Origin: Verrucomicrobiota bacterium
GTDB lineage: Bacteria > Verrucomicrobiota > Verrucomicrobiia > Limisphaerales > UBA9464
Reading direction: 5' to 3'
Length of the DNA stretch: 64,000 nucleotides
Assembly (NCBI GenBank): GCA_947471985.1
Contig: CANIZL010000002.1
Span: 62,001 to 126,000 of the forward strand
Position numbers and translations under genes: made by a program. Of this stretch, positions 1 through 64,000 are shown one piece after another. Under the pieces are notes generated by a model. It worked only from the letters and a program-made list of their open reading frames with translations. It ran no database searches and was not told the DNA's origin. Numbering within the stretch: the stretch's first letter is position 1; each line of letters opens with the position of its first letter.

Positions 1-2863
1 CCTCCAAATCACGGGTGGTGAGCACCGAGTTGGTCGCCACAAAACTCATCTTGCCTTCCTTGAACCGGGTTTGACCGGCACCAGGGATCATGACATCGAA
101 GAGGGGCGAAAAGATGCCGAACATCGGAACGTCCCAGAGAAATCCATCCCGCATATTGACCGTCCCCGAGCCCGACCAGGAATTCGTGTGCGCGGAATTG
201 CCGTCGAAACTGGCGTGGCCAAAAAGCAGCCCGTCCAGACGGTTGGAGGGGGAAACCACCGAGTGCATCAACCCGGCCAACTGGACATTGGTGACCGCCA
301 CTTGTCCGCGGATTACCGATCCCGGCTCCTCCTGCGACCAGTCAAAAAACAGGTCGGCGGTGGCGGAGCCGCCATGGAGATCCGTTTTAAGCCCCGTCAG
401 CGAAAGCGATTCACCGACAAAATGCAGCGCGGCGGAAGCATTGGTTAAACCGAGGCGCCACCAGTGAAACACCGGGGCGATGGCGGTGAAACGAATGTCG
501 CTGCCGGTGCGATTCGTGCCGACGCCGATGACGCCATGGATGGTGGTGGCCGGGGGGATCGCAAACAGGTAGTTCGACATCACCCGGGCCGACTTTGGAC
601 CGATGATCCGGGCCACCCGCAAAGGATCCAAAGTGGCGGTCGCATTGGAGAAGCTCAGGCGCATAGTGGCCGCCTCAAAAGCGCCACTAGGTACGAAAGC
701 AGCGCCCTGGGATCGCAGGGCGACGTCCGAGAAGGACACGGTGGTGTTGGTGAATTGGACCCGCCCGGTAACCGACTCGATCAACTCGCCGCGGAAGGTG
801 ACGTTGGTGGCGGCGACCTGCACATCCACGCCCGTCCGCTCCCGTTCCTTCCAGACACCCCAAACGTCCCCTGCCAGCACCGGCGCGATCGGCAGCGCGA
901 CCTCCGCGAGCGCCTCCCGAATCTTATCCTGCTCCAGGAGCGGCCGCACAATCATCGGATCCAGGGAGCTGCGCAGCTTAAAATGGTACTCGTGGGTTTG
1001 GTCGTGTCCCTCGTAGCTAAAAGTGATGGCACCCTCCGGACGCGTCGCCGTCATCGAAGGGATCCGCCAGACATGATCGGCGTAGGCAAAGTCGCCGCGG
1101 GCGGTGTCACCCGGGATGCCCCGGAACGAGAAATTGGTCCCCGCGACGCTTCCCTTGAGGGTGAGGCTGGGAACCACCTCGGCGCGCCAGTCGGGATGAC
1201 GATTGGTCCAGGCGGGCAGCGTCACGGCGACCGAACCGGAAAGAACGGGGGGATTGTTGGAGGCCCAACCATATTGGCTGATCCAATGCTGGGCGGCGGG
1301 AGTCAGCAGGGGGCGGTAGGCCTGAAGATCCAAGGAACCGCCGAAATCGGCGGAGACTCGACGGGAAAGCGTATTCAGCGCGGCGCTCAGTTGCACCGTT
1401 CCGGTGGGCAGAGTGGCGGCGAAGTTGGTGAGGGTGAGAGCACCGCCGCCGGCGTCCGTCCACACGAGGGAGGTGGCGAGGGAATCGACCGGGATATCCA
1501 ATTCACGATCGGGCAGGTGAGCCACGAGTTGGGAACCGCGAACGGAAGCCTCCAGTTGGATACCGCGAAGCGACCGCCAGAAATCGGTCAGGGCGGGTTC
1601 GTCGGAGACCGTCTCCGAGCGGCGGCCGGTGATCTGTAGCTCGGCCTTGCCCAAATCGGCCCACCGGCTCGACAGGCCGTTCACCGTCAGATCGGCGGAG
1701 CCGCTCAGCCAATTGGACCAGGAATGCCGCCCACTCAAGCGCAGCTCCAACTGGCCCAGACGCCCCGGCACATTGGTGGCCTGAGATTCGATATTGCGGG
1801 CCTCCACCGTGATCTGCGAGGCCAGGGAGCGGTTGGAAGAAACCGTGTTGCCACGAACGACCAGGCTGGAGGCGGTGGCCCAGCGGGATTGCATTTTCCG
1901 GGCCCGCAGGGACCAATCGATGAGGTCCGGCAGGGCGTTGGTGGCCGACAAATCGCCTGTGGCATCCAAGGTGAAATCCGTCAGGGCCCCCCAGCGGGTT
2001 AACGCCTGGGTGGCTTCAATGCGCAGCGTGGCGGGGAGGACGCCGTTGGTGCCCGGCGGCTGATTCAGGCCGGCGGAAACGACGATCCCGGAGAATGCGT
2101 GCTCGTCGTACTTCAGACTCTCCGCGCGAAATTCCAGGTCGACGGTGGTCTGGTTGGGAGCCCGGAGATCGGCGTGAAAGGCGACGGAAAGGACCGGAGC
2201 GCGGGTAAAACGGGCGTGATCGAGCGCGGTACCCAAGCGACGGAGTTGGCGTTTCCAGACGAGGGAGGATTGATCGGTCCGGGGGCGATTGCGGCGGAGC
2301 ACGGAGGCGTTGGTCAGGCTGCCGAACGCCCGGAATTGACCGCCGTGGCAGGCCGCCTCCAGGGAGCGGAGTTCCCATTCCTCGGGCCCCAGAAAGACCA
2401 GCAAGCCGGAGACGTCGGTGACCTTAAAAAGGTAGGGGGCGCTCGCGGCCTCGGCGGGAATCGGAATCAGGATCAGACCGCCCCGGAGCAACAAGGCCTG
2501 AATCACCGGCGGGGCGAAATCCCGGAGGGGCCGCCAATCGAGCTTGATCTGGATCTCGTCGGCATAAAAATGCTCGCCGGATTGTTCGCCGGGCCGGTCG
2601 ACCGTGACATGCTCGGCCACCAGGCCGCGGGTGAGCCGGACCCGCAGGCGGGAAAAATCGAGCGACAATCCCCGGGCCTGGAGTTGCTCCAGCAACGGAC
2701 GCTTCAGCACGTCGGGGAGGCCGATTTGATTGAGGTGGACCGCCGTGTAGAGCAAGACCAACAAACCGAAGATCCCCGCCCGCCGGCACCAACGCACCGA
2801 GCGCCGTAACCGGGAGGGTTTCGGCTTTTCACTGCGGGTTGGTGTGGCGTCGTCGACGGACAT
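1..2863 (-). CDS. AsmA-like / DUF3971-type envelope protein, 3' end outside the window
   Basis: The frame beginning at the ATG at 2861-2863 stays open to the left edge, giving about 954 residues without a stop, so the C-terminus is missing. Near the N-terminus a basic stretch precedes one membrane helix (about residues 30-45, GIFGLLVLLYTAVHL), after which the protein should lie in the periplasm. The long remainder has short beta-strand-like repeats. The last visible part (FGIFSPLFDVMIPGAG, then FKEGKMSFVATNSVL) looks like the C-terminal region of AsmA-like proteins, in which a penultimate strand segment is followed by a 'gtf..dG..tt.dl' pattern. AsmA-like proteins are tied to outer-membrane lipid transport and assembly; which branch this one belongs to cannot be told here. 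It is transcribed divergently from recG across about 310 bp. Confidence 0.75.
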   Translation of the reverse strand, partial: MSVDDATPTRSEKPKPSRLRRSVRWCRRAGIFGLLVLLYTAVHLNQIGLPDVLKRPLLEQLQARGLSLDFSRLRVRLTRGLVAEHVTVDRPGEQSGEHFYADEIQIKLDWRPLRDFAPPVIQALLLRGGLILIPIPAEAASAPYLFKVTDVSGLLVFLGPEEWELRSLEAACHGGQFRAFGSLTNASVLRRNRPRTDQSSLVWKRQLRRLGTALDHARFTRAPVLSVAFHADLRAPNQTTVDLEFRAESLKYDEHAFSGIVVSAGLNQPPGTNGVLPATLRIEATQALTRWGALTDFTLDATGDLSATNALPDLIDWSLRARKMQSRWATASSLVVRGNTVSSNRSLASQITVEARNIESQATNVPGRLGQLELRLSGRHSWSNWLSGSADLTVNGLSSRWADLGKAELQITGRRSETVSDEPALTDFWRSLRGIQLEASVRGSQLVAHLPDRELDIPVDSLATSLVWTDAGGGALTLTNFAATLPTGTVQLSAALNTLSRRVSADFGGSLDLQAYRPLLTPAAQHWISQYGWASNNPPVLSGSVAVTLPAWTNRHPDWRAEVVPSLTLKGSVAGTNFSFRGIPGDTARGDFAYADHVWRIPSMTATRPEGAITFSYEGHDQTHEYHFKLRSSLDPMIVRPLLEQDKIREALAEVALPIAPVLAGDVWGVWKERERTGVDVQVAATNVTFRGELIESVTGRVQFTNTTVSFSDVALRSQGAAFVPSGAFEAATMRLSFSNATATLDPLRVARIIGPKSARVMSNYLFAIPPATTIHGVIGVGTNRTGSDIRFTAIAPVFHWWRLGLTNASAALHFVGESLSLTGLKTDLHGGSATADLFFDWSQEEPGSVIRGQVAVTNVQLAGLMHSVVSPSNRLDGLLFGHASFDGNSAHTNSWSGSGTVNMRDGFLWDVPMFGIFSPLFDVMIPGAGQTRFKEGKMSFVATNSVLTTRDLE

Positions 2864-3173
2864 TTGGCGGCGGAGACACCGGATGATGACAGTGAAACCG
2901 CGGAAAACCACGACCAGCCTTGGCCATACCCACAGTGGGGGCAAATCGCAATAAGTGATGGACAACCCGACCTTTCGATGCGGCCAGCAGGGGAACCCGG
3001 GGCAGGGCTAAAAAATTCCGACGCTGCGCGGCTCCCGGTTTCTTCGGCAGGTCCGGGCCAGCTTGACGAGGATTCCCCGAGGGTCATAGATAGCCTTATG
3101 CTGCGTCGCCGAGGCAGTCTTGCGTCCCGATCTTCCACCATCGTCTCACTTGAGTGAGTCGACGGGCCGACCC
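2864..3173. other. Intergenic region between the divergent asmA-like gene and recG
   Basis: This 310-bp gap holds no convincing gene. The only recognisable signal is a sigma-70-like promoter for recG at 3063-3091. A TTG at 3120 opens the recG frame but is less likely as start than the ATG at 3174. Confidence 0.5.
3063..3091 (+). promoter_or_regulatory. Candidate sigma-70 promoter of recG
   Basis: TTGACG at 3063-3068 and ATAGAT at 3086-3091 are separated by exactly 17 nt and lie about 80 nt before the recG ATG. The -35 has five of six consensus bases; the -10 is weaker. Confidence 0.4.
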
Positions 3174-5300
3174 ATGGCCAGCCAGGATCCAACCCGCTCC
3201 CGTCCACCCTCGGCACCACCGCCCGTGGCGGCGCCCCGGAACTTGGCCTCCCCGGTGACCGATTTGTGGGGTGTGGGTCCCGAACGTCAGCGCCAACTGG
3301 AACGGCTCGGCATTCGAACCGTGGCCGAGCTGCTGTATCATCGACCGCACCGCTACGAAGATCGCCGAAAGGTGGCCCGCATCCGCGATCTTGAGCTGGG
3401 CGTCCCGATGACGGTCCACGGCCACATTGTCGCGGCGGGTGTGAAAACCTTCCGCAAGGGAACCAAGTCGGTGTACGAGTTTGTGCTCGAGGATGACAGC
3501 GGCCGGTTGCATTGCCGGTGGTGGAATCTGCCGTTTCTCGAACGGATATTTGCCGTGGGCGATGGCGTTACGGTTTACGGAAAACCGAACGGGTTGAAGC
3601 CGCGGACGATGGATCATCCGGAGACCGAGAAGGCCGAGCCCGGCGAGGATCCATCGGCTCATATGGGGCGGATTGTGCCGGTGTATCCGCTGACCGAGGG
3701 CCTGCCGCAACGGGTGCTGCGGGGATTGCTTTACCGGACGGTGCAGGAGTTTTCCCCGCAGGTATCCGAACCCCATTCCGGACTGGTTTCCATCCAGCCG
3801 GCACAGGCGGAGGATCCCCTGGCAACGATGCAGCCACCGGCGACGCGGGTCTGGCCAACCGTGGCGGCGGCGGTCCAAGCGCTTCATTTTCCCGAGCATC
3901 CGGAATCCGCGGAACTCGCCCGCCAGCGCCTCGCACTCGATGAATTCATCGAGCTGCAGCTGACCATTCAGCGTCGACGACAGAATTTGGAGCGGTCGGT
4001 GACCGCCCGCCCCAGTGGTGGAACCAATGTTCGGATGAAGCCCTTTCTGGCGTCGCTGGGTTTTCCCCTGACCGGCGCTCAGCAACGGGTGTTGCGGGAA
4101 ATCCGCGCCGACCTCTCGGCGTCGGTACCGATGCGACGTCTGCTGCAAGGGGATGTGGGTTCCGGGAAGACGCTGGTGGCGGCGTGTGCGGCGTTGATGA
4201 CGCTGGAATCGGGTTGGAATGTGGCGGTGCTGGCGCCGACGGAAATTCTCGCCGGACAATTGAGGAGAAATTTCGAGCGGTGGTTCTCTCCGTTGGGATT
4301 CGCGGTGCACCTGCGGACCGGCTCGACGCGCCTGCAGCATGAGCGGGCCGCCGGGGCCATCCTGGATGCACCGCAGATGTGGGTGGGAACGCACGCGTTG
4401 CTGGAGGACGGCGTGGTGATGGATCGGCTCGGCCTGGTGATCATCGACGAACAACACAAGTTCGGCGTCACGCAACGCGAGACCTTGGTGCGGAAGGGAC
4501 GGACCGGGGTGCATTCGCCCCACCTGCTGGTGATGACCGCCACACCCATACCCCGGACGCTGGGGCTGACCTTGTACGGGGATCTCGACGTCAGTGTCCT
4601 GGACGAAATTCCCGCCGGGCGCGGGCGGGTGCGAACGCACGTGCGGGAGCGCGGGGCCTTGCCGAAGGTCTGGCAATTCATCACCCAGCAACTGGCGGCC
4701 GGTCGCCAGGCATATGTGGTCTACCCGCGGGTCAACGAATCCGAGCAGGACGAGGCGAAGGAGATCAAGGCGGTCACCAAGGAATTTGCCCGGGTCCAGG
4801 CCGCCTTGAAGCCGCACGCGGTGGGATTGCTGCATGGCCAATTGCCCGCGGAGGAAAAGGAATCGGTGATGCAGGCCTTCCGCACCGGCGCGATCAAGGT
4901 GCTCCTGGCGACGACCGTAATCGAGATCGGCGTCGACGTAGCCAACGCGACGGTGATGTTGATCGAAAACGCGGAACAATTCGGTCTCGTACAACTGCAT
5001 CAATTGCGCGGACGCATCGGCCGGGGCGCCCACGAATCCCATTGCATCCTGGTGGCGGAAAGCCGGACGGAAGCGGCGGTGGCGCGATTGAAGGTGATGG
5101 AGGAAACCGCGGACGGCTTTGCCCTGGCCGAGGCGGATTTCCGTCTGCGGGGACCGGGTGAATTGGTCGGTCATGCGCAGAGCGGGGCGGCGGGCTTCCG
5201 CTTCGGGAACCTGCATTCCGATCGCAATCTCGTGGAGGTGGCGCGCGATCTGGCCAAACGACACCTCCGCCGCGAAGTGAAGGCAAGCCCGTCGCGCTGA
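3174..5300 (+). CDS. recG: ATP-dependent DNA helicase RecG
   Basis: A 708-residue protein of normal RecG size. RecG remodels stalled replication forks and Holliday junctions in recombination and repair. The N-terminal third contains the OB-type wedge region that binds branched DNA. The helicase core shows Walker A (GDVGSGKT, about residue 328), the RecG form of the DEAH box (DEQHKFGV), motif III (TATPIPRTL) and, further on, TTVIEIGVDV and QLRGRIGRG. The ATG at 3174 was chosen because the extra 18 residues from the TTG at 3120 are unlike RecG. It converges on the SDR gene, whose stop is 30 bp away. Confidence 0.95.
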   Translation: MASQDPTRSRPPSAPPPVAAPRNLASPVTDLWGVGPERQRQLERLGIRTVAELLYHRPHRYEDRRKVARIRDLELGVPMTVHGHIVAAGVKTFRKGTKSVYEFVLEDDSGRLHCRWWNLPFLERIFAVGDGVTVYGKPNGLKPRTMDHPETEKAEPGEDPSAHMGRIVPVYPLTEGLPQRVLRGLLYRTVQEFSPQVSEPHSGLVSIQPAQAEDPLATMQPPATRVWPTVAAAVQALHFPEHPESAELARQRLALDEFIELQLTIQRRRQNLERSVTARPSGGTNVRMKPFLASLGFPLTGAQQRVLREIRADLSASVPMRRLLQGDVGSGKTLVAACAALMTLESGWNVAVLAPTEILAGQLRRNFERWFSPLGFAVHLRTGSTRLQHERAAGAILDAPQMWVGTHALLEDGVVMDRLGLVIIDEQHKFGVTQRETLVRKGRTGVHSPHLLVMTATPIPRTLGLTLYGDLDVSVLDEIPAGRGRVRTHVRERGALPKVWQFITQQLAAGRQAYVVYPRVNESEQDEAKEIKAVTKEFARVQAALKPHAVGLLHGQLPAEEKESVMQAFRTGAIKVLLATTVIEIGVDVANATVMLIENAEQFGLVQLHQLRGRIGRGAHESHCILVAESRTEAAVARLKVMEETADGFALAEADFRLRGPGELVGHAQSGAAGFRFGNLHSDRNLVEVARDLAKRHLRREVKASPSR

Positions 5301-5303
5301 GGG

Positions 5304-5324
5304 CAGCGGCCTCCCAAGCCGCTG
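5304..5324. terminator. Hairpin between convergent recG and SDR genes
   Basis: A perfect 7-bp stem (CAGCGGC / GCCGCTG) with a 7-nt loop fills the 30-bp gap between the two stop codons. It lacks a strong T-run, so it is at best a weak bidirectional terminator. Confidence 0.35.
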
Positions 5325-5330
5325 GACCGT

Positions 5331-6056
5331 TCAGAAAATTCCGCCGTCCACCTTGACCACCGCGCCGGTGACATAACTGGCCTCCGCGCTGGCGAGAAAA
5401 TGGGCGACGGCGGCGACTTCCTCCGGGCGCCCCAAGCGACGCATGGGCACTTGAGCTACGGCGGCCTGCCGTCGCTCCGGGGTCATCCCGTGGAGGGCCT
5501 CGGTATCGATGTAGCCCGGACACAGCGCGTTCACGGTGATGCGCATTCGGGCCACCTCCTTGGCGAGGGATTGGGTGAGCGCCACCACTCCGGCTTTGGC
5601 GGCAGCGTAATTGGTTTGCCCGGCCGGCGCGAGCAACGCGCTCAACGAGGCGACATTGACGATGCGGCCGTCGCGTTGGCTGATCATCGTGGGGAGGACG
5701 GCCTGGCACCCGTGGAACACACCGTCGAGATTGACCCGACAAACCCGGTCCCAGGCACTCAACGGCATGGTGGCCAGCAAGGCATCCTCATGAGCACCGG
5801 CATTGTTGACCAGCACATCCAGCCGACCGGTGGCCGCCAGAATCGCCGCCACGGCTGCATCCCACGCGGGCCGCTCCGTCACTTCGAGTGTTACCCACTC
5901 ACAGCGCCCCGGGAACTCGGCGACCAACCGCTCGGCGTCCTCGCGGCGGCCCCGCACCCCCAGCCAGACACGATCCTCCGGATTGCGGGTAAGAAATGTA
6001 CGGGCGGTGGCGAGACCGAGTCCCCCGTTGCCACCCGTGATAAGCACACTGCGCAT
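5331..6056 (-). CDS. Short-chain dehydrogenase/reductase, FabG-like
   Basis: A 241-residue Rossmann-fold NAD(P)-dependent oxidoreductase. The N-terminus has the glycine-rich cofactor motif TGGNGGLG, followed by NNAG. The catalytic Ser-Tyr-Lys set is in NVASLSAL and NYAAAKAG. The C-terminus, VKVDGGIF, is typical of 3-oxoacyl-ACP reductase (FabG) relatives. The start at 6056 (MRSVLITGG) was chosen over an upstream in-frame start because the extra 49 residues are unlike SDRs. No acyl carrier or other fatty-acid gene is adjacent, so the substrate is unknown. It is divergent from mgtE. Confidence 0.85.
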   Translation of the reverse strand: MRSVLITGGNGGLGLATARTFLTRNPEDRVWLGVRGRREDAERLVAEFPGRCEWVTLEVTERPAWDAAVAAILAATGRLDVLVNNAGAHEDALLATMPLSAWDRVCRVNLDGVFHGCQAVLPTMISQRDGRIVNVASLSALLAPAGQTNYAAAKAGVVALTQSLAKEVARMRITVNALCPGYIDTEALHGMTPERRQAAVAQVPMRRLGRPEEVAAVAHFLASAEASYVTGAVVKVDGGIF

Positions 6057-6142
6057 GGCGCAAGCCTGACGGCGAAACGTCACTGGACCAAAACGAAGGG
6101 ACGTTGGACTTTCTGAGCGAGGGCCGCCTAGCCTACGCGGGA

Positions 6143-7531
6143 ATGATTGGAGCGCTGTTGCTACCCGAACTGAAGGAGTTGATCCGTCAGCGCGATTTTG
6201 CACAGCTGCGCGAAATCCTCTCCGAGTTCCACCCGCCGGATCTGGCGGAGGTCCTCGGCGACCTGGAACCAGCCGACACAGCGATCTTGCTCCGGATCCT
6301 TCCGAAGGAGCTGGCCGCGGAAGTGTTCGAGTATATTCCGCTGGCGGCGCAGGAGGTGCTTTTGCACGCGTTGGGCGATGCGGACGTGGCCAAGATCCTC
6401 AACGAACTCGAGGCCGATGATCGGACCGCGCTGCTCGAAGAATTGCCCGCCAAGGTCACCCAGAAGTTGCTGGGACTGCTCAGCCCCGCCGAGCGCAAGG
6501 TGGCTTCGCAATTGCTGGGCTATCCCAAGGGATCGGTCGGTCGGCGGATGACGCCGGATTATGTCGCCATCGATCACACGTGGACGATCGCCGAGGTGCT
6601 ATCGCATCTGCGGGAGGGCGCCCGCCAACGCGGCCGGATGGTGCTAAATCAACTTTACGTGGTGGATAACGCCGGACGCCTGGTGGACTGGGTGCGCTTG
6701 CAATCGGTGGTCACCGCGGACCTCGAACGTCCGGTAGCGGAGCTTTTTGAGGGGATCGATCTTTCCCTCAAAGCCTCCGAGGACCAGGAGACCGCGGTCG
6801 GCGCGTTTCAGAAGTACGATGTCACGGTGTTGCCGGTCACGGATACCATGGGGGTTTTGCTGGGCGTCGTGACCGTCGATGACGTGTTGGATGTGGCGGA
6901 AAAGGAATCCACCGAGGACATCCAAAAGCTCGGCGGTATGGAGGCGTTGGATGCACCGTATCTGCAGATCGGTCTTTTCTCGATGGTCAAAAAGCGGGCC
7001 GGCTGGCTGGCGGTGCTGTTTCTCGGCGAGATGCTGACGGCGACGGCCATGGGACATTTTGAGGATGAGATTTCCAAGGCGGTGGTCCTCTCGATTTTCC
7101 TGCCGTTGATTATTTCGAGCGGCGGCAACTCGGGATCGCAGGCGACGTCTTTGATCATCCGATCGCTGGCGGTCGGTGATGTGGCGCTGTCGGATTGGTG
7201 GCGAGTTCTGCGGCGCGAGGTGGTGGCGGGTCTGCTGCTGGGCGGCACGCTGGCGGTTCTCGGTTTCAGCCGCATCTGGATCTGGCAACTCCTGGGTTTC
7301 CAGGATTACGGAATCCATCACGGTCTCATCGCGGCGACCGTGGCGACCAGCCTCGTGGGCGTTATTCTCTTCGGCAGTCTCGCCGGAGCCATGCTGCCGT
7401 TTCTGTTGCGGGCCTGTCGCCTGGACCCAGCGGTGGCCTCCGCGCCGCTCGTGGCAACACTGGTCGACGTTACCGGCCTGGTGATCTATTTCACCATCGC
7501 CTTCCAAATCCTGAAGGGAACGTTGTTGTGA
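6143..7531 (+). CDS. mgtE: Magnesium transporter MgtE
   Basis: A 462-residue protein with the full MgtE order: an N-terminal helical superhelix domain (to about residue 130, with LPAKVTQKLLGLLS), a CBS pair (about 140-260, with VTVLPVTDTMGVLLGVVTVDD) and a C-terminal membrane domain with about five helices. The membrane part contains ISSGGNSGSQATSLIIRSLA, the conserved stretch that forms the Mg2+ pore. The cytosolic domains sense Mg2+ and gate the channel. The ATG at 6143 is preferred; an in-frame TTG at 6104 would add 13 residues. It reads divergently from the SDR gene with an 86-bp gap. Confidence 0.94.
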   Translation: MIGALLLPELKELIRQRDFAQLREILSEFHPPDLAEVLGDLEPADTAILLRILPKELAAEVFEYIPLAAQEVLLHALGDADVAKILNELEADDRTALLEELPAKVTQKLLGLLSPAERKVASQLLGYPKGSVGRRMTPDYVAIDHTWTIAEVLSHLREGARQRGRMVLNQLYVVDNAGRLVDWVRLQSVVTADLERPVAELFEGIDLSLKASEDQETAVGAFQKYDVTVLPVTDTMGVLLGVVTVDDVLDVAEKESTEDIQKLGGMEALDAPYLQIGLFSMVKKRAGWLAVLFLGEMLTATAMGHFEDEISKAVVLSIFLPLIISSGGNSGSQATSLIIRSLAVGDVALSDWWRVLRREVVAGLLLGGTLAVLGFSRIWIWQLLGFQDYGIHHGLIAATVATSLVGVILFGSLAGAMLPFLLRACRLDPAVASAPLVATLVDVTGLVIYFTIAFQILKGTLL

Positions 7532-7592
7532 TAAACCCATTTTCCGGGCAGATGGATCGGGCGAACGGGCGGGCGAACGCAGGTGGATTTCA

Positions 7593-9038
7593 ATGGTATA
7601 TTCCGACATGAAGCGGACGGCAGTACTGAACGTGGTGGGGCTGACGCGGGGCTTGATCGGGGAACACACCCCGCGCATCGCCGCCTATTTGCGAAGCGGT
7701 CACAGCCGCGACATCGATCCCGGTCTGCCGGCATTAACATGCACGGCGCAGGCGGATTACCTCACGGGTCAACGACCCAACCGCCACGGCATCGTGGCCA
7801 ACGGCTGGTATCATCGCGAGCTGGCGGAGGTGCAATTCTGGAAGCAATCGAATCACCTGGTAACGGCGCCCAAATTGTTCGAGGTGCTGAAGGCAAAGAA
7901 TCCGGCGTTCACCTGCGCGAAGTTGTTCTGGTGGTACAATCTTTACGCGGCGGTGGATTTCGCCGTGACGCCGCGGCCGATGTATCCGGCGGACGGACGG
8001 AAATTTTTCGATGTTCAGACGTGGCCGTATGAATTGCGGACGGAATTGAAATCGGTCCTGGGGGAATTTCCCTTCGCCGGTTTCTGGGGACCCGCCGCCG
8101 GCGTTTCATCGCCCCAGGGTGGGCCGGATTGTGCGTCCCGGTGGATCGCGGACTCCGCCCGAATCACCGAGGAGCGGCATCAACCGACGTTGAGTTTGGT
8201 TTACCTGCCGCATCTGGATTACAACCTGCAACGCCACGGTCCCACGCTCCCGGGGAGCGCACAGCTCAATCCGGCGATCGTGCCGGACCTGCGGGCGATC
8301 GACACTCTGGTGGGGGGCTTGCTGGATTTTTACGCGAGCCGCGGAGTGCAGGTGGTGTTGCTCAGTGAATACGGCATCACCACGGTGAATCGGGCGATCC
8401 ACCTCAACCGAATTTTCCGCGAACGCGGTTGGCTGGTGATCAAGGAAGAGCTGGGATCCGAACTGTTGAATCCCGGGAACTCGCGCGTGTTCGCGGTGGC
8501 GGACCATCAGGTCGCTCACATCTACGTCAACGATCCGTCGCTGTTGGCCGAGGTGCAGGCGGTGGTGGCGGCGGTGCCCGGCGTCGCGGAGGTTTGGGAC
8601 GCGGCGGCGAAGCAGGCGCACGGAATCGATCACGTCCGCGCGGGCGATTTGATCGCCATCGCCGAGGAGTCGTCGTGGTTTACCTATTACTACTGGTTGG
8701 ACGACCAGCGGGCGCCGGACTTCGCGCGGTGCGTCGATATCCATCGCAAACCCGGGTATGATCCGGTGGAGCTGTTTCTCGACCCAAAAAAATCCGCCAT
8801 GCCGCTGCGGATCGCCTGGCGTTTGTTGAAGAAGAAACTGGGTTTCCGGATGTTGATGGACGTGATCCCGCTGGAGTCCGAGTTGGTGAAAGGTTCCCAC
8901 GGCTGCCGTCCGAGGAACCGGGCGGACTGGCCGATCTTCATCAGTCCGCAGGCGATCACCACCGGCGCCGCGGGCACCGATGCGGCGCTGGCGTCGACGG
9001 ATGTCTTCACCGAGCTGCAGCAATTGATCGGCGGCTGA
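7593..9038 (+). CDS. Alkaline phosphatase/nucleotide pyrophosphatase-like protein
   Basis: A 481-residue member of the type I phosphodiesterase/nucleotide pyrophosphatase part of the alkaline phosphatase superfamily. The nucleophile region PALTCTAQADYLTG is present (Thr as nucleophile), as are PHLDYNLQRHGP and a late metal-ligand-like HRKPGYDP. The usual first metal-binding Asp is replaced by Asn (NVVGLT), and the usual SDHGM is SEYGI, so the metal site differs from classic enzymes. There is no obvious signal peptide, so it is probably cytoplasmic. AGGTGG lies about 8 nt before the ATG at 7593; a second ATG at 7608 is possible. Substrate unknown. Confidence 0.8.
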   Translation: MVYSDMKRTAVLNVVGLTRGLIGEHTPRIAAYLRSGHSRDIDPGLPALTCTAQADYLTGQRPNRHGIVANGWYHRELAEVQFWKQSNHLVTAPKLFEVLKAKNPAFTCAKLFWWYNLYAAVDFAVTPRPMYPADGRKFFDVQTWPYELRTELKSVLGEFPFAGFWGPAAGVSSPQGGPDCASRWIADSARITEERHQPTLSLVYLPHLDYNLQRHGPTLPGSAQLNPAIVPDLRAIDTLVGGLLDFYASRGVQVVLLSEYGITTVNRAIHLNRIFRERGWLVIKEELGSELLNPGNSRVFAVADHQVAHIYVNDPSLLAEVQAVVAAVPGVAEVWDAAAKQAHGIDHVRAGDLIAIAEESSWFTYYYWLDDQRAPDFARCVDIHRKPGYDPVELFLDPKKSAMPLRIAWRLLKKKLGFRMLMDVIPLESELVKGSHGCRPRNRADWPIFISPQAITTGAAGTDAALASTDVFTELQQLIGG

Positions 9039-9050
9039 AGCGCCGCCGCA

Positions 9051-10196
9051 TCAAAGGCGGATTTTACGGGGCCACTGCTGATTGGCCTCCCAGAAGGTCT
9101 TCTTAAGCTTGATCCGCGGATCCTCCGACGGGGGTTGGACGCGGCCGTCGACGTCGCTGGCGCGCGAGACGATGGCGTGTTCGCCCGGCGTGGGATTCGT
9201 CCAGTCGTAGTGCCAGAGCGTCCAGGTGTAGCGGGCGGAACGGGGCTTGGCGGCGAGGGTCACCTTTTGCCACGGCCCATCATCAATTCGCAGGTCCACC
9301 GATTGCAGCGCGGTTCCGTCGGACCAGGCCGCGCCGGAGATGCGGATGGAACCATCGGGCCGGCGAACGGCGCGGGCGGCCAGTGACTTGACGTTGATGT
9401 TGCAGACGGAGGTTTCGCGCCAGTTGACCTTATCCGCGCCGAGTTCCTCGCCGCGGATGGTGACGTACTCGCGGGCCATCCATTTGCCCATGAAACGACG
9501 ATCCAAGAGATCGATGCGCGTGAGCCACTTGGTCCACGCAATGCCGAACCAACCGGGAACGATGAGTCGCACGGGCGCACCGTGAGCTTCTTCGAGCGGT
9601 CGATCATTCATGTCCCAAGCCAGCAGCACTTCGTCGGCGAGCGCGTGTTCCAGGGCGAGGCTGCGGGCGAAATTCTGGGTGAAATCCTGGTCGCGGATCT
9701 TCTCGGTCTTTTCGTCGGCGCCGTAGAAGACGACTTCCCGCGAGCGTTTGACCAATCCGCATTCGCGCAGGAGCGGAGCGAGGGGGGTGCCAGTCCACTT
9801 GATGTTGCCGATCGCGCCCATGAAACCGATGCCGGCGCCGTTGCCGCCGCATTCCAGGGTGGCGTGAATGCTTTTGTGTCGGCGTTGCTTGAGCTGTTCC
9901 AGCGTGAAGGTGCGGGGATGCTTCACGTACCCGGTGACATCGAGTTGCCACTTGGCGGGATCGATCTTGGGCTTGTTGTAGTGGCTGACCTCGTAGAGGT
10001 GCTCATTGGCGGTGACCCAGGTGGTGAGGTCCTGCCATTGAATTCCGCGTCCCTTGGGTTGCGCGTCGAGCCAGGGGATCAGCTCCTCGTTGGCGGCCGG
10101 CTGGAGGCCGATCGCGGACAGGGGCCGGGAGGCCAGCGTGTAGGCAGCGAGCGCCACCGAGCCGCGCAGCACATCGCGCCGGGAAAAGTTAGCCAT
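9051..10196 (-). CDS. Tat-exported sulfite oxidase-like molybdopterin enzyme
   Basis: A 381-residue protein with a twin-arginine signal (SRRDVLRGSVALAAYTLA), so it is exported folded. The body matches the molybdopterin-binding domain of the sulfite oxidase family. The conserved Cys that ligates molybdenum is in TLECGGNGAG, and a C-terminal Mo-co dimerisation domain follows (from about residue 260). No heme domain is fused, so electrons must leave through a separate carrier, as in SoxC or SorA-type enzymes. The start at 10196 fits the signal peptide better than the upstream alternative at 10223. It is the last gene of a likely thiG-truB-ribF leftward run, without an obvious functional link. 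Confidence 0.88.
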   Translation of the reverse strand: MANFSRRDVLRGSVALAAYTLASRPLSAIGLQPAANEELIPWLDAQPKGRGIQWQDLTTWVTANEHLYEVSHYNKPKIDPAKWQLDVTGYVKHPRTFTLEQLKQRRHKSIHATLECGGNGAGIGFMGAIGNIKWTGTPLAPLLRECGLVKRSREVVFYGADEKTEKIRDQDFTQNFARSLALEHALADEVLLAWDMNDRPLEEAHGAPVRLIVPGWFGIAWTKWLTRIDLLDRRFMGKWMAREYVTIRGEELGADKVNWRETSVCNINVKSLAARAVRRPDGSIRISGAAWSDGTALQSVDLRIDDGPWQKVTLAAKPRSARYTWTLWHYDWTNPTPGEHAIVSRASDVDGRVQPPSEDPRIKLKKTFWEANQQWPRKIRL

Positions 10197-10285
10197 GACC
10201 AATCGTGTGCCGACGGGCCGCACGCTGGCAAGTCGGGAAAGTAAATTCGTGGAGCCGGGTGGCGGCGGGATCCGCGGTCGGTTCT

Positions 10286-11206
10286 TCAGGCCAGCAAGGC
10301 GCGCACGGCGGCAATGTCGCGGGCAATCTGCTGACGGAGGGCTTCGGGTCCCGCAAATCGCTGCTCAGGCCGCAGGGCCGAAGCAAACTCCACCCGCAAC
10401 TCTTCGCCGTAGATCTCGGCGTCGAAATCGAGCAGATGCACTTCGCAGCGGACGGGGGGATCGGTGTGACCGAGGGTGGGGCGACAGCCGAGATTCAGGG
10501 CCCCGAGCCATTCGCGATCCCGATGCCGGACCCGCACGGCGTATACACCGAAGGGCGGTAGTTCGAGGCCGCTGACGTCGAGATTGGCGGTGGGAAAGCC
10601 CAATTGGTGACCAATCCGATCCCCCTTCTGAACGATGCCAGCCAGGGAATAGGGACGTCCGAGGAGTTGCGCCACGAGGCTCAAATCGCCCGCCCGCAGC
10701 GCGCCCCGGATGCGCGTGGAGGAAACGATTTCGTCGCCGATGCGAATGGGGGCGGTGGGATGGACCTCGAAGCCCATCTCCTGACCCAGGCGATGGAGGA
10801 GTGGGACGTCACCGCTCCGTCCGCGGCCGAATTGAAAGCCATCGCCCACGGTGAAGCTCCGAATGCGTCCGAAGCCCCGGGCCAATTGACGGACAAATTC
10901 TTCGCCGGAGACTCCACTCGTTTCCCGGGTGAATTTCATCAGCAGCACGGCATGGACGCCGAGTTCGCCCAGCACGCGCACCCGCTCCGGAACGGACTGG
11001 AGCAGTTTCGGCGCGCGGTCGGGGGCGACCACCGCCAGCGGGTGGGGATCAAACGTGAGGACAACACTGGCAGCGCCCCAGGCGCGGGCATCGAGCCAGG
11101 CCTGTCGAACGACGTGTTGATGCCCGAGATGCACGCCGTCGAACATGCCCATGGCGAGGCACACCCCGTGTGGATTCAGGGGCGAGGGCGAGGACAGCAG
11201 GGTCAC
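10286..11206 (-). CDS. ribF: Bifunctional riboflavin kinase / FAD synthetase
   Basis: A 306-residue protein of normal RibF length. The N-terminal FAD synthetase (nucleotidyltransferase) domain carries GMFDGVHLGHQ and TFDPHP, and the C-terminal riboflavin kinase domain carries GDRIGHQLGFPTANLDV. It makes FMN and then FAD from riboflavin. The gene starts 12 nt after the truB stop on the same strand, the common truB-ribF arrangement. Its products serve the flavoenzymes nearby (SdhA), but this is general metabolism. Confidence 0.95.
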   Translation of the reverse strand: MTLLSSPSPLNPHGVCLAMGMFDGVHLGHQHVVRQAWLDARAWGAASVVLTFDPHPLAVVAPDRAPKLLQSVPERVRVLGELGVHAVLLMKFTRETSGVSGEEFVRQLARGFGRIRSFTVGDGFQFGRGRSGDVPLLHRLGQEMGFEVHPTAPIRIGDEIVSSTRIRGALRAGDLSLVAQLLGRPYSLAGIVQKGDRIGHQLGFPTANLDVSGLELPPFGVYAVRVRHRDREWLGALNLGCRPTLGHTDPPVRCEVHLLDFDAEIYGEELRVEFASALRPEQRFAGPEALRQQIARDIAAVRALLA

Positions 11207-11218
11207 GTGCGGGGGGCG

Positions 11219-11941
11219 TTATTCGTAGGCCTTCAGCTTGAGGAACGGAATGATGCGCCGTTCAAGCTCGGCCAGATCCCACTTCAAAACCTCCGCCAAC
11301 GGGGTGGCTTCCGCCACGTCGAAACGGCCGGAACCGAGTCGGCGCAAGCGGGTCAGGTGCGCGCCGCAGCCGAGCTTCTGGCCGAGATCGTGGGCCAGGC
11401 TCCGGATATAGGTTCCCTTGGTGCAACTCACCCGGAAATAGGCGAAGGGTTCTTCGTATTCGCTGAACTTGTAGGTGTAGATGTGCACCAGGCGGGGCTC
11501 GCGCGGGATGTCCTGGCCCTGCCGCGCCAGCTTGTACAGCGGCTTGCCGCCTACTTTGATCGCGCTGACCATCGGCGGGATCTGCTGTTGATCCCCAAGA
11601 AAGGGCTTCGCGGCCTCGTTGAGCTCGTCCACCGACATCAGGGGAATCAGATTCTCCGAGGTGACCTCCCCGTCGGCATCGTAGGAATCGGTGGTTTCGC
11701 CCAGGCGCATCGTGCCTTCGTAAACCTTGTCGGAGGACATGAACCGCTCCGAAAGTTTGGTGGCCTTGCCCAGCACCAGAATTAACAGCCCGGTGGCCAT
11801 GGGGTCGAGCGTGCCGCAATGACCGACCTTCTCGAGGCGAAAGGTATTGCGCACCTTGGCCACGACGTCGTGGGAGGTCCAAGTTTCCGGTTTATCGATC
11901 AGCAAAGCGCCGTCGAGTGGGGTGAAAGCAGTGAGAGCCAT
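11219..11941 (-). CDS. truB: tRNA pseudouridine-55 synthase TruB
   Basis: A 240-residue pseudouridine synthase that modifies U55 in the T-loop of tRNAs. GALLIDKPETWTSHDVV opens the fold. GHCGTLDPMATG contains the catalytic Asp, and KVYEGTMRLGETTDSYDADGE is the family's next block. It lacks the long C-terminal PUA extension of larger homologues, which is usual for short bacterial TruB. It probably forms an operon with ribF downstream and possibly thiG upstream (61-bp gap). Confidence 0.95.
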   Translation of the reverse strand: MALTAFTPLDGALLIDKPETWTSHDVVAKVRNTFRLEKVGHCGTLDPMATGLLILVLGKATKLSERFMSSDKVYEGTMRLGETTDSYDADGEVTSENLIPLMSVDELNEAAKPFLGDQQQIPPMVSAIKVGGKPLYKLARQGQDIPREPRLVHIYTYKFSEYEEPFAYFRVSCTKGTYIRSLAHDLGQKLGCGAHLTRLRRLGSGRFDVAEATPLAEVLKWDLAELERRIIPFLKLKAYE

Positions 11942-12002
11942 GCAGGATGGTTTGAATCAGTCGATCGATCGGACAGAGCCGGTTTGAAGAAGACGAAAGG
12001 GA

Positions 12003-12791
12003 TCAGGCCGCGGGGCCGTCGAGAAAGCCGGTCAGGGGACTGGTCGGACTGGCGCCGCGGGTGGCCGGCACGAGGCCGAGTTCAAAGGCCGTACGGCCGG
12101 CCTCCACAGCCTGCCGGAAGGCGGCGGCCATGCGGTCGGGATCGGAGGCGACCGCGATGGCGGTGTTCACCAGGACGGCATCAGCTCCCAGCTCCAGCGC
12201 CTCCGCGGCATGACTGGGGGCGCCGATCCCCGCGTCGATGACCACGGGCACGATCGCCTGTTCGATGATGATCTGGAGTTGATCCCGGGTCTGAAGGCCG
12301 CGATGCGAGCCGATGGGGGAACCCAGGGGCATGACGGCAGCGGTGCCGACTTCCTGCAGCCGTTTGGCCAGGACGGGATCGGCATTGATGTACGGCAGTA
12401 CCACGAAGCCTTCGCGGACCAGTTGCTCGGCCGCGAGCAGGGTCTCGATGGGATCGGGCAGGAGGTAGCGCGGATCGGGGTGGATCTCGAGTTTCACCCA
12501 CTTGGGCAATCCCGCGGCATGAGCCAGTCGCGCCAACCGGACGGCTTCCTCAGCGGTCATGGCGCCGCTGGTGTTGGGGAGCAGGAGATAGCGGCTCGGA
12601 TCAATGAACTCGAGGATGTTGGCAAACGGATCCTTCCGCCCGGTGAGATCCGCCCGCCGGAGCGCCACGGTGACCATTTCGGTTCCGCTGGCCGCGAGCG
12701 CGCTGCGCATCGACTCGGGTGAGGGAAACTTTCCCGTGCCCAAAAAGAGGCGGGAGGTAAACCGTCGACCGGCAATGACGAGCTCAGACAT
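12003..12791 (-). CDS. thiG: Thiazole synthase ThiG
   Basis: A 262-residue TIM-barrel enzyme that builds the thiazole phosphate of thiamine from deoxyxylulose phosphate, dehydroglycine and ThiS thiocarboxylate. Seen are [12 protein letters not shown] at the N-terminus, [34 protein letters not shown] with the Lys that forms the Schiff base, [14 protein letters not shown] and the phosphate-binding [20 protein letters not shown]. No thiS, thiF or thiH lies in the window, so the other thiazole genes must be elsewhere. I see no TPP riboswitch (no CUGAGA motif) in the 77-bp leader; a plain hairpin lies there. Confidence 0.95.
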
Positions 12792-12800
12792 CGGCCGGCA

Positions 12801-12830
12801 GGTTAGGCAGACCGGCGGGAATGTCTAACC
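12801..12830 (-). other. Hairpin in the thiG upstream region
   Basis: An 8-bp stem (GGTTAGGC pairing with GTCTAACC, one G-T pair) with a 14-nt loop lies 10 nt before the thiG ATG and after the release-factor fragment. It might end transcription from upstream or affect thiG translation. No T-run follows. Confidence 0.3.
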
Positions 12831-12868
12831 GGGAATGCCAGCCGGCGGTGGGGCCGCCGCGGTGGGCG

Positions 12869-13642
12869 TTAACCCTTCATCGGCGGCTCGGGAGCGAGCG
12901 GCAGGTCGGGATGGTTCTTTTCGAAATAACTCAGGGCCCAATCCGAGGGGAACAGCGCCACGGCGTTGCTGGCAAGGTCAAAGGCGAAACGGCCGCCCGT
13001 GGGCAGCGAAAGTGTGTCCAACAGCTCGGCCGGGGTGCCCTCGGGCAACCATCGGACCGCGGTGAAAGGCGCGGTTTCACGGCGGATCTCGGCGTTGTAT
13101 TCCGTCTCCAGACGATACTGCAACACCTCGAACTGAAGCGGACCCACCGCGGCCAGCAACGGCACCCGGCTCGCGGTGTCCTTCAAATGAAACGCCTGCG
13201 CCACGCCTTCGAGCAGCAATTGATCGAGGCCCTGCCGGAATTGCTTGAATTTGGCGGTGTTTGGATTGTGAAAATACTCGAAGACTTCCGGCGTAAACCG
13301 CGGAATCTCGTCATACCGCAGCGAGGCGTCCGTGGTCAGCGTGTCGCCGATGCCGAAGCCATCGTGTCCGACCAATCCAATGATGTCGCCGGGATACGCT
13401 TCGTCCACGGTCTCGCGCTCGTTGCCGAAGAGTTTGTGGCTGGAGCTGAGCCGGACCTTTTTGCCGGATTGCATATGGGTGACGGTCATGTCGCGTTGGA
13501 ACCGGCCGCTGACCACCCGGACGAAGGCGATCCGGTCACGATGCTTCGGATCCATGTTGGCCTGGATCTTGAAAATGAAGCCGGAAAACGCCGGGAAATC
13601 GGGCTCAATGAAGCGTTTCTCCGCGGGTGCTGAATCAGCCAT
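12869..13642 (-). CDS. prfC: C-terminal half of peptide chain release factor 3, lacking the GTPase domain
   Basis: The 257 residues correspond to domains II and III of RF3. FSGFIFKIQANMDPKHRDR is the start of domain II, then VEEAYPGDI-like DEAYPGDIIGL, GIGDTL and VGPLQFEVLQYRLETEYN. Full-length RF3 is about 530 residues with an N-terminal G domain (Walker A, NKxD) that is entirely absent here. The reading frame upstream of the ATG at 13642 translates to nothing GTPase-like. The fragment has its own start exactly at the domain boundary and an intact C-terminus, so it could be expressed. RF3 normally uses GTP hydrolysis to recycle RF1/RF2, and this piece could not do that alone. It is either a decayed prfC or half of a split gene; which one cannot be decided from this window. 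Confidence 0.8.
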   Translation of the reverse strand: MADSAPAEKRFIEPDFPAFSGFIFKIQANMDPKHRDRIAFVRVVSGRFQRDMTVTHMQSGKKVRLSSSHKLFGNERETVDEAYPGDIIGLVGHDGFGIGDTLTTDASLRYDEIPRFTPEVFEYFHNPNTAKFKQFRQGLDQLLLEGVAQAFHLKDTASRVPLLAAVGPLQFEVLQYRLETEYNAEIRRETAPFTAVRWLPEGTPAELLDTLSLPTGGRFAFDLASNAVALFPSDWALSYFEKNHPDLPLAPEPPMKG

Positions 13643-13727
13643 GCCGGAGAGGATTAGCGGCTGGGGGGAAGTTGGTACAGGGGAACGATGCGGCCCGCTG
13701 CCGGGGCGGTGGCGGCGATCCGTGTGA

Positions 13728-13933
13728 GGGTGTGAGACAGAAATCTTCTACTGAAGGAAAACGACGCGATCTGTCCGTGTTTAGTGTCTCGGAGGCGTCG
13801 CCAAAAAAAAGCAACAGACGGGGACACGCGGAGGCGCGGTGAACGCGGAGGAGTTCCACAGAAATGATGCTTTTTCCCTCTCCGCGCCTCCGCGTGCCCC
13901 TGCCTACCCTCAGAAGAATTTTGTCGCACACCC
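13728..13933 (-). mobile_element. MITE-like non-autonomous element, copy A (206 bp)
   Basis: The ends are inverted repeats: GGGTGTGAGACAGAAATCTT at the left, and GGGTGTGCGACAAAATTCTT read inward from the right. The element is bounded by a perfect 9-bp direct repeat, TCCGTGTGA, at 13719-13727 and 13934-13942, the signature of a target-site duplication. It contains no gene. The middle is GC-rich with the pattern cacgcggaggcgcggag. A second copy, about three-quarters identical by eye and in the other orientation, is at 22220-22431. It fills most of the 354-bp gap between the RF3 fragment and lpxK. Confidence 0.8.
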
Positions 13934-13996
13934 TCCGTGTGATCGGGAAGTCCTTCGACTTGGTGGGAGGGTTGCCGCCCGCCATGGTGGCGGTCC

Positions 13997-15214
13997 ATGC
14001 GTGAACGATGGCAGCGCTTCACGGAAGAGGCGGAAACGTGGTTGCTCGACGTCATCTTCCAGCAACGGCCCGGCAAAAAAGCCGAGGCCGTCCGCTTCCT
14101 CTTGCTCGTGCTCAGCCGCGTCTTCACCGGGATCGTCAAGCTGCGTCGCGTGCTCTACAACGCCCGCATCCTGCGCGACACCACGCTCGGCGTGCAGGTC
14201 ATCGCGGTGGGCAACCTGACGGTGGGCGGCACGGGCAAAACCCCGGTGGTGGAAAAATTCGCGCGCGCCCTGCAGGAGGCCGGACGCACCGTGGCGATCC
14301 TGTCGCGCGGGTATCGATCCAAGCCGAAGCCCCTGCACGAGCGGATTTGGGACAAGGTGCTATTGCGCGATGACACGACCCCGCCCCGTATTGTCAGTGA
14401 CGGCGAATCGCTGCTGCTGGAATCCGATTCCGCCGGTGACGAACCGTTCATGTTGGCGTCCAATCTCAAGGACGTGGTGGTGCTGGTGGACAAGGATCGG
14501 GTGAAGGCGGGCCGGTACGCCGTCGAGAAATTTGGCTGCGACACGCTGCTGCTGGATGACGGGTTCCAGTATTGGAAACTCCGGGGGCGGCGCACGGATG
14601 TCGTGCTGGTGGATTCCCAACAACCGTTCGGCAACGGCTATCTCCTGCCGCGGGGCACGCTGCGGGAACCGCCCGCGCATCTGCGCCGGGCACATGTGAT
14701 TTTTCTGACCAAGGTCGATCGTTCCACGCCGGACCGGGTGCGGGCGATGGATGATCTCCGGATCCGGGTGCAGCAGTTGAATCCGCGCGCGGAGTTGATC
14801 GAGTGCGTTCATCATCCGCTGTATTTCGAGGATGTGTTTACCGGGGAGCAGCACGGTCTGGATCTGTTGGCGGGTCGCAAGGTGGCGAGCCTCAGCGGCA
14901 TTGCGCAGCCGGAGAGCTTTGAGAATAAGCTGACCGAACTCGGCGCGGAGATTGTGTTGGCGCGGCGTTTCGCCGATCACCATCGCTTTACGCAACAGGA
15001 AGTGCTGGAGGCCATCAATCGCGGAATCAAACGCCGCGCGGAACTGGTGGTGACCACCCAGAAAGATGCCGTGCGATTTCCGAAGTTGGATCGGCGCGAT
15101 CTGCGGGTCGTCTTCATGCGGGTGGAGATCAAGATCGTTCGCGGCGCCGAGGGATTCGATGACGCGGTGCGACGGATCTGTTTTCAACCCCGGCCGGAAC
15201 GCGTGGAGCGTTGA
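13997..15214 (+). CDS. lpxK: Tetraacyldisaccharide 4'-kinase LpxK
   Basis: A 405-residue kinase that phosphorylates the 4' position of the lipid A disaccharide at the inner membrane, showing that the organism makes lipid A. An N-terminal amphipathic/hydrophobic helix region (RFLLLVLSRVFTGIVKL) precedes the P-loop VGNLTVGGTGKTPVVEKFA. Also present are ILSRGYRSK, DEPFMLA, the DDGFQ motif (LLLDDGFQYWKL) and LLPRGTLREPP. It is somewhat longer than E. coli LpxK (328 residues), mostly in the linker around GYRSKPKPLHERIWDK and the C-terminal part. The ATG at 13997 lies 64 bp from the MITE. No other lipid A gene is adjacent. Confidence 0.94.
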   Translation: MRERWQRFTEEAETWLLDVIFQQRPGKKAEAVRFLLLVLSRVFTGIVKLRRVLYNARILRDTTLGVQVIAVGNLTVGGTGKTPVVEKFARALQEAGRTVAILSRGYRSKPKPLHERIWDKVLLRDDTTPPRIVSDGESLLLESDSAGDEPFMLASNLKDVVVLVDKDRVKAGRYAVEKFGCDTLLLDDGFQYWKLRGRRTDVVLVDSQQPFGNGYLLPRGTLREPPAHLRRAHVIFLTKVDRSTPDRVRAMDDLRIRVQQLNPRAELIECVHHPLYFEDVFTGEQHGLDLLAGRKVASLSGIAQPESFENKLTELGAEIVLARRFADHHRFTQQEVLEAINRGIKRRAELVVTTQKDAVRFPKLDRRDLRVVFMRVEIKIVRGAEGFDDAVRRICFQPRPERVER

Positions 15215-15256
15215 GATGTAGGGCCGGTGAGTCGGTGAGTCGGTGGCCGTTGGAGG

Positions 15257-15314
15257 GGGAAAAGAAAAAGGCGGCCTTGGGGGTGACACACGGTTTACAC
15301 CGCCCAAGACCGCC
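15257..15314 (-). terminator. Rho-independent terminator for a minus-strand transcript
   Basis: Read leftward, GGCGGTCTTGGGCGGTG and its near-complement CACCCCCAAGGCCGCC form a stem of about 16 bp with few mismatches, ending at 15270. It is followed directly by TTTTTCTTTTCC. On the plus strand no T-run follows, so it does not serve lpxK. The stop of sdhB is 660 nt upstream of it, which suggests a separate transcript. Confidence 0.75.
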
Positions 15315-15598
15315 GACACGCCCACACGGGCGTGTCAAAAACATTGGGGACGGCAGTCACGATTCCTGACGACCGCCCATCTGACAAGTCCTGTTACGGA
15401 AAAAATTCAGACCGCGGAAGTGCTGAATCCACGTCGCTTAGAGTCGAAAGCGACTCCCTTATCACGCGGAAAATCTCGGCGAACCAGCGACCAACACCAG
15501 TCCTGTATTGTTACAATACGGGTTCTCGGTCAGGCGATCGCCTCGAAAGGGCAACGAGGTACCCATTCAGATGCGCCCGGGCGGAGAAATAGGTGAAC
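15263..15598 (-). ncRNA. Candidate structured small RNA of unknown class
   Basis: Inferred from a perfect TATAAT box (15605-15610, minus strand), absence of a coding frame, and the strong terminator. The transcript would be about 330 nt. Visible helices include a closing stem in which CCGCC and CATCTG near 15575-15560 pair with CAGATG and GGCGG near 15378-15368. Local hairpins are CCTCG/CGAGG, GTATTG/CAATAC and GAGTCG/CGACTC (UUUC-like loop). It lacks the tmRNA ends, the RNase P core sequence and the SRP tetraloop-type motif. The long closed-hairpin layout recalls 6S RNA, but I see no sequence match good enough to say so. Confidence 0.4.
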
Positions 15599-15604
15599 TA
15601 TCCA

Positions 15605-15633
15605 ATTATACCCCGACGCCGGCGGTTTGGATC
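15605..15633 (-). promoter_or_regulatory. Candidate promoter of the minus-strand small RNA
   Basis: On the minus strand a perfect TATAAT (15605-15610) is preceded by GGGG. At 17-nt spacing the -35 position is GATCCA, which is poor, so activity may need an activator or another sigma factor. Confidence 0.35.
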
Positions 15634-15707
15634 ATGGTTGGATTCGGCGGTCATGGAACCTGAGGTGAGGAGGGCGCGGTAAAATGGGATCGGGCTTCAA
15701 GGGAGGC

Positions 15708-15743
15708 CCAAGGTCAACGGGCTGCCGCTCAGCCCGACCTTGG
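15708..15743. other. Strong hairpin downstream of sdhB
   Basis: CCAAGGT and CGGGCTG pair with CAGCCCG and ACCTTGG around a 5-nt loop, with a 3-nt bulge, giving 14 bp. It lies 235 nt past the sdhB stop. With no T-run it may be a 3' RNA stabiliser or a Rho-assisted terminator. Confidence 0.4.
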
Positions 15744-15977
15744 ATTCAGGGCACAGGCGCTGGGATCGATCCTCACTGACCCGATCCGGAGGAGTAGCGG
15801 AAAGCGCCCGGAAGCGCTGTGGTAATGGCCCCGCGCGGGGGGATGAAGATCTCTCCCGGCCCATGCCCCGGCGTTGGAACCACCGACGGCCGGCTGGCGG
15901 CGGCGCAGCGAGAGTCCGGCCCGGCCGGAACTCATCACGACGGAACCCGCAGTGGGGTATCGCTTGGTGGCGGGCGA

Positions 15978-16751
15978 TTAGGCGCCGCCGCTCGCGGCCT
16001 TCTTCGGGTCGCCCTTCAACAAGGCCACCGCGTAGTCGCGGTTCAAACGGGCGATGAAATCCAGGCTGATGGATTTCGGACAAACCGCCTCGCAGGAACC
16101 GGTGACCGTGCAGGCGCCGAAACCTTCGGTGTCCATCTGCTCCACCATGGCCTTCACCCGCTTGTAACGTTCGGGCTGACCCTGGGGCAGGAGTCCGAGA
16201 TGACCGACCTTCGCGGCCACGAAAAGCATCGCGCTGGCGTTCTTGCACGCGGCGACGCAGGCGCCGCAGCCGATGCACTGGGCGGCATCCATGGCCAGAT
16301 CCGAATCCTCCTTCGGAACCGGAATCGAGTTGGCGTCGGGCGCACTGCCGGTGCGGACACTGATGTAACCGCCGGCCTGCTGGATGCGATCAAAGGCCTG
16401 GCGATCCACGACGAGATCCTTCACCAGCGGAAACGCCGCGGCGCGGAAAGGCTCGATGACCACCTCGTCGCCGTCCTTGAACGAGCGCATGTAGGTCTGG
16501 CAGGTGGCCACGCCCCGGTGGGGTCCGTGGGGCTTGCCATCGATGACCAACGAACACGTGCCGCAGATGCCCTCGCGACAATCGTGATCGAAGGCCACCG
16601 GCTCCTCGCCGCGAACGGCGAGCTGCTCGTTCAACACGTCCAACATCTCGAGGAACGACATGTTGGGATTCAGCTCGGGCGATTCGTACGTTTTGAATTC
16701 GCCGGCGGAAGTCCGGTTCTTCTGCCGCCAGACCTTCAGTTTGACTTTCAT
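15978..16751 (-). CDS. sdhB: Succinate dehydrogenase/fumarate reductase iron-sulfur subunit
   Basis: A 257-residue electron-transfer subunit that carries electrons from the flavin of SdhA to quinone. The [2Fe-2S] domain has [15 protein letters not shown] followed by a later Cys (VATCQTYM). The C-terminal domain has [13 protein letters not shown] and CEAVCPKSI, which bind the [4Fe-4S] and [3Fe-4S] centres. The N-terminus ([10 protein letters not shown]) and the [20 protein letters not shown] segment fit the b558-type enzymes of Bacteroidetes and Verrucomicrobia. It is the last gene of sdhCAB, 24 nt after sdhA. Confidence 0.96.
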
Positions 16752-16775
16752 CTCGGGAAATGGTTGGGAGGACGG

Positions 16776-18734
16776 TTATTTGTACGAGCGGGTGCTCATC
16801 TTGACTTCCTCATAGACGAGCGGTTCCTGATTGAGGGTCGGGGTCTTGCCGGTGCCGGTGTACTCCCACGCGGCCACGAAGGCGAACTTGTCGTCGCGCC
16901 GTTTCACGTCGCCGGGATTCACGATGTTATCGCGGACTTCCTGATCGGCGGTGGTGTACTGGTATTCTTCGCGGAAGTGTCCGCCGCAGCTTTCTTCGCG
17001 CATCAAGGCGTCGCGGCACATCAATTCGCCCAGCTCGATGAAGTCCCCGACGCGACCGGCCTGTTCCAGGGACTGATTCCAGTCATTGGATTCGCCCATC
17101 ACGTGCAGGTTCTTGGCGTATTCCTCGCGCAAACTGCCGAGCAACTGGATGGCCTTCTCGAGTCCGGCCTGATTGCGCGCCATGCCGCAGTATTCCCACA
17201 TGATCTTGCCGAGTTCCTTGTGGAAATGGCCGGGGGTGCGCTTGCCCTTGAGCGACATCATCTTTTGCACGCCGCCGCGGACCGATTGCTCGGCCTCGTT
17301 GAACGCCGCGGATTCCGCCTTGGGCCGCTGATCGGGCTTCACACCGGCCAGGTAGGTGGCAATGGTCGCCGGCAGCACGAAATAACCGTCGGCCAGACCC
17401 TGCATGAGGGCGGAGGCACCGAGGCGGTTGGCGCCGTGATCGGAGAAGTTCGCTTCGCCCAGGACGAAGAGCCCGGGGACGTTGGACATCAGATTGTAGT
17501 CCACCCACAGGCCGCCCATCGTGTAATGCACCGCCGGGAAGATGCGCATCGGCGTCTGGTAGGCGTTCTCGTTCGTGATCTCGTGATAGATGTCGAACAG
17601 ATTGCCGTAGCGTTCGCGGACCTTGTCCTCGCCCAACCGTTTGATCGAGGCGGAGAAGTCGAGATAGACGCCCAATCCGGTGGGGCCGACGCCGCGACCT
17701 TCGTCGCAAACATACTTGGCGGCGCGGCTGGCAATGTCGCGCGGGGCGAGGTTGCCGAAGCCGGGATACATCCGCTCGAGATAGTAATCGCGGGCGTCCT
17801 CCGGAATGCTCGACGGTTCCTTGCCGCAGTCTTCCTTCCGCTTGGGCACCCAGATCCGGCCGTCATTGCGCAGGGATTCCGACATCAGCGTCAGTTTCGA
17901 CTGATAATCGCCGGAGACCGGGATGCAGGTCGGATGGATCTGCGTGTAGCACGGATTGCCGAAGCAGGCGCCGCGCTTGTACGCGCGCCAGGGGGCGGTG
18001 ACGTTCGCCCCGCGGGCGTAGGTGGAGAGATTGAAGACGTTGCCGTAACCGCCCGTGGCGAGCACGACGGCGTCGGCATTGTGCCGCGTGATCTCGCCGG
18101 TCTGGAGATTGCGGACAATGATGCCCTTGGCCTGGCCGTCGACGACCACCAGATCGAGCATCTCCGAGTGGGTATAGGATTTCACGCCCCCGGCGGCGAT
18201 CATCTTGTTCAGCGCGGAGTAGGCGCCGAGCAGGAGTTGCTGACCGGTTTGACCGCGCGCGTAAAACGTCCGGCTGACCTGGGCGCCACCGAAGGAGCGG
18301 TTGTCGAGCAACCCACCGTATTCACGGGCGAAGGGCACGCCCTGGGCCGCGCATTGATCGATGATGTTGACGGACACCTCGGCCAGCCGATGGACGTTGG
18401 CCTCGCGGGCGCGGAAGTCGCCGCCCTTGATAGTGTCATAGAACAGCCGGTGCACGGAATCGCCGTCGTTCTGGTAATTCTTGGCCGCATTGATCCCGCC
18501 CTGGGCGGCGATCGAGTGGGCGCGACGCGGGCTGTCGTGAAAAACGAAATTGTGCACCTCATAGCCCAGCTCGGCGAGGGTGGCCGAAGCCGAGGCGCCG
18601 GCGAGACCGGCCCCGACGACCACGATCTTGTACTTCCGCTTGTTGGCCGGGTTGATGAGTTTGGACGAGAACTTGTGGTTCTCCCACTTGGTGGCGAGCG
18701 GTCCGGACGGGATGTTGGATTTGAGCGTGGCCAT
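16776..18734 (-). CDS. sdhA: Succinate dehydrogenase/fumarate reductase flavoprotein subunit
   Basis: A 652-residue catalytic subunit oxidising succinate to fumarate in the TCA cycle. The FAD-binding Rossmann motif is [38 protein letters not shown] includes the region that carries covalent FAD (HSxAAQGG). The active-site stretch around MGGLWVDYN and the FAD-contacting [19 protein letters not shown] follow. The start at 18734 follows the sdhC stop by a single nucleotide, so the two are translationally coupled. The upstream extension in this frame is only sdhC in another frame. Confidence 0.96.
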
Positions 18735-18735
18735 G

Positions 18736-19542
18736 TTAGCGAACGACCTCCTTTCCGGCGGAGGCGGGACCGACGGCCAATACAGTGGCGGCGGAAGAGG
18801 GAGCAGCGGCGAGGTGGGCGCGGGCCCGGGCATCCGCGGCGTACCGGGAACCGATCCCGGCCAGAATGCCCAGCGGGATGGAGGCGTAACCGAGGAAGAG
18901 AGCGACCGAAACCACCCGGGCGAGCAACTGCACCCGGGGCCACCAGACATGATTCCGGAGGCCAAGGGATTGGAACATGGCGGCCAGACCGTGGCTGAGA
19001 TGCATGAACAGCAGGGCCTGCGCGATCAGGTAGAAGGCAGCGACCCACCAGACGTTGAATCCAAGAATCATCATCGCATACACGTCCGGAACCGTCTCGC
19101 CGTGGAGATCCGTGGTGAGTTTGGTGAAGTCACCCACCCCGTTGACCGCCGGGTTCAGCGCGGTGAAGTGCAGGAGGTGATAGACGATGAAGGCCAGGAT
19201 CACCGAGCCGCTGACCGCCATGTAGCGGGAGCGACTGGTCGCCGCGTAGGCGCCGCCGGTGGCATAAGCGACCGGCCGGGCCGATCGATTCAGGCTCAAC
19301 AGGGTGAACGCCGCGGCGATATGCAGGCCCACGGTGGCCAGCAGACCGAGCCGCGCGCCCCAGAGCAGCAGCGGCTTGGATTTCAGGAAGTGCGCGTACT
19401 GGTTGATCAGGTCCGGAGCCCCGAACACCTGCAGATTGCCCACCAAATGACCCACCAGAAACACCACCAAGGCGGCTCCGGTGAGGGCCATCACGTACTT
19501 TTTGCCCAGTGACGATCGCCACAGGCGTAACAACAGATTCAT
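18736..19542 (-). CDS. sdhC: Succinate dehydrogenase cytochrome b558 subunit
   Basis: A 268-residue membrane anchor of the b558 type, which fuses the roles of SdhC and SdhD. About five membrane helices are seen (for example [24 protein letters not shown], split here as a helix with GHLVGN, and [13 protein letters not shown]). His residues in GHLVGN, GLHIAAA, YHLLHF and HLSHG are candidate ligands for two b hemes. The tail after about residue 230 is Ala-rich and variable. The ATG at 19542 begins [16 protein letters not shown], the typical start; a TTG at 19566 would add eight residues. A promoter lies about 45-70 nt upstream. Confidence 0.92.
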
Positions 19543-19586
19543 GCGCGCTATTCGTTTCCGGGACAACCCGGTTCAGAATTTGAAAA

Positions 19587-19615
19587 TCTAATGGAGTCTG
19601 CTGGTGGTGCGTCAA
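19587..19615 (-). promoter_or_regulatory. Candidate promoter of sdhCAB
   Basis: On the minus strand TTGACG (19610-19615) and ATTAGA (19587-19592) are 17 nt apart, placing the start of the RNA about 35-40 nt before the sdhC ATG. The rest of the 357-bp gap to the next gene shows nothing recognisable. Confidence 0.4.
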
Positions 19616-19899
19616 CTATCAATTTGTGTATTAGATTGACTTCATCCATAATAAGTATTAGCGCTTCTTTCGTGTGCGCGGATGGGTCCGGGGGTAGGCA
19701 CGGTGGGTGACCTGGCGGTCGGTCCGCTGGACGCCGAGTCGGGAACAACGGCGGCGATAAACGTAAATTGCCGTGAGCAAACCCCCACCGGAGTTGTCCG
19801 TGTTCGCGTGCTCGTGCTTGCGCCCGCCTAACCCATGAAGAACCTCCGGTGGCCAAACTGCTTTGGATCGTTCCCCCGGGCTGTGATATACCACCCCGC

Positions 19900-20628
19900 A
19901 TGACCGCGGACCGAGCCATCGTCGAGGCGCCGCCCCCCTGGACGGCAGCCAGCCGGGGGGTGGTCTTTGTGCTGGCCTCGTCGTCCATCGCCTGCCTCCT
20001 GGCGGACTTTTACGGGTGGTGTCCGATGCGGTTTTTCACCCCGTTCATCTTTCTGCCGGCGTTTTTGGCGTTGCTGGCGCTGGCGGTGGGGGATCGCCTG
20101 CGGGGTGACGGACAGGTTTGGCGGGCGGTGTGGATCGGCCTGTTGGGCGGGCTCCTGGCGGCGGTGGCGTATGACGTGTTCCGTTTGCCCTTCGTCTTCG
20201 CCCGGGAATGGGGTCTGGCCGGCATTGTGCCGCCGATGAACCTGTTCAAGGTCTTCCCCCGCTTTGGCGCCATGGTGCTGGGTGAGCCGCTGGAACAAAC
20301 CATCTATGCGCCGGTGACCCAACTGGTGGGCTGGCTGTATCACTTTAGTAACGGGGCGACGTTTGGGGTCATGTACGTCGCGCTGGTGGGGGACGCCCGA
20401 CGCCGTCACTGGGCCTGGGCGGTGCTGATGGCCCTCGGATTGGAATTGGGCATGTTGCTGACGCCGTACCCGCAGGTCTTCAATATTCCGGTGACGGCGC
20501 GGTTTGTGATGGTGACGGTCGCGGCCCACGCGATTTTCGGTGTGGGCCTGGGCTTCTCGGTCCGCTGGCTGGCGGGATTGAATCGGATTCCCGCATCCGG
20601 TTCACCGATGGTGCCGACGACCGTCTGA
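19900..20628 (+). CDS. Polytopic membrane protein of unknown function
   Basis: A 242-residue protein with about six predicted membrane helices (for example GVVFVLASSSIACLLADF, FLPAFLALLALAVGD and VWIGLLGGLLAAVAYDVF). It has a conserved-looking polar loop FAREWGLAGIVPPMNLFKVF and a helix start YHFSNGATFGVMY. No catalytic motif is recognised. The ATG at 19900 is preferred to a GTG at 19849. It is divergent from sdhCAB and converges on the beta-CASP gene, with no operon partner. Confidence 0.75.
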   Translation: MTADRAIVEAPPPWTAASRGVVFVLASSSIACLLADFYGWCPMRFFTPFIFLPAFLALLALAVGDRLRGDGQVWRAVWIGLLGGLLAAVAYDVFRLPFVFAREWGLAGIVPPMNLFKVFPRFGAMVLGEPLEQTIYAPVTQLVGWLYHFSNGATFGVMYVALVGDARRRHWAWAVLMALGLELGMLLTPYPQVFNIPVTARFVMVTVAAHAIFGVGLGFSVRWLAGLNRIPASGSPMVPTTV

Positions 20629-20657
20629 AGCCGCGAACGCCGCGACTCGCCGTCCGG

Positions 20658-22145
20658 CTATTCCGCGCCCTCGTCCTTCCGACCGCCCTGCGGCCGGTAG
20701 CCCGTGGGTTCCTGGATCAGGCACCGTTGACCGCGCGCTCGCAGGGCGGCCTGCAACGACTCCATGCTGGGGACTTCACCGTGGACCAGCCGGATCTCTC
20801 CCGTGACGGCGGCACTCCAGCGCAGGAGTTCGGTGCGATCCGCATGGGCCGAGAATCCGTTCACCGTTTTGACGCGGGCGTTGACCCGGACGGTTTGTCC
20901 CATGATGCGCACCTCGGGCTGGCCGTCCACCAAGGCCCGGCCCAGGCCGCCTTCCGGTTGGAAGCCCACGATCATCAGGGTCGTGTCCGGCTTGCCGAGT
21001 TGATTGATCATATGATGCAGGATCCGTCCGCCCGTCATCATGCCCGAGCCCGCAATAATAACCGCGGCGCCGGACAGAGCGTTGAGCTTCTTGGAGTCAT
21101 CAATGGTCCGGGTGTACTGCAGTTGTTTGGGTCGGAATGGATCGACCCCGCGACGGAAGAACTCCTGCAGCCGGGGATCAAACTCGCCCGGCAAACTGGA
21201 GTACACGGTCTCCACCTTGGTGGCGAGCGGTGAATCTACATAGACGGGAATGCCGGGAATTCCCCCGGCCTCCTCCAGACGGGCGATCTGATACAGCACG
21301 TCCTGCGTGCGCTCGAGCGCGAAACTCGGGATCAGCACTTTGCCGCCGGTCTTCAACGCTTCCCGCAGAATCGCGGCAAACTCCTCCAGGGTCTGTTCGT
21401 AAGGCCGGTGGTCGCGGTCGCCGTAGGTGCTTTCCATCAGGACCGTGGTGGCGTTGGGACACGGCACCGGATCGATCAGCACGTCCTTGCGAATGTTGCC
21501 CACATCGCCGCTGAAGACGAAGCGCTCCCCGTCGGCATCGAACACCAGGCTCGCACTGCCGGGGATGTGCCCGGCCCGCTGCATCCGCACCTGCACGGAG
21601 CCGAGACTGAAGGGCTGATCGAATTCGACGATGTGAACCTGGGCGAGAGTCTGGGCAACGTTCGCTTCGTCATAGAGGGGCGGGGTGGCCGGTCGCCCGA
21701 GGCGGAGATTCCGCTCGTACTCCTCCCGCTGCAGCTTGGCCCCGTCGAGCAGGATGAACTCGGCGAGGGCGCGGGTACCACGGCTGGCATAGATGGGTCC
21801 CCGGAACCCCTCCTTCACGAGTTTGGGCAGGCGGCCGGTGTGATCATTATGCGCATGGGAGAGCACCACCGCGTTCAGGGACCGGGGATCGAAGGCGAAG
21901 GGCAGGCGATTAAGATCCTCCAAAGCCGGGCTGCCCTGAAACACACCGGCGTCGAGCAACGCCCGTTGCCCGCCCATCTCCAGCAAATGATTGGATCCCG
22001 TCACGGTCCGGGCCGCGCCGTACGAAGTGATCTTAAGCCGCGTACCCCCGGAGCCCACGGCGACGGAAGCGGATGCCGCGGCGGGAATCGGGGACGTCGC
22101 CGCGGCGGGCGTGGCCGGGTCCGGATTGGACGAAATGGATTTCAT
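20658..22145 (-). CDS. Beta-CASP metallo-beta-lactamase-fold nuclease (CPSF/RNA-metabolising type)
   Basis: A 495-residue protein. After a low-complexity Ala/Pro-rich N-terminus (about 35 residues) the MBL core begins at KITSYGAARTVTGSNHLLEMGGQRALLDAGVFQG (given here only as landmarks TVTGSNHL and LLDAG). The zinc-binding HAHNDHTG is followed by GHIPGSASL, FSGDVGN and MESTYGDRDH. The beta-CASP domain continues to SGMMTGGRILHHM, and the RNA-specificity motif FSAHADRTELLRW ends the domain. Such proteins cleave RNA, either as endonucleases or 5'-exonucleases; the substrate here is unknown. The start at 22145 excludes 29 residues of unrelated upstream sequence. Confidence 0.9.
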   Translation of the reverse strand: MKSISSNPDPATPAAATSPIPAAASASVAVGSGGTRLKITSYGAARTVTGSNHLLEMGGQRALLDAGVFQGSPALEDLNRLPFAFDPRSLNAVVLSHAHNDHTGRLPKLVKEGFRGPIYASRGTRALAEFILLDGAKLQREEYERNLRLGRPATPPLYDEANVAQTLAQVHIVEFDQPFSLGSVQVRMQRAGHIPGSASLVFDADGERFVFSGDVGNIRKDVLIDPVPCPNATTVLMESTYGDRDHRPYEQTLEEFAAILREALKTGGKVLIPSFALERTQDVLYQIARLEEAGGIPGIPVYVDSPLATKVETVYSSLPGEFDPRLQEFFRRGVDPFRPKQLQYTRTIDDSKKLNALSGAAVIIAGSGMMTGGRILHHMINQLGKPDTTLMIVGFQPEGGLGRALVDGQPEVRIMGQTVRVNARVKTVNGFSAHADRTELLRWSAAVTGEIRLVHGEVPSMESLQAALRARGQRCLIQEPTGYRPQGGRKDEGAE

Positions 22146-22219
22146 GCTGGGATGTGGTCGAAGCCACCCTATCGGTGCGCCCCATGGCGTCAAATGAACG
22201 GTGGTAGGGTGATTCACCC

Positions 22220-22431
22220 GGGGGTGCGACAAAATTCATCTGAGGGTAGGCAAGGTCACGCGGAGGCACGGAGGCGCGGAGAGGGAAAATGAATAATTTC
22301 CGGTGGACTCCTCCGCGTTCTCCCCGCCCCCGCGTGACCCCGTCCGTCGCCCTTTTAGCGAGGCCTCCTAAACACCAACCTCGATCAGATCGCGTCACTC
22401 TCCTTCAGCAGAAGATTACTTTCTCAAACCC
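22220..22431 (+). mobile_element. MITE-like non-autonomous element, copy B (212 bp)
   Basis: It aligns along its whole length with the reverse complement of copy A at 13728-13933; shared landmarks are GTGCGACAAAATTC, CTGAGGGTAGGCA, GGCGCGGAGAGGGAAAA, CTCCTCCGCGTTC and CAGATCGCGTC. The ends are degenerate inverted repeats (GGGGGTGCGACAAAATTCAT; inward from the right GGGTTTGAGAAAGTAATCTT). A perfect 9-bp direct repeat GATTCACCC flanks it at 22211-22219 and 22432-22440. No coding capacity. Confidence 0.8.
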
Positions 22432-22729
22432 GATTCACCCCATCACGACCCTCGCTTCGGAAAAACGGGGATCAGACGCAGTACCGGACGTTAAGATCGA
22501 AGGAGTATTCCATCGGCTCCAGCGTCCTGGAAGCCGGGTGTAATCCGGAGCCCGGCAAACGCCGCCCGCAGCCCGGTCTGCCAGGCCAGGAAGTAGCCGG
22601 GATGCGAGCGACAGTCTCGACGGCTGCTGTCCCAACGAACAAAGCCCCAACCGTCGCCGCCCCAACCAAGAACCAAGAACTCTGGACCCGCCGCCTCCCC
22701 GCCCACCCCGCCTCCCCGCCCCCACCCCT

Positions 22730-22769
22730 CCATCACTCCATCACTCCATCACTCCATCACTCCATCACT
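22730..22769. repeat. Tandem repeat, five copies of CCATCACT
   Basis: Five perfect consecutive 8-bp units lie in a C-rich non-coding stretch just left of the cassette array. Such a tract may vary in length by slippage. There are no spacers, so it is not a CRISPR. Confidence 0.9.
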
Positions 22770-23011
22770 CCCCGCCCCCCCCCATCTCAAAACGGAGTTG
22801 AGTTCACAAGCCGTTGAAGCCATGTTGGATAAAAGCCAACCAATCGTTCCGAGGAAAAAGCCATGACCGCCCACTTAGTCATTTCCCGCCAAAACGGGCA
22901 CTATGCCCAAGAACTTGGGCAATGGTCCCCCCCGTCTCCGCCCTATGCCCAAGTTCTTTGTCTCTACGCGGAAATTTGGCCCCTAGGACAAAGCCCTCTT
23001 TGGCCCAATTG

Positions 23012-23926
23012 ATGTTCAGCGGAGATCCAGACGTTATGAATGATCAAGCGCAGCGGGCGGTACCAGGGCCGGAGGACCCGGTTTGCCAGGTCAATTGCTG
23101 GTACAGTTCCAACTATTGCGCTGTGGTTTCTCGGGACGGTTGGGTTCGATTGTTCAGTTTGGCGGACCGTTGCTTCCTGAGGGAGTTTTTCACTCATAAG
23201 GATTCCGGGGGAGTCAGCGTCGCACTCTCTGCGGATGATCAGCGTTGCTTCCTGGGCAGTTATTACGCCTGGGGCTTGGCTTGCTTCACCGTTTCCACTG
23301 GGGAACGTAAGTGGAAACGGGATGACTTGAGGCGTTTTCGCGGCCTGACATTCTCGCCTCAGCTCCACAGGCTCTTCGGCTATTTCGACGGTAAGGGTGC
23401 ACTGGAAATCGATCCTGAGACCGGTCAAACCGTGCAGAGCTTCCGCGGGACGACAGATTTGGTGGCGAGCCCGATCAATGATTTGGTGCTGTTCGGGGAC
23501 AAGAAGTCCTTGAGTCTTTGGCGTGGCACGCGTAGTAAGCTTTGGAGTGTTTCACGGGAGGGTTTTGCCGTCTTGGATGTGGCCTGGTCTCTAGACACCG
23601 TGGCTATTTCGGAGGCGAGGGATACCGATCGCGAGTTTGGAGTCCGTTGCTTTAGCACAGATGGCGAGCTGCTCTGGCGATATAATTCGCGTAAGACCCA
23701 GGTGTCTCCTTTAATGTATAATCCAGCCCGACGGGTGTACGTCGGCATTGATTACACGCCTGGAACAGAGGATCGTGTCCTTATTCACTGGGACGAGGCG
23801 ACTGGCACAATCCAGCTTGAACGCACGATACCTCCCAAGATGCATGGTGCGCTGTGCCAGCGGGCAGAATGCAGCTTCAGAATCAATTGGAGCACATGGG
23901 AATGCTCCCTGGGTGCAGCATGCTGA
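23012..23926 (+). CDS. Beta-propeller-like (WD40/PQQ-type) cassette protein
   Basis: About 304 residues with repeated segments of 40-45 residues that look like propeller blades: a short strand pattern such as CAVVSRDGWVRLFSL, GVSVALSADDQRCFLG, LTFSPQLHRLFGYFDGKG and VLDVAWSLDTVAISEA. No signal peptide is evident. No enzyme motif is seen; a scaffold or binding role would fit the fold. The ATG at 23012 is preferred because the upstream in-frame extension is low-complexity; an ATG at 23036 is also possible. An attC-like palindrome follows 10 nt after the stop, so it is probably the first cassette of the array. It is unusually long for a cassette ORF. Confidence 0.6.
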   Translation: MFSGDPDVMNDQAQRAVPGPEDPVCQVNCWYSSNYCAVVSRDGWVRLFSLADRCFLREFFTHKDSGGVSVALSADDQRCFLGSYYAWGLACFTVSTGERKWKRDDLRRFRGLTFSPQLHRLFGYFDGKGALEIDPETGQTVQSFRGTTDLVASPINDLVLFGDKKSLSLWRGTRSKLWSVSREGFAVLDVAWSLDTVAISEARDTDREFGVRCFSTDGELLWRYNSRKTQVSPLMYNPARRVYVGIDYTPGTEDRVLIHWDEATGTIQLERTIPPKMHGALCQRAECSFRINWSTWECSLGAAC

Positions 23927-23935
23927 TTGGGATGG

Positions 23936-24028
23936 CACATAATGCCAAACCAAATCAAGGCAGCGAAAGCCGGGAGACCACTCTCATTCCAGATCGAGCA
24001 CCCGCGGCCCGGCTTGGCTGGGTTATGA
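23936..24028 (+). other. attC-like site (degenerate)
   Basis: CACATAATGCCAAACCAA at the left pairs with TTGGCTGGGTTATGACG at the right, and the right core is GTTATGA. It begins 10 nt after a stop codon. The core boxes deviate from consensus. Confidence 0.4.
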
Positions 24029-24125
24029 CGTTCGGTCAAACCGGGGCAAGGATAGTTTTGGTGCGCTCCTCCGTTGCCAGAGGCTTCGTATCTACGCCTC
24101 CTCTGTGCGCCGTATTTTTCAGATT

Positions 24126-24494
24126 ATGAGAGCAGCGCCACTTTTCTGGTGCGAGGCGACGGGGCGACAGCGTTTCCATTTTCACTCCGAGATTCCCCGA
24201 GCCGCCGCCGCCGGCTTTGCCCGAACCCGGCGCTTCATTGAAATGGCTGGCGCGTCTCAGTTCGGAACTCCGCTTCGAGGCGGTGCCCGGTATTCGTTGC
24301 GGCCGGTCACTGAGCCGACATTCCTTGAAGCCGACATTGCCAGGAAAGGTTTCACACCTCGTGTCACCGATGCTGAATGGGAGGCCATCTTGCAGCGCGT
24401 CGCCGCGGTGTTCGGGCGGGAGTTGTGGCATCGCTGCCGGCTCATTCATCAGGCGGACCAGGCTACGGGAACCGGTCGGTTCGCCCTGAGGTGA
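24126..24494 (+). CDS. Hypothetical protein, doubtful
   Basis: A 122-residue frame from the ATG at 24126, Arg- and Ala-rich, without recognised motifs or membrane segments. The antisense strand also has a 183-residue open frame, so GC-driven openness is likely and the coding claim is weak. Sequence such as LRGGARYSLRPVTEPTF and ARKGFTPRV reminds me of dispersed non-coding repeats that are open in several frames, but I cannot verify this. There is no attC-like palindrome at its end. Confidence 0.25.
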   Translation: MRAAPLFWCEATGRQRFHFHSEIPRAAAAGFARTRRFIEMAGASQFGTPLRGGARYSLRPVTEPTFLEADIARKGFTPRVTDAEWEAILQRVAAVFGRELWHRCRLIHQADQATGTGRFALR

Positions 24495-24554
24495 TGCCAT
24501 CGCCAGGGGTGGCTGCGTTGCGTCGTTGACCTTTTGATTCCCGACCCCACGAGA

Positions 24555-24815
24555 ATGATAACAGTCATTGCCATGATCGATGTCCATGTGCAGCCTTCTA
24601 AAGTCGACGTGTGGATCGTTCCTGGTTCAGCCTCGGATCGAGGCGAAGGCGGTGAATTCGAAGGGGTCTTCATTACCGACTATCTCGATGCGCGAGAGAT
24701 CTGTGCTGGGCGTTGTTCCGATCCAGAAATGGCTTCCAATTTAATTGAGCGAATCCGGCTGAAGTTTAAGAAAGTAGGGACACATGTGAAAGTGGAGTGG
24801 ACGGCAAACGATTGA
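24555..24815 (+). CDS. Small hypothetical cassette protein
   Basis: An 86-residue acidic, soluble protein (starts MITVIAMIDVHVQPSK, ends KKVGTHVKVEWTAND). No motif is recognised. Its stop is 10 nt before a well-formed attC, as expected for an integron cassette. ATG codons at 24555 and 24573 are both possible starts; a TTG at 24534 would lengthen it. Confidence 0.5.
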   Translation: MITVIAMIDVHVQPSKVDVWIVPGSASDRGEGGEFEGVFITDYLDAREICAGRCSDPEMASNLIERIRLKFKKVGTHVKVEWTAND

Positions 24816-24824
24816 AATGAACAC

Positions 24825-24917
24825 GCCAAATCAGGTTGCTCCGGTGAACGGTCTGACTACGCCTCGGCTCGATTCTGGGCAGGATCGTCCGCGTGTTGCT
24901 GAGCAGCGGCGTTAGGC
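24825..24917 (+). other. attC recombination site
   Basis: The left half CGCCAAATCAGGTTGCTCC is complementary to the right half GAGCAGCGGCGTTAGGCG. The right core GTTAGGC matches the consensus exactly. The next ORF starts 15 nt later. Confidence 0.75.
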
Positions 24918-24931
24918 GACCGCGAACGCGC

Positions 24932-25288
24932 ATGAAGATACGCATCGTCTATGCTCTTTCAGCGGTTGTTTCTGTCGTGTTCGCTGTTATCGCGGGTTCC
25001 GCGATGTCGCGGGACACTGTCACCTTCAGAGATGCGGTTTCGGGCATTCCCATTCACGGTGCTCAGGTTGTTCCGGTTTATCCTTCCTTCAGAGGAGCAG
25101 CGTACACCACCGACAAGCGAGGCGTAGCGCGGGCTGGGGGTTTCGGACTACCACGCGGTGGTGCTGGATACTCGGTGGAGGTAACTGCGGCCGGCTACCA
25201 GCGTTTATCGGTTCCGATGTTCGGTTCTGCCACCGATCATTTGGAGGTTTCTTTGAGACTCACTCCAAAGCCTTACGGTCTAAGGTGA
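24932..25288 (+). CDS. Secreted small protein with carboxypeptidase-regulatory-like fold
   Basis: 118 residues. An N-terminal signal sequence (KIRIVYALSAVVSVVFAVIAGSA) is followed by a short beta-sandwich pattern: VTFRDAVSGIPIHGAQVVPV, then TTDKRGVARAGG and YSVEVTAAGYQRLSVP. This is the layout of carboxypeptidase D regulatory-like/transthyretin-like modules. It is probably periplasmic or membrane-anchored. The ATG at 24932 lies 15 nt after an attC core. A second ORF follows after 10 nt with no attC between, so both share a cassette. Confidence 0.6.
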   Translation: MKIRIVYALSAVVSVVFAVIAGSAMSRDTVTFRDAVSGIPIHGAQVVPVYPSFRGAAYTTDKRGVARAGGFGLPRGGAGYSVEVTAAGYQRLSVPMFGSATDHLEVSLRLTPKPYGLR

Positions 25289-25298
25289 ACAAACACGC

Positions 25299-25571
25299 AT
25301 GCCCCTTCTTGTCATAGCCGCGTATCATTGCGAGGTCGCCGGCAAGCCCACTGCCAGCGTGGATTACCAGATTCGGTATTTCGAATCCGATCTCATCGAG
25401 GAGGTTTTCTCGCGACTGCGGGCGGAGGCGCCCCAAGCGTACAGTAACTCCGCTGGACAGGAGGTTCGGTGGACTTTTCACGAAACGGTCGCTGTCGAGA
25501 CAAATGTGGTGTTCAAAGATGGCACTGAGGTCATTGGATTTATCACCGGCAAACCAACCCAAATCACCTAA
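25299..25571 (+). CDS. Small hypothetical cassette protein
   Basis: A 90-residue soluble protein (MPLLVIAAYHCEVAGKPTAS; later VRWTFHETVAVETNVVFKDG and EVIGFITG). It looks like an alpha/beta single domain; no family is recognised. The TAA stop overlaps the left core of the following attC, a common arrangement in cassettes. Confidence 0.55.
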   Translation: MPLLVIAAYHCEVAGKPTASVDYQIRYFESDLIEEVFSRLRAEAPQAYSNSAGQEVRWTFHETVAVETNVVFKDGTEVIGFITGKPTQIT

Positions 25572-25637
25572 CCTGGCGTTAGCCCTTATGACGAGTTCGG
25601 CATTGCTTCGACGCCATAGTTCAGCTTTACGTTAGGT
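25566..25637 (+). other. attC recombination site
   Basis: ACCTAAC (25566-25572) and GTTAGGT (25631-25637) are exact complements and fit RYYYAAC and GTTRRRY. Total length is 72 bp. The next ATG is 13 nt away. Confidence 0.8.
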
Positions 25638-25649
25638 GCCCGCCGCGTT

Positions 25650-26069
25650 ATGGCGCTCTTCGCCCTCATCTTTCTTGTGGTTGCGCTGATTCTTATCGGC
25701 GTCGGCATCGTTGTCGGGTTGATGGTGTGCGGTTTGGCCGCCGTTCTCGTGGCCGTTGGCGTCCTTTCCTCGTCCATCGTTGTTGGGTTGCTGACACGTC
25801 GTCCCTTGGCTGCGGTTCGCGTACTTCTGTTTCAGTGCGCTTTGCTCGCCGGGGTTCCTTCCGGGGTTCTTTGTGCGTGGCTTGTTTCCTACACGTTGGC
25901 CACCGGCAGTTCCGGGTGGCTCATCTCGCTCTATGGAGCCGTTGGTGGCGCGGTGGCCGGCGTTGTGATCGCATTCCTACTGGATTTCATCATTCGGTGG
26001 CTACACACTTGGGCCGCAGCGAAACTAACTGATAGGACGCGTCGTAGAATTATGAACCGGGTCGCCTAA
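25650..26069 (+). CDS. Small integral membrane cassette protein
   Basis: 139 residues with about four hydrophobic segments (ALFALIFLVVALILIGVGIV with the following VGLMVCGLAAVLVAVGVL; LLFQCALLAGVPSGVLCAWLV; SLYGAVGGAVAGVVIAFLLD). A basic C-terminal tail (TDRTRRRIMNRVA) is probably cytoplasmic. No family is recognised. It begins 13 nt after a strong attC, and its stop overlaps GCCTAAC, the left box of another attC-like site. Confidence 0.6.
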   Translation: MALFALIFLVVALILIGVGIVVGLMVCGLAAVLVAVGVLSSSIVVGLLTRRPLAAVRVLLFQCALLAGVPSGVLCAWLVSYTLATGSSGWLISLYGAVGGAVAGVVIAFLLDFIIRWLHTWAAAKLTDRTRRRIMNRVA

Positions 26070-26174
26070 CTTATCGATCCAATGAACCACCGGTAGACCC
26101 TTCCGTTCCGTGTTTCTCCCCATTCGTTTCCTTTGTTTGCGCTCAGGACACCGTTCTCCCGGGAGTCGTTCAAC
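26064..26174 (+). other. attC-like site with degenerate right core
   Basis: A perfect left box GCCTAAC (26064-26070) overlaps a stop codon. The best right partner is GTTCAAC at 26168-26174, which keeps GTT but departs from RRRY. Pairing inside the arms is weak, so the site may be decayed. Confidence 0.4.
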
Positions 26175-26204
26175 CTCGCGCTCGGCAGATGTACCCCAAG
26201 TCGT

Positions 26205-26576
26205 ATGAGTCGGCATCGCTATAGTCTTCCTGAAGAGCGTCCGCACGGCGTGACAGATCACGACGGGGGGCGTTCCTGCATTTGGCTCTTTGGTTGCCTC
26301 CTGATCCCGCCTGTTTTGGGCTACGTTTGGCGGGGTGCAACCTTCGGTGACTGGGGTTGGGGTGCCGTGGGGTTCCTCATCTCAATGGGTTTCGCTTGGT
26401 TTGTCAGTCACGGCCTGACTTCACGCCGTATGGAGTGCAACAGTGGCGTCTACACGCGTCTTAACCAACCGGTGAGGTACTGGGGCGTCATGCTGGTGTG
26501 GGTCGTGGCTTACCTGATGTCGGTTTCCGCATTTGTTCTCGTCCACGTTTCAGCAGCCGGTGGGATCCACCGATGA
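26205..26576 (+). CDS. Small membrane cassette protein
   Basis: 123 residues with a polar, His/Arg-rich N-terminus (MSRHRYSLPEERPHGV) and three hydrophobic segments (IWLFGCLLIPPVLGYVW; WGAVGFLISMGFAWFVS; WGVMLVWVVAYLMSVSAFVLV). No known family. The ATG at 26205 was chosen; an upstream in-frame start at 26133 would lie inside the preceding attC-like site. Confidence 0.5.
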   Translation: MSRHRYSLPEERPHGVTDHDGGRSCIWLFGCLLIPPVLGYVWRGATFGDWGWGAVGFLISMGFAWFVSHGLTSRRMECNSGVYTRLNQPVRYWGVMLVWVVAYLMSVSAFVLVHVSAAGGIHR

Positions 26577-26601
26577 ACGACTGGCCGTCACCGGGTGGGC
26601 T

Positions 26602-26691
26602 GCCCAACAAGGTCATTCCTGGGAAGCCGGCCCGGACGTCCCTTTTCCAATCGCTACTTTATTCAGGTGGGGTTACTGAGTTCCGTTGTTC
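26602..26691 (+). other. attC-like site (degenerate)
   Basis: The left box GCCCAAC matches RYYYAAC. AACAAGGTCATTCC pairs imperfectly with the right arm GGTTACTGAGTTCCGTTGTT. The right core GTTGTTC departs from RRRY. The next ATG is 12 nt away, the usual spacing. Confidence 0.45.
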
Positions 26692-26702
26692 GTTTGGAAG
26701 TC

Positions 26703-27137
26703 ATGAGTAACTATCGCGTTCATCTAGTCGTGGATCGTGAGGCGGGTGAGCGCCTTCAGGCGTTGCCGTTGGGCGAGCCAGCGTGGATCGTGGATTCTCC
26801 AAAGAATCATGGGGACATTGCGGAGCTCTGGCGGGTTCGGCCGGACCCAAGTCACCTGACTGGAATTACGGCATTTGAAGATGATCTGAGTGCCGCACCC
26901 GAGATGCTGGCCATCAGCGTCCTGGCCGATATCGACCTGCACCATGGCGTGTATTCGCACCAGCCGCCGTACGACGTGTTACGAGTGATTGGCGCCCGTC
27001 GGTCCGCGGAGCTGTTGAGTGAGGCGGCGGAGTTCGGATTGACGGAAGTACGAGGCGCTGATTCCGAGTTCGAGGTGTACCGACCAGAGATGACCGAACC
27101 TGAGGCGCCACGCGCGAGCTGCCCGCTCTCGCAGTAG
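26703..27137 (+). CDS. Hypothetical cassette protein
   Basis: A 144-residue soluble, acidic protein (MSNYRVHLVVDREAGERLQA; later HGVYSHQPPYDVLRVIGARR and LLSEAAEFGLTEVRG). Family not recognised. Base use looks like real coding sequence and no long antisense frame competes. After its stop another frame continues as sensible protein sequence (from about 27110 to 27327) without a normal start, so the gene may have been longer and frameshifted near 27110. Confidence 0.5.
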   Translation: MSNYRVHLVVDREAGERLQALPLGEPAWIVDSPKNHGDIAELWRVRPDPSHLTGITAFEDDLSAAPEMLAISVLADIDLHHGVYSHQPPYDVLRVIGARRSAELLSEAAEFGLTEVRGADSEFEVYRPEMTEPEAPRASCPLSQ

Positions 27138-27365
27138 CCGAAATCGGCGAACAAGCAGATGCCCTGTTGGCTGTTGGCGGGTTGATCGAGTTTCTACGAA
27201 AATCTCCGGAATGCGAAGCATCTGAGTCTGGGTCGATTCTATATACGGTGGGCGTAACCATCCGCAGCGGCAGACCCGGCATGGCGTTGTGGTTTGGAAT
27301 TCAGGCGGCCCGTGTATTGGGCCGATGACTTTGGTTCACTGGGCGTAGTCAACCGAGCCAGGGCT

Positions 27366-27620
27366 ATGCGAAAACAGGAGCGAGCCTTCCGGTTTCGAAG
27401 CCCCCGTACGACGACGCTCTTCGCCGATCCGATGGGGATCTGCCTCGGTGGTGCAGGGTTGACTGCCTATTTTTGGCCGGTTGCGTTGGTTTTTGGCGGA
27501 CTGGCCTGGGTGGGTCTGATCTTCCAGGAGTGGAGCGGGCGACGCTACCACTGCCCAGAGTGCGGTGTGCGCATTTCCAATCGACCCGCTCCGCCAAGTG
27601 CACCGATTGAATACCATTGA
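27366..27620 (+). CDS. Small membrane protein with C-terminal CxxC
   Basis: 84 residues: a basic N-terminus (MRKQERAFRFRSPRTTT), two hydrophobic segments (MGICLGGAGLTAYFWPVAL and ALVFGGLAWVGLIF), then YHCPECGVRIS, half of a zinc ribbon-like CxxC. A full zinc ribbon would need a second CxxC, so dimer-shared metal or redox use is possible; this is inference. A TTG at 27294 could extend it. No attC-like site bounds it clearly. Confidence 0.4.
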   Translation: MRKQERAFRFRSPRTTTLFADPMGICLGGAGLTAYFWPVALVFGGLAWVGLIFQEWSGRRYHCPECGVRISNRPAPPSAPIEYH

Positions 27621-27787
27621 GTGCCGTGCCACATCATCCGGGATTCAGGATTCGTCGAAGCCAAACCAGAGCTTTCGTGAGAGCGCCCAGCAGGAGACCA
27701 CAGGGAACGCCGGGATAGCGCTCTCGTTTCCACTCGACGCTAGGAACCCAACACGCCTGGGTTTGTCGGTAAGCCATTCCCAACGCC

Positions 27788-28090
27788 ATGCCACGCGAGA
27801 CATTCCGAAACCGCTGGCCGCGTCATGTGCCGGGCAGATTTTACGTGGATCCAGGCTGCCTCGATTGCAACCTGTGCCGGTCGCTCGCACCTGGTATTTT
27901 CGAGCGCGATGAGGACCACGGCACTTCGTACGTGGCTCGCCAACCCGAGACACCTGAGGAAGTTGACCGGTGTCGTGAGGCAGTCGCAGGTTGTCCACAG
28001 GACAATGTTCACGACGATGGTCTGCAGTTCGATTGGCAGGCAATACCTTCGGAGGTATCCTGGGCTCGCCCGCAGTCGGGACCTGACTGA
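27788..28090 (+). CDS. Single-cluster 4Fe-4S ferredoxin
   Basis: 100 residues. CLDCNLCRSLAPGIF gives CxxCxxC followed by the typical aPgiF, and a final VAGCPQDNVH supplies the fourth cysteine (CP), so one [4Fe-4S] cluster of the monocluster ferredoxin type is expected. TPEEVDRCREAVAGCP matches the family pattern 'aieaCPv.aI' loosely. It is a cytoplasmic electron carrier. It sits among cassette ORFs, an unusual place for a ferredoxin, and its redox partner is unknown. An attC-like site follows 15 nt after the stop. Confidence 0.75.
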   Translation: MPRETFRNRWPRHVPGRFYVDPGCLDCNLCRSLAPGIFERDEDHGTSYVARQPETPEEVDRCREAVAGCPQDNVHDDGLQFDWQAIPSEVSWARPQSGPD

Positions 28091-28105
28091 GATGAAGACG
28101 ACGAG

Positions 28106-28162
28106 GCCTACGGACGCGCTCCAGTGGACGGAACCCAGGTGTCACGCTCAGTGACGATTGGA
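28106..28162 (+). other. attC-like site (decayed cores)
   Basis: GCCTACGGACGCGCTCCAGT at the left pairs with CTCAGTGACGATTGGAAGGC at the right. The arms look like an attC, but the right core GATTGGA has lost the GTT. Confidence 0.35.
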
Positions 28163-28228
28163 AGGCCATCGGCGGCTGGCACGCGACACTGACCCAGCCA
28201 GGAAGCCATTCGTGAAAGTTTTTGAATT

Positions 28229-28435
28229 ATGAGGTTAAAATGGGAGTACAAGACGCTGAAGATTCTGACGGACGTCGGCTTCTTCTCCGGGACTGACTTT
28301 GATGCCGTTCGGCTTGCCGAGTTGCTGAACGGCCATGGAGCGGAAGGCTGGGAGTTGGTATCGGTATTTGATATTGAGAAGGTGCAGCGGGGGTCGAAAT
28401 TTGTCGTGGTCGTCATGAAGCGGCCGGTCGAATGA
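28229..28435 (+). CDS. DUF4177-family small protein
   Basis: 68 residues with the DUF4177 pattern: an N-terminal KWEYKTLKI strand, LAELLNGHGAEGWELVSVF, and the end KFVVVVMKRP. The family is widespread, small and uncharacterised. It is a typical integron cassette passenger. The attC-like site begins 3 nt after the stop. Confidence 0.75.
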   Translation: MRLKWEYKTLKILTDVGFFSGTDFDAVRLAELLNGHGAEGWELVSVFDIEKVQRGSKFVVVVMKRPVE

Positions 28436-28437
28436 TG

Positions 28438-28551
28438 TTATAACAACGACGCGGCCCAAGCAGGCACTCCAGCGAAGCCGGCGATGGCGTCGCGTTTGCA
28501 AGTGTTGCCTCCCGTGCGCCGGATTGCTGGGCTTGGGTCGTCAGGTTGCTT
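28438..28551 (+). other. attC-like site
   Basis: TTATAAC (28438-28444) and GTTGCTT (28545-28551) are the outer boxes. Inner arms ACGACGCGGCCCAAGC and GCTTGGGTCGTC are complementary apart from two extra bases. The next ATG is 15 nt away. Long for an attC (114 bp). Confidence 0.55.
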
Positions 28552-28565
28552 GAATACATGCAGCT

Positions 28566-28985
28566 ATGTTTAGCCTCTTCCGACGACCAAAGACGAAACC
28601 TTACAGCTGGAAGAGAGAGCACACCAGGTTGTGGGAGTCGCTCGTTCCAGCGGAGGGTCAGGCCGACACGTTGCAGGGCGAGCTCATACGCATCGCGGGC
28701 AAGCTGACTGATGAAGCATTCCGAAACGGCAACCTGAATTGGGATGCTGAGCATGAGAAGATGTGGCGTTTCGTCGGCCGCCATCTCGACGATCCGCAGA
28801 CATTCAGCGAGGCGGAGCGACGAGTCATCCGAGACAAAATTGAGGAGATCGTCCGCGATAATGAAGCGCCGGATTTAAGTGGTGAAGGATGCTGCTATTA
28901 CATCATCAGCGAGCGAGTCGTGGACTGGTGCATGGCACATCCCGCACCCATTCCACACCAGAAGGACCTTGACTTGAATCGATGA
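28566..28985 (+). CDS. Hypothetical cassette protein
   Basis: A 139-residue soluble helical protein (MFSLFRRPKTKPYSWKREHT; NWDAEHEKMWRFVGRHLDDP; GCCYYIISERVVDWCMAH). Family not recognised. It lies cleanly between two attC-like sites, starting 15 nt after one and ending 8 nt before the best-formed site of the array, so it is one complete cassette. Confidence 0.6.
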   Translation: MFSLFRRPKTKPYSWKREHTRLWESLVPAEGQADTLQGELIRIAGKLTDEAFRNGNLNWDAEHEKMWRFVGRHLDDPQTFSEAERRVIRDKIEEIVRDNEAPDLSGEGCCYYIISERVVDWCMAHPAPIPHQKDLDLNR

Positions 28986-28992
28986 ACAGACT

Positions 28993-29088
28993 GCCCAACA
29001 ACAAGACGCTCCAGCGAACCGCGGCGGATCGTCGCGGTTGCCATTAGGGCCTCTCGGTGCCGCCTTTGCTGAGCTATCTCCGTTAGGC
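28993..29088 (+). other. attC recombination site
   Basis: Left box GCCCAAC (28993-28999) and right box GTTAGGC (29082-29088) both fit consensus. Arms AAGACGCTCCAGC and GCTGAGCTATCT pair with the usual single-base bulges. 96 bp; the next ATG is 9 nt away. Confidence 0.8.
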
Positions 29089-29096
29089 GACATCGG

Positions 29097-29522
29097 ATGT
29101 CTCCCGGCAAAACGAACAACTTGCCGGATTATCCCAGAATCGGTGCCGCAGAGCTATCCGGGCTCCAGCTCGATCCGGATTCTGCCAGGCACTTCGAGCG
29201 ACGCTTTGCACGAGGGTTGCTTGGCGGTGGCGTACTGGCCTTCGGTGGGTGCGCAGGCACCCAGGGTTTATTCCACTTCGGCGTTATTGAGATGCTGGGG
29301 TTTGCGATCGGCATCCTCGGGAGTTTCGTGGTGGGCCTGGCGCTCTCTCTCTGGACACACCAATGCATGATGCGAGCGCAGCCAAGGAGCGCTCGGAGTG
29401 GCCGTCTGATGCAGCCCTTCATCATTCACCCCGTTGATTCACCAGACGTTTATGAAATCGTGTCTGTCGATAAAGCTTCGGGAACTTACTTCAGGCGGAA
29501 TTATGTCGAGCATGGCGGCTGA
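29097..29522 (+). CDS. Membrane cassette protein of unknown function
   Basis: 141 residues. A soluble N-terminus (to about residue 40) with FERRFARGLLGGGVLAFGG, one or two hydrophobic segments (FGVIEMLGFAIGILGSFVVG with LALSLW), then a soluble C-terminal part with IHPVDSPDVYEIVSVD. No family is recognised. It starts 9 nt after an exact attC core. Confidence 0.55.
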   Translation: MSPGKTNNLPDYPRIGAAELSGLQLDPDSARHFERRFARGLLGGGVLAFGGCAGTQGLFHFGVIEMLGFAIGILGSFVVGLALSLWTHQCMMRAQPRSARSGRLMQPFIIHPVDSPDVYEIVSVDKASGTYFRRNYVEHGG

Positions 29523-29706
29523 AGCAACGCCGCCGAAAGGCTCGGGGAAGACGAGCCGTCGGCCCGCCGTTCCGTGCGACGCCGTGCGGAGTTTGCGGAG
29601 CGCAGGATGCGCGCTGCGGTCGCTGGTCTCGGCGGTTGCTGACCTGTCTTGTTTTGCGTCGCCCCGCCGAGACGCCGGCTATCTTTCCTTCCTTTGTTGG
29701 CTTGTG

Positions 29707-29841
29707 ATGAGCATCAGTGTCACGTCTGGCTGCGCCACAAGTGGCCACAGTTCAGTGCCGGCCAGCGAGAAGAAGGGCGGGGCCATTTTGTCCGATCGGT
29801 CGTTTTGGGGTTGGTTGCAGGACGCGTATGGGACGCATTGA
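29707..29841 (+). CDS. Very small putative lipoprotein
   Basis: 44 residues from the ATG at 29707 (MSISVTSGCATSGHSS). The hydrophobic run just before this ATG in the same frame (YLSFLCWLV) joined to SISVTSGC would make a lipoprotein signal with Cys at the cleavage point, so the true start may be a non-ATG codon further left. The tail ends SFWGWLQDAYGTH. The 184 bp to the preceding ORF hold no clear attC. Confidence 0.3.
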   Translation: MSISVTSGCATSGHSSVPASEKKGGAILSDRSFWGWLQDAYGTH

Positions 29842-30023
29842 GACAGCAATGATGTTGAGATGGAACACGTGATGGGTTTGAAACGGTCGGTATTGCGACA
29901 CGGCCGATTGGACACTGGCGGGGATGCGATGACCACGTTGCCCTGCCTTGAGCTGCTGCGAACCCGGGTTGAGCTCCGCGATTGTCAGCGTGGCGTCCTC
30001 TGCTCCGGGTCGGCGAGGTTGGG

Positions 30024-30464
30024 TTGATCGTCCGTTCGCCGCACAGGACCGCGCGGAATTCCAGCAGCGTAGACAGTCTTCGAGCGCATGAGGAGATTGT
30101 GTCCCTAGCGCGCGGCATCTTATCTGGAGCCGTAGGTTTTATCGAAGGAGCGCGGTTCATTGCCAAGTTGGGTCACGCACTTGGATTTGAACGCGATCCG
30201 GACATGGCATTCCTCCTCGGCGTCGATTCTGAGACCGACCATTTGCCCGTCGGGGAGGTTCGCCGGCATTGGGCTGCGGATGCGCTACGAAGCAAGGACC
30301 TGGAATTACGGGAGTGCGAGTTGCTCTTCCGTGAACAAACGTTTCAAAGCTGCCTGAATTTGATTCAGAGATATGGCAATTGCCTGCCCGACCAAGATCA
30401 CTCGGGTGAACCCGGCCTTGGCGTCGCGCTTCCAATCGTTACCCTTTCCAGGCCCGGTCATTGA
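30024..30464 (+). CDS. Hypothetical cassette protein with SETDHLPVGEVR motif
   Basis: About 146 residues, helical. It has ARGILSGAVGFIEGARFIAKLG, then LLGVDSETDHLPVGEVRRHW and a C-terminal ECELLFREQTFQSCLNLIQR. The motif (acidic-T-D-H-LP) is familiar from small proteins often found in integron cassettes, possibly the DUF2489-like group; function unknown. No ATG is available. The TTG at 30024 has a GAGG 6 nt upstream; a TTG at 29982 or a GTG near 30100 are alternatives. The last 25 residues read into the following attC-like site. Confidence 0.55.
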   Translation: MIVRSPHRTARNSSSVDSLRAHEEIVSLARGILSGAVGFIEGARFIAKLGHALGFERDPDMAFLLGVDSETDHLPVGEVRRHWAADALRSKDLELRECELLFREQTFQSCLNLIQRYGNCLPDQDHSGEPGLGVALPIVTLSRPGH

Positions 30465-30479
30465 GTTCCGGCGTTCGGC
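30386..30479 (+). other. attC-like site overlapping the end of an ORF
   Basis: GCCCGAC (30386-30392) and GTTCGGC (30473-30479) are near-complements, each one base off consensus. ATCACTCG pairs partly with TTGAGTTCC. 94 bp. Confidence 0.45.
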
Positions 30480-30557
30480 GGCGTGGTTTCACCGTTCCGT
30501 GGAGGCAGAAGTCCCCATTTAGTTTGAGGTCCAGACACCCGAAGATCGAATTCCAAG

Positions 30558-31304
30558 ATGCGCAATCTAGATTTCAGTTCCTGGCAGGCGGTGATCACGA
30601 CATCGCTCGGGTTGATAGTCGTTACCGTCATGATGGTGGGTATCCGCCTGCTGTTGATGGAGACGGTGCAGCAGCGCCGCAATCGCGAGAACCGTCAGAT
30701 CAACGAACGTCTGCGCACGTTGATCGCCGCCTACAAGACGCTGGGAGGTTCCTTCACCGGCGAACTGGCGGTCGATCCGACGCACCTGCGCGATCTCCTG
30801 GCGTCCGCCGGGGGCGGAGACACAAAGGCGGCAGAGGACGTCCTGGCCTCCGTCTCCTTTGATCGTTCGCGCCGCATCCGCGATGCCGTTGAAGGGGCGC
30901 TGTCGGACGTGATCCTACTCGGCACCGAGCAGCAGGTGCTGCTAGCAGCGCGGGCGGCGACCGATCTGGTCGCGGGACGCCCGGTCCACACCGATGAACT
31001 GGTGGTCTCGCTACGTGACTTCATTCGCAAGGTGCTTGACCTGGAGCCCGTGCCAACGAAGTCGGCGATCCCGAAGCAGGGGCCGACTCGCCCCGGCGGC
31101 GGCGGCGGCGGCGGAAAGGGCAAGGGCAACGGGGATACAGGCGGTGGTGACTGGGCCGGCACGAAGCAGGACGGCAAGGGGGCGGGGGCCGGCGGAGGTA
31201 GCGCCGCCGGGGGAGCAATGGGCTTTGGGCTGGGTGGCGGCCTGGCGCCGGACGCGGAGGGCGATCCAGGGCGCGAGGCCGATTCGAGACCCTGGCGTGG
31301 ATAA
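30558..31304 (+). CDS. Membrane-anchored protein with glycine-rich tail
   Basis: 248 residues. One N-terminal membrane helix (WQAVITTSLGLIVVTVMMVG, continuing IRLLL) is followed by ENRQINERLRTLIAAYKTLG, a cytoplasmic helical domain (to about residue 170) and a Gly-rich disordered tail (from about 175). The pattern FSSWQAVITTSLGL and LRTLIAAYKTLGGSFTG is familiar to me from conserved hypothetical proteins in proteobacteria, but no function is known. The GC content and codon use are closer to the host than neighbouring cassettes. It starts 78 nt after an attC-like site, and its stop overlaps another. Confidence 0.65.
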   Translation: MRNLDFSSWQAVITTSLGLIVVTVMMVGIRLLLMETVQQRRNRENRQINERLRTLIAAYKTLGGSFTGELAVDPTHLRDLLASAGGGDTKAAEDVLASVSFDRSRRIRDAVEGALSDVILLGTEQQVLLAARAATDLVAGRPVHTDELVVSLRDFIRKVLDLEPVPTKSAIPKQGPTRPGGGGGGGKGKGNGDTGGGDWAGTKQDGKGAGAGGGSAAGGAMGFGLGGGLAPDAEGDPGREADSRPWRG

Positions 31305-31367
31305 AATAAGTTGATTTGGTTTAGTGTTCGACGCCGAACCAGCCGCTGCTGAGCTTGGTCGTTAGCC
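31302..31367 (+). other. attC-like site, right half clear
   Basis: The right arm GCTGCTGAGCTTGGTCGTTAGCC is typical, with one mismatch in the core. The left arm after the stop (TAAAATAAGTTGA) pairs poorly. Confidence 0.4.
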
Positions 31368-31695
31368 CTCGCGAACCATGAAGGTCTCCGAGCACCTTAA
31401 ATATTGCGCCATGGGATTTTCGCCGAGGCGTGTTGCCTATCCGGTAGCGGCCCGAGGATTTGTCGGCATACCGCTTCAATTTGCAGATGATTGGAGAGTC
31501 GGCGCGGCAGCCGTTCGATTTGGGGTGCTCGTGGGCGAGGCAGAATCCGGTGGGCTACACCTTTGGCGATCCCAATCCACGCCAACGCAACGCATCACCC
31601 CTGGTTTCGCCAGCTCTCCGAAACCATACGGTCTGGGCCGTTGTCCTGGAACGCCGGTGTTGAGTTCTGAGCCGGACGGCGTAATTTCCAGCACG
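31368..31695 (+). other. Gap between attC-like site and hicB
   Basis: About 330 bp. An ATG at 31378 opens a frame that runs into hicB and would add 106 residues, but these look non-coding and no HicB has such an extension. The stretch is probably leader or promoter DNA of the hicBA cassette, since toxin-antitoxin cassettes usually bring their own promoter. No clear -35/-10 pair is seen. Confidence 0.35.
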
Positions 31696-31914
31696 ATGAA
31701 GTTTGAGTTTACGGCAATCGTGGAGGCTGCTCCCGAGGGAGGATACTGGGCGGTGTGCCCTGAGGTGCCGGGCGCCAACGGTCAAGGCGAGACCGTCGAC
31801 GACGCAAAGCTTAGCTTACGTGATGGGATCCGGCTCATCCTGGAGGATCGGCTTGAGGATATGTGCCGCGGTTTACCCGCGGAGGCGATCCAGACTGTCG
31901 TCACCTCCGAATGA
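31696..31914 (+). CDS. hicB: HicB-family antitoxin
   Basis: 72 residues of the short HicB type, a partial RNase H-like fold: KFEFTAIVEAAPEGGYWAVCPEVPG (start and the GYWAVCPEVPG block) followed by ANGQGETVDDAKLSLRDGI. It binds and neutralises the mRNA interferase HicA. There is no fused DNA-binding domain visible, so self-regulation may be weak. The ATG at 31696 is the family start. The stop overlaps the hicA start (ATGA). Confidence 0.85.
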   Translation: MKFEFTAIVEAAPEGGYWAVCPEVPGANGQGETVDDAKLSLRDGIRLILEDRLEDMCRGLPAEAIQTVVTSE

Positions 31915-32090
31915 AGCGACGCGACTTGGAGCGTAGGCTTCGACATGCTGGATGCTATTTGAAGCGAGAAGGAGCGGCCCATTCACTCTGGATGAATCCT
32001 CGCACCGGCGTTGTAGAGGCGGTTCCCCGACACAGTGAGGTGAAGGAGCCACTCGCACGGAAGATCCTGAGATCTCTCGGCGGCGAGTGA
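31911..32090 (+). CDS. hicA: HicA-family mRNA interferase toxin
   Basis: 59 residues with a dsRBD-like fold. It starts KRRDLERRLRHAGCYLKREG, and the catalytic His is in GAAHSLWMNP (position 24). VPRHSEVKEPLARKILRSLG completes the family pattern 'vPrH.e.i...l.r.Ilk.lG'. HicA cleaves mRNA and stops translation when free of HicB. The order hicB-hicA with a 4-nt overlap ensures antitoxin first. The pair lies at the end of the cassette array, where toxin-antitoxin cassettes can hold neighbouring cassettes in place. Confidence 0.85.
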   Translation: MKRRDLERRLRHAGCYLKREGAAHSLWMNPRTGVVEAVPRHSEVKEPLARKILRSLGGE

Positions 32091-32094
32091 CCGG

Positions 32095-32160
32095 GCCCAA
32101 CACAAACGCGAAGTAGGCCAAGCGCCAAGGGTGCAATTTTTGGTGGGCGCCGGGTTGGTC
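32095..32160 (+). other. attC-like site after hicBA
   Basis: Left box GCCCAAC (32095-32101) fits consensus. The right box GTTGGTC is one base off. Inner arms GCCAAGCGCC and GGTGGGCGCC are partly complementary. 66 bp, beginning 5 nt after the hicA stop. Last recognisable site of the array. Confidence 0.55.
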
Positions 32161-32852
32161 GATTTACGGGGGGTGGAAGAAGGCGCAGGTTGAAGCTTGG
32201 TCCTCTGGGAAAATTGCTTCGGCGGGGGGTTCGTGGTGCTTTACGAACCGGTATTTGCCAAGTGCCCCTGGTGGCTTTCCGACGATTTCCGATTCGCGTC
32301 CATGCTTACATCCGCGGTTCCTGCTCCGGGCTCGCAATTCAACCGCGTCAGGGTTGTTGAATTCAAGGGGACGGCGACCCGGGGTAACCCGTGACGGGTA
32401 ACCCCGGGCTGGTTGATTGTATCCCGTTGGGATGGGGGGGCGAGATGCCGCGGTCGTGCCCGATGGTCCGGTTCGGGCTGTGGCATCGCCTTCAGGGGCA
32501 CCGGCACGAGCTTCGCTCTCGGTTTGTTGCCCATAGTGCCGCGTCTTGGTGAGGCCCGGTGATAAAATGTTTTGCGGTAAACGGCGGGCAGACGCCGTCC
32601 CGGCAAGTGTCATTTACCGCGAGGGCATGGGAAATGTCGGGTTCCGCGTGCATGGGGAGCCGGGGTAGGATGCGCTTGGTGGAAGGTGGGCAGAGGGGGC
32701 CAACCCGCTTGGATTTGCTGATGCCAATGGCCAGCTCATTGGCCGTAAGCTGTTTATCGAAAGGTTCAAGCATCGAAACTCAGTCATCAGGGAGGCTCAC
32801 CTTCTGGAAGAGCCACGGTCCCATTTGGACAGCTACAGATGTGAGAAATGGG
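32161..32852. other. Gene-free stretch with inverted repeats right of the array
   Basis: No convincing ORF is seen. It contains a 31-bp palindrome (32378-32408), a nested hairpin in which GCGGTAAA (32574) pairs with TTTACCGC (32613-32620) around an inner ACGGCG/CGCCGT, and the motif ATCCCGTTGGGAT. These look like dispersed REP-type repeats, but no second copy occurs in the window. Confidence 0.4.
32378..32408. repeat. REP-like palindrome
   Basis: CCCGGGGTAACCCG, three bases, then CGGGTAACCCCGGG: a 14-bp inverted repeat with one mismatched pair. On RNA it would form a very stable hairpin. No transposase lies nearby. Confidence 0.6.
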
Positions 32853-32885
32853 GACATTAAGTATCCATAAAAGATACTTAATGTC
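32853..32885. promoter_or_regulatory. 13-bp perfect inverted repeat (operator or terminator)
   Basis: GACATTAAGTATC and its exact complement GATACTTAATGTC are separated by 7 nt. GTTTTTG follows, and a TATAAT box lies at 32899-32904, 12 nt before the GTG of the next (broken) gene. The AT-rich palindrome would cover the -35 position, as an operator for a winged-helix repressor would; as RNA it could also be a terminator for rightward reads. Confidence 0.55.
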
Positions 32886-32915
32886 GTTTTTGTAACGCTA
32901 TAATGGTTCGGTAAA

Positions 32916-33221
32916 CGTGAATCGCCTTTCCCCGAAACTCTTGGATGAAGCGCTGCAACTTACGGCAGAGCGATTTCGCGATCTGGATGCGCCGCCCGAG
33001 GTTCTGATCGCTACGATCTCATCCATCTCAAGCTTTTTGCAGTCGTTGATCAGGGGCCTGGGCGGCATGCGAACGACCTGCTGATGCTGGCTCCGACGGA
33101 TGAGGAATTGGTCGCTGCCAGCCGTTGGGTGGTCACCCAGGACGCGGGCGCGACGTTTCCGCAGCTGGTGAAGGAGGCGCTAACCCACCTTGGATACCCA
33201 CATGTTGCCCGCGCACTTTAA
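32916..33221 (+). pseudogene. Nucleotidyltransferase (AbiEii-like), internally deleted and frameshifted
   Basis: The GTG at 32916 begins MNRLSPKLLDEALQLTAERF, the start of a minimal nucleotidyltransferase of the Abi/toxin type. Around 33003-33007 the frame breaks, and the other frame continues HLKLFAVVDQGPGRHANDLL and MLAPTDEELVAASRWVVTQD to a TAA at 33219-33221. The catalytic middle (GGS and DxD motifs) is missing. A normal protein would be about twice as long. So one internal deletion removed the active site and shifted the frame. It is the first gene of a two-gene module with the winged-helix protein that overlaps its end. Confidence 0.7.
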
Positions 33222-34266
33222 AAACCAACTCGTTGAGCCGCTGCTCGATTGGCTTTGGCGTTCCTGGGTTTCTCTGGGTGTCGCCGGTCACGGCAGCCGG
33301 GCGCGGGTGGATCGCGTCATTGACCCGGAGGCCCTCCTCCTCGCCACCACTCTCTGGGCCCGCTATGACCCGCGACTGTTCGATGAAGTGCTCGACTGGC
33401 TCTGCCGGCACGGCTCGATGATTAATCTCCAGCGTCTTCGCAATCTTCAGCAAACCGGTCTGGGAGACGCCGCGGTGCTCTCTGGCATCGCCTCCGTGAT
33501 TCAGGAGCACTCCCCGCAGACCAAGTGGAAGGCCGTCATCCGCCCAGGCACCAAGGAGCCACCGCTTCAGCCCCTGTTTCTGCGTCTGGACGGAGGCAAC
33601 GCGGTCTGGGGGCAGGCCGAGCCACTTTTTGCCTCGCAGGGATTTCAGCGTGGCCGGCTGGAGTTGCGCCAGATGAGCCAACCGCCCGCGCCGGGTGCGG
33701 CGCCGAATCTTTGGCTCAAGCTTCGGAGCCTCTTCGGGACCAACACCCGCGCGGAGATCGTATTGCAACTCCTCACGACCGGTCCGGCCACGGCCGGAGA
33801 GATCGCCCGCCGCAGTGGTTTCACGGGCCGATCCATTCTCGTCACGCTCCGGGAAATGGCCCTTTCCGGACACCTCTACGAGCCGCCGCGGCCCGTCCGA
33901 AGTCGGTCGCAGCGCGGGCAACCCGCACCTGCCCGCACCCGTGGGCCCTCGCTCACTTACTCACTGCGGCGCGAGGAGTGGACTTTTCTGGGCACCTGGG
34001 AGCAGCCGGTCGGCTTCCCCATGCTCCAGCCAACGGGCCCCCTGCTCCTCCTCTGCCAGCAGCTCCTCGACTGCCTCGCCAGTGAAAAGCCCGCCGCTTC
34101 GGCACCTGCCCAATCCGTGCACCTCCGGGAAGCGGTCACACCGGCCCTGCAAGCGATACACCGTCAGGGACTCAGTGGCGAATACGGTTTACCGACCGAC
34201 CTCCCGGGCGACACGCTCATCAGGACGCTGGTCACCCGCCTGCCACCGGCCATCGCCCATCTTTAG
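33202..34266 (+). CDS. Winged-helix DNA-binding protein linked to a nucleotidyltransferase
   Basis: 354 residues from the ATG at 33202, which overlaps the end of the broken nucleotidyltransferase gene by 20 nt. The central part (about residues 180-235) is a winged helix: NTRAEIVLQLLTTGPATAGE, then IARRSGFTGRSILVTLREMA and LSGHLYEPP. The N-terminal part is helical and Trp/Leu-rich (EPLLDWLWRSWVSLG). In comparable modules a transcriptional antitoxin of AbiEi type accompanies the transferase toxin, so this may be the surviving antitoxin/repressor and might bind the palindrome at 32853-32885. This is inference from context. Confidence 0.65.
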   Translation: MLPAHFKNQLVEPLLDWLWRSWVSLGVAGHGSRARVDRVIDPEALLLATTLWARYDPRLFDEVLDWLCRHGSMINLQRLRNLQQTGLGDAAVLSGIASVIQEHSPQTKWKAVIRPGTKEPPLQPLFLRLDGGNAVWGQAEPLFASQGFQRGRLELRQMSQPPAPGAAPNLWLKLRSLFGTNTRAEIVLQLLTTGPATAGEIARRSGFTGRSILVTLREMALSGHLYEPPRPVRSRSQRGQPAPARTRGPSLTYSLRREEWTFLGTWEQPVGFPMLQPTGPLLLLCQQLLDCLASEKPAASAPAQSVHLREAVTPALQAIHRQGLSGEYGLPTDLPGDTLIRTLVTRLPPAIAHL

Positions 34267-34364
34267 GCGATGAATACCGCAACGAGAGAATCTCAACCGG
34301 ACGTTGCGGGGATTGCGGTCAACGGCGCCGATGCTTACCGTTGAAAGTGGAGCGTCTTACCGGC

Positions 34365-34595
34365 ATGCAAACCGTTGTATCATCGAAAGGTCAGGTAGTT
34401 CTCCCGGCCAAGCTTCGACACCAAGATCGTATCACCATCGGGCAGACGTTCGAGATCGAGCGCCTCGACGCCGGTCGGTATCTCCTTAAGCGGCAGCCCG
34501 TGACGGACAATGCAGGTCTTGTGGACAGGTTGCTGGCCTGCCCGGTGAAGGGGTGGTTCCAGCCCATCACGTCAGAGTCCACCGTCTCGCTGTGA
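34365..34595 (+). CDS. AbrB/MazE-type (SpoVT swapped-hairpin) antitoxin, VapB-like
   Basis: 76 residues. TVVSSKGQVVLPAKLRHQD followed by ITIGQTFEIER is the swapped-hairpin DNA-binding domain, and the C-terminal part (LVDRLLACPVKGWFQPI) is the toxin-wrapping tail, typical of antitoxins paired with PIN toxins. The ATG at 34365 is preferred to a TTG at 34341. The stop overlaps the GTG of the truncated vapC. With the toxin broken, this is an orphan antitoxin. Confidence 0.75.
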   Translation: MQTVVSSKGQVVLPAKLRHQDRITIGQTFEIERLDAGRYLLKRQPVTDNAGLVDRLLACPVKGWFQPITSESTVSL

Positions 34596-34762
34596 AATAC
34601 CGCGTGGACGCCAACGTCCCGAGCGACGCGACCAAACCAATACCTAATGTTCGCGTGGTGGACTGGCTTCGTCATCGCGAGCGCGATCTCCGCGCGTGTT
34701 TCATCATTTCCGGTGAACGGGAATTCGGAATCCGGATGGGGGGGCACGAATTGAAGCGTTGA
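34592..34762 (+). pseudogene. VapC-like PIN toxin, truncated
   Basis: 57 residues from the GTG at 34592. KYRVDANVPSDATKPIPN and VRVVDWLRHRERDL match the start of a VapC PIN domain (usual KYLLDTNVLSE.tKP.pn), and ISGEREFGI is the usual 'lsEiryGi' block. It then stops; intact VapC has about 130 residues, so the later acidic residues of the active site are absent. Substitutions in DTNVLSE also suggest decay. The overlap with vapB is the standard vapBC layout. Confidence 0.65.
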
Positions 34763-34946
34763 ATCGGAATCAGTGTTCGAACCGCCCCGGGATCGTCAGC
34801 TCGGATCCCAGCCCGGGCGCAGCATTCGCGCACCAAATAATACCGGCGACCTCTCGAGGCTCCCCGACCTAGCCGGAAAAACTTCCCCGTTGCTGGAGGG
34901 GTGGGGACGTGTTCCGTTGCAACGTCGCCCCAACGATTCCTTTTTC

Positions 34947-35468
34947 ATGCGCCTCAATTTTATCCCTGGTTTGCTCGCTCTGCTCCTCGCGTTCTGCGGG
35001 GCGGCCCCCGTTCGCGCCGCCGGGGCGTCGCCGCGGACGTACGCCGATCTTGCTCACGTGATTGCTCCGATGGCCGTGTTGATCGATTCCGAGTACGATC
35101 GGGGGCAGCCGATCAGCGATACCCGCCGGGCCTCCCACTTGTGTCATGAGCTGCTGGCGGAGGCCTGGGGTCAGGATTTTCTCCGGTATTTGGAACTGGA
35201 GGCCGCCGTCGAGGCGGACGACACGACGGCCAATCAGGAAGCGCTGGACAATTTCAAACCCAATGCCCGCGCCCGCGACGTCGTTGCCGGCCTGCGGAAA
35301 TTTCTGCCGGCGATGAGGGATCTCCAGCGGGTGGTGGGACGGCAAAGCCGGTCGCGCTTTGAAGCTCGCTTGAAGGATTCCCAAGCGGCGTTGCGGTACC
35401 TCGAGGCCTTCAACCGGTCCAAGCTGGCGCGGCAGTTGGTGATCCTTCAGTCCACCCCGTCCAATTAG
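34947..35468 (+). CDS. Secreted helical protein of unknown function
   Basis: 173 residues with a clear signal peptide (MRLNFIPGLLALLLAFCGAA, then PVRA-A). The mature part is mainly helical (HVIAPMAVLIDSEYDRG; ASHLCHELLAEAWGQDFLRY; FEARLKDSQAALRYLEAFNR). It has one Cys (in LCHEL) and no enzyme motif. The ATG at 34947 fits the signal peptide; longer in-frame starts do not. Its last 4 nt overlap the stop of the convergent cytochrome gene. The 184 bp before it appear empty. Confidence 0.65.
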   Translation: MRLNFIPGLLALLLAFCGAAPVRAAGASPRTYADLAHVIAPMAVLIDSEYDRGQPISDTRRASHLCHELLAEAWGQDFLRYLELEAAVEADDTTANQEALDNFKPNARARDVVAGLRKFLPAMRDLQRVVGRQSRSRFEARLKDSQAALRYLEAFNRSKLARQLVILQSTPSN

Positions 35469-36595
35469 GGGGTCGCCTTCTTCAGGGAGGCCAGGTACTC
35501 GACGAGATCCACCAGTTCGGTGGCGGTGAGCGTCGCGGTGAGTCCCTCGGGCATAATGGACTGCGGTTGCTTCTCCCGTTTGGCGACGTCCGCCTTCCGG
35601 TATTTGGTGAGCGTGCCGCCCTGCGTTTTCACCAGGAGTTCATCCTCGGTTTCGCTGGCCAGCAGGCCGAAGGCGTCGTCGCCGTTCTTCAAGGTAAACA
35701 TCCAGGCTTCATACCCGAAGGAGATGCCGCTGCTGGGTTCCAGAATGGCGTCGTAGAGCGCGTCTTTGCCGAGCTTGGCGCCGATCTCTGAGAGCTTCGG
35801 TCCGAAATCAATCCCTTCGCCGTTGATCTGGTGGCAGGTGCTGCAGGCGACTTCCGGACGGCGAAAGATCCGGGCGCCGTTGGCGACGTCCCCGCTGCGA
35901 CGGACCAGTTCGCCAATCGGTGGGAGTGCCTTGTCGTTACGCGGGGGCGGCGGCAGCACTTTGGCGGCGTCGGCTTTGATCTTGGGCCAGCGAACAGCCT
36001 GCAGTTCCGTGGCGGCGAGGGGTCGCAGATCCGCCGGCAATGAACCGGCAGCGGCGGATTCCACCAGCGCCGTCGCCCCTTCCGGCGTCTTCAGCAATCC
36101 GCGCAACGCCGTGCGGCGGGCGGCGAGGGATCGGCCGGGACTGTCCGTCAGCCAGGGCAGCAACAGCGGCACCGTGTCGCGCTGGGCCAGGTTGCCGAGT
36201 CCGGTGAGGAGTGACGGCGCCTGATTCGTGTCCCCGAGTCCGGCGGTGATGAGCGCGGGTTGTTCGGCCAGCAGGAGGCGGAGACCGTCGCCGGTGGCGG
36301 GATCGGTGGGATGATCGATGACGAAGCGGAAGACCGCCGGAAATTGGTTCGTCAGATGGAAGTCCCGGGTGAGTTCCACCAATTCCGGCTGCCCTTGCAA
36401 TTGGACCGCGAGACGATCGATGGCCGCCTTTAGGGCGGGCTTGGCCTGGAGATCGACGTCTTTTAGACGGCGTACGGCTTCCAGCGCGCTCCGGGCTTTG
36501 GCCAGGGCTTCGTCCTCGGCGGCGCGCACTCCACCCGTCAGCAGCAGCGTCGAGAGCAGGAGGGCGCCGGTTTTGCGCCAGCTTCGTTGAATCAC
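35465..36595 (-). CDS. Exported single-heme cytochrome c with HEAT-like N-terminal region
   Basis: 376 residues. A signal peptide (TGALLLSTLLLTGGVRA) precedes a helical region (about 30-215) resembling HEAT/armadillo-type repeats. The C-terminal heme domain (Planctomycetes/Verrucomicrobia heme-binding type) has CSTCH (C251, C254, H255) and the axial-Met candidate in SIMPEGLTATLT. In this family such domains often end large PVC-group dehydrogenase-like proteins; here the helical part is short. It should act in periplasmic electron transfer. No partner is adjacent, though the PSCyt protein is 4 kb away. Confidence 0.85.
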   Translation of the reverse strand: MIQRSWRKTGALLLSTLLLTGGVRAAEDEALAKARSALEAVRRLKDVDLQAKPALKAAIDRLAVQLQGQPELVELTRDFHLTNQFPAVFRFVIDHPTDPATGDGLRLLLAEQPALITAGLGDTNQAPSLLTGLGNLAQRDTVPLLLPWLTDSPGRSLAARRTALRGLLKTPEGATALVESAAAGSLPADLRPLAATELQAVRWPKIKADAAKVLPPPPRNDKALPPIGELVRRSGDVANGARIFRRPEVACSTCHQINGEGIDFGPKLSEIGAKLGKDALYDAILEPSSGISFGYEAWMFTLKNGDDAFGLLASETEDELLVKTQGGTLTKYRKADVAKREKQPQSIMPEGLTATLTATELVDLVEYLASLKKATP

Positions 36596-36663
36596 CTTGC
36601 CGGAATAATCGGAGCGGCCGCCGGGGGCAAACCGAAGTCGGGGGCGAGCGCCTTCGGGCGGAT

Positions 36664-37425
36664 TCAGCCGCGGCCGAGGTACGGCATTTGGTTCGCCATG
36701 ACGGTCATGAACGGGACGTTCGCGTTCAGGGGCAGACTGGCCATGTAGAGCACGGCGCGAACAATGAGAGCGACATCAATCCGGGGTTCGATGGCGGTGG
36801 AGCCGTCGGCCTGCAGCACGCCGACCGACATTTTATCCGTCATTTCCGTGGCCGCGTTGCCGATGTCGATCTGGCCGCAGGCGATGTTGTATTTCCGACC
36901 GTCGAGGCCCAAGGATTTGGTCAGGCCGGTGAGGCCGTGTTTCGCGGCGGTATAGGGCGCGGAAAGCGGTCGCGGGGTGTGGGCGGAGATGGAGCCGTTG
37001 TTAATGATGCGCCCGCCGCCCGGTTGCTGACGCTGCATCAGTTTGAAGGCTTCGCGACTGCAGAGGAAGGCGGCGGTGAGGCTGGTGTTAACGACCGCAT
37101 TCCACTGTTGCAGCGTGAGGTTCTCGAAGGGAATCACGGGCGCACTCACACCGGCATTGTTGAACAAGAGATCCAGCCGACCCCAGCGGGCATCGATGCG
37201 GGCGAAGAGACGGGCGACGTCCGCGGGATCGGTGACGTCGGCCGCGCAGATTTCCACGTGGTCGCGGTGCCCGTGTGCCAGTTGGGCGGTCTCTTCCAGA
37301 CGTTCCACCCGGCGACCGGTCAGCATCACGGAATAGCCGTGTTTCAGCAGCCCGAGGGCGGTGTGGCGTCCAATTCCGGATCCGGCCCCGGTGACCAGAG
37401 CAATGGGGTTGGGTCGATTCATCAT
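36664..37425 (-). CDS. Short-chain dehydrogenase/reductase
   Basis: A 253-residue NAD(P)-binding oxidoreductase with [46 protein letters not shown] and the YTAAKHGL catalytic block (Ser, Tyr, Lys all present). The C-terminus differs from FabG-like SDRs ([14 protein letters not shown]). The methionine at 37422 is an equally good start. It may be cotranscribed with the C39 peptidase upstream (34-bp gap). Substrate unknown. Confidence 0.88.
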
Positions 37426-37459
37426 ATAGGTGCCCGGACGGAGCCGGGGAAGGAACCAG

Positions 37460-38599
37460 CTACCAGCGAGCGTCGCCGCCGGTGGGTGGCGATGTTACGG
37501 CGGACCATACCAGATACGCGGTGCAGCGCGAGCTTTGCCACGCCTTTTGAAAGGCGGCCCGGGGCACGGTGCGTTGACCGCGACTGAGTCGGACGCCGGG
37601 GTCGTTGATCAGGACATCTCCGGTGTCGGTGAATCCGCGCACCACGACCAGGTGCCCGTCGCCGGGTTCGACCTCCGGGCGTTCCTTGAGCAGGGCGTAG
37701 GAGACGCTCGTGGCCACCGGCAAACCAGCGGCCAGCCAGCGCTCCAGGTCGGCCAGACCGGCGAGACGGGCCACTGCGCTGCGCAGGCCTGGGGTCTGAC
37801 CGATATAAGCCGTATTGAACGCCCAGTTGCCGGTGCCGGGCCAGCCGGGATCGTAGACCCCGCGCGCGGTCTGCGGTACGGTTACGGGATCGTGGGGCAA
37901 GGGTTGCTGGGTTTGCCACCAGGCGAGGAGCATGGTGACGCTGGTCGGACTGCACCACGTGTTAATGCCCTCGGGGAAATCGGCCTGCGAGTGGAGCGGA
38001 ACGGCCAGGGCCTTGCCCCAGGCGGCCCGCCACGGCTCCGGCTCGACCCACGTGGCGCGGGTATCGAGCAGACTCACGGCGATCTGGAATAAATCGGCTT
38101 TTGTGGTCCGGGGACCCGGTGTGAGCCGTACTTGGACGCCGGTCGCCGGCTGGCGGAGTCGCAGGGTGTCGGTCAACACGCGGCCGCCCCGGAACGTTCC
38201 GCCCGTCCAACTGGTGCGGGGGGCGCGATTGGTGTCGCTGCACCATTGGCCCAGCGGGAACCATTCCTCGGTTTGGTCGCGGCCGATGGCCCGCAATTCG
38301 ATCGTCCATGCCGAACCGGCCGCGACGTTCCACGACGGCACGGCTTCGGTCCACGCGAAGCCGGGGGTCCACACTGGTGATTCCCAGCCCGCCGAACCGG
38401 CGTCACCCCGCGGCGTCCAGCCGGACAGGGACTCGGTACGGAAGAGCCGGATGGGGGGCCGCTCCGGATCAGCAGCGGCACGGCGCTCATGCTGGACGCA
38501 GCCGAGCATCAGGACGCCGAGGGCGGCAGGAAGCCATCCTCGGAGTGAGTTTCGCGAGCGCTCCGGTTTCGCTATCGAATTGCCGGCGCCACGGTTCAT
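37460..38599 (-). CDS. C39-family cysteine peptidase-like lipoprotein
   Basis: 379 residues. The signal peptide ends in a lipobox, VLMLGC, so it is lipid-anchored in the envelope. The N-terminal half (about 50-185) looks like a beta-sandwich. The C-terminal half (about 190-370) is a peptidase_C39_2 domain: [13 protein letters not shown] supplies the nucleophilic Cys, [11 protein letters not shown] the His and INDPGV the Asp. A role as peptidase or as an amidase-like enzyme is possible. The window shows no ABC exporter, so it is not the bacteriocin-processing C39 type. Confidence 0.85.
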
Positions 38600-38624
38600 C
38601 AGGTTCGTGGCAGCGGGGGGCCGG

Positions 38625-40130
<1,506 letters not shown>

Positions 40131-40355
40131 TGCGAGTACTCGTTAAACCTTGTGATAAGACACGTCGACGGGTAACCCGGCAAAGAAAGTTATGGGGGAT
40201 CGGCGAACGCGGGGCGGCCCAGGGGGAGGGCGTCTTGCGGACGGGAACCGACCCACTCGGTCCGGGCGAGTAAAGTTACCGTGGGGGACCCTTTGGGTGC
40301 GGGAATGGCGATAGCCGTTTGAACCCTTGGGAATCACGGACCATAGTGGTTTGAA

Positions 40356-43300
40356 ATGTCTCCCGGTTTTGCTGGAATCCTTGCCCGGCCTTGGGTCGTC
40401 CTGGGCTGGCTGGTGGGAATCGCCTTCCTGCCGGCGGCGCGTGCCGCTGCCCCTGTGGACTTCAATCGCGAGGTCCGCCCCATCCTTTCCGAGCATTGCT
40501 TCACCTGCCACGGGCCGGATGAAAGCAAACGGAAGGGTGGACTGCGGCTGGATCGGCAGGAGGACGCCTTCCGGGAATTGAAATCGGGACACGCGGCGCT
40601 GGTGGGCGGGGATATCGCCCGGAGCACCTTGGCCCAGCGGATTGTGGCGACGGATCCCGAAGAGGTCATGCCGCCGCCGAAGCACCAGAAGCCGCTCTCG
40701 CCGGTGCAAATTGAAGTGCTCCAACGCTGGGTGCGCGAGGGGGCCAAGTGGCAGAACCATTGGTCGTTTGTCCCGCCGGTGCGGCCGGCCGCGCCCGCCA
40801 CGCCCGCCGCGGCGGGCTCCGCCTGGGCGAAGTCCCCGCTGGATGCCTTCATCCTCAAGCGCCTGGATGCCGCCGGCTTTCAGCCGAATCCCGAAGCGGA
40901 TCGGGCGACGCTCCTGCGCCGGGTGACCCTGGATCTCACCGGACTGCCGCCGGCGATTGAAGAGGTCGACGCCTTCCTGAATGACGCCTCCCCGAAAGCC
41001 TACGAGAAGGTGGTGGATCGATTGCTGGCGTCCTCACGGTACGGGGAACGGATGGCGCAGAACTGGCTGGATGTGGCGCGGTTTGCGGACACCAGCGGCT
41101 ATCACTTCGACGGCGTCCGGTTCCTGTGGCTGTGGCGGGACTGGGTCATCAATGCCTTCAACGAAAACGTGCCCTTCGATCAGTTTACGGTCGAACAGCT
41201 GGCCGGGGATCTCCTCCCGGGGGCCACGCCGGAACAGCGCCTCGCCACCGGTTTCGTGCGCAACAACATGACCAATGACGAAGGCGGGGCGGATCCGGAC
41301 GAGTACCTGAACAAGTATGTCGTGGATCGCGTGAACACCGTCGGCTCCGTGTGGTTGGGGCTCACCGTCGGTTGTACGGAGTGTCACGATCACAAGTACG
41401 ATCCGATGAGCACCAAGGAGTTTTACCGATTGTACGCCTTCTTCCACAACGTACCGGAAAAGGGCCTGGACCGGATCCGCTCCGACAATCCGCCGCCCCG
41501 ACTTCCGGTGCCCACGGCGGAACAGGCGCGGCGCCTGGTGGAGGCGGAATTCCGCCTGCGCGATGCGGAGAAGACCTTGCAGGATCGCATCAACGAACTG
41601 GGTGAGACGCAGGAGAAATGGGAGCGCGAACTTTCCGCGCGGTCTCCGGCAGGATCCGCAGTGTCCAATCAGATCGCCTCGATCAAATTGGACGGCGCGT
41701 TGCGCGGCACGGTGAAGGGAGCGGAGGTGGAGGGTCGCTTGGTAGGGGCGGAGAAAGCCGAGTTCGTCAACGGGCGGTTCGGTCAGGCTTGGAAGCTCGA
41801 CGGCAAGGTGTCAGCGGAGTTTGTGCCAGCGCCCGTCCTCGAGCGGACGAACGCGTTTTCGGTGTCCGCCTGGGTCCGCTTCGACGGAAATGGGGCAATC
41901 CTGAGCCGCATGGAAAAAGGCCCGGGCTACCGCGGAATGGATTTGCTGATCAGCGACAAGATTCTGTCCGTGCACCTGATCCACCAATGGCCGGACAATG
42001 CCGTGAAGGTGCGGACCAAACAGGCGCTGACTCCGGGCCGCTGGCTCCATGTGGCGGTGAGCTATGACGGCTCGAGCAAGGCGGCCGGTGTGCGGATTTA
42101 TGTCGATGGCGTGCGGCGCGAGCTGGATACGGAGAAGGACGCGCTGAGCGAGACGATCCTCAACGGCGAACCCCTTCGATTGGGTGCCCGCAATGGCGAC
42201 TCGATGTTGACCGGCCAACTGGATGACCTGCGGATTGTGGAGGGGGTGCTTTCGGCCGAGGACGTGCAGCGGCTCACCTTTGAGGGCTATGCGGCGATTG
42301 TGGCCAAGTCCCGCGGCAATCGCTCCGACGAGGAACGCGGGGATCTGGCGCGGTTCTACAAGGAGAATTACGCCGTCGATTATCTTCGCTCGGAAACCGC
42401 CCTCACAAAGGCGCGTCGGGAAAAGGACGCGATCATGGGTCAGATACCCACGTCGCTGGTGATGGAGGAAATGGATCCTCCGCGCACGACGCGCGTGCTG
42501 ATCCGCGGGGATTTCCGCAATCCCGGTGAAGTGGTCACCGCGGGGACCCCGGCATTCCTGCCCGCCCTGCCCCCGGGTTCGAGCAATCGATTGCACCTCG
42601 CCCGTTGGCTCGTGGCGCCGGAGAATCCGCTCATGGCCCGGGTCACCGTGAATCGTTATTGGGCGATGCTCTTTGGTGCCGGTTTTGTGAAGACGGTGAA
42701 TGACTTTGGCTCGCAGGGTGATTGGCCGAGTCATCCGGAACTGCTGGATTGGCTGGCCTGCCAATTCCGCGATGGCGGGACGGTGGGCGGGGTCACGGTG
42801 AAGCCTTGGGATGTGAAATCGCTGATGCGCCTGCTGGTGACGAGTGCGACCTACCGGCAATCGGCGGCGGTGAGCCCGGAGAAATTGGAGCGCGATCCCT
42901 ACAACCGCCTGCTGAGCCGCGGGCCGCGGGTGCGATTGGATGCTGAGTTTATTCGTGACCAGGCGCTGGCGGTGTCGGGGTTGATGAACCCGCAGATTGG
43001 CGGTCCGAGTGTGAAGCCGTATCAACCGGCCGGTTTGTGGGACGGCACCGATTCGCCGTTTGTGCAGGATCATGGCGAGCTGTTGTATCGGCGCGGACTC
43101 TACGTTTTCTGGCGGCGATCGGCGCATTACCCTGCGTTCGCTACCTTTGATGCCCCGAACCGCGAAGTTTGCACGCTGCAGCGGCAACGGACGCAGACGC
43201 CCCTGCAATCGCTGGTGCTGATGAACGATCCGGCCTTTGTGGAAGCGGCGCGTGGGTTGGCCCAACGGGTGTCGCGCGAAGAACCGACGGACGTGCGCCG

Positions 43301-43541
43301 GCGCTTGGTGCGGGCGTTTCGGCACACCTTGGGCCGGCCGCCGCAGGACGACGAAGTGGGTGTGTTGCAAAAGACGTACGACCAGCAACTGGCCACCTTC
43401 CGGGCCGACACCGCCGCGGCGGAAAGTCTCCTGAAGGTGGGTGAATCCAAGGGCGGCGACGCGGTGGCCTCGGCGGAACTCGCCGCGATGACAGCCGTGG
43501 CCAACGTGCTGCTGAACCTCAACGAGACGATCACCAAATAA
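40356..43541 (+). CDS. PSCyt1-DUF1549-LamG-DUF1553 multidomain cytochrome c protein
   Basis: 1061 residues, exported through a signal peptide (ARPWVVLGWLVGIAFLPAARA region). In order: a cytochrome c domain with CFTCHG (C48, C51, H52), a DUF1549 (PSCyt2) domain from about 165 (SPLDAFILKRLDAAGFQPNP), a LamG/concanavalin-like domain (about 440-630, SVSAWVRFDGNGAILSRMEK) and a DUF1553 (PSD1) domain from about 745 (LHLARWLVAPENPLMARVTV). This build is characteristic of Planctomycetes and Verrucomicrobia and is often tied to degradation of complex sugars, but the reaction is not established. The partner DUF1501 gene follows 13 nt after the stop. Confidence 0.93.
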   Translation: MSPGFAGILARPWVVLGWLVGIAFLPAARAAAPVDFNREVRPILSEHCFTCHGPDESKRKGGLRLDRQEDAFRELKSGHAALVGGDIARSTLAQRIVATDPEEVMPPPKHQKPLSPVQIEVLQRWVREGAKWQNHWSFVPPVRPAAPATPAAAGSAWAKSPLDAFILKRLDAAGFQPNPEADRATLLRRVTLDLTGLPPAIEEVDAFLNDASPKAYEKVVDRLLASSRYGERMAQNWLDVARFADTSGYHFDGVRFLWLWRDWVINAFNENVPFDQFTVEQLAGDLLPGATPEQRLATGFVRNNMTNDEGGADPDEYLNKYVVDRVNTVGSVWLGLTVGCTECHDHKYDPMSTKEFYRLYAFFHNVPEKGLDRIRSDNPPPRLPVPTAEQARRLVEAEFRLRDAEKTLQDRINELGETQEKWERELSARSPAGSAVSNQIASIKLDGALRGTVKGAEVEGRLVGAEKAEFVNGRFGQAWKLDGKVSAEFVPAPVLERTNAFSVSAWVRFDGNGAILSRMEKGPGYRGMDLLISDKILSVHLIHQWPDNAVKVRTKQALTPGRWLHVAVSYDGSSKAAGVRIYVDGVRRELDTEKDALSETILNGEPLRLGARNGDSMLTGQLDDLRIVEGVLSAEDVQRLTFEGYAAIVAKSRGNRSDEERGDLARFYKENYAVDYLRSETALTKARREKDAIMGQIPTSLVMEEMDPPRTTRVLIRGDFRNPGEVVTAGTPAFLPALPPGSSNRLHLARWLVAPENPLMARVTVNRYWAMLFGAGFVKTVNDFGSQGDWPSHPELLDWLACQFRDGGTVGGVTVKPWDVKSLMRLLVTSATYRQSAAVSPEKLERDPYNRLLSRGPRVRLDAEFIRDQALAVSGLMNPQIGGPSVKPYQPAGLWDGTDSPFVQDHGELLYRRGLYVFWRRSAHYPAFATFDAPNREVCTLQRQRTQTPLQSLVLMNDPAFVEAARGLAQRVSREEPTDVRRRLVRAFRHTLGRPPQDDEVGVLQKTYDQQLATFRADTAAAESLLKVGESKGGDAVASAELAAMTAVANVLLNLNETITK

Positions 43542-43554
43542 CGGAATTTCTGTC

Positions 43555-45024
43555 ATGTCCGCCTTGAATCTCTTCCCGTTTCGCGCCGAAGTGGATGCCG
43601 CCCTGACCCGTCGCGCCTTTCTCACCCGCAGTACCACGGGCCTGGGAACCATGGCGCTGGCGAGCCTGTTGAATCCCCGGCCGGCGCTCGCCGCCGCGGC
43701 GGCGGACACCACCGGTCTGACCGGCGCGCTGAAACAGCTGCATTTCGCCCCGAAGGCCAAACGCGTCATCTACCTCTTTCAATCCGGCGCACCGTCGCAT
43801 CTCGATCTGTTCGATCCCAAGCCCAAGCTCACCGAGATGACCGGTCAGGAGCTGCCGCCCAGCGTGCGCAAGGGACAGCGCATCACCGGCATGACGGCCG
43901 GGCAGGCGGTTCTGAAATGTGTCGGCTCAGCGTATGAGTTTCAGCGGTATGGTCGCAGTGGCGTGGAGTTGAGCCGGATGTTGCCGCACACCGGCAGCAT
44001 TGTGGACGACATCACGTTGATCCGTTCCATGGTGACGGATCCGATCAATCACGATCCGGCGGTGACGTATTTCGGCACCGGCAGCCAGCAGCCGGGTCGA
44101 CCCACCATGGGTGCGTGGCTCGCCTACGGCCTGGGCAGTGCGAACGAGAATCTGCCGTCCTACGTTGTGCTCACCAGCGGCAGCGGGGGGCAATCCCTGC
44201 AGGCGCGTTATTGGGGCAATGGTTTCCTTTCGGCGAACTATCAGGGCGTGCAGATGCGCAGCCAGGGCGATCCGGTGCTGTACGTTTCCAATCCACCGGG
44301 ACTGAGCGGCACCGGCCGACGGCAGTTGATCGACGCCATGCAGGAGTTGAATCGGCGACAACTGGGCGCGCTCGGGGATCCGCAGATTGCGACGCACATT
44401 GAGAATTACGAACTGGCGTTCCGGATGCAGACGAGCGTGCCCGAGCTGATGGATATTGCGAAGGAACCGCGCGAGGTCCTGGAATTGTACGGCGCGGAGC
44501 CGGGCAAATCGTCGTTCGCCAACAACTGCCTGCTGGCGCGTCGCCTGGCGGAACGCGGGGTGCGGTTCATCCAGTTGTGCCATCGCGATTGGGATCATCA
44601 CGGCGGGCTGCCGGACGGCATCAAGGCGCAGACCCGCGCCACCGATCAGGGCAGCGCGGCGTTGATCAAGGATCTCAAGCAACGGGGATTGCTGGACGAC
44701 ACGCTGGTGATCTGGGGCGGCGAGTTTGGCCGCACGGCGTATTCCCAGGGCGACATCAGCAAGACCAGCTTCGGACGGGATCATCATCCCCGATGCTTCT
44801 CGCTCTGGGTGGCCGGCGGCGGCACCAAGGCGGGCACGGTGATCGGACAGACCGATGATTTCGGCTACAACATCGTGGATTCCCCGGTCAGCGTGCATGA
44901 TCTGCACGCCACACTGCTGCACCTGCTGGGCATCGATCATCTCCAGTTCACCTATCGTTCCGAGGGCCGCGATTACCGGCTGACGGACGTGGCGGGAGAA
45001 TTGGTGAAGTCGCTGATCGCGTAG
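43555..45024 (+). CDS. DUF1501 protein, Tat-exported
   Basis: 489 residues with a twin-arginine signal (TRRAFLTRSTTGLGTMALAS). The body is an alkaline-phosphatase-like fold of the DUF1501 family: KRVIYLFQSGAPSHLDLFDP, then NHDPAVTYFGTG, HRDWDHHGGLPDG, VIWGGEFGRTAYSQG and GRDHHPRCFSLWVAGGG, which supply the likely metal ligands (Asp, His). It always accompanies PSCyt/DUF1553 proteins and here forms a two-gene operon with one (13-bp gap). Probable periplasmic hydrolase; substrate unknown. Confidence 0.93.
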   Translation: MSALNLFPFRAEVDAALTRRAFLTRSTTGLGTMALASLLNPRPALAAAAADTTGLTGALKQLHFAPKAKRVIYLFQSGAPSHLDLFDPKPKLTEMTGQELPPSVRKGQRITGMTAGQAVLKCVGSAYEFQRYGRSGVELSRMLPHTGSIVDDITLIRSMVTDPINHDPAVTYFGTGSQQPGRPTMGAWLAYGLGSANENLPSYVVLTSGSGGQSLQARYWGNGFLSANYQGVQMRSQGDPVLYVSNPPGLSGTGRRQLIDAMQELNRRQLGALGDPQIATHIENYELAFRMQTSVPELMDIAKEPREVLELYGAEPGKSSFANNCLLARRLAERGVRFIQLCHRDWDHHGGLPDGIKAQTRATDQGSAALIKDLKQRGLLDDTLVIWGGEFGRTAYSQGDISKTSFGRDHHPRCFSLWVAGGGTKAGTVIGQTDDFGYNIVDSPVSVHDLHATLLHLLGIDHLQFTYRSEGRDYRLTDVAGELVKSLIA

Positions 45025-45079
45025 CGAGCCGGTGGGCCAGGGTGCGGCGGGCGACGTCGTCGGCAGGGTCGAGATTGCC

Positions 45080-45107
45080 AGGAGGGTTCGCAGCCAATTA
45101 GGCTGCG
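45080..45107 (+). promoter_or_regulatory. Strong Shine-Dalgarno separated from its start by a hairpin
   Basis: AGGAGGG (45080-45086) is followed by a perfect 7-bp hairpin, CGCAGCC-AATTA-GGCTGCG (45089-45107), and the GTG at 45111. Skipping the hairpin leaves 5 nt between the Shine-Dalgarno and the start codon, an ordinary spacing. Confidence 0.4.
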
Positions 45108-45110
45108 GCC

Positions 45111-45323
45111 GTGGATCGACTCGCTGCCCTCCAAGACATTCGCCAACGCACGTTGCAGATCGCCGGCAACGTCACCGCCATTCACCCGTTGGTGCCGCAC
45201 CTCGCGGACCCGCCGACGCAGAATGAATTAATCAAAGCGCTGTTCGAACTCACCAAGCAGGTGGAGGTGATCAAGAAGCACCTTTTGAAACTGGAGAAGC
45301 GCGACGACAGCACGCTGGTCTGA
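45111..45323 (+). CDS. Small conserved-looking helical protein
   Basis: 70 residues from a GTG start, probably all-helical: MDRLAALQDIRQRTLQIAGN, then PPTQNELIKALFELTKQVEV and IKKHLLKLEKRD, which is coiled-coil-like. No family is recognised. The ribosome-binding arrangement is unusual (a hairpin between AGGAGGG and GTG). It follows the DUF1501 gene by 86 bp and may be a third, separately translated member of that unit. Confidence 0.55.
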   Translation: MDRLAALQDIRQRTLQIAGNVTAIHPLVPHLADPPTQNELIKALFELTKQVEVIKKHLLKLEKRDDSTLV

Positions 45324-45371
45324 ACAGAAGCAGCGGCGGAGTCCGGTCGGAGCCGCAGAAAACGCGGGACG

Positions 45372-47147
45372 CTACTTTCGGGAGTTCAGACGACCAAGGG
45401 CCTCCGCTGCGAAGACCCACGGATAGAGCCGCTCGAAATACCAGAGCTGGGCAAAGTACAATCCGATCGGCGCGGCTGAAATGTTGCCGTGTGCGGGCAC
45501 CTGGCGGACGAGCCAATCGGCTCCGCGGTGGACCGCTGCTTCCGCGGGGGGCCAGCCGGCGAGGGCGCTGAGCGCCAATGCGGTTTCCTCGAGGGTGGGC
45601 GGCAGTTCCCCTGCCCCGCCCCAGCCGCCGTCGGGGTGTTGCACGTGCAGCAGCCAGCGGCGGGCGGTCTCCTCCCGCTCCGGAGCGAGCGACCATCCGG
45701 TGGCCCGGATATCCGACAAGGCCACCAGGACCTGGGACGTGCCGTAGACCGGATTCATCTGCCCCGGTGCGGCTTCGTTGCCGAACCATAGGGGATTCCA
45801 CGTGCCCTCGGGGGCCTGCATTCGGGCGAGTGAAGCGAGCGCGCGCCGGGCGGCTTGGTGGACGCGCGATTGCTGGCGTGGCGACAGGTGTGGAAACCAG
45901 ACCGACCAAGCCCGCAGCGCGTGGGCGGTGAGTTCCGGGGTGCTGCGGTCAAAAGGCAGGGTGCCCCAGCCGCGACAGAACGTCGGCATGCCGCCGTCGC
46001 CGTTTTGCAGGTTGAGCAACCATTCCACACCCGCGTTCACGGCGCGGAGGGTTTCCAGATCGGGCGGGGCGCCCGATTCTTTCAGCGCGTCGAGCGCCAG
46101 CAGGGCTCCGGCGGTATCGTCCGCGTCCGGGACACCCCCGGGCAGATCCGTCCAGGCCCAACCTCCGGGCGCCGCTCCGGTATACGGGTGTTCCGTGCGG
46201 TATTGTTGGCCGAGCAACCAGGTGCGCAGGCCGGTGCGCTCGGTGGGCGTCCAACTTTGCGGGGAATGACGCAGGGCCTTTATCGCCAGCGTGGTAACCC
46301 AGGTGGCGAGATTGGTGTCGATGGGCCAGCTGCCGTCGGACCGCACCGAATTCCGCAGGAACTCGACGCCGCGCCGGGCCACGAGGTGGTCGGAGCGGCC
46401 CATGCCTGCGAGGCTCATGGTCACAAAGCTGGTGAGCGGCGTGGCCTCCAGGAAGCCGCCGTTCGCGGGTTGCAACGTGGACAGCACCTCAAGGGTGCGA
46501 CGGCGGGTGAGGCGGCGAAGGGGATTCCAACGCGGTGCGTGATGCTGAATGACCTGACCAATGGCGATCAGTGCCGGCAGGGCGTAACTCACCACCGGCA
46601 GCCGGAGCGCACCAAAGACGCCGCGTGGCAGGGCGGCCAGTTCGAACGGGAGCGGTCGCACGCGCCGCCAGCCGTCGGGACCCAGGCGTCCGCTCAGCGC
46701 CAGGGTCATGGTGATCGGCACGCTGAAGGTGCGATCCTGGCCATAGATGGCTTCGATGGCGGGAACCAACCGCTCCCGCGAACCGGCCACGCGGGCGATG
46801 TAAGCGAGGGTGTTGGTTATGATCCCGGGGAATGCGTCATCGGCGTGAGCGGCGCCGAAGGCGGCCCAGACCAACGCCGTCGTGCTCAGATTGCTGCGGC
46901 TGCGGACGGTGTCGCCCCAACCCCCGTCGGCGTTCACGTGTTGGGCCAGCCAATTCAGTCCCCCGCGGATCTCCCGGGCGTGCGTCACCCGGTCGACGGT
47001 GGCCAAGGCCAAAATGGCGGTGGCCGTGGAGAGCGCGCTGCTGCTGAGTTCGCCCACCCAGTGGCCGGCGGGCACCCGCTCCGCCCGCAATCCGGCGATG
47101 ACGGACCGATGCGCCTCCGCAATCCGCTCCTGGAGCGTTGCGTTCAC
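45372..47147 (-). CDS. Squalene-hopene cyclase-like class II terpenoid cyclase
   Basis: 591 residues of alpha-alpha barrel repeats with several QW-like motifs (VNADGGWGD, NLQNGDGGMPTF, VQHPDGGWGG). GGVPDADDTAGALLAL (DxDD at about 341-344) matches the catalytic DxDDTA of squalene-hopene cyclases, so protonation-started cyclisation of a polyprenyl substrate is likely. It is a little shorter than true SHC (about 630), and the usual C-terminal block is altered, so the substrate may not be squalene. Last gene of an eight-gene operon; the GTG start overlaps the stop of the preceding gene (GTGA). Confidence 0.85.
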   Translation of the reverse strand: MNATLQERIAEAHRSVIAGLRAERVPAGHWVGELSSSALSTATAILALATVDRVTHAREIRGGLNWLAQHVNADGGWGDTVRSRSNLSTTALVWAAFGAAHADDAFPGIITNTLAYIARVAGSRERLVPAIEAIYGQDRTFSVPITMTLALSGRLGPDGWRRVRPLPFELAALPRGVFGALRLPVVSYALPALIAIGQVIQHHAPRWNPLRRLTRRRTLEVLSTLQPANGGFLEATPLTSFVTMSLAGMGRSDHLVARRGVEFLRNSVRSDGSWPIDTNLATWVTTLAIKALRHSPQSWTPTERTGLRTWLLGQQYRTEHPYTGAAPGGWAWTDLPGGVPDADDTAGALLALDALKESGAPPDLETLRAVNAGVEWLLNLQNGDGGMPTFCRGWGTLPFDRSTPELTAHALRAWSVWFPHLSPRQQSRVHQAARRALASLARMQAPEGTWNPLWFGNEAAPGQMNPVYGTSQVLVALSDIRATGWSLAPEREETARRWLLHVQHPDGGWGGAGELPPTLEETALALSALAGWPPAEAAVHRGADWLVRQVPAHGNISAAPIGLYFAQLWYFERLYPWVFAAEALGRLNSRK

Positions 47148-48031
47148 AGGCTCAGGTGACCCAGCGCCAGTAGCCCGTAGAAGGTGTATTCGGCGTCCAG
47201 ATGATCATCGGCCCAGTTCCCGTGGAACCCGCCGTCGGCCGACCACAGGGTGTCGATGAAATCGAGACACCGTTCATGGATGCCGCTGTGGATGCGCCGT
47301 TCCAAACACGAAAGGGCGTGCAAGCCGGTGGCGGTGGACAGGAGGTCCGGCAGCGGTGCTCCGGGCACGGCCAGGAAGCCACCGTCGGGATGGGCCTGCG
47401 CGAGCAACCAGTCGCCCACGGCGGCATTGACCGGGAAACCGAGGTGTCGAATCAAGGTCACGGCCCCCGCGGTGGCGTTCAACGAACCGGTGGGGAGTCC
47501 GGGCGCATTGCTCCAGGCGCCGTCGGTGGTTTCCAGGCGTTTGAGACTGCGGACCAATTCGAGAATGCGGGGCGGCGTGTGGCCGAGGTCCTGATAGGCG
47601 CCGAGCGCGACGAAGGCCCCGTAGGCCGTGCCGTGGGCCATTCGGGCATCGCCCTCGTATCCACCATCGGGTTTGCGAAATTGCTCGATCCGCTCCAGCA
47701 GGGTGCGTCCGAGTCGCGGCGGCATTCGGTCCAAACCAATGGCGGCCCAGCAGCGGGCGAGCGCACCGAGATGCACAAAGTCCAGGCCCGCGCCGTCGCC
47801 GTGCGAAGCCAGCCACGCCGCTGTCCGCGCCACCGGTACCGGGACATCAAGGGCCTGGGCCCCGGCGAGCGCGAAGATCGTATAGTACAGGTCCGGCCGG
47901 CCCGAGCGGTCCCCGGCGGCGCCATCGGCATTGAACTGCAGATGATAGAAATCCCGGACGAGTGGCGTGGAGTCCGCCAACAGGCGGGGCGCCAGCCGTG
48001 CGATCTGGAGCAATTGCAGCCGCAGACTCAC
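47144..48031 (-). CDS. Prenyltransferase/terpenoid-cyclase repeat protein
   Basis: 295 residues. Repeats of the prenyltransferase beta/squalene oxidase type: DLYYTIFALAGAQAL, LERIEQFRKPDGGYEGDARM, LKRLETTDGAWSN, LAQAHPDGGFLAVPG and LWSADGGFHGNW. It lacks the DxDD of cyclases and the usual Asp-His-Cys zinc set of protein prenyltransferases is not obvious, so it may be an accessory subunit or a small cyclase domain for its neighbour. The GTG at 48031 overlaps the stop of the polyprenyl synthase gene (GTGA), which fixes this start over a longer upstream frame. Confidence 0.78.
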   Translation of the reverse strand: MSLRLQLLQIARLAPRLLADSTPLVRDFYHLQFNADGAAGDRSGRPDLYYTIFALAGAQALDVPVPVARTAAWLASHGDGAGLDFVHLGALARCWAAIGLDRMPPRLGRTLLERIEQFRKPDGGYEGDARMAHGTAYGAFVALGAYQDLGHTPPRILELVRSLKRLETTDGAWSNAPGLPTGSLNATAGAVTLIRHLGFPVNAAVGDWLLAQAHPDGGFLAVPGAPLPDLLSTATGLHALSCLERRIHSGIHERCLDFIDTLWSADGGFHGNWADDHLDAEYTFYGLLALGHLSL

Positions 48032-49788
48032 GCGACGCTCGCGTTCGGGGCGGGGGCGCCGACGGCCGCCAGACGGGCGTCGACATTCCGTTGCTCCTGC
48101 TCTTTGCACCAACCCTGGATCTCGACGTCGTTGAAGATCTTGCCAATCACGCGACGGAGCAGGCCCTTGAGGCTGGGATGCTCGAGGGCCGCGAGGGAAC
48201 GAATGGCCTCTTCCTGATAGCTTTCCAGCAGGTGCTGGCAGCGTTCGTCGGCCTTCAGTTCGCGGTACAGCGCCTCGATCTGGGCGGAGTCCGGCGTGAT
48301 TTCGCGCCGCCACAAACGGTCCAGCAATTCCCGCTTTTCACCGCTCGCGCGCTCGCGGGCGATGGCCAGCAACAGGCTGGGACGGAGTCCGGCGATGTCG
48401 TTGGTCTCGCCGCCTTCGCCGAGATCACTGAGGTCATCGCGGATCTGATACGCAATCCCCAGGGCGCGGCTGTAGGTGCCGAGGACCTCGTCACATTCGT
48501 CATGCCGTCCCGCGTATAGCGCGCCTAGTCGCAGGGCGACTTCGAAGGCGGGCGCGGTTTTCTGACGGAAGATCTCCACGACCTGCAGAGGCGTGAGCAC
48601 TTTCGGATGACGCGTCCAGAGGAGTTCCGCGCCCTGGCCGCGACAAAGTTCCCGCTGGCCTTCCGCGGCGACCCGCATCATTTCCACCTTCGCCTCGGCG
48701 CTGGCTTTGCAGGACGCGAGCAGCCGATAGCCTTCGCCGATCAGGAGGTCGCCCACGTTCAGAGCCACGGCGACGCCGTGTTCTTCGTGCAACGTCTTTT
48801 CGCCGTACCGGGTGGCGTCGTTGTCCTCGATGTCGTCGTGAATCAGTGAAGCCTTGTGGAAGCATTCGACGGCGACGGCGACCTTGCGCAGGTCTTCGGG
48901 CAGTTCGGCATCGGTCCGTCCGCTCAAGGCCTGATACGCCGCCACAGTGAGGAACGGGCGCCAGCGTTTACCGGCGCGCATCAGCCAATCCCGGGCAATG
49001 GTTTCCGACTCGCCCTGCGCGGTGCCGAGAATCAATTCCAAGGAAGCGGGGGTGAACCAGAAATCCACTTCGTCACGGAGCCGGCCGATGTCGAGGCGCC
49101 GCGTTTGATCATCGGCGGTGAGATGGATGTACTCCCAGACCCAGTCGAGGTCGACGTTGGTGTCGATGCAATCATCCTGCAGCAGCGGCACGGCGACGCC
49201 GGGAATGGCGGCGGCCTCCATGTAGGGGAAGGCCCGTTCGAGCACGCTGAGGCAACTGACGCCGACGATGGCCTCGATCTTGCCGGTTTGAATCAGGCTC
49301 ATCACGATGGCCGAACCCTCGGCCACCAGCACGGCGTAGCCGAGTTTCTCGGCTTCGTTGGTGAGATCCTGGATGGAGCAAAGACCGCACTGTTTGCAGA
49401 GCAGGCCGAATTCGTCGAACGGTGCCGGGCACTTCGCCTCGACCCGCAGACACTTCGGCAGCAGCAACAGCCGGCGCTCGAACGGCACGCCCGCGAGTTG
49501 TTCGCGCCACATTTCGTTGTTGAGCAGGACGCCGAGGAAATCGCGGAAGATCGGATCGCACTGCAGCTGGGTGACGATGCGGTCGGCGTGGACCTTGAGG
49601 TCCGCGGCGGGCAGCGGCGGCACCGGATTGAACTCGGCGACGTAATTCCGTACGGCCTGAAGATAATGCTGCCGCTGCGCGAGCGTGGGCGGGATGTTCT
49701 TCTTCGCGGGCCGCCATTTTTGCTGGGGCACCAGGCGGGGCAGTCCGACAGGCGAACTGGCGGTGAACTGGATGGGCGTGGCGGTCAT
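48028..49788 (-). CDS. DUF116 - polyprenyl diphosphate synthase fusion
   Basis: 586 residues. The N-terminal half (about 65-225) is a DUF116 domain with RLLLLPKCLR (about 106) and C120, C131, C134 and C137 in CPAPFDEFGLLCKQCGLC, which may bind a metal or Fe-S cluster, then VGVSCLSVLERAFPYME. The C-terminal half (about 255-560) is an all-helical isoprenyl diphosphate synthase with GKRWRP (273), the first aspartate-rich motif DDIED (318-322) and the second DDLSD (451-455). It should make a C15-C20 or longer polyprenyl diphosphate for the two cyclase-like proteins. The ATG at 49788 is 2 nt after the radical SAM stop; a TTG at 49794 is an alternative. The fusion itself is notable. Confidence 0.85.
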   Translation of the reverse strand: MTATPIQFTASSPVGLPRLVPQQKWRPAKKNIPPTLAQRQHYLQAVRNYVAEFNPVPPLPAADLKVHADRIVTQLQCDPIFRDFLGVLLNNEMWREQLAGVPFERRLLLLPKCLRVEAKCPAPFDEFGLLCKQCGLCSIQDLTNEAEKLGYAVLVAEGSAIVMSLIQTGKIEAIVGVSCLSVLERAFPYMEAAAIPGVAVPLLQDDCIDTNVDLDWVWEYIHLTADDQTRRLDIGRLRDEVDFWFTPASLELILGTAQGESETIARDWLMRAGKRWRPFLTVAAYQALSGRTDAELPEDLRKVAVAVECFHKASLIHDDIEDNDATRYGEKTLHEEHGVAVALNVGDLLIGEGYRLLASCKASAEAKVEMMRVAAEGQRELCRGQGAELLWTRHPKVLTPLQVVEIFRQKTAPAFEVALRLGALYAGRHDECDEVLGTYSRALGIAYQIRDDLSDLGEGGETNDIAGLRPSLLLAIARERASGEKRELLDRLWRREITPDSAQIEALYRELKADERCQHLLESYQEEAIRSLAALEHPSLKGLLRRVIGKIFNDVEIQGWCKEQEQRNVDARLAAVGAPAPNASVA

Positions 49789-49790
49789 AA

Positions 49791-51080
49791 TCAACGGGCG
49801 GTGAGCTTGGACGGTTGGGATTGGGTGCCGGCTGGGGCGAGCTGTTGCTGCAGTCCGCGAGCCTTGCCGGCGGCATCATGGGCGACGTTGCGGTACGCGC
49901 CGAAGTCGGAGAACCAATACTTTTTCGAAATTCGATACATCCAGTGCTTTTCCGGGACTTCCTCCCCGGGAAGCCACTGGCTGAAGCGCGGGGTCATGGC
50001 ATCCAATTCCGCCATGGCGGTCCCCCGCAGGGTGGTGTCACGAGCACCGTGTTTGACGACCAGATCCTTGACCAGATCCGGCCGCTCCAGAACCACGCAA
50101 CCACGGGTGTGGTGCGCGCTCAATTCGCGGAAGTCGCGCAGGAAGGCCGAATCCCGCATCGTCACAAAAATGCCGCGGGGATCGCCGATCTCTTCCTTGG
50201 CGAATTGGATGATCGGACACGGCTCGATGCCGCCGGTGGGACCGATGTGATGGCTGATGCCGGTGGACATCGGACACAACGCCTGGCCCTGATGATCGTA
50301 GTAGGCGTCGATGATTGCGATCGGCACCCGGCTGCGCATTTCCACGACGAACTTTCGCGTGCGCACCAGTTGATCCGGCCGCAGGGCGAGGGCGGGATTC
50401 ATCTTGGGGCCGACCGGGCGATAGGTGTGATACCACACGTAATGCACGCCCCGCTCCACGAGTTCCCGCAACCAGGATTCGGTCAGCAGTTCATCGATGT
50501 TGGTTTGGCAGACGCTGGTGGCCACACCGGTCAGCAACCCGGCGCGCAGGCAGTGATCGAGGCCGCGCAGGGTGCGATTGAGGACGTCCTTGTTGCCCCG
50601 TCGCTCGTCGCTCGTCAGTTGCCGGCCTTCGATGGAAATCAGCGGCGTGGCGTTGCCGAGTTCCTTCAATCGGGCCGCCACCTTTTCGGTGATGAACTGG
50701 CCGTTGGTGAAGACCTGGAAATAGCAGTCGGGATGCGCCGCGAGCAGGTCGAGCAGCTGCGGGTGCATGAAGGGCTCGCCACCCAGGATGCCGAAGAAGG
50801 CGTTCCCGTGAGCCTTGGCCTCATTGATCGTGCGGTTCAGTGTGGCGAGGTCGATTTCGGTCCGTTCGGCGGCGACGTCCACCCAGCAACCCTGACAGCG
50901 GAGGTTGCAGGAATTGAGGATCGAGAGATACAGGAACGGCGGGAAGTACTCGCCGCGTTTGATGCGGCGTTTGAATTTCTCGACGGACAACAGGCCCTTC
51001 ACCCCGAAGTTCCACGCAAATTTCCGGACACACCGGAAATTGGCGCTGCGCAGGGTGCGATAGGCGAGGGCGGGAAGCAT
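49791..51080 (-). CDS. Radical SAM enzyme
   Basis: 429 residues. CNLRCQGC (C58, C62, C65) is the CxxxCxxC that binds the [4Fe-4S] cluster used with SAM, followed by LGGEPFMHPQLLDLL (the GGEP motif) and ISIEG. The C-terminal third has further Cys (LCPMSTGI, EPCPII, RGCVV), suggesting an auxiliary SPASM-like cluster. The N-terminus (MLPALAYRTLRSANFRCVRK) is basic. The general layout recalls HpnH-type enzymes of hopanoid side-chain synthesis, but the sequence differs from HpnH. It lies between the ferredoxin and the DUF116 fusion in the operon. Confidence 0.85.
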   Translation of the reverse strand: MLPALAYRTLRSANFRCVRKFAWNFGVKGLLSVEKFKRRIKRGEYFPPFLYLSILNSCNLRCQGCWVDVAAERTEIDLATLNRTINEAKAHGNAFFGILGGEPFMHPQLLDLLAAHPDCYFQVFTNGQFITEKVAARLKELGNATPLISIEGRQLTSDERRGNKDVLNRTLRGLDHCLRAGLLTGVATSVCQTNIDELLTESWLRELVERGVHYVWYHTYRPVGPKMNPALALRPDQLVRTRKFVVEMRSRVPIAIIDAYYDHQGQALCPMSTGISHHIGPTGGIEPCPIIQFAKEEIGDPRGIFVTMRDSAFLRDFRELSAHHTRGCVVLERPDLVKDLVVKHGARDTTLRGTAMAELDAMTPRFSQWLPGEEVPEKHWMYRISKKYWFSDFGAYRNVAHDAAGKARGLQQQLAPAGTQSQPSKLTAR

Positions 51081-51082
51081 GA

Positions 51083-51916
51083 TCAGTTGGATTGGGCGGC
51101 CAGAGCGGCACGGCCCTTGGCGGCGGCCTCGGTAGCCCTGCGGGCAATTTCGTCCGGTGACGGCAGGCTCATCAGGACTTCGGGCGGAATGTCACTGGTC
51201 AAAGCGGCCAGTTTGGTGAGGCACTTCTGACGCTCGGCGAGCGCCTTGTCGGCGTCCCGCTCCTTGGAAAATCGCGACGTCGCCCGCTCGCTGCGCGTGC
51301 GCAGCATCGAATAGACGTCGCCACCCAGCAGCGCGGAGATGTCGATCTTCATCTTCTCCCGGTTCAAATCCGAGTCACTGACCGAATCCCCGTTGATCGG
51401 TCCCGACTTGTATTTCGGAAACATGATCGCGGCTTCGGGACAGACGCGGGAGCAGGCGGGACAGTTGGTCTTGCAATTATCATTGTTCTGCACCTGGATG
51501 CGCTTGGCGTCATCCACTCCGTACACGCCGAACAGACAGAAACTGAGGCACTGCATGCAGTTGGTGCAGCGGTCGTAGTCGATCACTGGAAACCAGGGTT
51601 TCCAGGGTCCCGTGGCCGGGGCACCGAACTCGGCGCGGGTGGCTTCGGCCTGCGCGGTGACTGTCGCGGTGTCGAGGGCGCCCCAACGCAGCCGGGTGTC
51701 GGATTCCGTGACGGGCGTCGCTCCGTCCCAGCGCCCGAGGACCAGCAGCGGGCTGGCGTCCACCGGTGGCACGGGCCGGGCGGCCCCGGAACGGGTCACG
51801 CCAAAGCCGCCTTCGAGAAGCGATCGGACGGCGGCAAACCGGTCGTCGGTCGCGAGGGGAGTCGCGCCCGGGCCTTCGTAAAGTACCACGCGGAGAGGAA
51901 GATCGGTGAGGGCCAT
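51083..51916 (-). CDS. Ferredoxin-domain protein with two 4Fe-4S clusters
   Basis: 277 residues. An N-terminal region without known motifs (about 1-105) is followed by a bacterial-type double-cluster ferredoxin domain: [11 protein letters not shown] (C117, C120, C123, C127) and [13 protein letters not shown] (C148, C152, C155, C159). Spacing in the second motif is slightly unusual (C-x3-C-x2-C-x3-C). The C-terminal third is helical and charged. It probably donates electrons to the radical SAM enzyme encoded 2 nt downstream. Starts 1 nt after the preceding stop. Confidence 0.85.
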
Positions 51917-51917
51917 A

Positions 51918-52334
51918 TCAGGAAGCTGGAGCTGGAGCTGGTGCGGGCGCGTCGGCCGCGGTGACTTTGCCCAACGGCACGTTGGGATTCAATACCGGAG
52001 AAATCAGCCCGGCGGCGACCTCGTCCGCGGACTGGACGCGCATGTTCAAAACCTCGGCGCAATCCAGCGGCAGCGGGGCGTTCGCGGCGGCGAAAAGCCA
52101 TTTTACGGCTCGGGGAAAACACGCCGCAATCTTCACCGGTCCGGCCGACGTCAGGCGACGCAACGAGGGATCGCGCCGGGCGGAAAGTTCGCACAGGTCC
52201 GGCACCGCCTCAAAGGGCAGCCCGGAGTCGCACAATTGGCGCAAGACCGCGGCTTTCACGTCCGGGGGCACCACCTGGGCATACTGGCAGTGACAGTAAA
52301 TGATCGATGGCGCTCCAGAGGGGGGCGGATTCAT
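51918..52334 (-). CDS. Small conserved protein with CHC motif
   Basis: 138 residues. The N-terminus [17 protein letters not shown] carries CxC that might bind a metal or cluster; two more Cys occur in [10 protein letters not shown] and PDLCELSA. An Ala/Pro tail ends the protein. The pattern 'yCHC..a.vvp' slightly resembles the small iron-sulfur subunit domain of hydrogenase/heterodisulfide reductases, but this is not firm. The start overlaps the CobW-like gene by 4 nt (ATGA), so it clearly belongs to the operon. Confidence 0.7.
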
Positions 52335-53479
52335 GCGTGGGCGAGGTCGTCGTTGGTCACGCGGTGTGTCGGGGTCGGGCGGCCGGGGCGGAAATGTTCA
52401 GCGTGTTCCAAGCGGGCCTGCAGCCCCGGGTGCCGCGCCGGCAGCGCCTGCACGGCGGCGACCACCACCGCATGGAGTTCGGCGGGATCGGCTTCGGCGC
52501 GCAGGTTGAGAATGACCTGCCCGGCATCAGCCGGACCGTCCAGGGTCAGGCTCAATTCCGGCACGTAATCACTGCGCACCAGACTGACGGCCGCGATATC
52601 GCCCAGTCCTTCGCGCGGATTGAACGTCATCTTGAGGTGCGCGATCTCCGCGTCCCCGACGCGCTGCCGGATATCCTCGGCGAGACCGCGGAGCAGTTCA
52701 TTGGCATCGAAGCTCTCCGGAGCACTCAATTCGATGGTGGCGTTCAGCCAGCCCAGGAGCGCTTCGCCTTCGGCGTAAAGATCGTAGTCGACCGCCATCA
52801 TGGGCCGATCCACAGGGCGGGCGGCGAGGAGATGCTGGAACCACGTGTCCATGCCCGCACCGGTGCGGACGGAGACCACGAGGATCTCCTTGCCCGGGAA
52901 TTCCTCGCTCAAGCGCCGATGCAGTCGCTCCAGGCGCGGGGCGTCCAAAAGATCGGACTTGGTGATCACCAGCAGGTCCGCCTCTTCGGCCTGCTTGCGC
53001 CAGATATAGAGAACCTTGTCCGAGAATTTTCGGGCCGGGGCCAGACCGAAGACCTGTTCGGCGCGGACGGGATCCACCAGGACACTCAGCGGGGCGATGC
53101 GGAAACGATCCCCGTAAATCCGGCGCAAGGGATAGGTGACGGTGGCGACCAGATCGGTGCAACTCCCCACCGGTTCCGCCACGAAGGCATCGGGCCGGGT
53201 CGCGGCATCGAGCTTTTTGGCGGCGTCCACGAGCGAATTGAAACGGCAGCAGAAGCAGCCGCCAGAAATTTCCTCGGTGACAAATCCCCGGGCGCGCAGC
53301 ATGGCGGTATCCACGAGGTCACTGCCCTGATCGTTGGTGATCAGACCGACGCGCAACCCCGACTGGACCAGGCGTTGCGCGAGGGCGGCGACGGCGGTCG
53401 TTTTGCCGGCTCCGAGAAAGCCGCCGATCATGAAATAGCGGGCGTCCGTGGGGGACGGCGGGTGGGTCGGAGGCTTCAT
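52331..53479 (-). CDS. CobW/COG0523-family G3E GTPase
   Basis: 382 residues. The P-loop GGFLGAGKTT (about 19-28), GGCFCC (73-78, the metal-binding CxCC of the family), a Walker B-like FVAEPVG and the NKxD-like TKSD are present. The C-terminal part (from about 270) differs from the usual CobW_C domain. COG0523 GTPases deliver metals (Zn, Co, Fe) to client enzymes. Here the client could be a protein of the operon, such as the DUF116 or CHC protein; this is inference. The start overlaps the H-protein-like stop by 4 nt. Confidence 0.85.
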   Translation of the reverse strand: MKPPTHPPSPTDARYFMIGGFLGAGKTTAVAALAQRLVQSGLRVGLITNDQGSDLVDTAMLRARGFVTEEISGGCFCCRFNSLVDAAKKLDAATRPDAFVAEPVGSCTDLVATVTYPLRRIYGDRFRIAPLSVLVDPVRAEQVFGLAPARKFSDKVLYIWRKQAEEADLLVITKSDLLDAPRLERLHRRLSEEFPGKEILVVSVRTGAGMDTWFQHLLAARPVDRPMMAVDYDLYAEGEALLGWLNATIELSAPESFDANELLRGLAEDIRQRVGDAEIAHLKMTFNPREGLGDIAAVSLVRSDYVPELSLTLDGPADAGQVILNLRAEADPAELHAVVVAAVQALPARHPGLQARLEHAEHFRPGRPTPTHRVTNDDLAHA

Positions 53480-53940
53480 ACGGCGGCTTCGTCAGACTTC
53501 TGCTTTTCCAGAATACGGTCAATGGTCACATCCAACAAGTCCCGATAACCTTCCATGGAGAGGCAGCGGACATCCGGGGTGCCATCGAATTCGTATAACC
53601 AACCGTCCTCGTACGGACTGCGGGCAAGGCGATCAAGATCTTCCCGCAGGGCCGGATTGCCCCCGGCGAAGGTGCCCTGTCCCACGCAATAGAGATCGCT
53701 CAAGGCCTTGAAGCCCTCGATGGATCCGAGGATTTCCCCCGGTTGAATGGGCGCGCCGACGGGTTTCTCGAATTGAACATCGACCAACTCCCCGAGCATG
53801 CGCAGGGCGAATTTGGTGAAGCCCACCCGCCATCGCCCCGCCGCCGCCGGTGCCAACCAGCAATGGGATGGGGAATAAAGGTGCCCCACCGGTAGCTGGG
53901 TCACGAACGTCGCGCGCTTGTAGAGGATTGTGGCGGGCAC
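53476..53940 (-). CDS. Glycine cleavage H-like lipoyl protein
   Basis: 154 residues. A lipoyl/H-protein fold is seen, with GSIEGFKALSDLY in which K78 occupies the lipoyl-lysine site (canonical ESVKAxSDxY) and FTKFALRMLGELVDVQFEKP upstream. The C-terminal half (DGWLYEFDGTPDVRCLSMEG) is longer than in a standard GcvH. No gcvT or gcvP is near, so it is probably not a normal glycine cleavage protein. Lipoyl proteins of this kind serve as swinging-arm carriers in other pathways. First gene of the eight-gene operon; the 93-bp gap to the divergent desulfurase must hold the promoter. Confidence 0.82.
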   Translation of the reverse strand: MPATILYKRATFVTQLPVGHLYSPSHCWLAPAAAGRWRVGFTKFALRMLGELVDVQFEKPVGAPIQPGEILGSIEGFKALSDLYCVGQGTFAGGNPALREDLDRLARSPYEDGWLYEFDGTPDVRCLSMEGYRDLLDVTIDRILEKQKSDEAAV

Positions 53941-54033
53941 GCTGAAAGTTTTAGGAGTGGAGAGTTAAGGGGCGCTTTATTCTGTCGCCATAAAAATCTC
54001 GCCGGCCACACCCGCCGGCCCACAGATTGCCGG

Positions 54034-55218
54034 GTGCGCTATTTCGACCACAACGCGACGCATCCGGTGTCGGCGGCGGCACGAACTGCCTGGATCGACG
54101 CCGTGGAGCGTTTCCCGGCCAATCCGTCGAGCCCGCACCGACTGGGTGCGCGGGCGGAGGCCGCCCTCCGGGGCGCCCGGGAGCAACTGGCCGGGTGGCT
54201 GGGTTGCTCGCCCTTTGATCTGGTCTGGACCTCCGGTGCGACGGAATCCAATAACGCCGTTCTGCACCACCTGGCGCAGTCGGGCGACGGGGACGTCTGG
54301 CTGTCGGGTATCGAACACCCCTGCGTCCTCGCGGCCGCCCGACGCTGGTTGCCCGGTCGGCACCGGTTCATTCCCGTCACCCGCGAGGGGGTCCTGGAAT
54401 GGGACTGGTTGACCGAGGCGGTTCGACGAAATCCACCCCAGGCGATTGCGGTGATGGCGGCCAACAACGAGACCGGGGTGCAGCAACCGTGGGAGGCGAT
54501 CCGGGAATTGGCCCGGCGGCACGGGGCGGCTTTTTTTTGTGATGCCGCCCAGTGGTTGGGCCGGCTGCCGGCGCAGGGGCTGGGCGGGTGCGATTTTGTC
54601 ACGGGTTGCGCCCACAAGTTTGGCGGTCCGCCGGGGGTAGGTTTCCTGAAATGTCCGCCCGGATTCCAACCGCTGATTGTAGGCGGACCCCAAGAGGACG
54701 GCCGGCGGGCGGGCACCGAGAATGTTCCCGGCGTGTTGTCCATGATCGCCGCGCTGGCGGAGCGCGAGGCGGCGATGGCCCGCGGCGAAGGGGTCCTTCG
54801 CGGAGCGTGGCGGGATGCGTTCATCGCGGAACTTCAGCGGGCCCTGCCGGCGGTAGTGGTGGTCGGACAGGCCGCTCCACGTCTTTGGAATACGGTGGCG
54901 GTGTTGATGCCCGCTGCGGCGGATTGCCGCCGCCGTTGGGTGGTGAAACTCGACAAGCTCGGCTTTGCGGTATCGACCGGCAGTGCGTGCGCCAGTGGCA
55001 AGGAACAGCCGTCGCACGTGCTCGCGGCGATGGGCTTTCGCGCGGAGGAAAGCGATCGGATGCTCCGTTTTAGTGCGGGTTGGGAGACCGGACCGGCGGA
55101 TTGGTCGCAGTTGCTCGAGGCCATCCGGCTCACCGCGCGGGAACTTCTACCGCTCGATGGAGATTCATTGGATCCATCGGGGACCCGGGCGCCTTCGGAA
55201 GGGCGGATGCGGACGTGA
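54034..55218 (+). CDS. Cysteine desulfurase (NifS/IscS family)
   Basis: 394 residues, a PLP enzyme that removes sulfur from cysteine for Fe-S cluster or other sulfur transfer. YFDHNATHPVS at the N-terminus, SGATESNNAVLHHLA, IEHPCVLAAA, AANNETGVQQPW, the PLP-Lys in GCAHKFGGPPG and the active-site Cys in STGSACASGKEQ are present. The GTG at 54034 is the start. It is divergent from the Fe-S-rich operon by 93 bp and might supply its sulfur. Its 3' end overlaps the convergent GIY-YIG gene by 89 nt, an unusually long convergent overlap. Confidence 0.92.
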   Translation: MRYFDHNATHPVSAAARTAWIDAVERFPANPSSPHRLGARAEAALRGAREQLAGWLGCSPFDLVWTSGATESNNAVLHHLAQSGDGDVWLSGIEHPCVLAAARRWLPGRHRFIPVTREGVLEWDWLTEAVRRNPPQAIAVMAANNETGVQQPWEAIRELARRHGAAFFCDAAQWLGRLPAQGLGGCDFVTGCAHKFGGPPGVGFLKCPPGFQPLIVGGPQEDGRRAGTENVPGVLSMIAALAEREAAMARGEGVLRGAWRDAFIAELQRALPAVVVVGQAAPRLWNTVAVLMPAAADCRRRWVVKLDKLGFAVSTGSACASGKEQPSHVLAAMGFRAEESDRMLRFSAGWETGPADWSQLLEAIRLTARELLPLDGDSLDPSGTRAPSEGRMRT

Positions 55219-56083
55219 CCGTGGGTTGACGATGGGCGGCGGATTTGCGCAGGAAACGTTGGAGGGATTCCAGATGCTCCGCCCAGAAGGTGACGTCCAA
55301 TGGGGTGGCGGCCGGGGGACGGAAGGTGGCGATCCAGTCCACCAGGACCACGCCTTCCCCGTCGAGGGCGGTGGCCAGCCGGGTGCTGATTTCGGCCGTC
55401 GATAACGTTCCTGTATCCGGTGTGGCCAAGGTCACGGCCGCGGGAACGCGGCCGTGGATCCAGCCCGCGGGCAGGGCCACCATGCCAGCTTCCGGATGGA
55501 GGGCGCACCACAGCAGGCGACTGAGTGCTTGCATGAACTCGACCACGCCGCCGCCGTAGGGACCGCGCCACGGACGATCCTCGGGCGGCACTTCACCCAC
55601 CCCCAATTGCAGAGGTCCGGTGCCGCTGGACCAATAAAAATGCCGGGCGGGCGCGGGCCAGACCCCGGCGCGATTGAAACGGGGCTGCAGGGAACGAATC
55701 AAGCGGGCTTCCTGCTGCAAGGCCGCCGCCTCATCCTCACATTCCACGATCTCGATGCGCGCCACTGCATTGAGCAGGCGCAGGCGTCGGGCGGGCACTT
55801 GTTCGGGGTTGGCCAGGCGATAACTGGCGAGTCGCTGACGCAGGTTGCGCGCTTTTCCCACATAGACGACCGCTCCTTGGGCATCGTGCATCAGGTACAC
55901 GCCGGGTGTGGTGGGCGCATTCCGAAAGAACGCCCGGCCGAGAGTCGCCTCGAGCGGACGGGGATCGGGAAAAAGCAGTTGCTGCTGGCGCGGCACGGGG
56001 GAAGCGAAGCCGATGGGAGCGGGACGCCAAGGGAATCCCGGAGGATCCGGCCCATGGCCGAACCGGCCTTGCCCGGCGGGCAT
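55130..56083 (-). CDS. GIY-YIG nuclease, UvrC N-terminal-like
   Basis: 317 residues. The GIY-YIG domain (about 55-140): TTPGVYLMHDAQGAVVYVGK with ARNLRQRLASY, and ECEDEAAALQQEARLIRSLQ with the catalytic Glu. This is the 3'-incision domain of UvrC and of the stand-alone nuclease Cho. The rest of UvrC (UVR, RNase H-like) is absent, and the C-terminal 170 residues are of unknown type. A role in DNA repair is likely. The last 89 nt lie opposite the end of the desulfurase gene. Confidence 0.8.
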   Translation of the reverse strand: MPAGQGRFGHGPDPPGFPWRPAPIGFASPVPRQQQLLFPDPRPLEATLGRAFFRNAPTTPGVYLMHDAQGAVVYVGKARNLRQRLASYRLANPEQVPARRLRLLNAVARIEIVECEDEAAALQQEARLIRSLQPRFNRAGVWPAPARHFYWSSGTGPLQLGVGEVPPEDRPWRGPYGGGVVEFMQALSRLLWCALHPEAGMVALPAGWIHGRVPAAVTLATPDTGTLSTAEISTRLATALDGEGVVLVDWIATFRPPAATPLDVTFWAEHLESLQRFLRKSAAHRQPTVTSASALPKAPGSPMDPMNLHRAVEVPAR

Positions 56084-56152
56084 TCACCCCGCAATTTATT
56101 CCCGATATCACCGTGGGCGGCGGGTCCAAGCGGCAAGAATCGGGGTGGGTGC

Positions 56153-57673
56153 GTGGGGACAGATACGAGCATTTTGCAACAATTGACGGCCGATCCGGAT
56201 GCCCTGACCGGCTTCCGGGCCGACCCGGCGCGATTGCGGGCCAAGTCCCAGCTTCCGGACGCGGCCAATACCATCGCGTTGATTGGCGACGTGTTGATGA
56301 TCGTGCTGGGAATGTTCCTCGGCTTCTGGATTCGTTTTCGTTCGGATTGGATTCCCATGCAGATTCCCTGGTGGAGCTCCGGCCCGGCCGACCCCGGCAC
56401 CCCGATCACGACCTATTTCCGCTTGTTTTTTCTGGGCACGTTGTTGTTGCTCGTGACGTTCTTTGCGACGGATGTCTACAATCGGCAGAACCTGCTGCGA
56501 TTCCGGCGCAGTATGAGCCTGATCGCCCGGGCATTGATCTTTTGGTTCTTCACTTATCTGGGGATTTCGCAGGTATTGAAGTTCACCCCGGATATTTCGC
56601 GGATTTACGTCCTCGCCTCGTGTGCGGCGTGCGGGGTGACTCTGCTCGGTTGGCGCTGGATCTTCCATCGCATGCTGCAACAGGAGAACATTGCCCGGGA
56701 TCTTCGGCACCAGGTCTTGTTCGTCGGTTGGAGTTCCGATGCCAGTCGCCTGTTTGAAGCCATCAGCACGGATCCGTACCAGCCTTATCGACTGCTGGGT
56801 TGCATGCCGGTGCCGGGCACGGAGTTCACGGCCGATCCCCCGGCGGCGGCTCCCAAGATTGCGAGCGGGGTGGAATTGGGACGTCTGCTCGCCACGGGAT
56901 ACGTCGACGTCGTGATCCTGGCCGAGCCCGAGCCCACCACCGCCCAAGTCCTTTCGGTGGCGAATCTCTGCGAGCGCACGCACGTGCAGTTCAAGGTCAT
57001 TGCCAGTTACTTCCAGATCCTCGTGTCCGCTTTGGAGCTCGATACGGTCAATGGCGTGCCCATCATGGGGGTTTCGAAGCTGTCGTTGGATCGGATCCAT
57101 AACAAACTGGTCAAGCGGGGCGTCGATATCCTGGGGGCATTGGTGGGATTGCTGCTGTCGGCTCCGATTCTGGTGATCGGTGGCCTTTTGGTTTTTCTGG
57201 AGAGTCCGGGGTCGGTGGTTTTTGGTCAGGAGCGCGTGGGCCGATTGGGTCGACGCTTTCGGATGTACAAGTTGCGCAGCATGCAGAACGGGGCGGATAA
57301 GTCGGATCACTTGAGCCAATCCACCCTGCGGGGCGATCAACGGGTGCTGCGGATCGGGCGGTTTCTGCGCCGCTGGAACATTGATGAGCTCCCCCAGTTT
57401 TGGAATGTCCTGAAGGGCGACATGAGCCTGGTGGGCCCGCGGCCGGAGCGGACGTACCATTCGGAAAAGCTCAGCGATCAGATCCCGCACTACCAGGCCC
57501 GGCACAATGCGAAGCCCGGTATGACGGGGTGGGCCCAGGTGCACGGGTTGCGCGGCGACACCGATCTGGCGGAGCGGGTGCGGTATGATCTGTGGTATCT
57601 GGAGAACTGGAGCCTCTGGTTGGATCTGCAGATTCTGGTAATGACTTTTCTCCAGCGGAAGAACGCCTACTAG
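56153..57673 (+). CDS. Undecaprenyl-phosphate sugar-phosphotransferase (WcaJ-like)
   Basis: 506 residues from a GTG. The N-terminal part has about four membrane helices (IALIGDVLMIVLGMFLGFWI, LFFLGTLLLLVTFFATDVYN) and a Rossmann-like loop region. The catalytic C-terminus (from about 315) is a bacterial sugar transferase: VKRGVDILGALVGLLLSAPI (re-entrant helix), FGQERVGRLGRRFRMYKLRS, FLRRWNIDELPQFWNVLKGD and MSLVGPRPERT, ending GMTGWAQVHGLRGDT. It loads the first sugar of an exopolysaccharide or O-antigen onto the lipid carrier. No other polysaccharide genes are adjacent. The longer upstream frame is antisense to the nuclease. Confidence 0.9.
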   Translation: MGTDTSILQQLTADPDALTGFRADPARLRAKSQLPDAANTIALIGDVLMIVLGMFLGFWIRFRSDWIPMQIPWWSSGPADPGTPITTYFRLFFLGTLLLLVTFFATDVYNRQNLLRFRRSMSLIARALIFWFFTYLGISQVLKFTPDISRIYVLASCAACGVTLLGWRWIFHRMLQQENIARDLRHQVLFVGWSSDASRLFEAISTDPYQPYRLLGCMPVPGTEFTADPPAAAPKIASGVELGRLLATGYVDVVILAEPEPTTAQVLSVANLCERTHVQFKVIASYFQILVSALELDTVNGVPIMGVSKLSLDRIHNKLVKRGVDILGALVGLLLSAPILVIGGLLVFLESPGSVVFGQERVGRLGRRFRMYKLRSMQNGADKSDHLSQSTLRGDQRVLRIGRFLRRWNIDELPQFWNVLKGDMSLVGPRPERTYHSEKLSDQIPHYQARHNAKPGMTGWAQVHGLRGDTDLAERVRYDLWYLENWSLWLDLQILVMTFLQRKNAY

Positions 57674-57880
57674 AGGCCAGGTTCACCAACCCGTGCGGGT
57701 CGTGAGGCGACGTTGGGCGAGCGTCCCGACCGGACCTCGGAACAACGCGTGGACGCGTTTGGGGCGGGAGACAGCGGGTGGAAAACTGAGCCGGCCGTCT
57801 TGAACCCCGCCATCCCATCGCGATGCCGCGGGTGCGCCTCCCGTATTTCACGGTCCGTATTGGAACGGTGCGAAAACAGC

Positions 57881-57900
57881 GAGCCTGGCACCGTATAAGT
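57881..57900. repeat. 20-bp direct repeat, copy 1
   Basis: GAGCCTGGCACCGTATAAGT; copy 2 at 58091-58110 is GAGTCTGGCACCATGTAAGT, 17 of 20 identical. Confidence 0.6.
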
Positions 57901-58090
57901 AATTTATGTTAATAAAGTTACGTCGGACTCCCCGACGGATTCGCCCACGGGAACTCTGAACCTGGGACGCGGGCGGATGGGCCGCCGTGCGACGCATTGC
58001 CGACCCTGCGATCCCGAATTCGGCCCGGGGAAAGTGCACTCGGGTCCCACAACTTTGAGCTTGGTCCGTGGTAGCAAACGCCGGAATAGT

Positions 58091-58110
58091 GAGTCTGGCA
58101 CCATGTAAGT
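58091..58110. repeat. 20-bp direct repeat, copy 2
   Basis: Matches 57881-57900 at 17 of 20 positions. Read on the minus strand both begin ACTTA and contain GGTGCCAG. Confidence 0.6.
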
Positions 58111-58191
58111 CGATAAGGCCGATAGGCATACGTGGCCATCTTTGGGCCGATTGCTGCTGCGGGTGGGGCGTTTTTCCGGCCGGGGCGGGAC

Positions 58192-59448
58192 CTAGCGGGT
58201 GGCCGGGGTGGCGGGCGGACGGATTGGGTCGGGTCCGCGTTGACGCTCGAATTGGCCCGGCGACTCCTCCCACCAGATCTCCGCCAGCCCGTGGGAGAAT
58301 CGGGTCTCCCACGGCAGGTGATACGCCCCCGCCTCAAACCAGAGCAGGACGTCGCCAGCACGGACCGATCGGGGAAACGGTTTCCGGGTGAGCTGATCGA
58401 AGGCCATGCAGGTGGGCCCGTGGATCGCGGTCAGGGTGACCGGTCCTCGGCGTTGGGCGAGGGGTACCAATTCATGCTGTTCCCAGACGGAGAGCAGCGC
58501 GTGCTGGGTGCGACCGCCATCACAGATCAACTGCCGGACTCCCCGGCGCTCCTTGACGTCCAGCACCCGCACCGCCAGCACTCCGGAACCGGCCAGTATG
58601 GCCCGGCCATTCTCGAGCCAGATTTCCTCCAGACCGGAGAATTCACCGAGGGCCTCGCGCATCATGCGAGCCAACGGTTCATAGGTGGCGGGATTGTGTC
58701 CGGCGGAGAGGGATCGCCCACCCCGCCCCAACGTGTGCGCCGGTGGCAGTCCGCCGCCGACGTCCACACACCGGGGCCACCATTGGACGGACCGGCAGAA
58801 TGCGGCGACTTCCGCCAACGCTTGTCGGTGGGCGGCCGTGTCGGAGAGATTGGTGCGCAGGTGGAAATGGAGGACCTCCGGCGTCAAGCCCGCCCGCTGC
58901 AGTCGCCGCAGGGCCAGCGCCGCCTCGTCCGGGGTCAGGCCAAACTGGGTGGGAAAATCCGGTTGCTCGGGATCAAACTCTGCGGCGGTCAGCAACCGCA
59001 GGCCGGTGCGCCAGCGATGGCGGCGAGCGTAGGGCAGCAAGGCGGTCAGTTCGGCCAGGGAATCGAAATTCACCCGCATCCCATCGGCGCAAACCGCGGG
59101 CAACCAGTGGTGCTTGGCCGGGCCGTTGATCAGGACCTGGTCGACGGGAAAACCGCATTCCCGAACGAGTCGCCACTCGGATTCGCTGACCACTTCCGCC
59201 GGCCGACCCTGGTTTCGCCACCAACGGAGCTGAGCCGCCAGCGGCTGGGTTTTAGTGGAATACCAATGGGTGGCGGGGCGACCAAAATTCAGCGCCTCAA
59301 ATCGCTGCAGGATTTCGGCCACCGGGGCCGGGGAAAAGAGATAAAACGGCGTGGTGGCCCCGGCGGTAAGCGCCTCCCGTACCCGGGCGCGCCAAGCGGG
59401 AATGACGCCGGGCGGATGACCGAAAACCAGGGGACGTCCAGACGGCAC
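58192..59448 (-). CDS. PLP-dependent decarboxylase of the DapDC/ornithine decarboxylase family
   Basis: 418 residues with the fold type III decarboxylase order: HWYSTKTQPL with the PLP lysine, HFHLRTN, CVDVGGGLPPAH for the phosphate-binding glycines, WLENGRAI (E-GR motif), and the C-terminal GPTCMAFD with the active-site Cys and GAYHLPW. It could act on diaminopimelate, ornithine, arginine or a related amino acid; specificity cannot be read from these motifs, and the sequence is divergent from standard LysA. It precedes the LysM gene's end by 20 bp on the same strand, without clear functional link. Confidence 0.82.
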   Translation of the reverse strand: MPSGRPLVFGHPPGVIPAWRARVREALTAGATTPFYLFSPAPVAEILQRFEALNFGRPATHWYSTKTQPLAAQLRWWRNQGRPAEVVSESEWRLVRECGFPVDQVLINGPAKHHWLPAVCADGMRVNFDSLAELTALLPYARRHRWRTGLRLLTAAEFDPEQPDFPTQFGLTPDEAALALRRLQRAGLTPEVLHFHLRTNLSDTAAHRQALAEVAAFCRSVQWWPRCVDVGGGLPPAHTLGRGGRSLSAGHNPATYEPLARMMREALGEFSGLEEIWLENGRAILAGSGVLAVRVLDVKERRGVRQLICDGGRTQHALLSVWEQHELVPLAQRRGPVTLTAIHGPTCMAFDQLTRKPFPRSVRAGDVLLWFEAGAYHLPWETRFSHGLAEIWWEESPGQFERQRGPDPIRPPATPATR

Positions 59449-59468
59449 AACGGGCGGTTCCGATCGGG

Positions 59469-60176
59469 TTACTTGACGATCGGAATGTTGATCTTCTGGT
59501 CGACCTTCAGCTTCTTCGGATTCAACCCGGGATTCGCAGCCTCGAGTTGGGCCATGCTGGTTTTCAGCCCGTATTGCTTGCGGTAGGCGATGAGAATCTC
59601 GCTGACCGTCTCATTGGGTTTGACGACGTGTTCGTAAGAATCTGCCGGGAGATCCACGGGGGGTTTGGTCGCCTTGGATTCCGGCTTGGGTGTTTTGGTT
59701 TCCCCTTTGGGAGTCTTGGGCTCGGTCTTGGTGCCGGACTCGCCGGATTCGGTGGACGGACGCGGGCTGCGACGTTCCGTCGGGTAGGTTGGCGCGGGGG
59801 GCGGAATCACCACCGGCGGGGCATCGGCGAACTTCTTGAGGGTTTCGAAGATCCGCTTGCTGTCGCTCGCCCGGCTGTTGTCGACTTGTTCCACCTTGTT
59901 ATTGAGAACCTTGAGTTGATCCTGGGTGACGAGGTCGCGGGTGAGGGCGCCGTTGGCGCGTTTCAGCGATTCGGTATCCCGCTGCGCCTCGGCGAGGCGG
60001 GATTCCAGAGCGGCGACCCGTCGTTTGAGCAGGTCGATCGCTTCCGCTTGGTTTTCGACGTTCTGCCGGAGAATGAGGATATCCTGGGCATCCACCTCGG
60101 CGGCACGCCCCGCGGCGGGGGCGATGGGCAGGAAAACTCCGACGGCAAGCAGGACACTGACAGCGGCACGCTTCAT
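59469..60176 (-). CDS. Exported LysM-domain protein with coiled coil
   Basis: 235 residues. A signal peptide (KRAAVSVLLAVGVFLPIAPA) is followed by a coiled coil (about 30-90, with QNVENQAEAIDLLKRRVAAL), a Pro/Lys/Thr-rich linker (about 125-175) and a C-terminal LysM domain (about 180-235; HVVKPNETVSEILIAYRKQY and LKVDQKINIP). LysM binds peptidoglycan, so the protein probably tethers something to the cell wall in the periplasm. The ATG at 60176 begins the signal peptide; a longer start at 60251 would precede it with unrelated sequence. Confidence 0.85.
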   Translation of the reverse strand: MKRAAVSVLLAVGVFLPIAPAAGRAAEVDAQDILILRQNVENQAEAIDLLKRRVAALESRLAEAQRDTESLKRANGALTRDLVTQDQLKVLNNKVEQVDNSRASDSKRIFETLKKFADAPPVVIPPPAPTYPTERRSPRPSTESGESGTKTEPKTPKGETKTPKPESKATKPPVDLPADSYEHVVKPNETVSEILIAYRKQYGLKTSMAQLEAANPGLNPKKLKVDQKINIPIVK

Positions 60177-60310
60177 GGCCCGCAGACTAGAGAGACGGAC
60201 TCCCGGCGCAAGCGGGGAGGCCCACGTTCCGTCATCGAAAACGGGACCCAATCCCGAAAATACCGGGTCATCCCGTCGCCGAAGGCCCGGTTTCGGCCCA
60301 AAATTCGCGG

Positions 60311-60338
60311 TTGACCCTCTGCGAAATGAACGTATCCT
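60311..60338 (+). promoter_or_regulatory. Candidate promoter of metK-ahcY
   Basis: TTGACC (60311-60316) and TATCCT (60333-60338) are 16 nt apart, leaving a leader of about 95 nt before metK. The leader lacks the conserved elements of SAM riboswitches. Confidence 0.35.
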
Positions 60339-60440
60339 CGTATCTCGATATGTGAATGCGATGGTTTATTCGCCGCCTCCCGGGCGAACGGACCCCTGAT
60401 TCACGAACAAAAAGTTACACCGAAATCTGTCCTCACCCAC

Positions 60441-61622
60441 ATGAGCAACCGTTTCATTTTTTCGTCCGAATCCGTCGGCGAAGGGCATCCCGACAAAGTT
60501 GCGGATACCATCTCGGACGCCGTTCTGGACGCCTGCTTGACGCAGGACAAGTACAGCCGCGTCGCCTGCGAAACCTACGTGAAATCGAACGTCGCCATCG
60601 TCGGCGGCGAGATCACGACCAAGGCCAAGTTGGATTTCGTCGCGCTGGCGCGTGAGGCGATCCGCGAGATCGGGTACGTGAATGATGACGACGTGTTTCA
60701 TGCGGACCGCGTGTTCGTGAACGTCTATGTCACGCAGCAGTCGCCCGACATTTCCCAGGGTGTTGACGCCCGGAAGGTCAAGGGTAAGAAGACCGCCGAG
60801 CAGGGCGCGGGTGACCAGGGTTTGATGTTCGGTTACGCGAGCGATGAGACGCCGGAGCTGATGCCCGCGCCGATCATGTTCGCGCACCATCTCGGTCGCA
60901 AGCTCACCGCGATCCGCAAGGCCGGCAAACTCGCTCCGTGGTTGCGGCCCGATGCGAAGTCGCAGGTCTCGGTGGTTTATGAGAACGACCGCCCGATCGC
61001 GATTTCCAACGTCGTCATCTCCACGCAGCACGCCGAGAGCGCGCCGCACTCCCTGATCGAAGAGTTTTGCATCGAGGAAGTCATCAAGAAGGTCCTGCCC
61101 AAGAGCCTCCTGACCCCGAAGACGCAGTACTTGATCAATCCCACCGGCCGATTCGTGGTGGGTGGTCCCCAAGGCGACACCGGTCTCACGGGCCGCAAGA
61201 TCATCGTCGACAGCTACGGTGGCTACGGCCGTCACGGCGGCGGGGCGTTCTCCGGCAAGGATCCGTCCAAGGTGGATCGTTCCGCCGCGTACATGGGTCG
61301 GTATGTCGCGAAGAACATCGTGGCCGCCGGTCTGGCGTCCCGCGCGGAGATCCAGTTCGCGTACGCGATTGGTTACCCGAACCCCGTCAGCGTTTATGTG
61401 AACACCTTTGGCACCGCCAAGGAAGGTCTCACCGATGCGCAGATCACCCACGCGGTGGAATCCGTGTTCAGCTTCAAGCCCGCGGACATCGTGAAGCAGC
61501 TCAACCTGCTCCGGCCGATCTACGGCAAGACCACGAACTACGGCCACTTCGGCAAGAGCGACAAGGACCTCACCTGGGAAGCCATCGACAAGGTCGGCGC
61601 CCTGCAGAAGGCGGTCCGTTAA
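60441..61622 (+). CDS. metK: S-adenosylmethionine synthetase
   Basis: 393 residues of normal length. It makes SAM from methionine and [23 protein letters not shown] at the N-terminus, [20 protein letters not shown], the P-loop-like [20 protein letters not shown] and [20 protein letters not shown] are all intact. SAM from this enzyme feeds methyltransferases and radical SAM enzymes. It forms an operon with ahcY, 115 bp downstream, completing the methyl cycle. Confidence 0.98.
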
Positions 61623-61647
61623 TTGACCGGGGATTTTGGATCCCGTT

Positions 61648-61714
61648 GCTGCGTGCTCCCGGCTGAAAAGGCCGGGGCGCGGAGCCGGTATCCGGGAACC
61701 CGTCAGCGTGCAGC
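61648..61714 (+). promoter_or_regulatory. Structured RNA element between metK and ahcY
   Basis: GCTGCGTGCT and AGCGTGCAGC form a 10-bp closing stem (two G-U pairs). Inside lie a hairpin CCCGGC-TGAAAAG-GCCGGG and an arm with CCGG/CCGG. It ends 23 nt before the ahcY ATG. It does not match the SAH or SAM riboswitch sequences I can recall, so it may be a processing or attenuation element or an unrecognised ligand-binding RNA. Confidence 0.45.
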
Positions 61715-61737
61715 AAACTGAAAATTGAGAATTTGAT

Positions 61738-63237
61738 ATGGCAAAGAAAGCAGTAACCAGCGCCTCGGCCGCCGTGGCCGAGATCAACGCGGCCCTCCCG
61801 AATCTGGCGAAGTTCGCCGCCCAGACCCCGGGTGGCGCGGACTACATCGTGCGTGATTTCTCCCTGGCCGATTGGGGCCGCAAGGAGATCGCCGTCGCCG
61901 AGCACGAAATGCCCGGTCTGATGTCCGTGCGCAAGAAGTACGCGAAGTCCAAGCCCCTCAAGGGCGTCCGCGTTACCGGCTCGTTGCACATGACGATCCA
62001 GACGGCGGTGCTCATTGAGACCCTCGTTGAACTCGGCGCCTCGGTGCGTTGGGCGAGCTGCAACATCTTCTCCACCCAGGACCACGCCGCGTCCGCCATC
62101 GCCGCCACCGGTACGCCGGTGTTCGCGTGGAAGGGCGAGACGCTCGAGGAGTATTGGGAGCTGACCCTGATGGCCGTAATTCATCCCGGCGACAAGGGCC
62201 CGGAACTCGTCGTCGATGACGGCGGCGACGTCACCCTGCTCATCCACAAGGGTTTTGAACTCGAACAGGGTTCCAAGTGGGTCGACACCAAGAGCGGCAG
62301 CCACGAGGAGCAGGTCATCAAGAACCTGCTCAAGCGGGTGGCGGTCGAGAAGCCCGGCATCTGGACGAAGATCGTCAAGGCCTGGCGCGGCGTCTCCGAG
62401 GAGACCACCACCGGCGTGCACCGCCTCTATCAGCTGGCCGAGCAGAAGAAGCTCCTCGTGCCCGCCATCAACGTCAACGACTCGGTCACGAAGTCGAAGT
62501 TCGACAACCTGTACGGCTGCCGCGAATCGCTGGCCGACGGTTTGAAGCGCGCCACCGACGTCATGATCGCCGGCAAGGTCGCGGTGGTCTGCGGTTACGG
62601 TGACGTGGGCAAGGGCTCCGCGCACTCACTCCGCGCCTACGGCGCCCGTGTGGTGGTCACCGAGATCGATCCCATCAACGCCTTGCAGGCCGCGATGGAA
62701 GGCTTCGAAGTCAACACCATTGAGAGCACGCTCGGCACGGGCGACATCTATGTCACCACGACGGGCAACTGCGACATCATCACGGTGGCGCACATGCTCG
62801 CGATGAAGGACCAGGCGATCGTCTGCAACATCGGGCATTTCGACAACGAGATCCAGGTGGACGCGATGAAGAAGACCAAGGGCGTGCGGATCGAGAACAT
62901 CAAGCCGCAGTACGACCGGTACTACATTCCGGGCAACAAGAGCATCTACATGCTGGCGGAAGGCCGGTTGGTGAACCTCGGTTGCGCCACGGGTCATCCG
63001 AGCTTCGTGATGTCCAACTCCTTCACCAACCAGACGCTCGCCCAGCTCGACCTCTGGGAGAACAAGGACAAGTACGAGAAGACGGTGTACCGTCTGCCGA
63101 AGAAGCTCGACGAGGAAGTGGCGCGCCTGCACCTCGAGAAGATCGGCGTGAAGCTGACCAAGCTCACCAAGGCCCAGGCGGCCTACCTCGGCGTGGCGGC
63201 CGACGGTCCGTACAAGCCGGAGCACTACCGCTACTGA
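61738..63237 (+). CDS. ahcY: Adenosylhomocysteinase (S-adenosylhomocysteine hydrolase)
   Basis: 499 residues, NAD-dependent. It splits S-adenosylhomocysteine into adenosine and homocysteine and so relieves product inhibition of methylation. [20 protein letters not shown] at the start, [38 protein letters not shown] with the substrate Lys/Asp, the NAD motif [16 protein letters not shown] and the C-terminal [20 protein letters not shown] with the PYKPEHYRY end are all present. It contains the insert of about 40 residues typical of the longer bacterial type. A strong terminator follows. Confidence 0.98.
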
Positions 63238-63275
63238 GGGGTGCAGGCATTCCTGGGTGAATGCCGGGATTTGAA

Positions 63276-63309
63276 GGCGGTCGGGGCAACCCCGGCCGCC
63301 TTTTTCTTT
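63276..63309 (+). terminator. Rho-independent terminator of metK-ahcY
   Basis: GGCGGTCGGGG-CAA-CCCCGGCCGCC (11-bp stem, one G-T pair; tight loop) is followed by TTTTTCTTTG. A smaller 7-bp hairpin (GGCATTC/GAATGCC) precedes it near 63246-63264. Confidence 0.9.
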
Positions 63310-63476
63310 GGGGAGCGGCAGGGGACCGAACGTGGGGCGGAGGCCAGGCACCCCGACTGGAACGTCAGCGGTACTGAGTCTGCGGTACGGGTAGCGCCGG
63401 TTTTCCCACCGTGAGGAGTTGAGGTCATACTTTTGCCTGACCTGCGGTGGGATCTCGACGAGCTTCGGCGCGGTTC

Positions 63477-64000
63477 ATGGGCACTCTGCACCGTTATATC
63501 CTGCGGCAGACCGTCGCGACCGTTTCACTGACGGTGGCGGTGTTCACCGCGTTGCTGCTGTTGGGCAGCGTGCTCAAGGATGTCCTGAACCTGCTGGCGG
63601 CCGGAACTCTCACGATCGGGCAAGTGGCGCAGGCGGTGCTGTACCTGATTCCTTTCGTCCTCGCCTTTGCCCTGCCCATCGGAATGCTGACGGGAGCGCT
63701 GCTGGTTTTTGGGCGCCTGAGCGCCGACCAGGAGATTACGGCGGCGCGGGCGGGGGGCTGGAGCCTGGTAGCCCTGGCGGCGCCGGTGTTGTATTTCAGC
63801 GTGGCGATGTGCGTTCTGTGCGGCTTGTTCAACACGCTGGTGGCACCGCGCTGCCGGGTGGCCTTCAAGGCGCTGGAACAACAGGCGGCCGGTTTGGGCT
63901 TGAAAGCCGGCAATACGGCGGTCGTGACCGAGGGGCAGTATGTGGAACTCGGTTCGTTCACGATTTATGCCCACAAAACCCGCGGCCGGCAGATGGAAGA
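63477..64000 (+). CDS. LptF/LptG-family permease, 3' end outside the window
   Basis: The visible 174 residues begin MGTLHRYILRQTVATVSLTV, with membrane helices at about 11-35 (VAVFTALLLLGSVLKDVL) and 50-75 (YLIPFVLAFALPIGMLTGAL), then GRLSADQEITAARAGGWSL and a third helix. This is the N-terminus of a YjgP/YjgQ (LptF/G) permease, the membrane part of the ABC exporter that pulls LPS from the inner membrane. The frame is open to the right edge. Whether it is LptF or LptG is not decidable here. It agrees with lpxK in showing an LPS outer membrane. Confidence 0.88.
   Translation, partial: MGTLHRYILRQTVATVSLTVAVFTALLLLGSVLKDVLNLLAAGTLTIGQVAQAVLYLIPFVLAFALPIGMLTGALLVFGRLSADQEITAARAGGWSLVALAAPVLYFSVAMCVLCGLFNTLVAPRCRVAFKALEQQAAGLGLKAGNTAVVTEGQYVELGSFTIYAHKTRGRQME

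Follow-up and report, generated by a model that had tools for sequence, protein, structure and literature searches.

An ageing cassette array in a Verrucomicrobiota genome: a chromosomal integron that has kept its attI and apparently lost its integrase gene

How does a row of gene cassettes come to stand on a chromosome with no integrase gene beside it? The question is raised by positions 23012-32160 of a 64-kb stretch of a Verrucomicrobiota genome, the whole of which is called the window below. The earlier note read this region, from the letters alone, as a cassette array with attC-like sites and no integrase (CALIN). The array is real and ageing, and it is one of several attI-headed arrays in the genome. 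We consider it a chromosomal integron in which attI has been kept and the intI gene lost, and put the probability of this reading at roughly 0.87.

The cassette array and its attC sites

Folding of single DNA sequences gave the window sites no support: the five sites tested fold no better than shuffled sequences (z from −0.5 to +1.2). Covariance models were therefore used. The first model, R1, was trained on seven attC sites from another contig of this genome, C148, with two rows shortened by one spacer base, which aids the alignment. The second, R2, consists of 63 attC sites from other contigs and from relatives, and the window was excluded from training of both. Searched over the 64-kb window at E ≤ 10, R1 gives eight matches, all of them on the plus strand and within 23944-31367; the chance probability of such a placement (plus strand, inside 23012-32160) is about 7e-10. 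R2 finds ten attC sites at E ≤ 0.0032, all on the plus strand between 23.9 and 31.4 kb, which amounts to ten sites over 7.4 kb as counted by models of this analysis's own and not by those of IntegronFinder. Two more sites are marginal by R2, and beyond these the window holds a single, weak match, which lies within the array on the minus strand (24803-24857, E 0.31). A covariance-model search had been named beforehand as the check on the earlier note, and with all significant matches falling inside it, the array stands confirmed.

The 63-site alignment shows the design expected of attC. In 87% of its cells the bases pair, against 26-41% after sliding by one to three columns, and changes on both sides occur in 227 cells against 84.5 in shuffles, counts that are biased in favour of the structure because the alignment had been fitted to it. 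According to model scores and covariation, the R″/L″ and L′/R′ arms pair around an extrahelical base and a variable centre, and several window sites are individually decayed. A sequence-only scan with fixed AAC/GTT cores recovers just part of the sites, and an Rfam search returned no match either at the gathering threshold or at E ≤ 5. The poor single-sequence folds are what would be expected if there were no integron at all, only ordinary small genes among chance palindromes. That explanation is refuted by R1 and R2, with ten matches that share a strand and lie within 9 kb, against none at E ≤ 0.0032 (R2) in the other 55 kb, and by a site that is 89% identical to an attC of C148; we give it practically no credence. 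Since the three C148 sites tested fold well (z about −3) whereas those of the window do not, the array is better described as partly decayed.

All features of the array lie on the plus strand. The first cassette ORF (23036..23926), beta-propeller-like by a PQQ_2 match below the cut-off, has its ATG 15 nt past the core of the attI-like head and is followed by the attC at 23944..24036 (R2 35.3 bits, E 6.7e-7). The right core of the next site, 24220..24329 (22.2 bits), is decayed; positions 24108-24315 are 82% identical to C148:6992-7200, a cassette end common to both arrays. An ORF at 24534..24815 without a Pfam family precedes the weak attC at 24825..24917 (22.7 bits, E 0.0013). Then come two ORFs, 24932..25288 (CarboxypepD_reg-like by Pfam, below the cut-off) and 25299..25571 (no Pfam family), and the first marginal site, 25566..25637, where both cores (CCTAAC/GTTAGG) are intact and the stem is poor (15.0 bits, E 0.14; fold z −0.5). 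The ORF at 25650..26069, again without a Pfam family, ends in an attC with a decayed right core, GCTCGGC (26064..26186, 25.3 bits), and the site at 26602..26694 (30.4 bits) is about 71% identical to the one starting at 30386. Behind it lie an ORF of no Pfam family (26703..27137) and the second marginal match, a possible attC remnant (27252..27344, 11.2 bits, E 1.3).

The right half of the array begins with ORFs for a ferredoxin (27788..28090, Fer4_13, Pfam 2.4e-17) and a DUF4177 protein (28229..28435, Pfam 2.4e-10), which precede an attC with decayed cores at 28454..28546 (55.8 bits, E 2.9e-12). An ORF without a Pfam family (28566..28985) leads to the attC at 28993..29088, whose cores GCCCAAC/GTTAGGC are intact (58.8 bits, E 4.7e-13). 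Another such ORF (29097..29522) and a weak attC (29940..30024, 21.2 bits) follow. The ORF at 29982..30464, of uncertain true start, is DUF2489-like below the Pfam cut-off; the attC at 30386..30479 (R1 50.7 bits, R2 57.9 bits) is the one 89% identical to a C148 site (C148:9642-9724). An ORF of no convincing family (30558..31304) is followed by a short attC-like site of 35 nt, 31333..31367, with cores GCCGAAC/GTTAGCC (23.4 bits). The last cassette (31696..32090) holds a HicB-like antitoxin (Pfam 4.9e-4, below the cut-off) and a HicA toxin (5.8e-8), and no attC was found downstream of it.

The strongest window sites by R2 are thus those starting at 28993, 30386 and 28454. The three best sites singled out earlier included the first of these, rightly, together with the weak 24825-24917 and the marginal 25566-25637, and omitted the other two strong ones. 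Each attC goes with one or two small ORFs, in one orientation and with starts close behind the core (about 8-20 nt past 24917, 26694, 28546 and 29088), which bears out the claim that cassette genes begin just after the right core. The cargo is cassette-like, with HicAB, DUF4177 and many unknowns. Just right of the array, 32227-32453 is a dispersed repeat with 38 matches in the genome, some of them 75-87% identical over 160-330 bp, and farther along the window (40356-45024) a PSCyt1/PSCyt2/PSD1 gene and then a DUF1501 gene form a planctomycete-type cytochrome pair.

The attI-like head and the missing integrase gene

An attI-like head stands before the first cassette. Over its 234 bp (22787..23020, plus strand) it shares 88.5% identity with C148:4892-5125. 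On C148 intI is followed by a leader and this by the cassette ORFs with eight attC sites, so that the head corresponds to the insertion site and the leader. The similarity between the window and C148 stops exactly at the core GTTCRGC, and the cassettes beyond it are unlike. This core, the crossover point, reads GTTCAGC in the window (23014..23020) and GTTCGGC in C148 and in the relative UBA6176. At the other end, aligning the window head with C148, where intI starts with GTG at 4912, places its left end about seven codons inside intI. Homology to a segment lying between intI and the first cassette, and an end precisely at a GTT core that forms the cassette junction, identify the head as a putative attI. 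Within it the units CTATGCCCAAG/CTAGGACAAAG recur and 22909-22921/22946-22958 form an inverted repeat, an arrangement that may resemble that of a site binding several recombinase molecules. A sigma-70-type promoter was searched for in the head and not found. Directly left of the head, where intI was lost, an 8-bp tandem repeat, CCATCACT, is present in about six copies (22722-22771).

The integrase itself was sought with the TIGR02249 profile over the whole genome, which gives one match above the cut-off, at C148:3803-4744 (460 bits, cut-off 265). This intI is typical and has one in-frame TAG. The remainder of C148, beyond its array, agrees with the window genome in composition (GC 0.641); the genome is a draft of 180 contigs, which does not give the relative placement of C148 and the window contig, C2. 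In the window, tblastn with the C148 IntI found no significant match and no remnant of intI past the first codons. The statement that no intI is present therefore holds for the window, but not for the genome. A functional intI beside an attI, as in a complete integron, is found at neither place, since the window has no intI and the C148 copy carries a stop codon. The earlier CALIN reading was right as to an array in a Verrucomicrobiota genome with no integron integrase nearby, but the retained attI head at 22787-23020 was not recognised, and "CALIN" is an incomplete label for it. Because the head is a copy of the C148 intI-attI region that ends at the core, the array can be understood as an integron minus its intI.

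A search for intI and further arrays in the rest of the genome, which had been proposed as a check, yielded the C148 gene and arrays at C115, C135 and C97. Heads of this attI type number six (window, C148, C115, C75, C135 and C97), five of them intI-less. In at least four of these five (window, C115, C135 and C97) attC sites follow downstream on the same strand within about 1 kb. The left ends of the copies vary, and some continue into intI. A stub beside the C115 head matches IntI residues 2-75 at 50% (E 2.8e-11), plus residues 50-138, and one beside the C135 head matches residues 1-45 (E 0.001). As C115 and C135 keep these decayed 5′ pieces of intI, which like the array, the attI homology and the core-precise breakpoint are observed directly, the head copies most likely descend, judging by sequence, from whole platforms that lost intI. 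With platform copies elsewhere in the genome, one of them still with intI (C148, in-frame TAG), loss of intI with retention of attI is a repeated event. The deletion in the window is inferred from the other copies because nothing of the gene past its first codons remains there.

Two other origins have to be weighed against this evidence. Several copies per genome might suggest an unrelated, MITE-like dispersed repeat that happens to stand before the array. Such a coincidence is hardly credible: among the copies is the region between intI and attI itself, same-strand attC sites follow four of the five that lack intI, the similarity between the window and C148 ends at the core, the left ends differ from copy to copy and in some cases extend into intI, and genus g3 repeats the design with an attI of another sequence. 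Alternatively, an IntI located elsewhere could have founded the array by off-target insertion of cassettes. This is a published route to CALINs (PMC8618304) and agrees with the absence of a local intI, but it is contradicted by the very start of the array, where 234 bp copy the attI region up to the core, and we hold it to be very improbable.

Loss of intI from a complete platform would have proceeded as follows. Cassettes would have been put in at the window attI by IntI, giving an attI (core 23014-23020) at the head of about ten small-gene cassettes, with attC sites between them that are now variously decayed. The adjacent intI would then have been deleted, leaving only a few initial codons (22787 to about 22807), an order of events that is the presumed one, and the deletion was perhaps favoured by a cost of intI. 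The leader and attI were likely retained since a promoter in the leader would drive the first cassettes.

Heads in relatives and the possible action of an integrase in trans

Arrays of this kind had been called best known from Proteobacteria, a view that missed how common integrons are in this lineage: intI is found above the cut-off in 32 of 116 related genomes, and attC matches in 35 of 50 genomes of the family. Two family members (G010 and G023) have 16-18 attC matches and no intI match at E ≤ 1e-60. The integron integrases encoded by seven viral contigs from IMG/VR (L094-L100) share 45-56% identity with an IntI of Verrucomicrobiota. At the window locus itself, the nearest orthologues of the flanking genes in relatives are about 44% identical or less, so that no empty site was seen.

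Heads recur in these relatives. Verrucomicrobia bacterium UBA6176 (G006) has an intI-linked attI and further heads, at least five in all. Its C54 head, 95% identical, retains only about 65 residues of intI (1-65, mostly ~90% identical). Older attI heads, 72-78% identical, are present on its contigs C95 (L120:8499) and C146 (L238), the former about 8 kb from the intI-linked head on one contig. G039 has three heads; within the stretches compared, their loci and those of the UBA6176 heads are not orthologous.

In genus g3 the platform design recurs with a different attI sequence. One genome, G044, carries on C206 an intI without stops and an attI, and on C123 a 95.5% identical copy of the 289-bp attI unit without intI. 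In the sister genome G009, contig C42 is orthologous to G044:C123: the left flanks are 97.2% identical along 6485 bp. The ~300 bp that adjoin the head on the left are a member of a repeat family of this genus, but the longer flank upholds the orthology. The head is in the same place in both, neither has intI, and the first cassettes are unrelated from the core onward. An intI-less head in both genomes suggests that the integrase-less state predates their split. Followed by a later change of cassettes, this is most simply read as the action of an IntI encoded elsewhere; the sequences thus suggest that cassettes have turned over without a local integrase, probably by IntI in trans.

Recurring heads in the window genome and its relatives may mean that one integrase serves several arrays. 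Verrucomicrobiota of this group would then run a distributed integron, in which one intI serves several intI-less chromosomal attI sites and arrays such as that of the window still exchange cassettes through IntI in trans. Such trans service adds to the history of intI loss and does not replace it. The G009/G044 pair, the stop-free intI of G044 with its near-identical attI copy, the multiplicity of heads (six here, at least five in UBA6176, three in G039) and the ability of IntI1 to recombine an attI1 placed on another plasmid in an assay (PMC9668308) all speak for it. Other observations weigh against it. Homologous exchange between heads could swap arrays too, as the three g3 heads, roughly equidistant from one another, are identical in their last ~54 bp. 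The G009 contig ends after one cassette, and the sole IntI of that genome (C11) is of another type. A search for near-identical cassettes between the arrays of the window genome gave 82% at best. We regard the general idea as possible, though with less than even odds. For the window array today, action of IntI in trans is doubtful in view of the stop codon in the C148 intI and the decayed attC sites, and the array may now be silent.

Relation to known integrons

Verrucomicrobiota were already among the integron-bearing phyla, and three origins have been proposed for CALINs: off-target insertion, loss of intI and rearrangement (PMC8618304). Retained attI and intI stubs argue for the second as the origin of a set of arrays. 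A literature search, with subscription papers outside its reach, returned no account of genomes with several attI heads that lack an integrase; as far as found, dispersed heads of this kind are undescribed. IntegronFinder does not detect attI outside class 1 (PMC9024848), so that such heads would be systematically missed. If IntI does serve them in trans, a genome has not one but many positions at which a first cassette is expressed, and the way of counting integron evolvability changes. The orthologous pair in G009 and G044 makes this idea directly testable.

The window array shares with the CALINs of the IntegronFinder classification, of which genome surveys count 2961 against 2760 complete integrons (PMC9024848), several attC sites of the same orientation, cassette genes and no intI nearby. 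It differs in keeping an attI head homologous to an intI-bearing platform of the same genome, and in being one of several. The integron of C148, with a TIGR02249 integrase, an attI and eight attC sites, is like it in attI type (88%) and attC type (up to 89%), but on C148 an intI, bearing one TAG, is present and the attC sites fold well; the window array shows neither feature. The sedentary chromosomal integron of Xanthomonas (PMC12444791) likewise has mostly unknown cassettes, and the parts of that report available to us describe progressive decay and loss of intI, with extra arrays off the main locus as secondary CALINs. In those parts intI stays at ilvD and the other loci are CALINs for which a copy of attI is unreported, whereas the extra arrays of the Verrucomicrobiota genome carry attI copies of their own.
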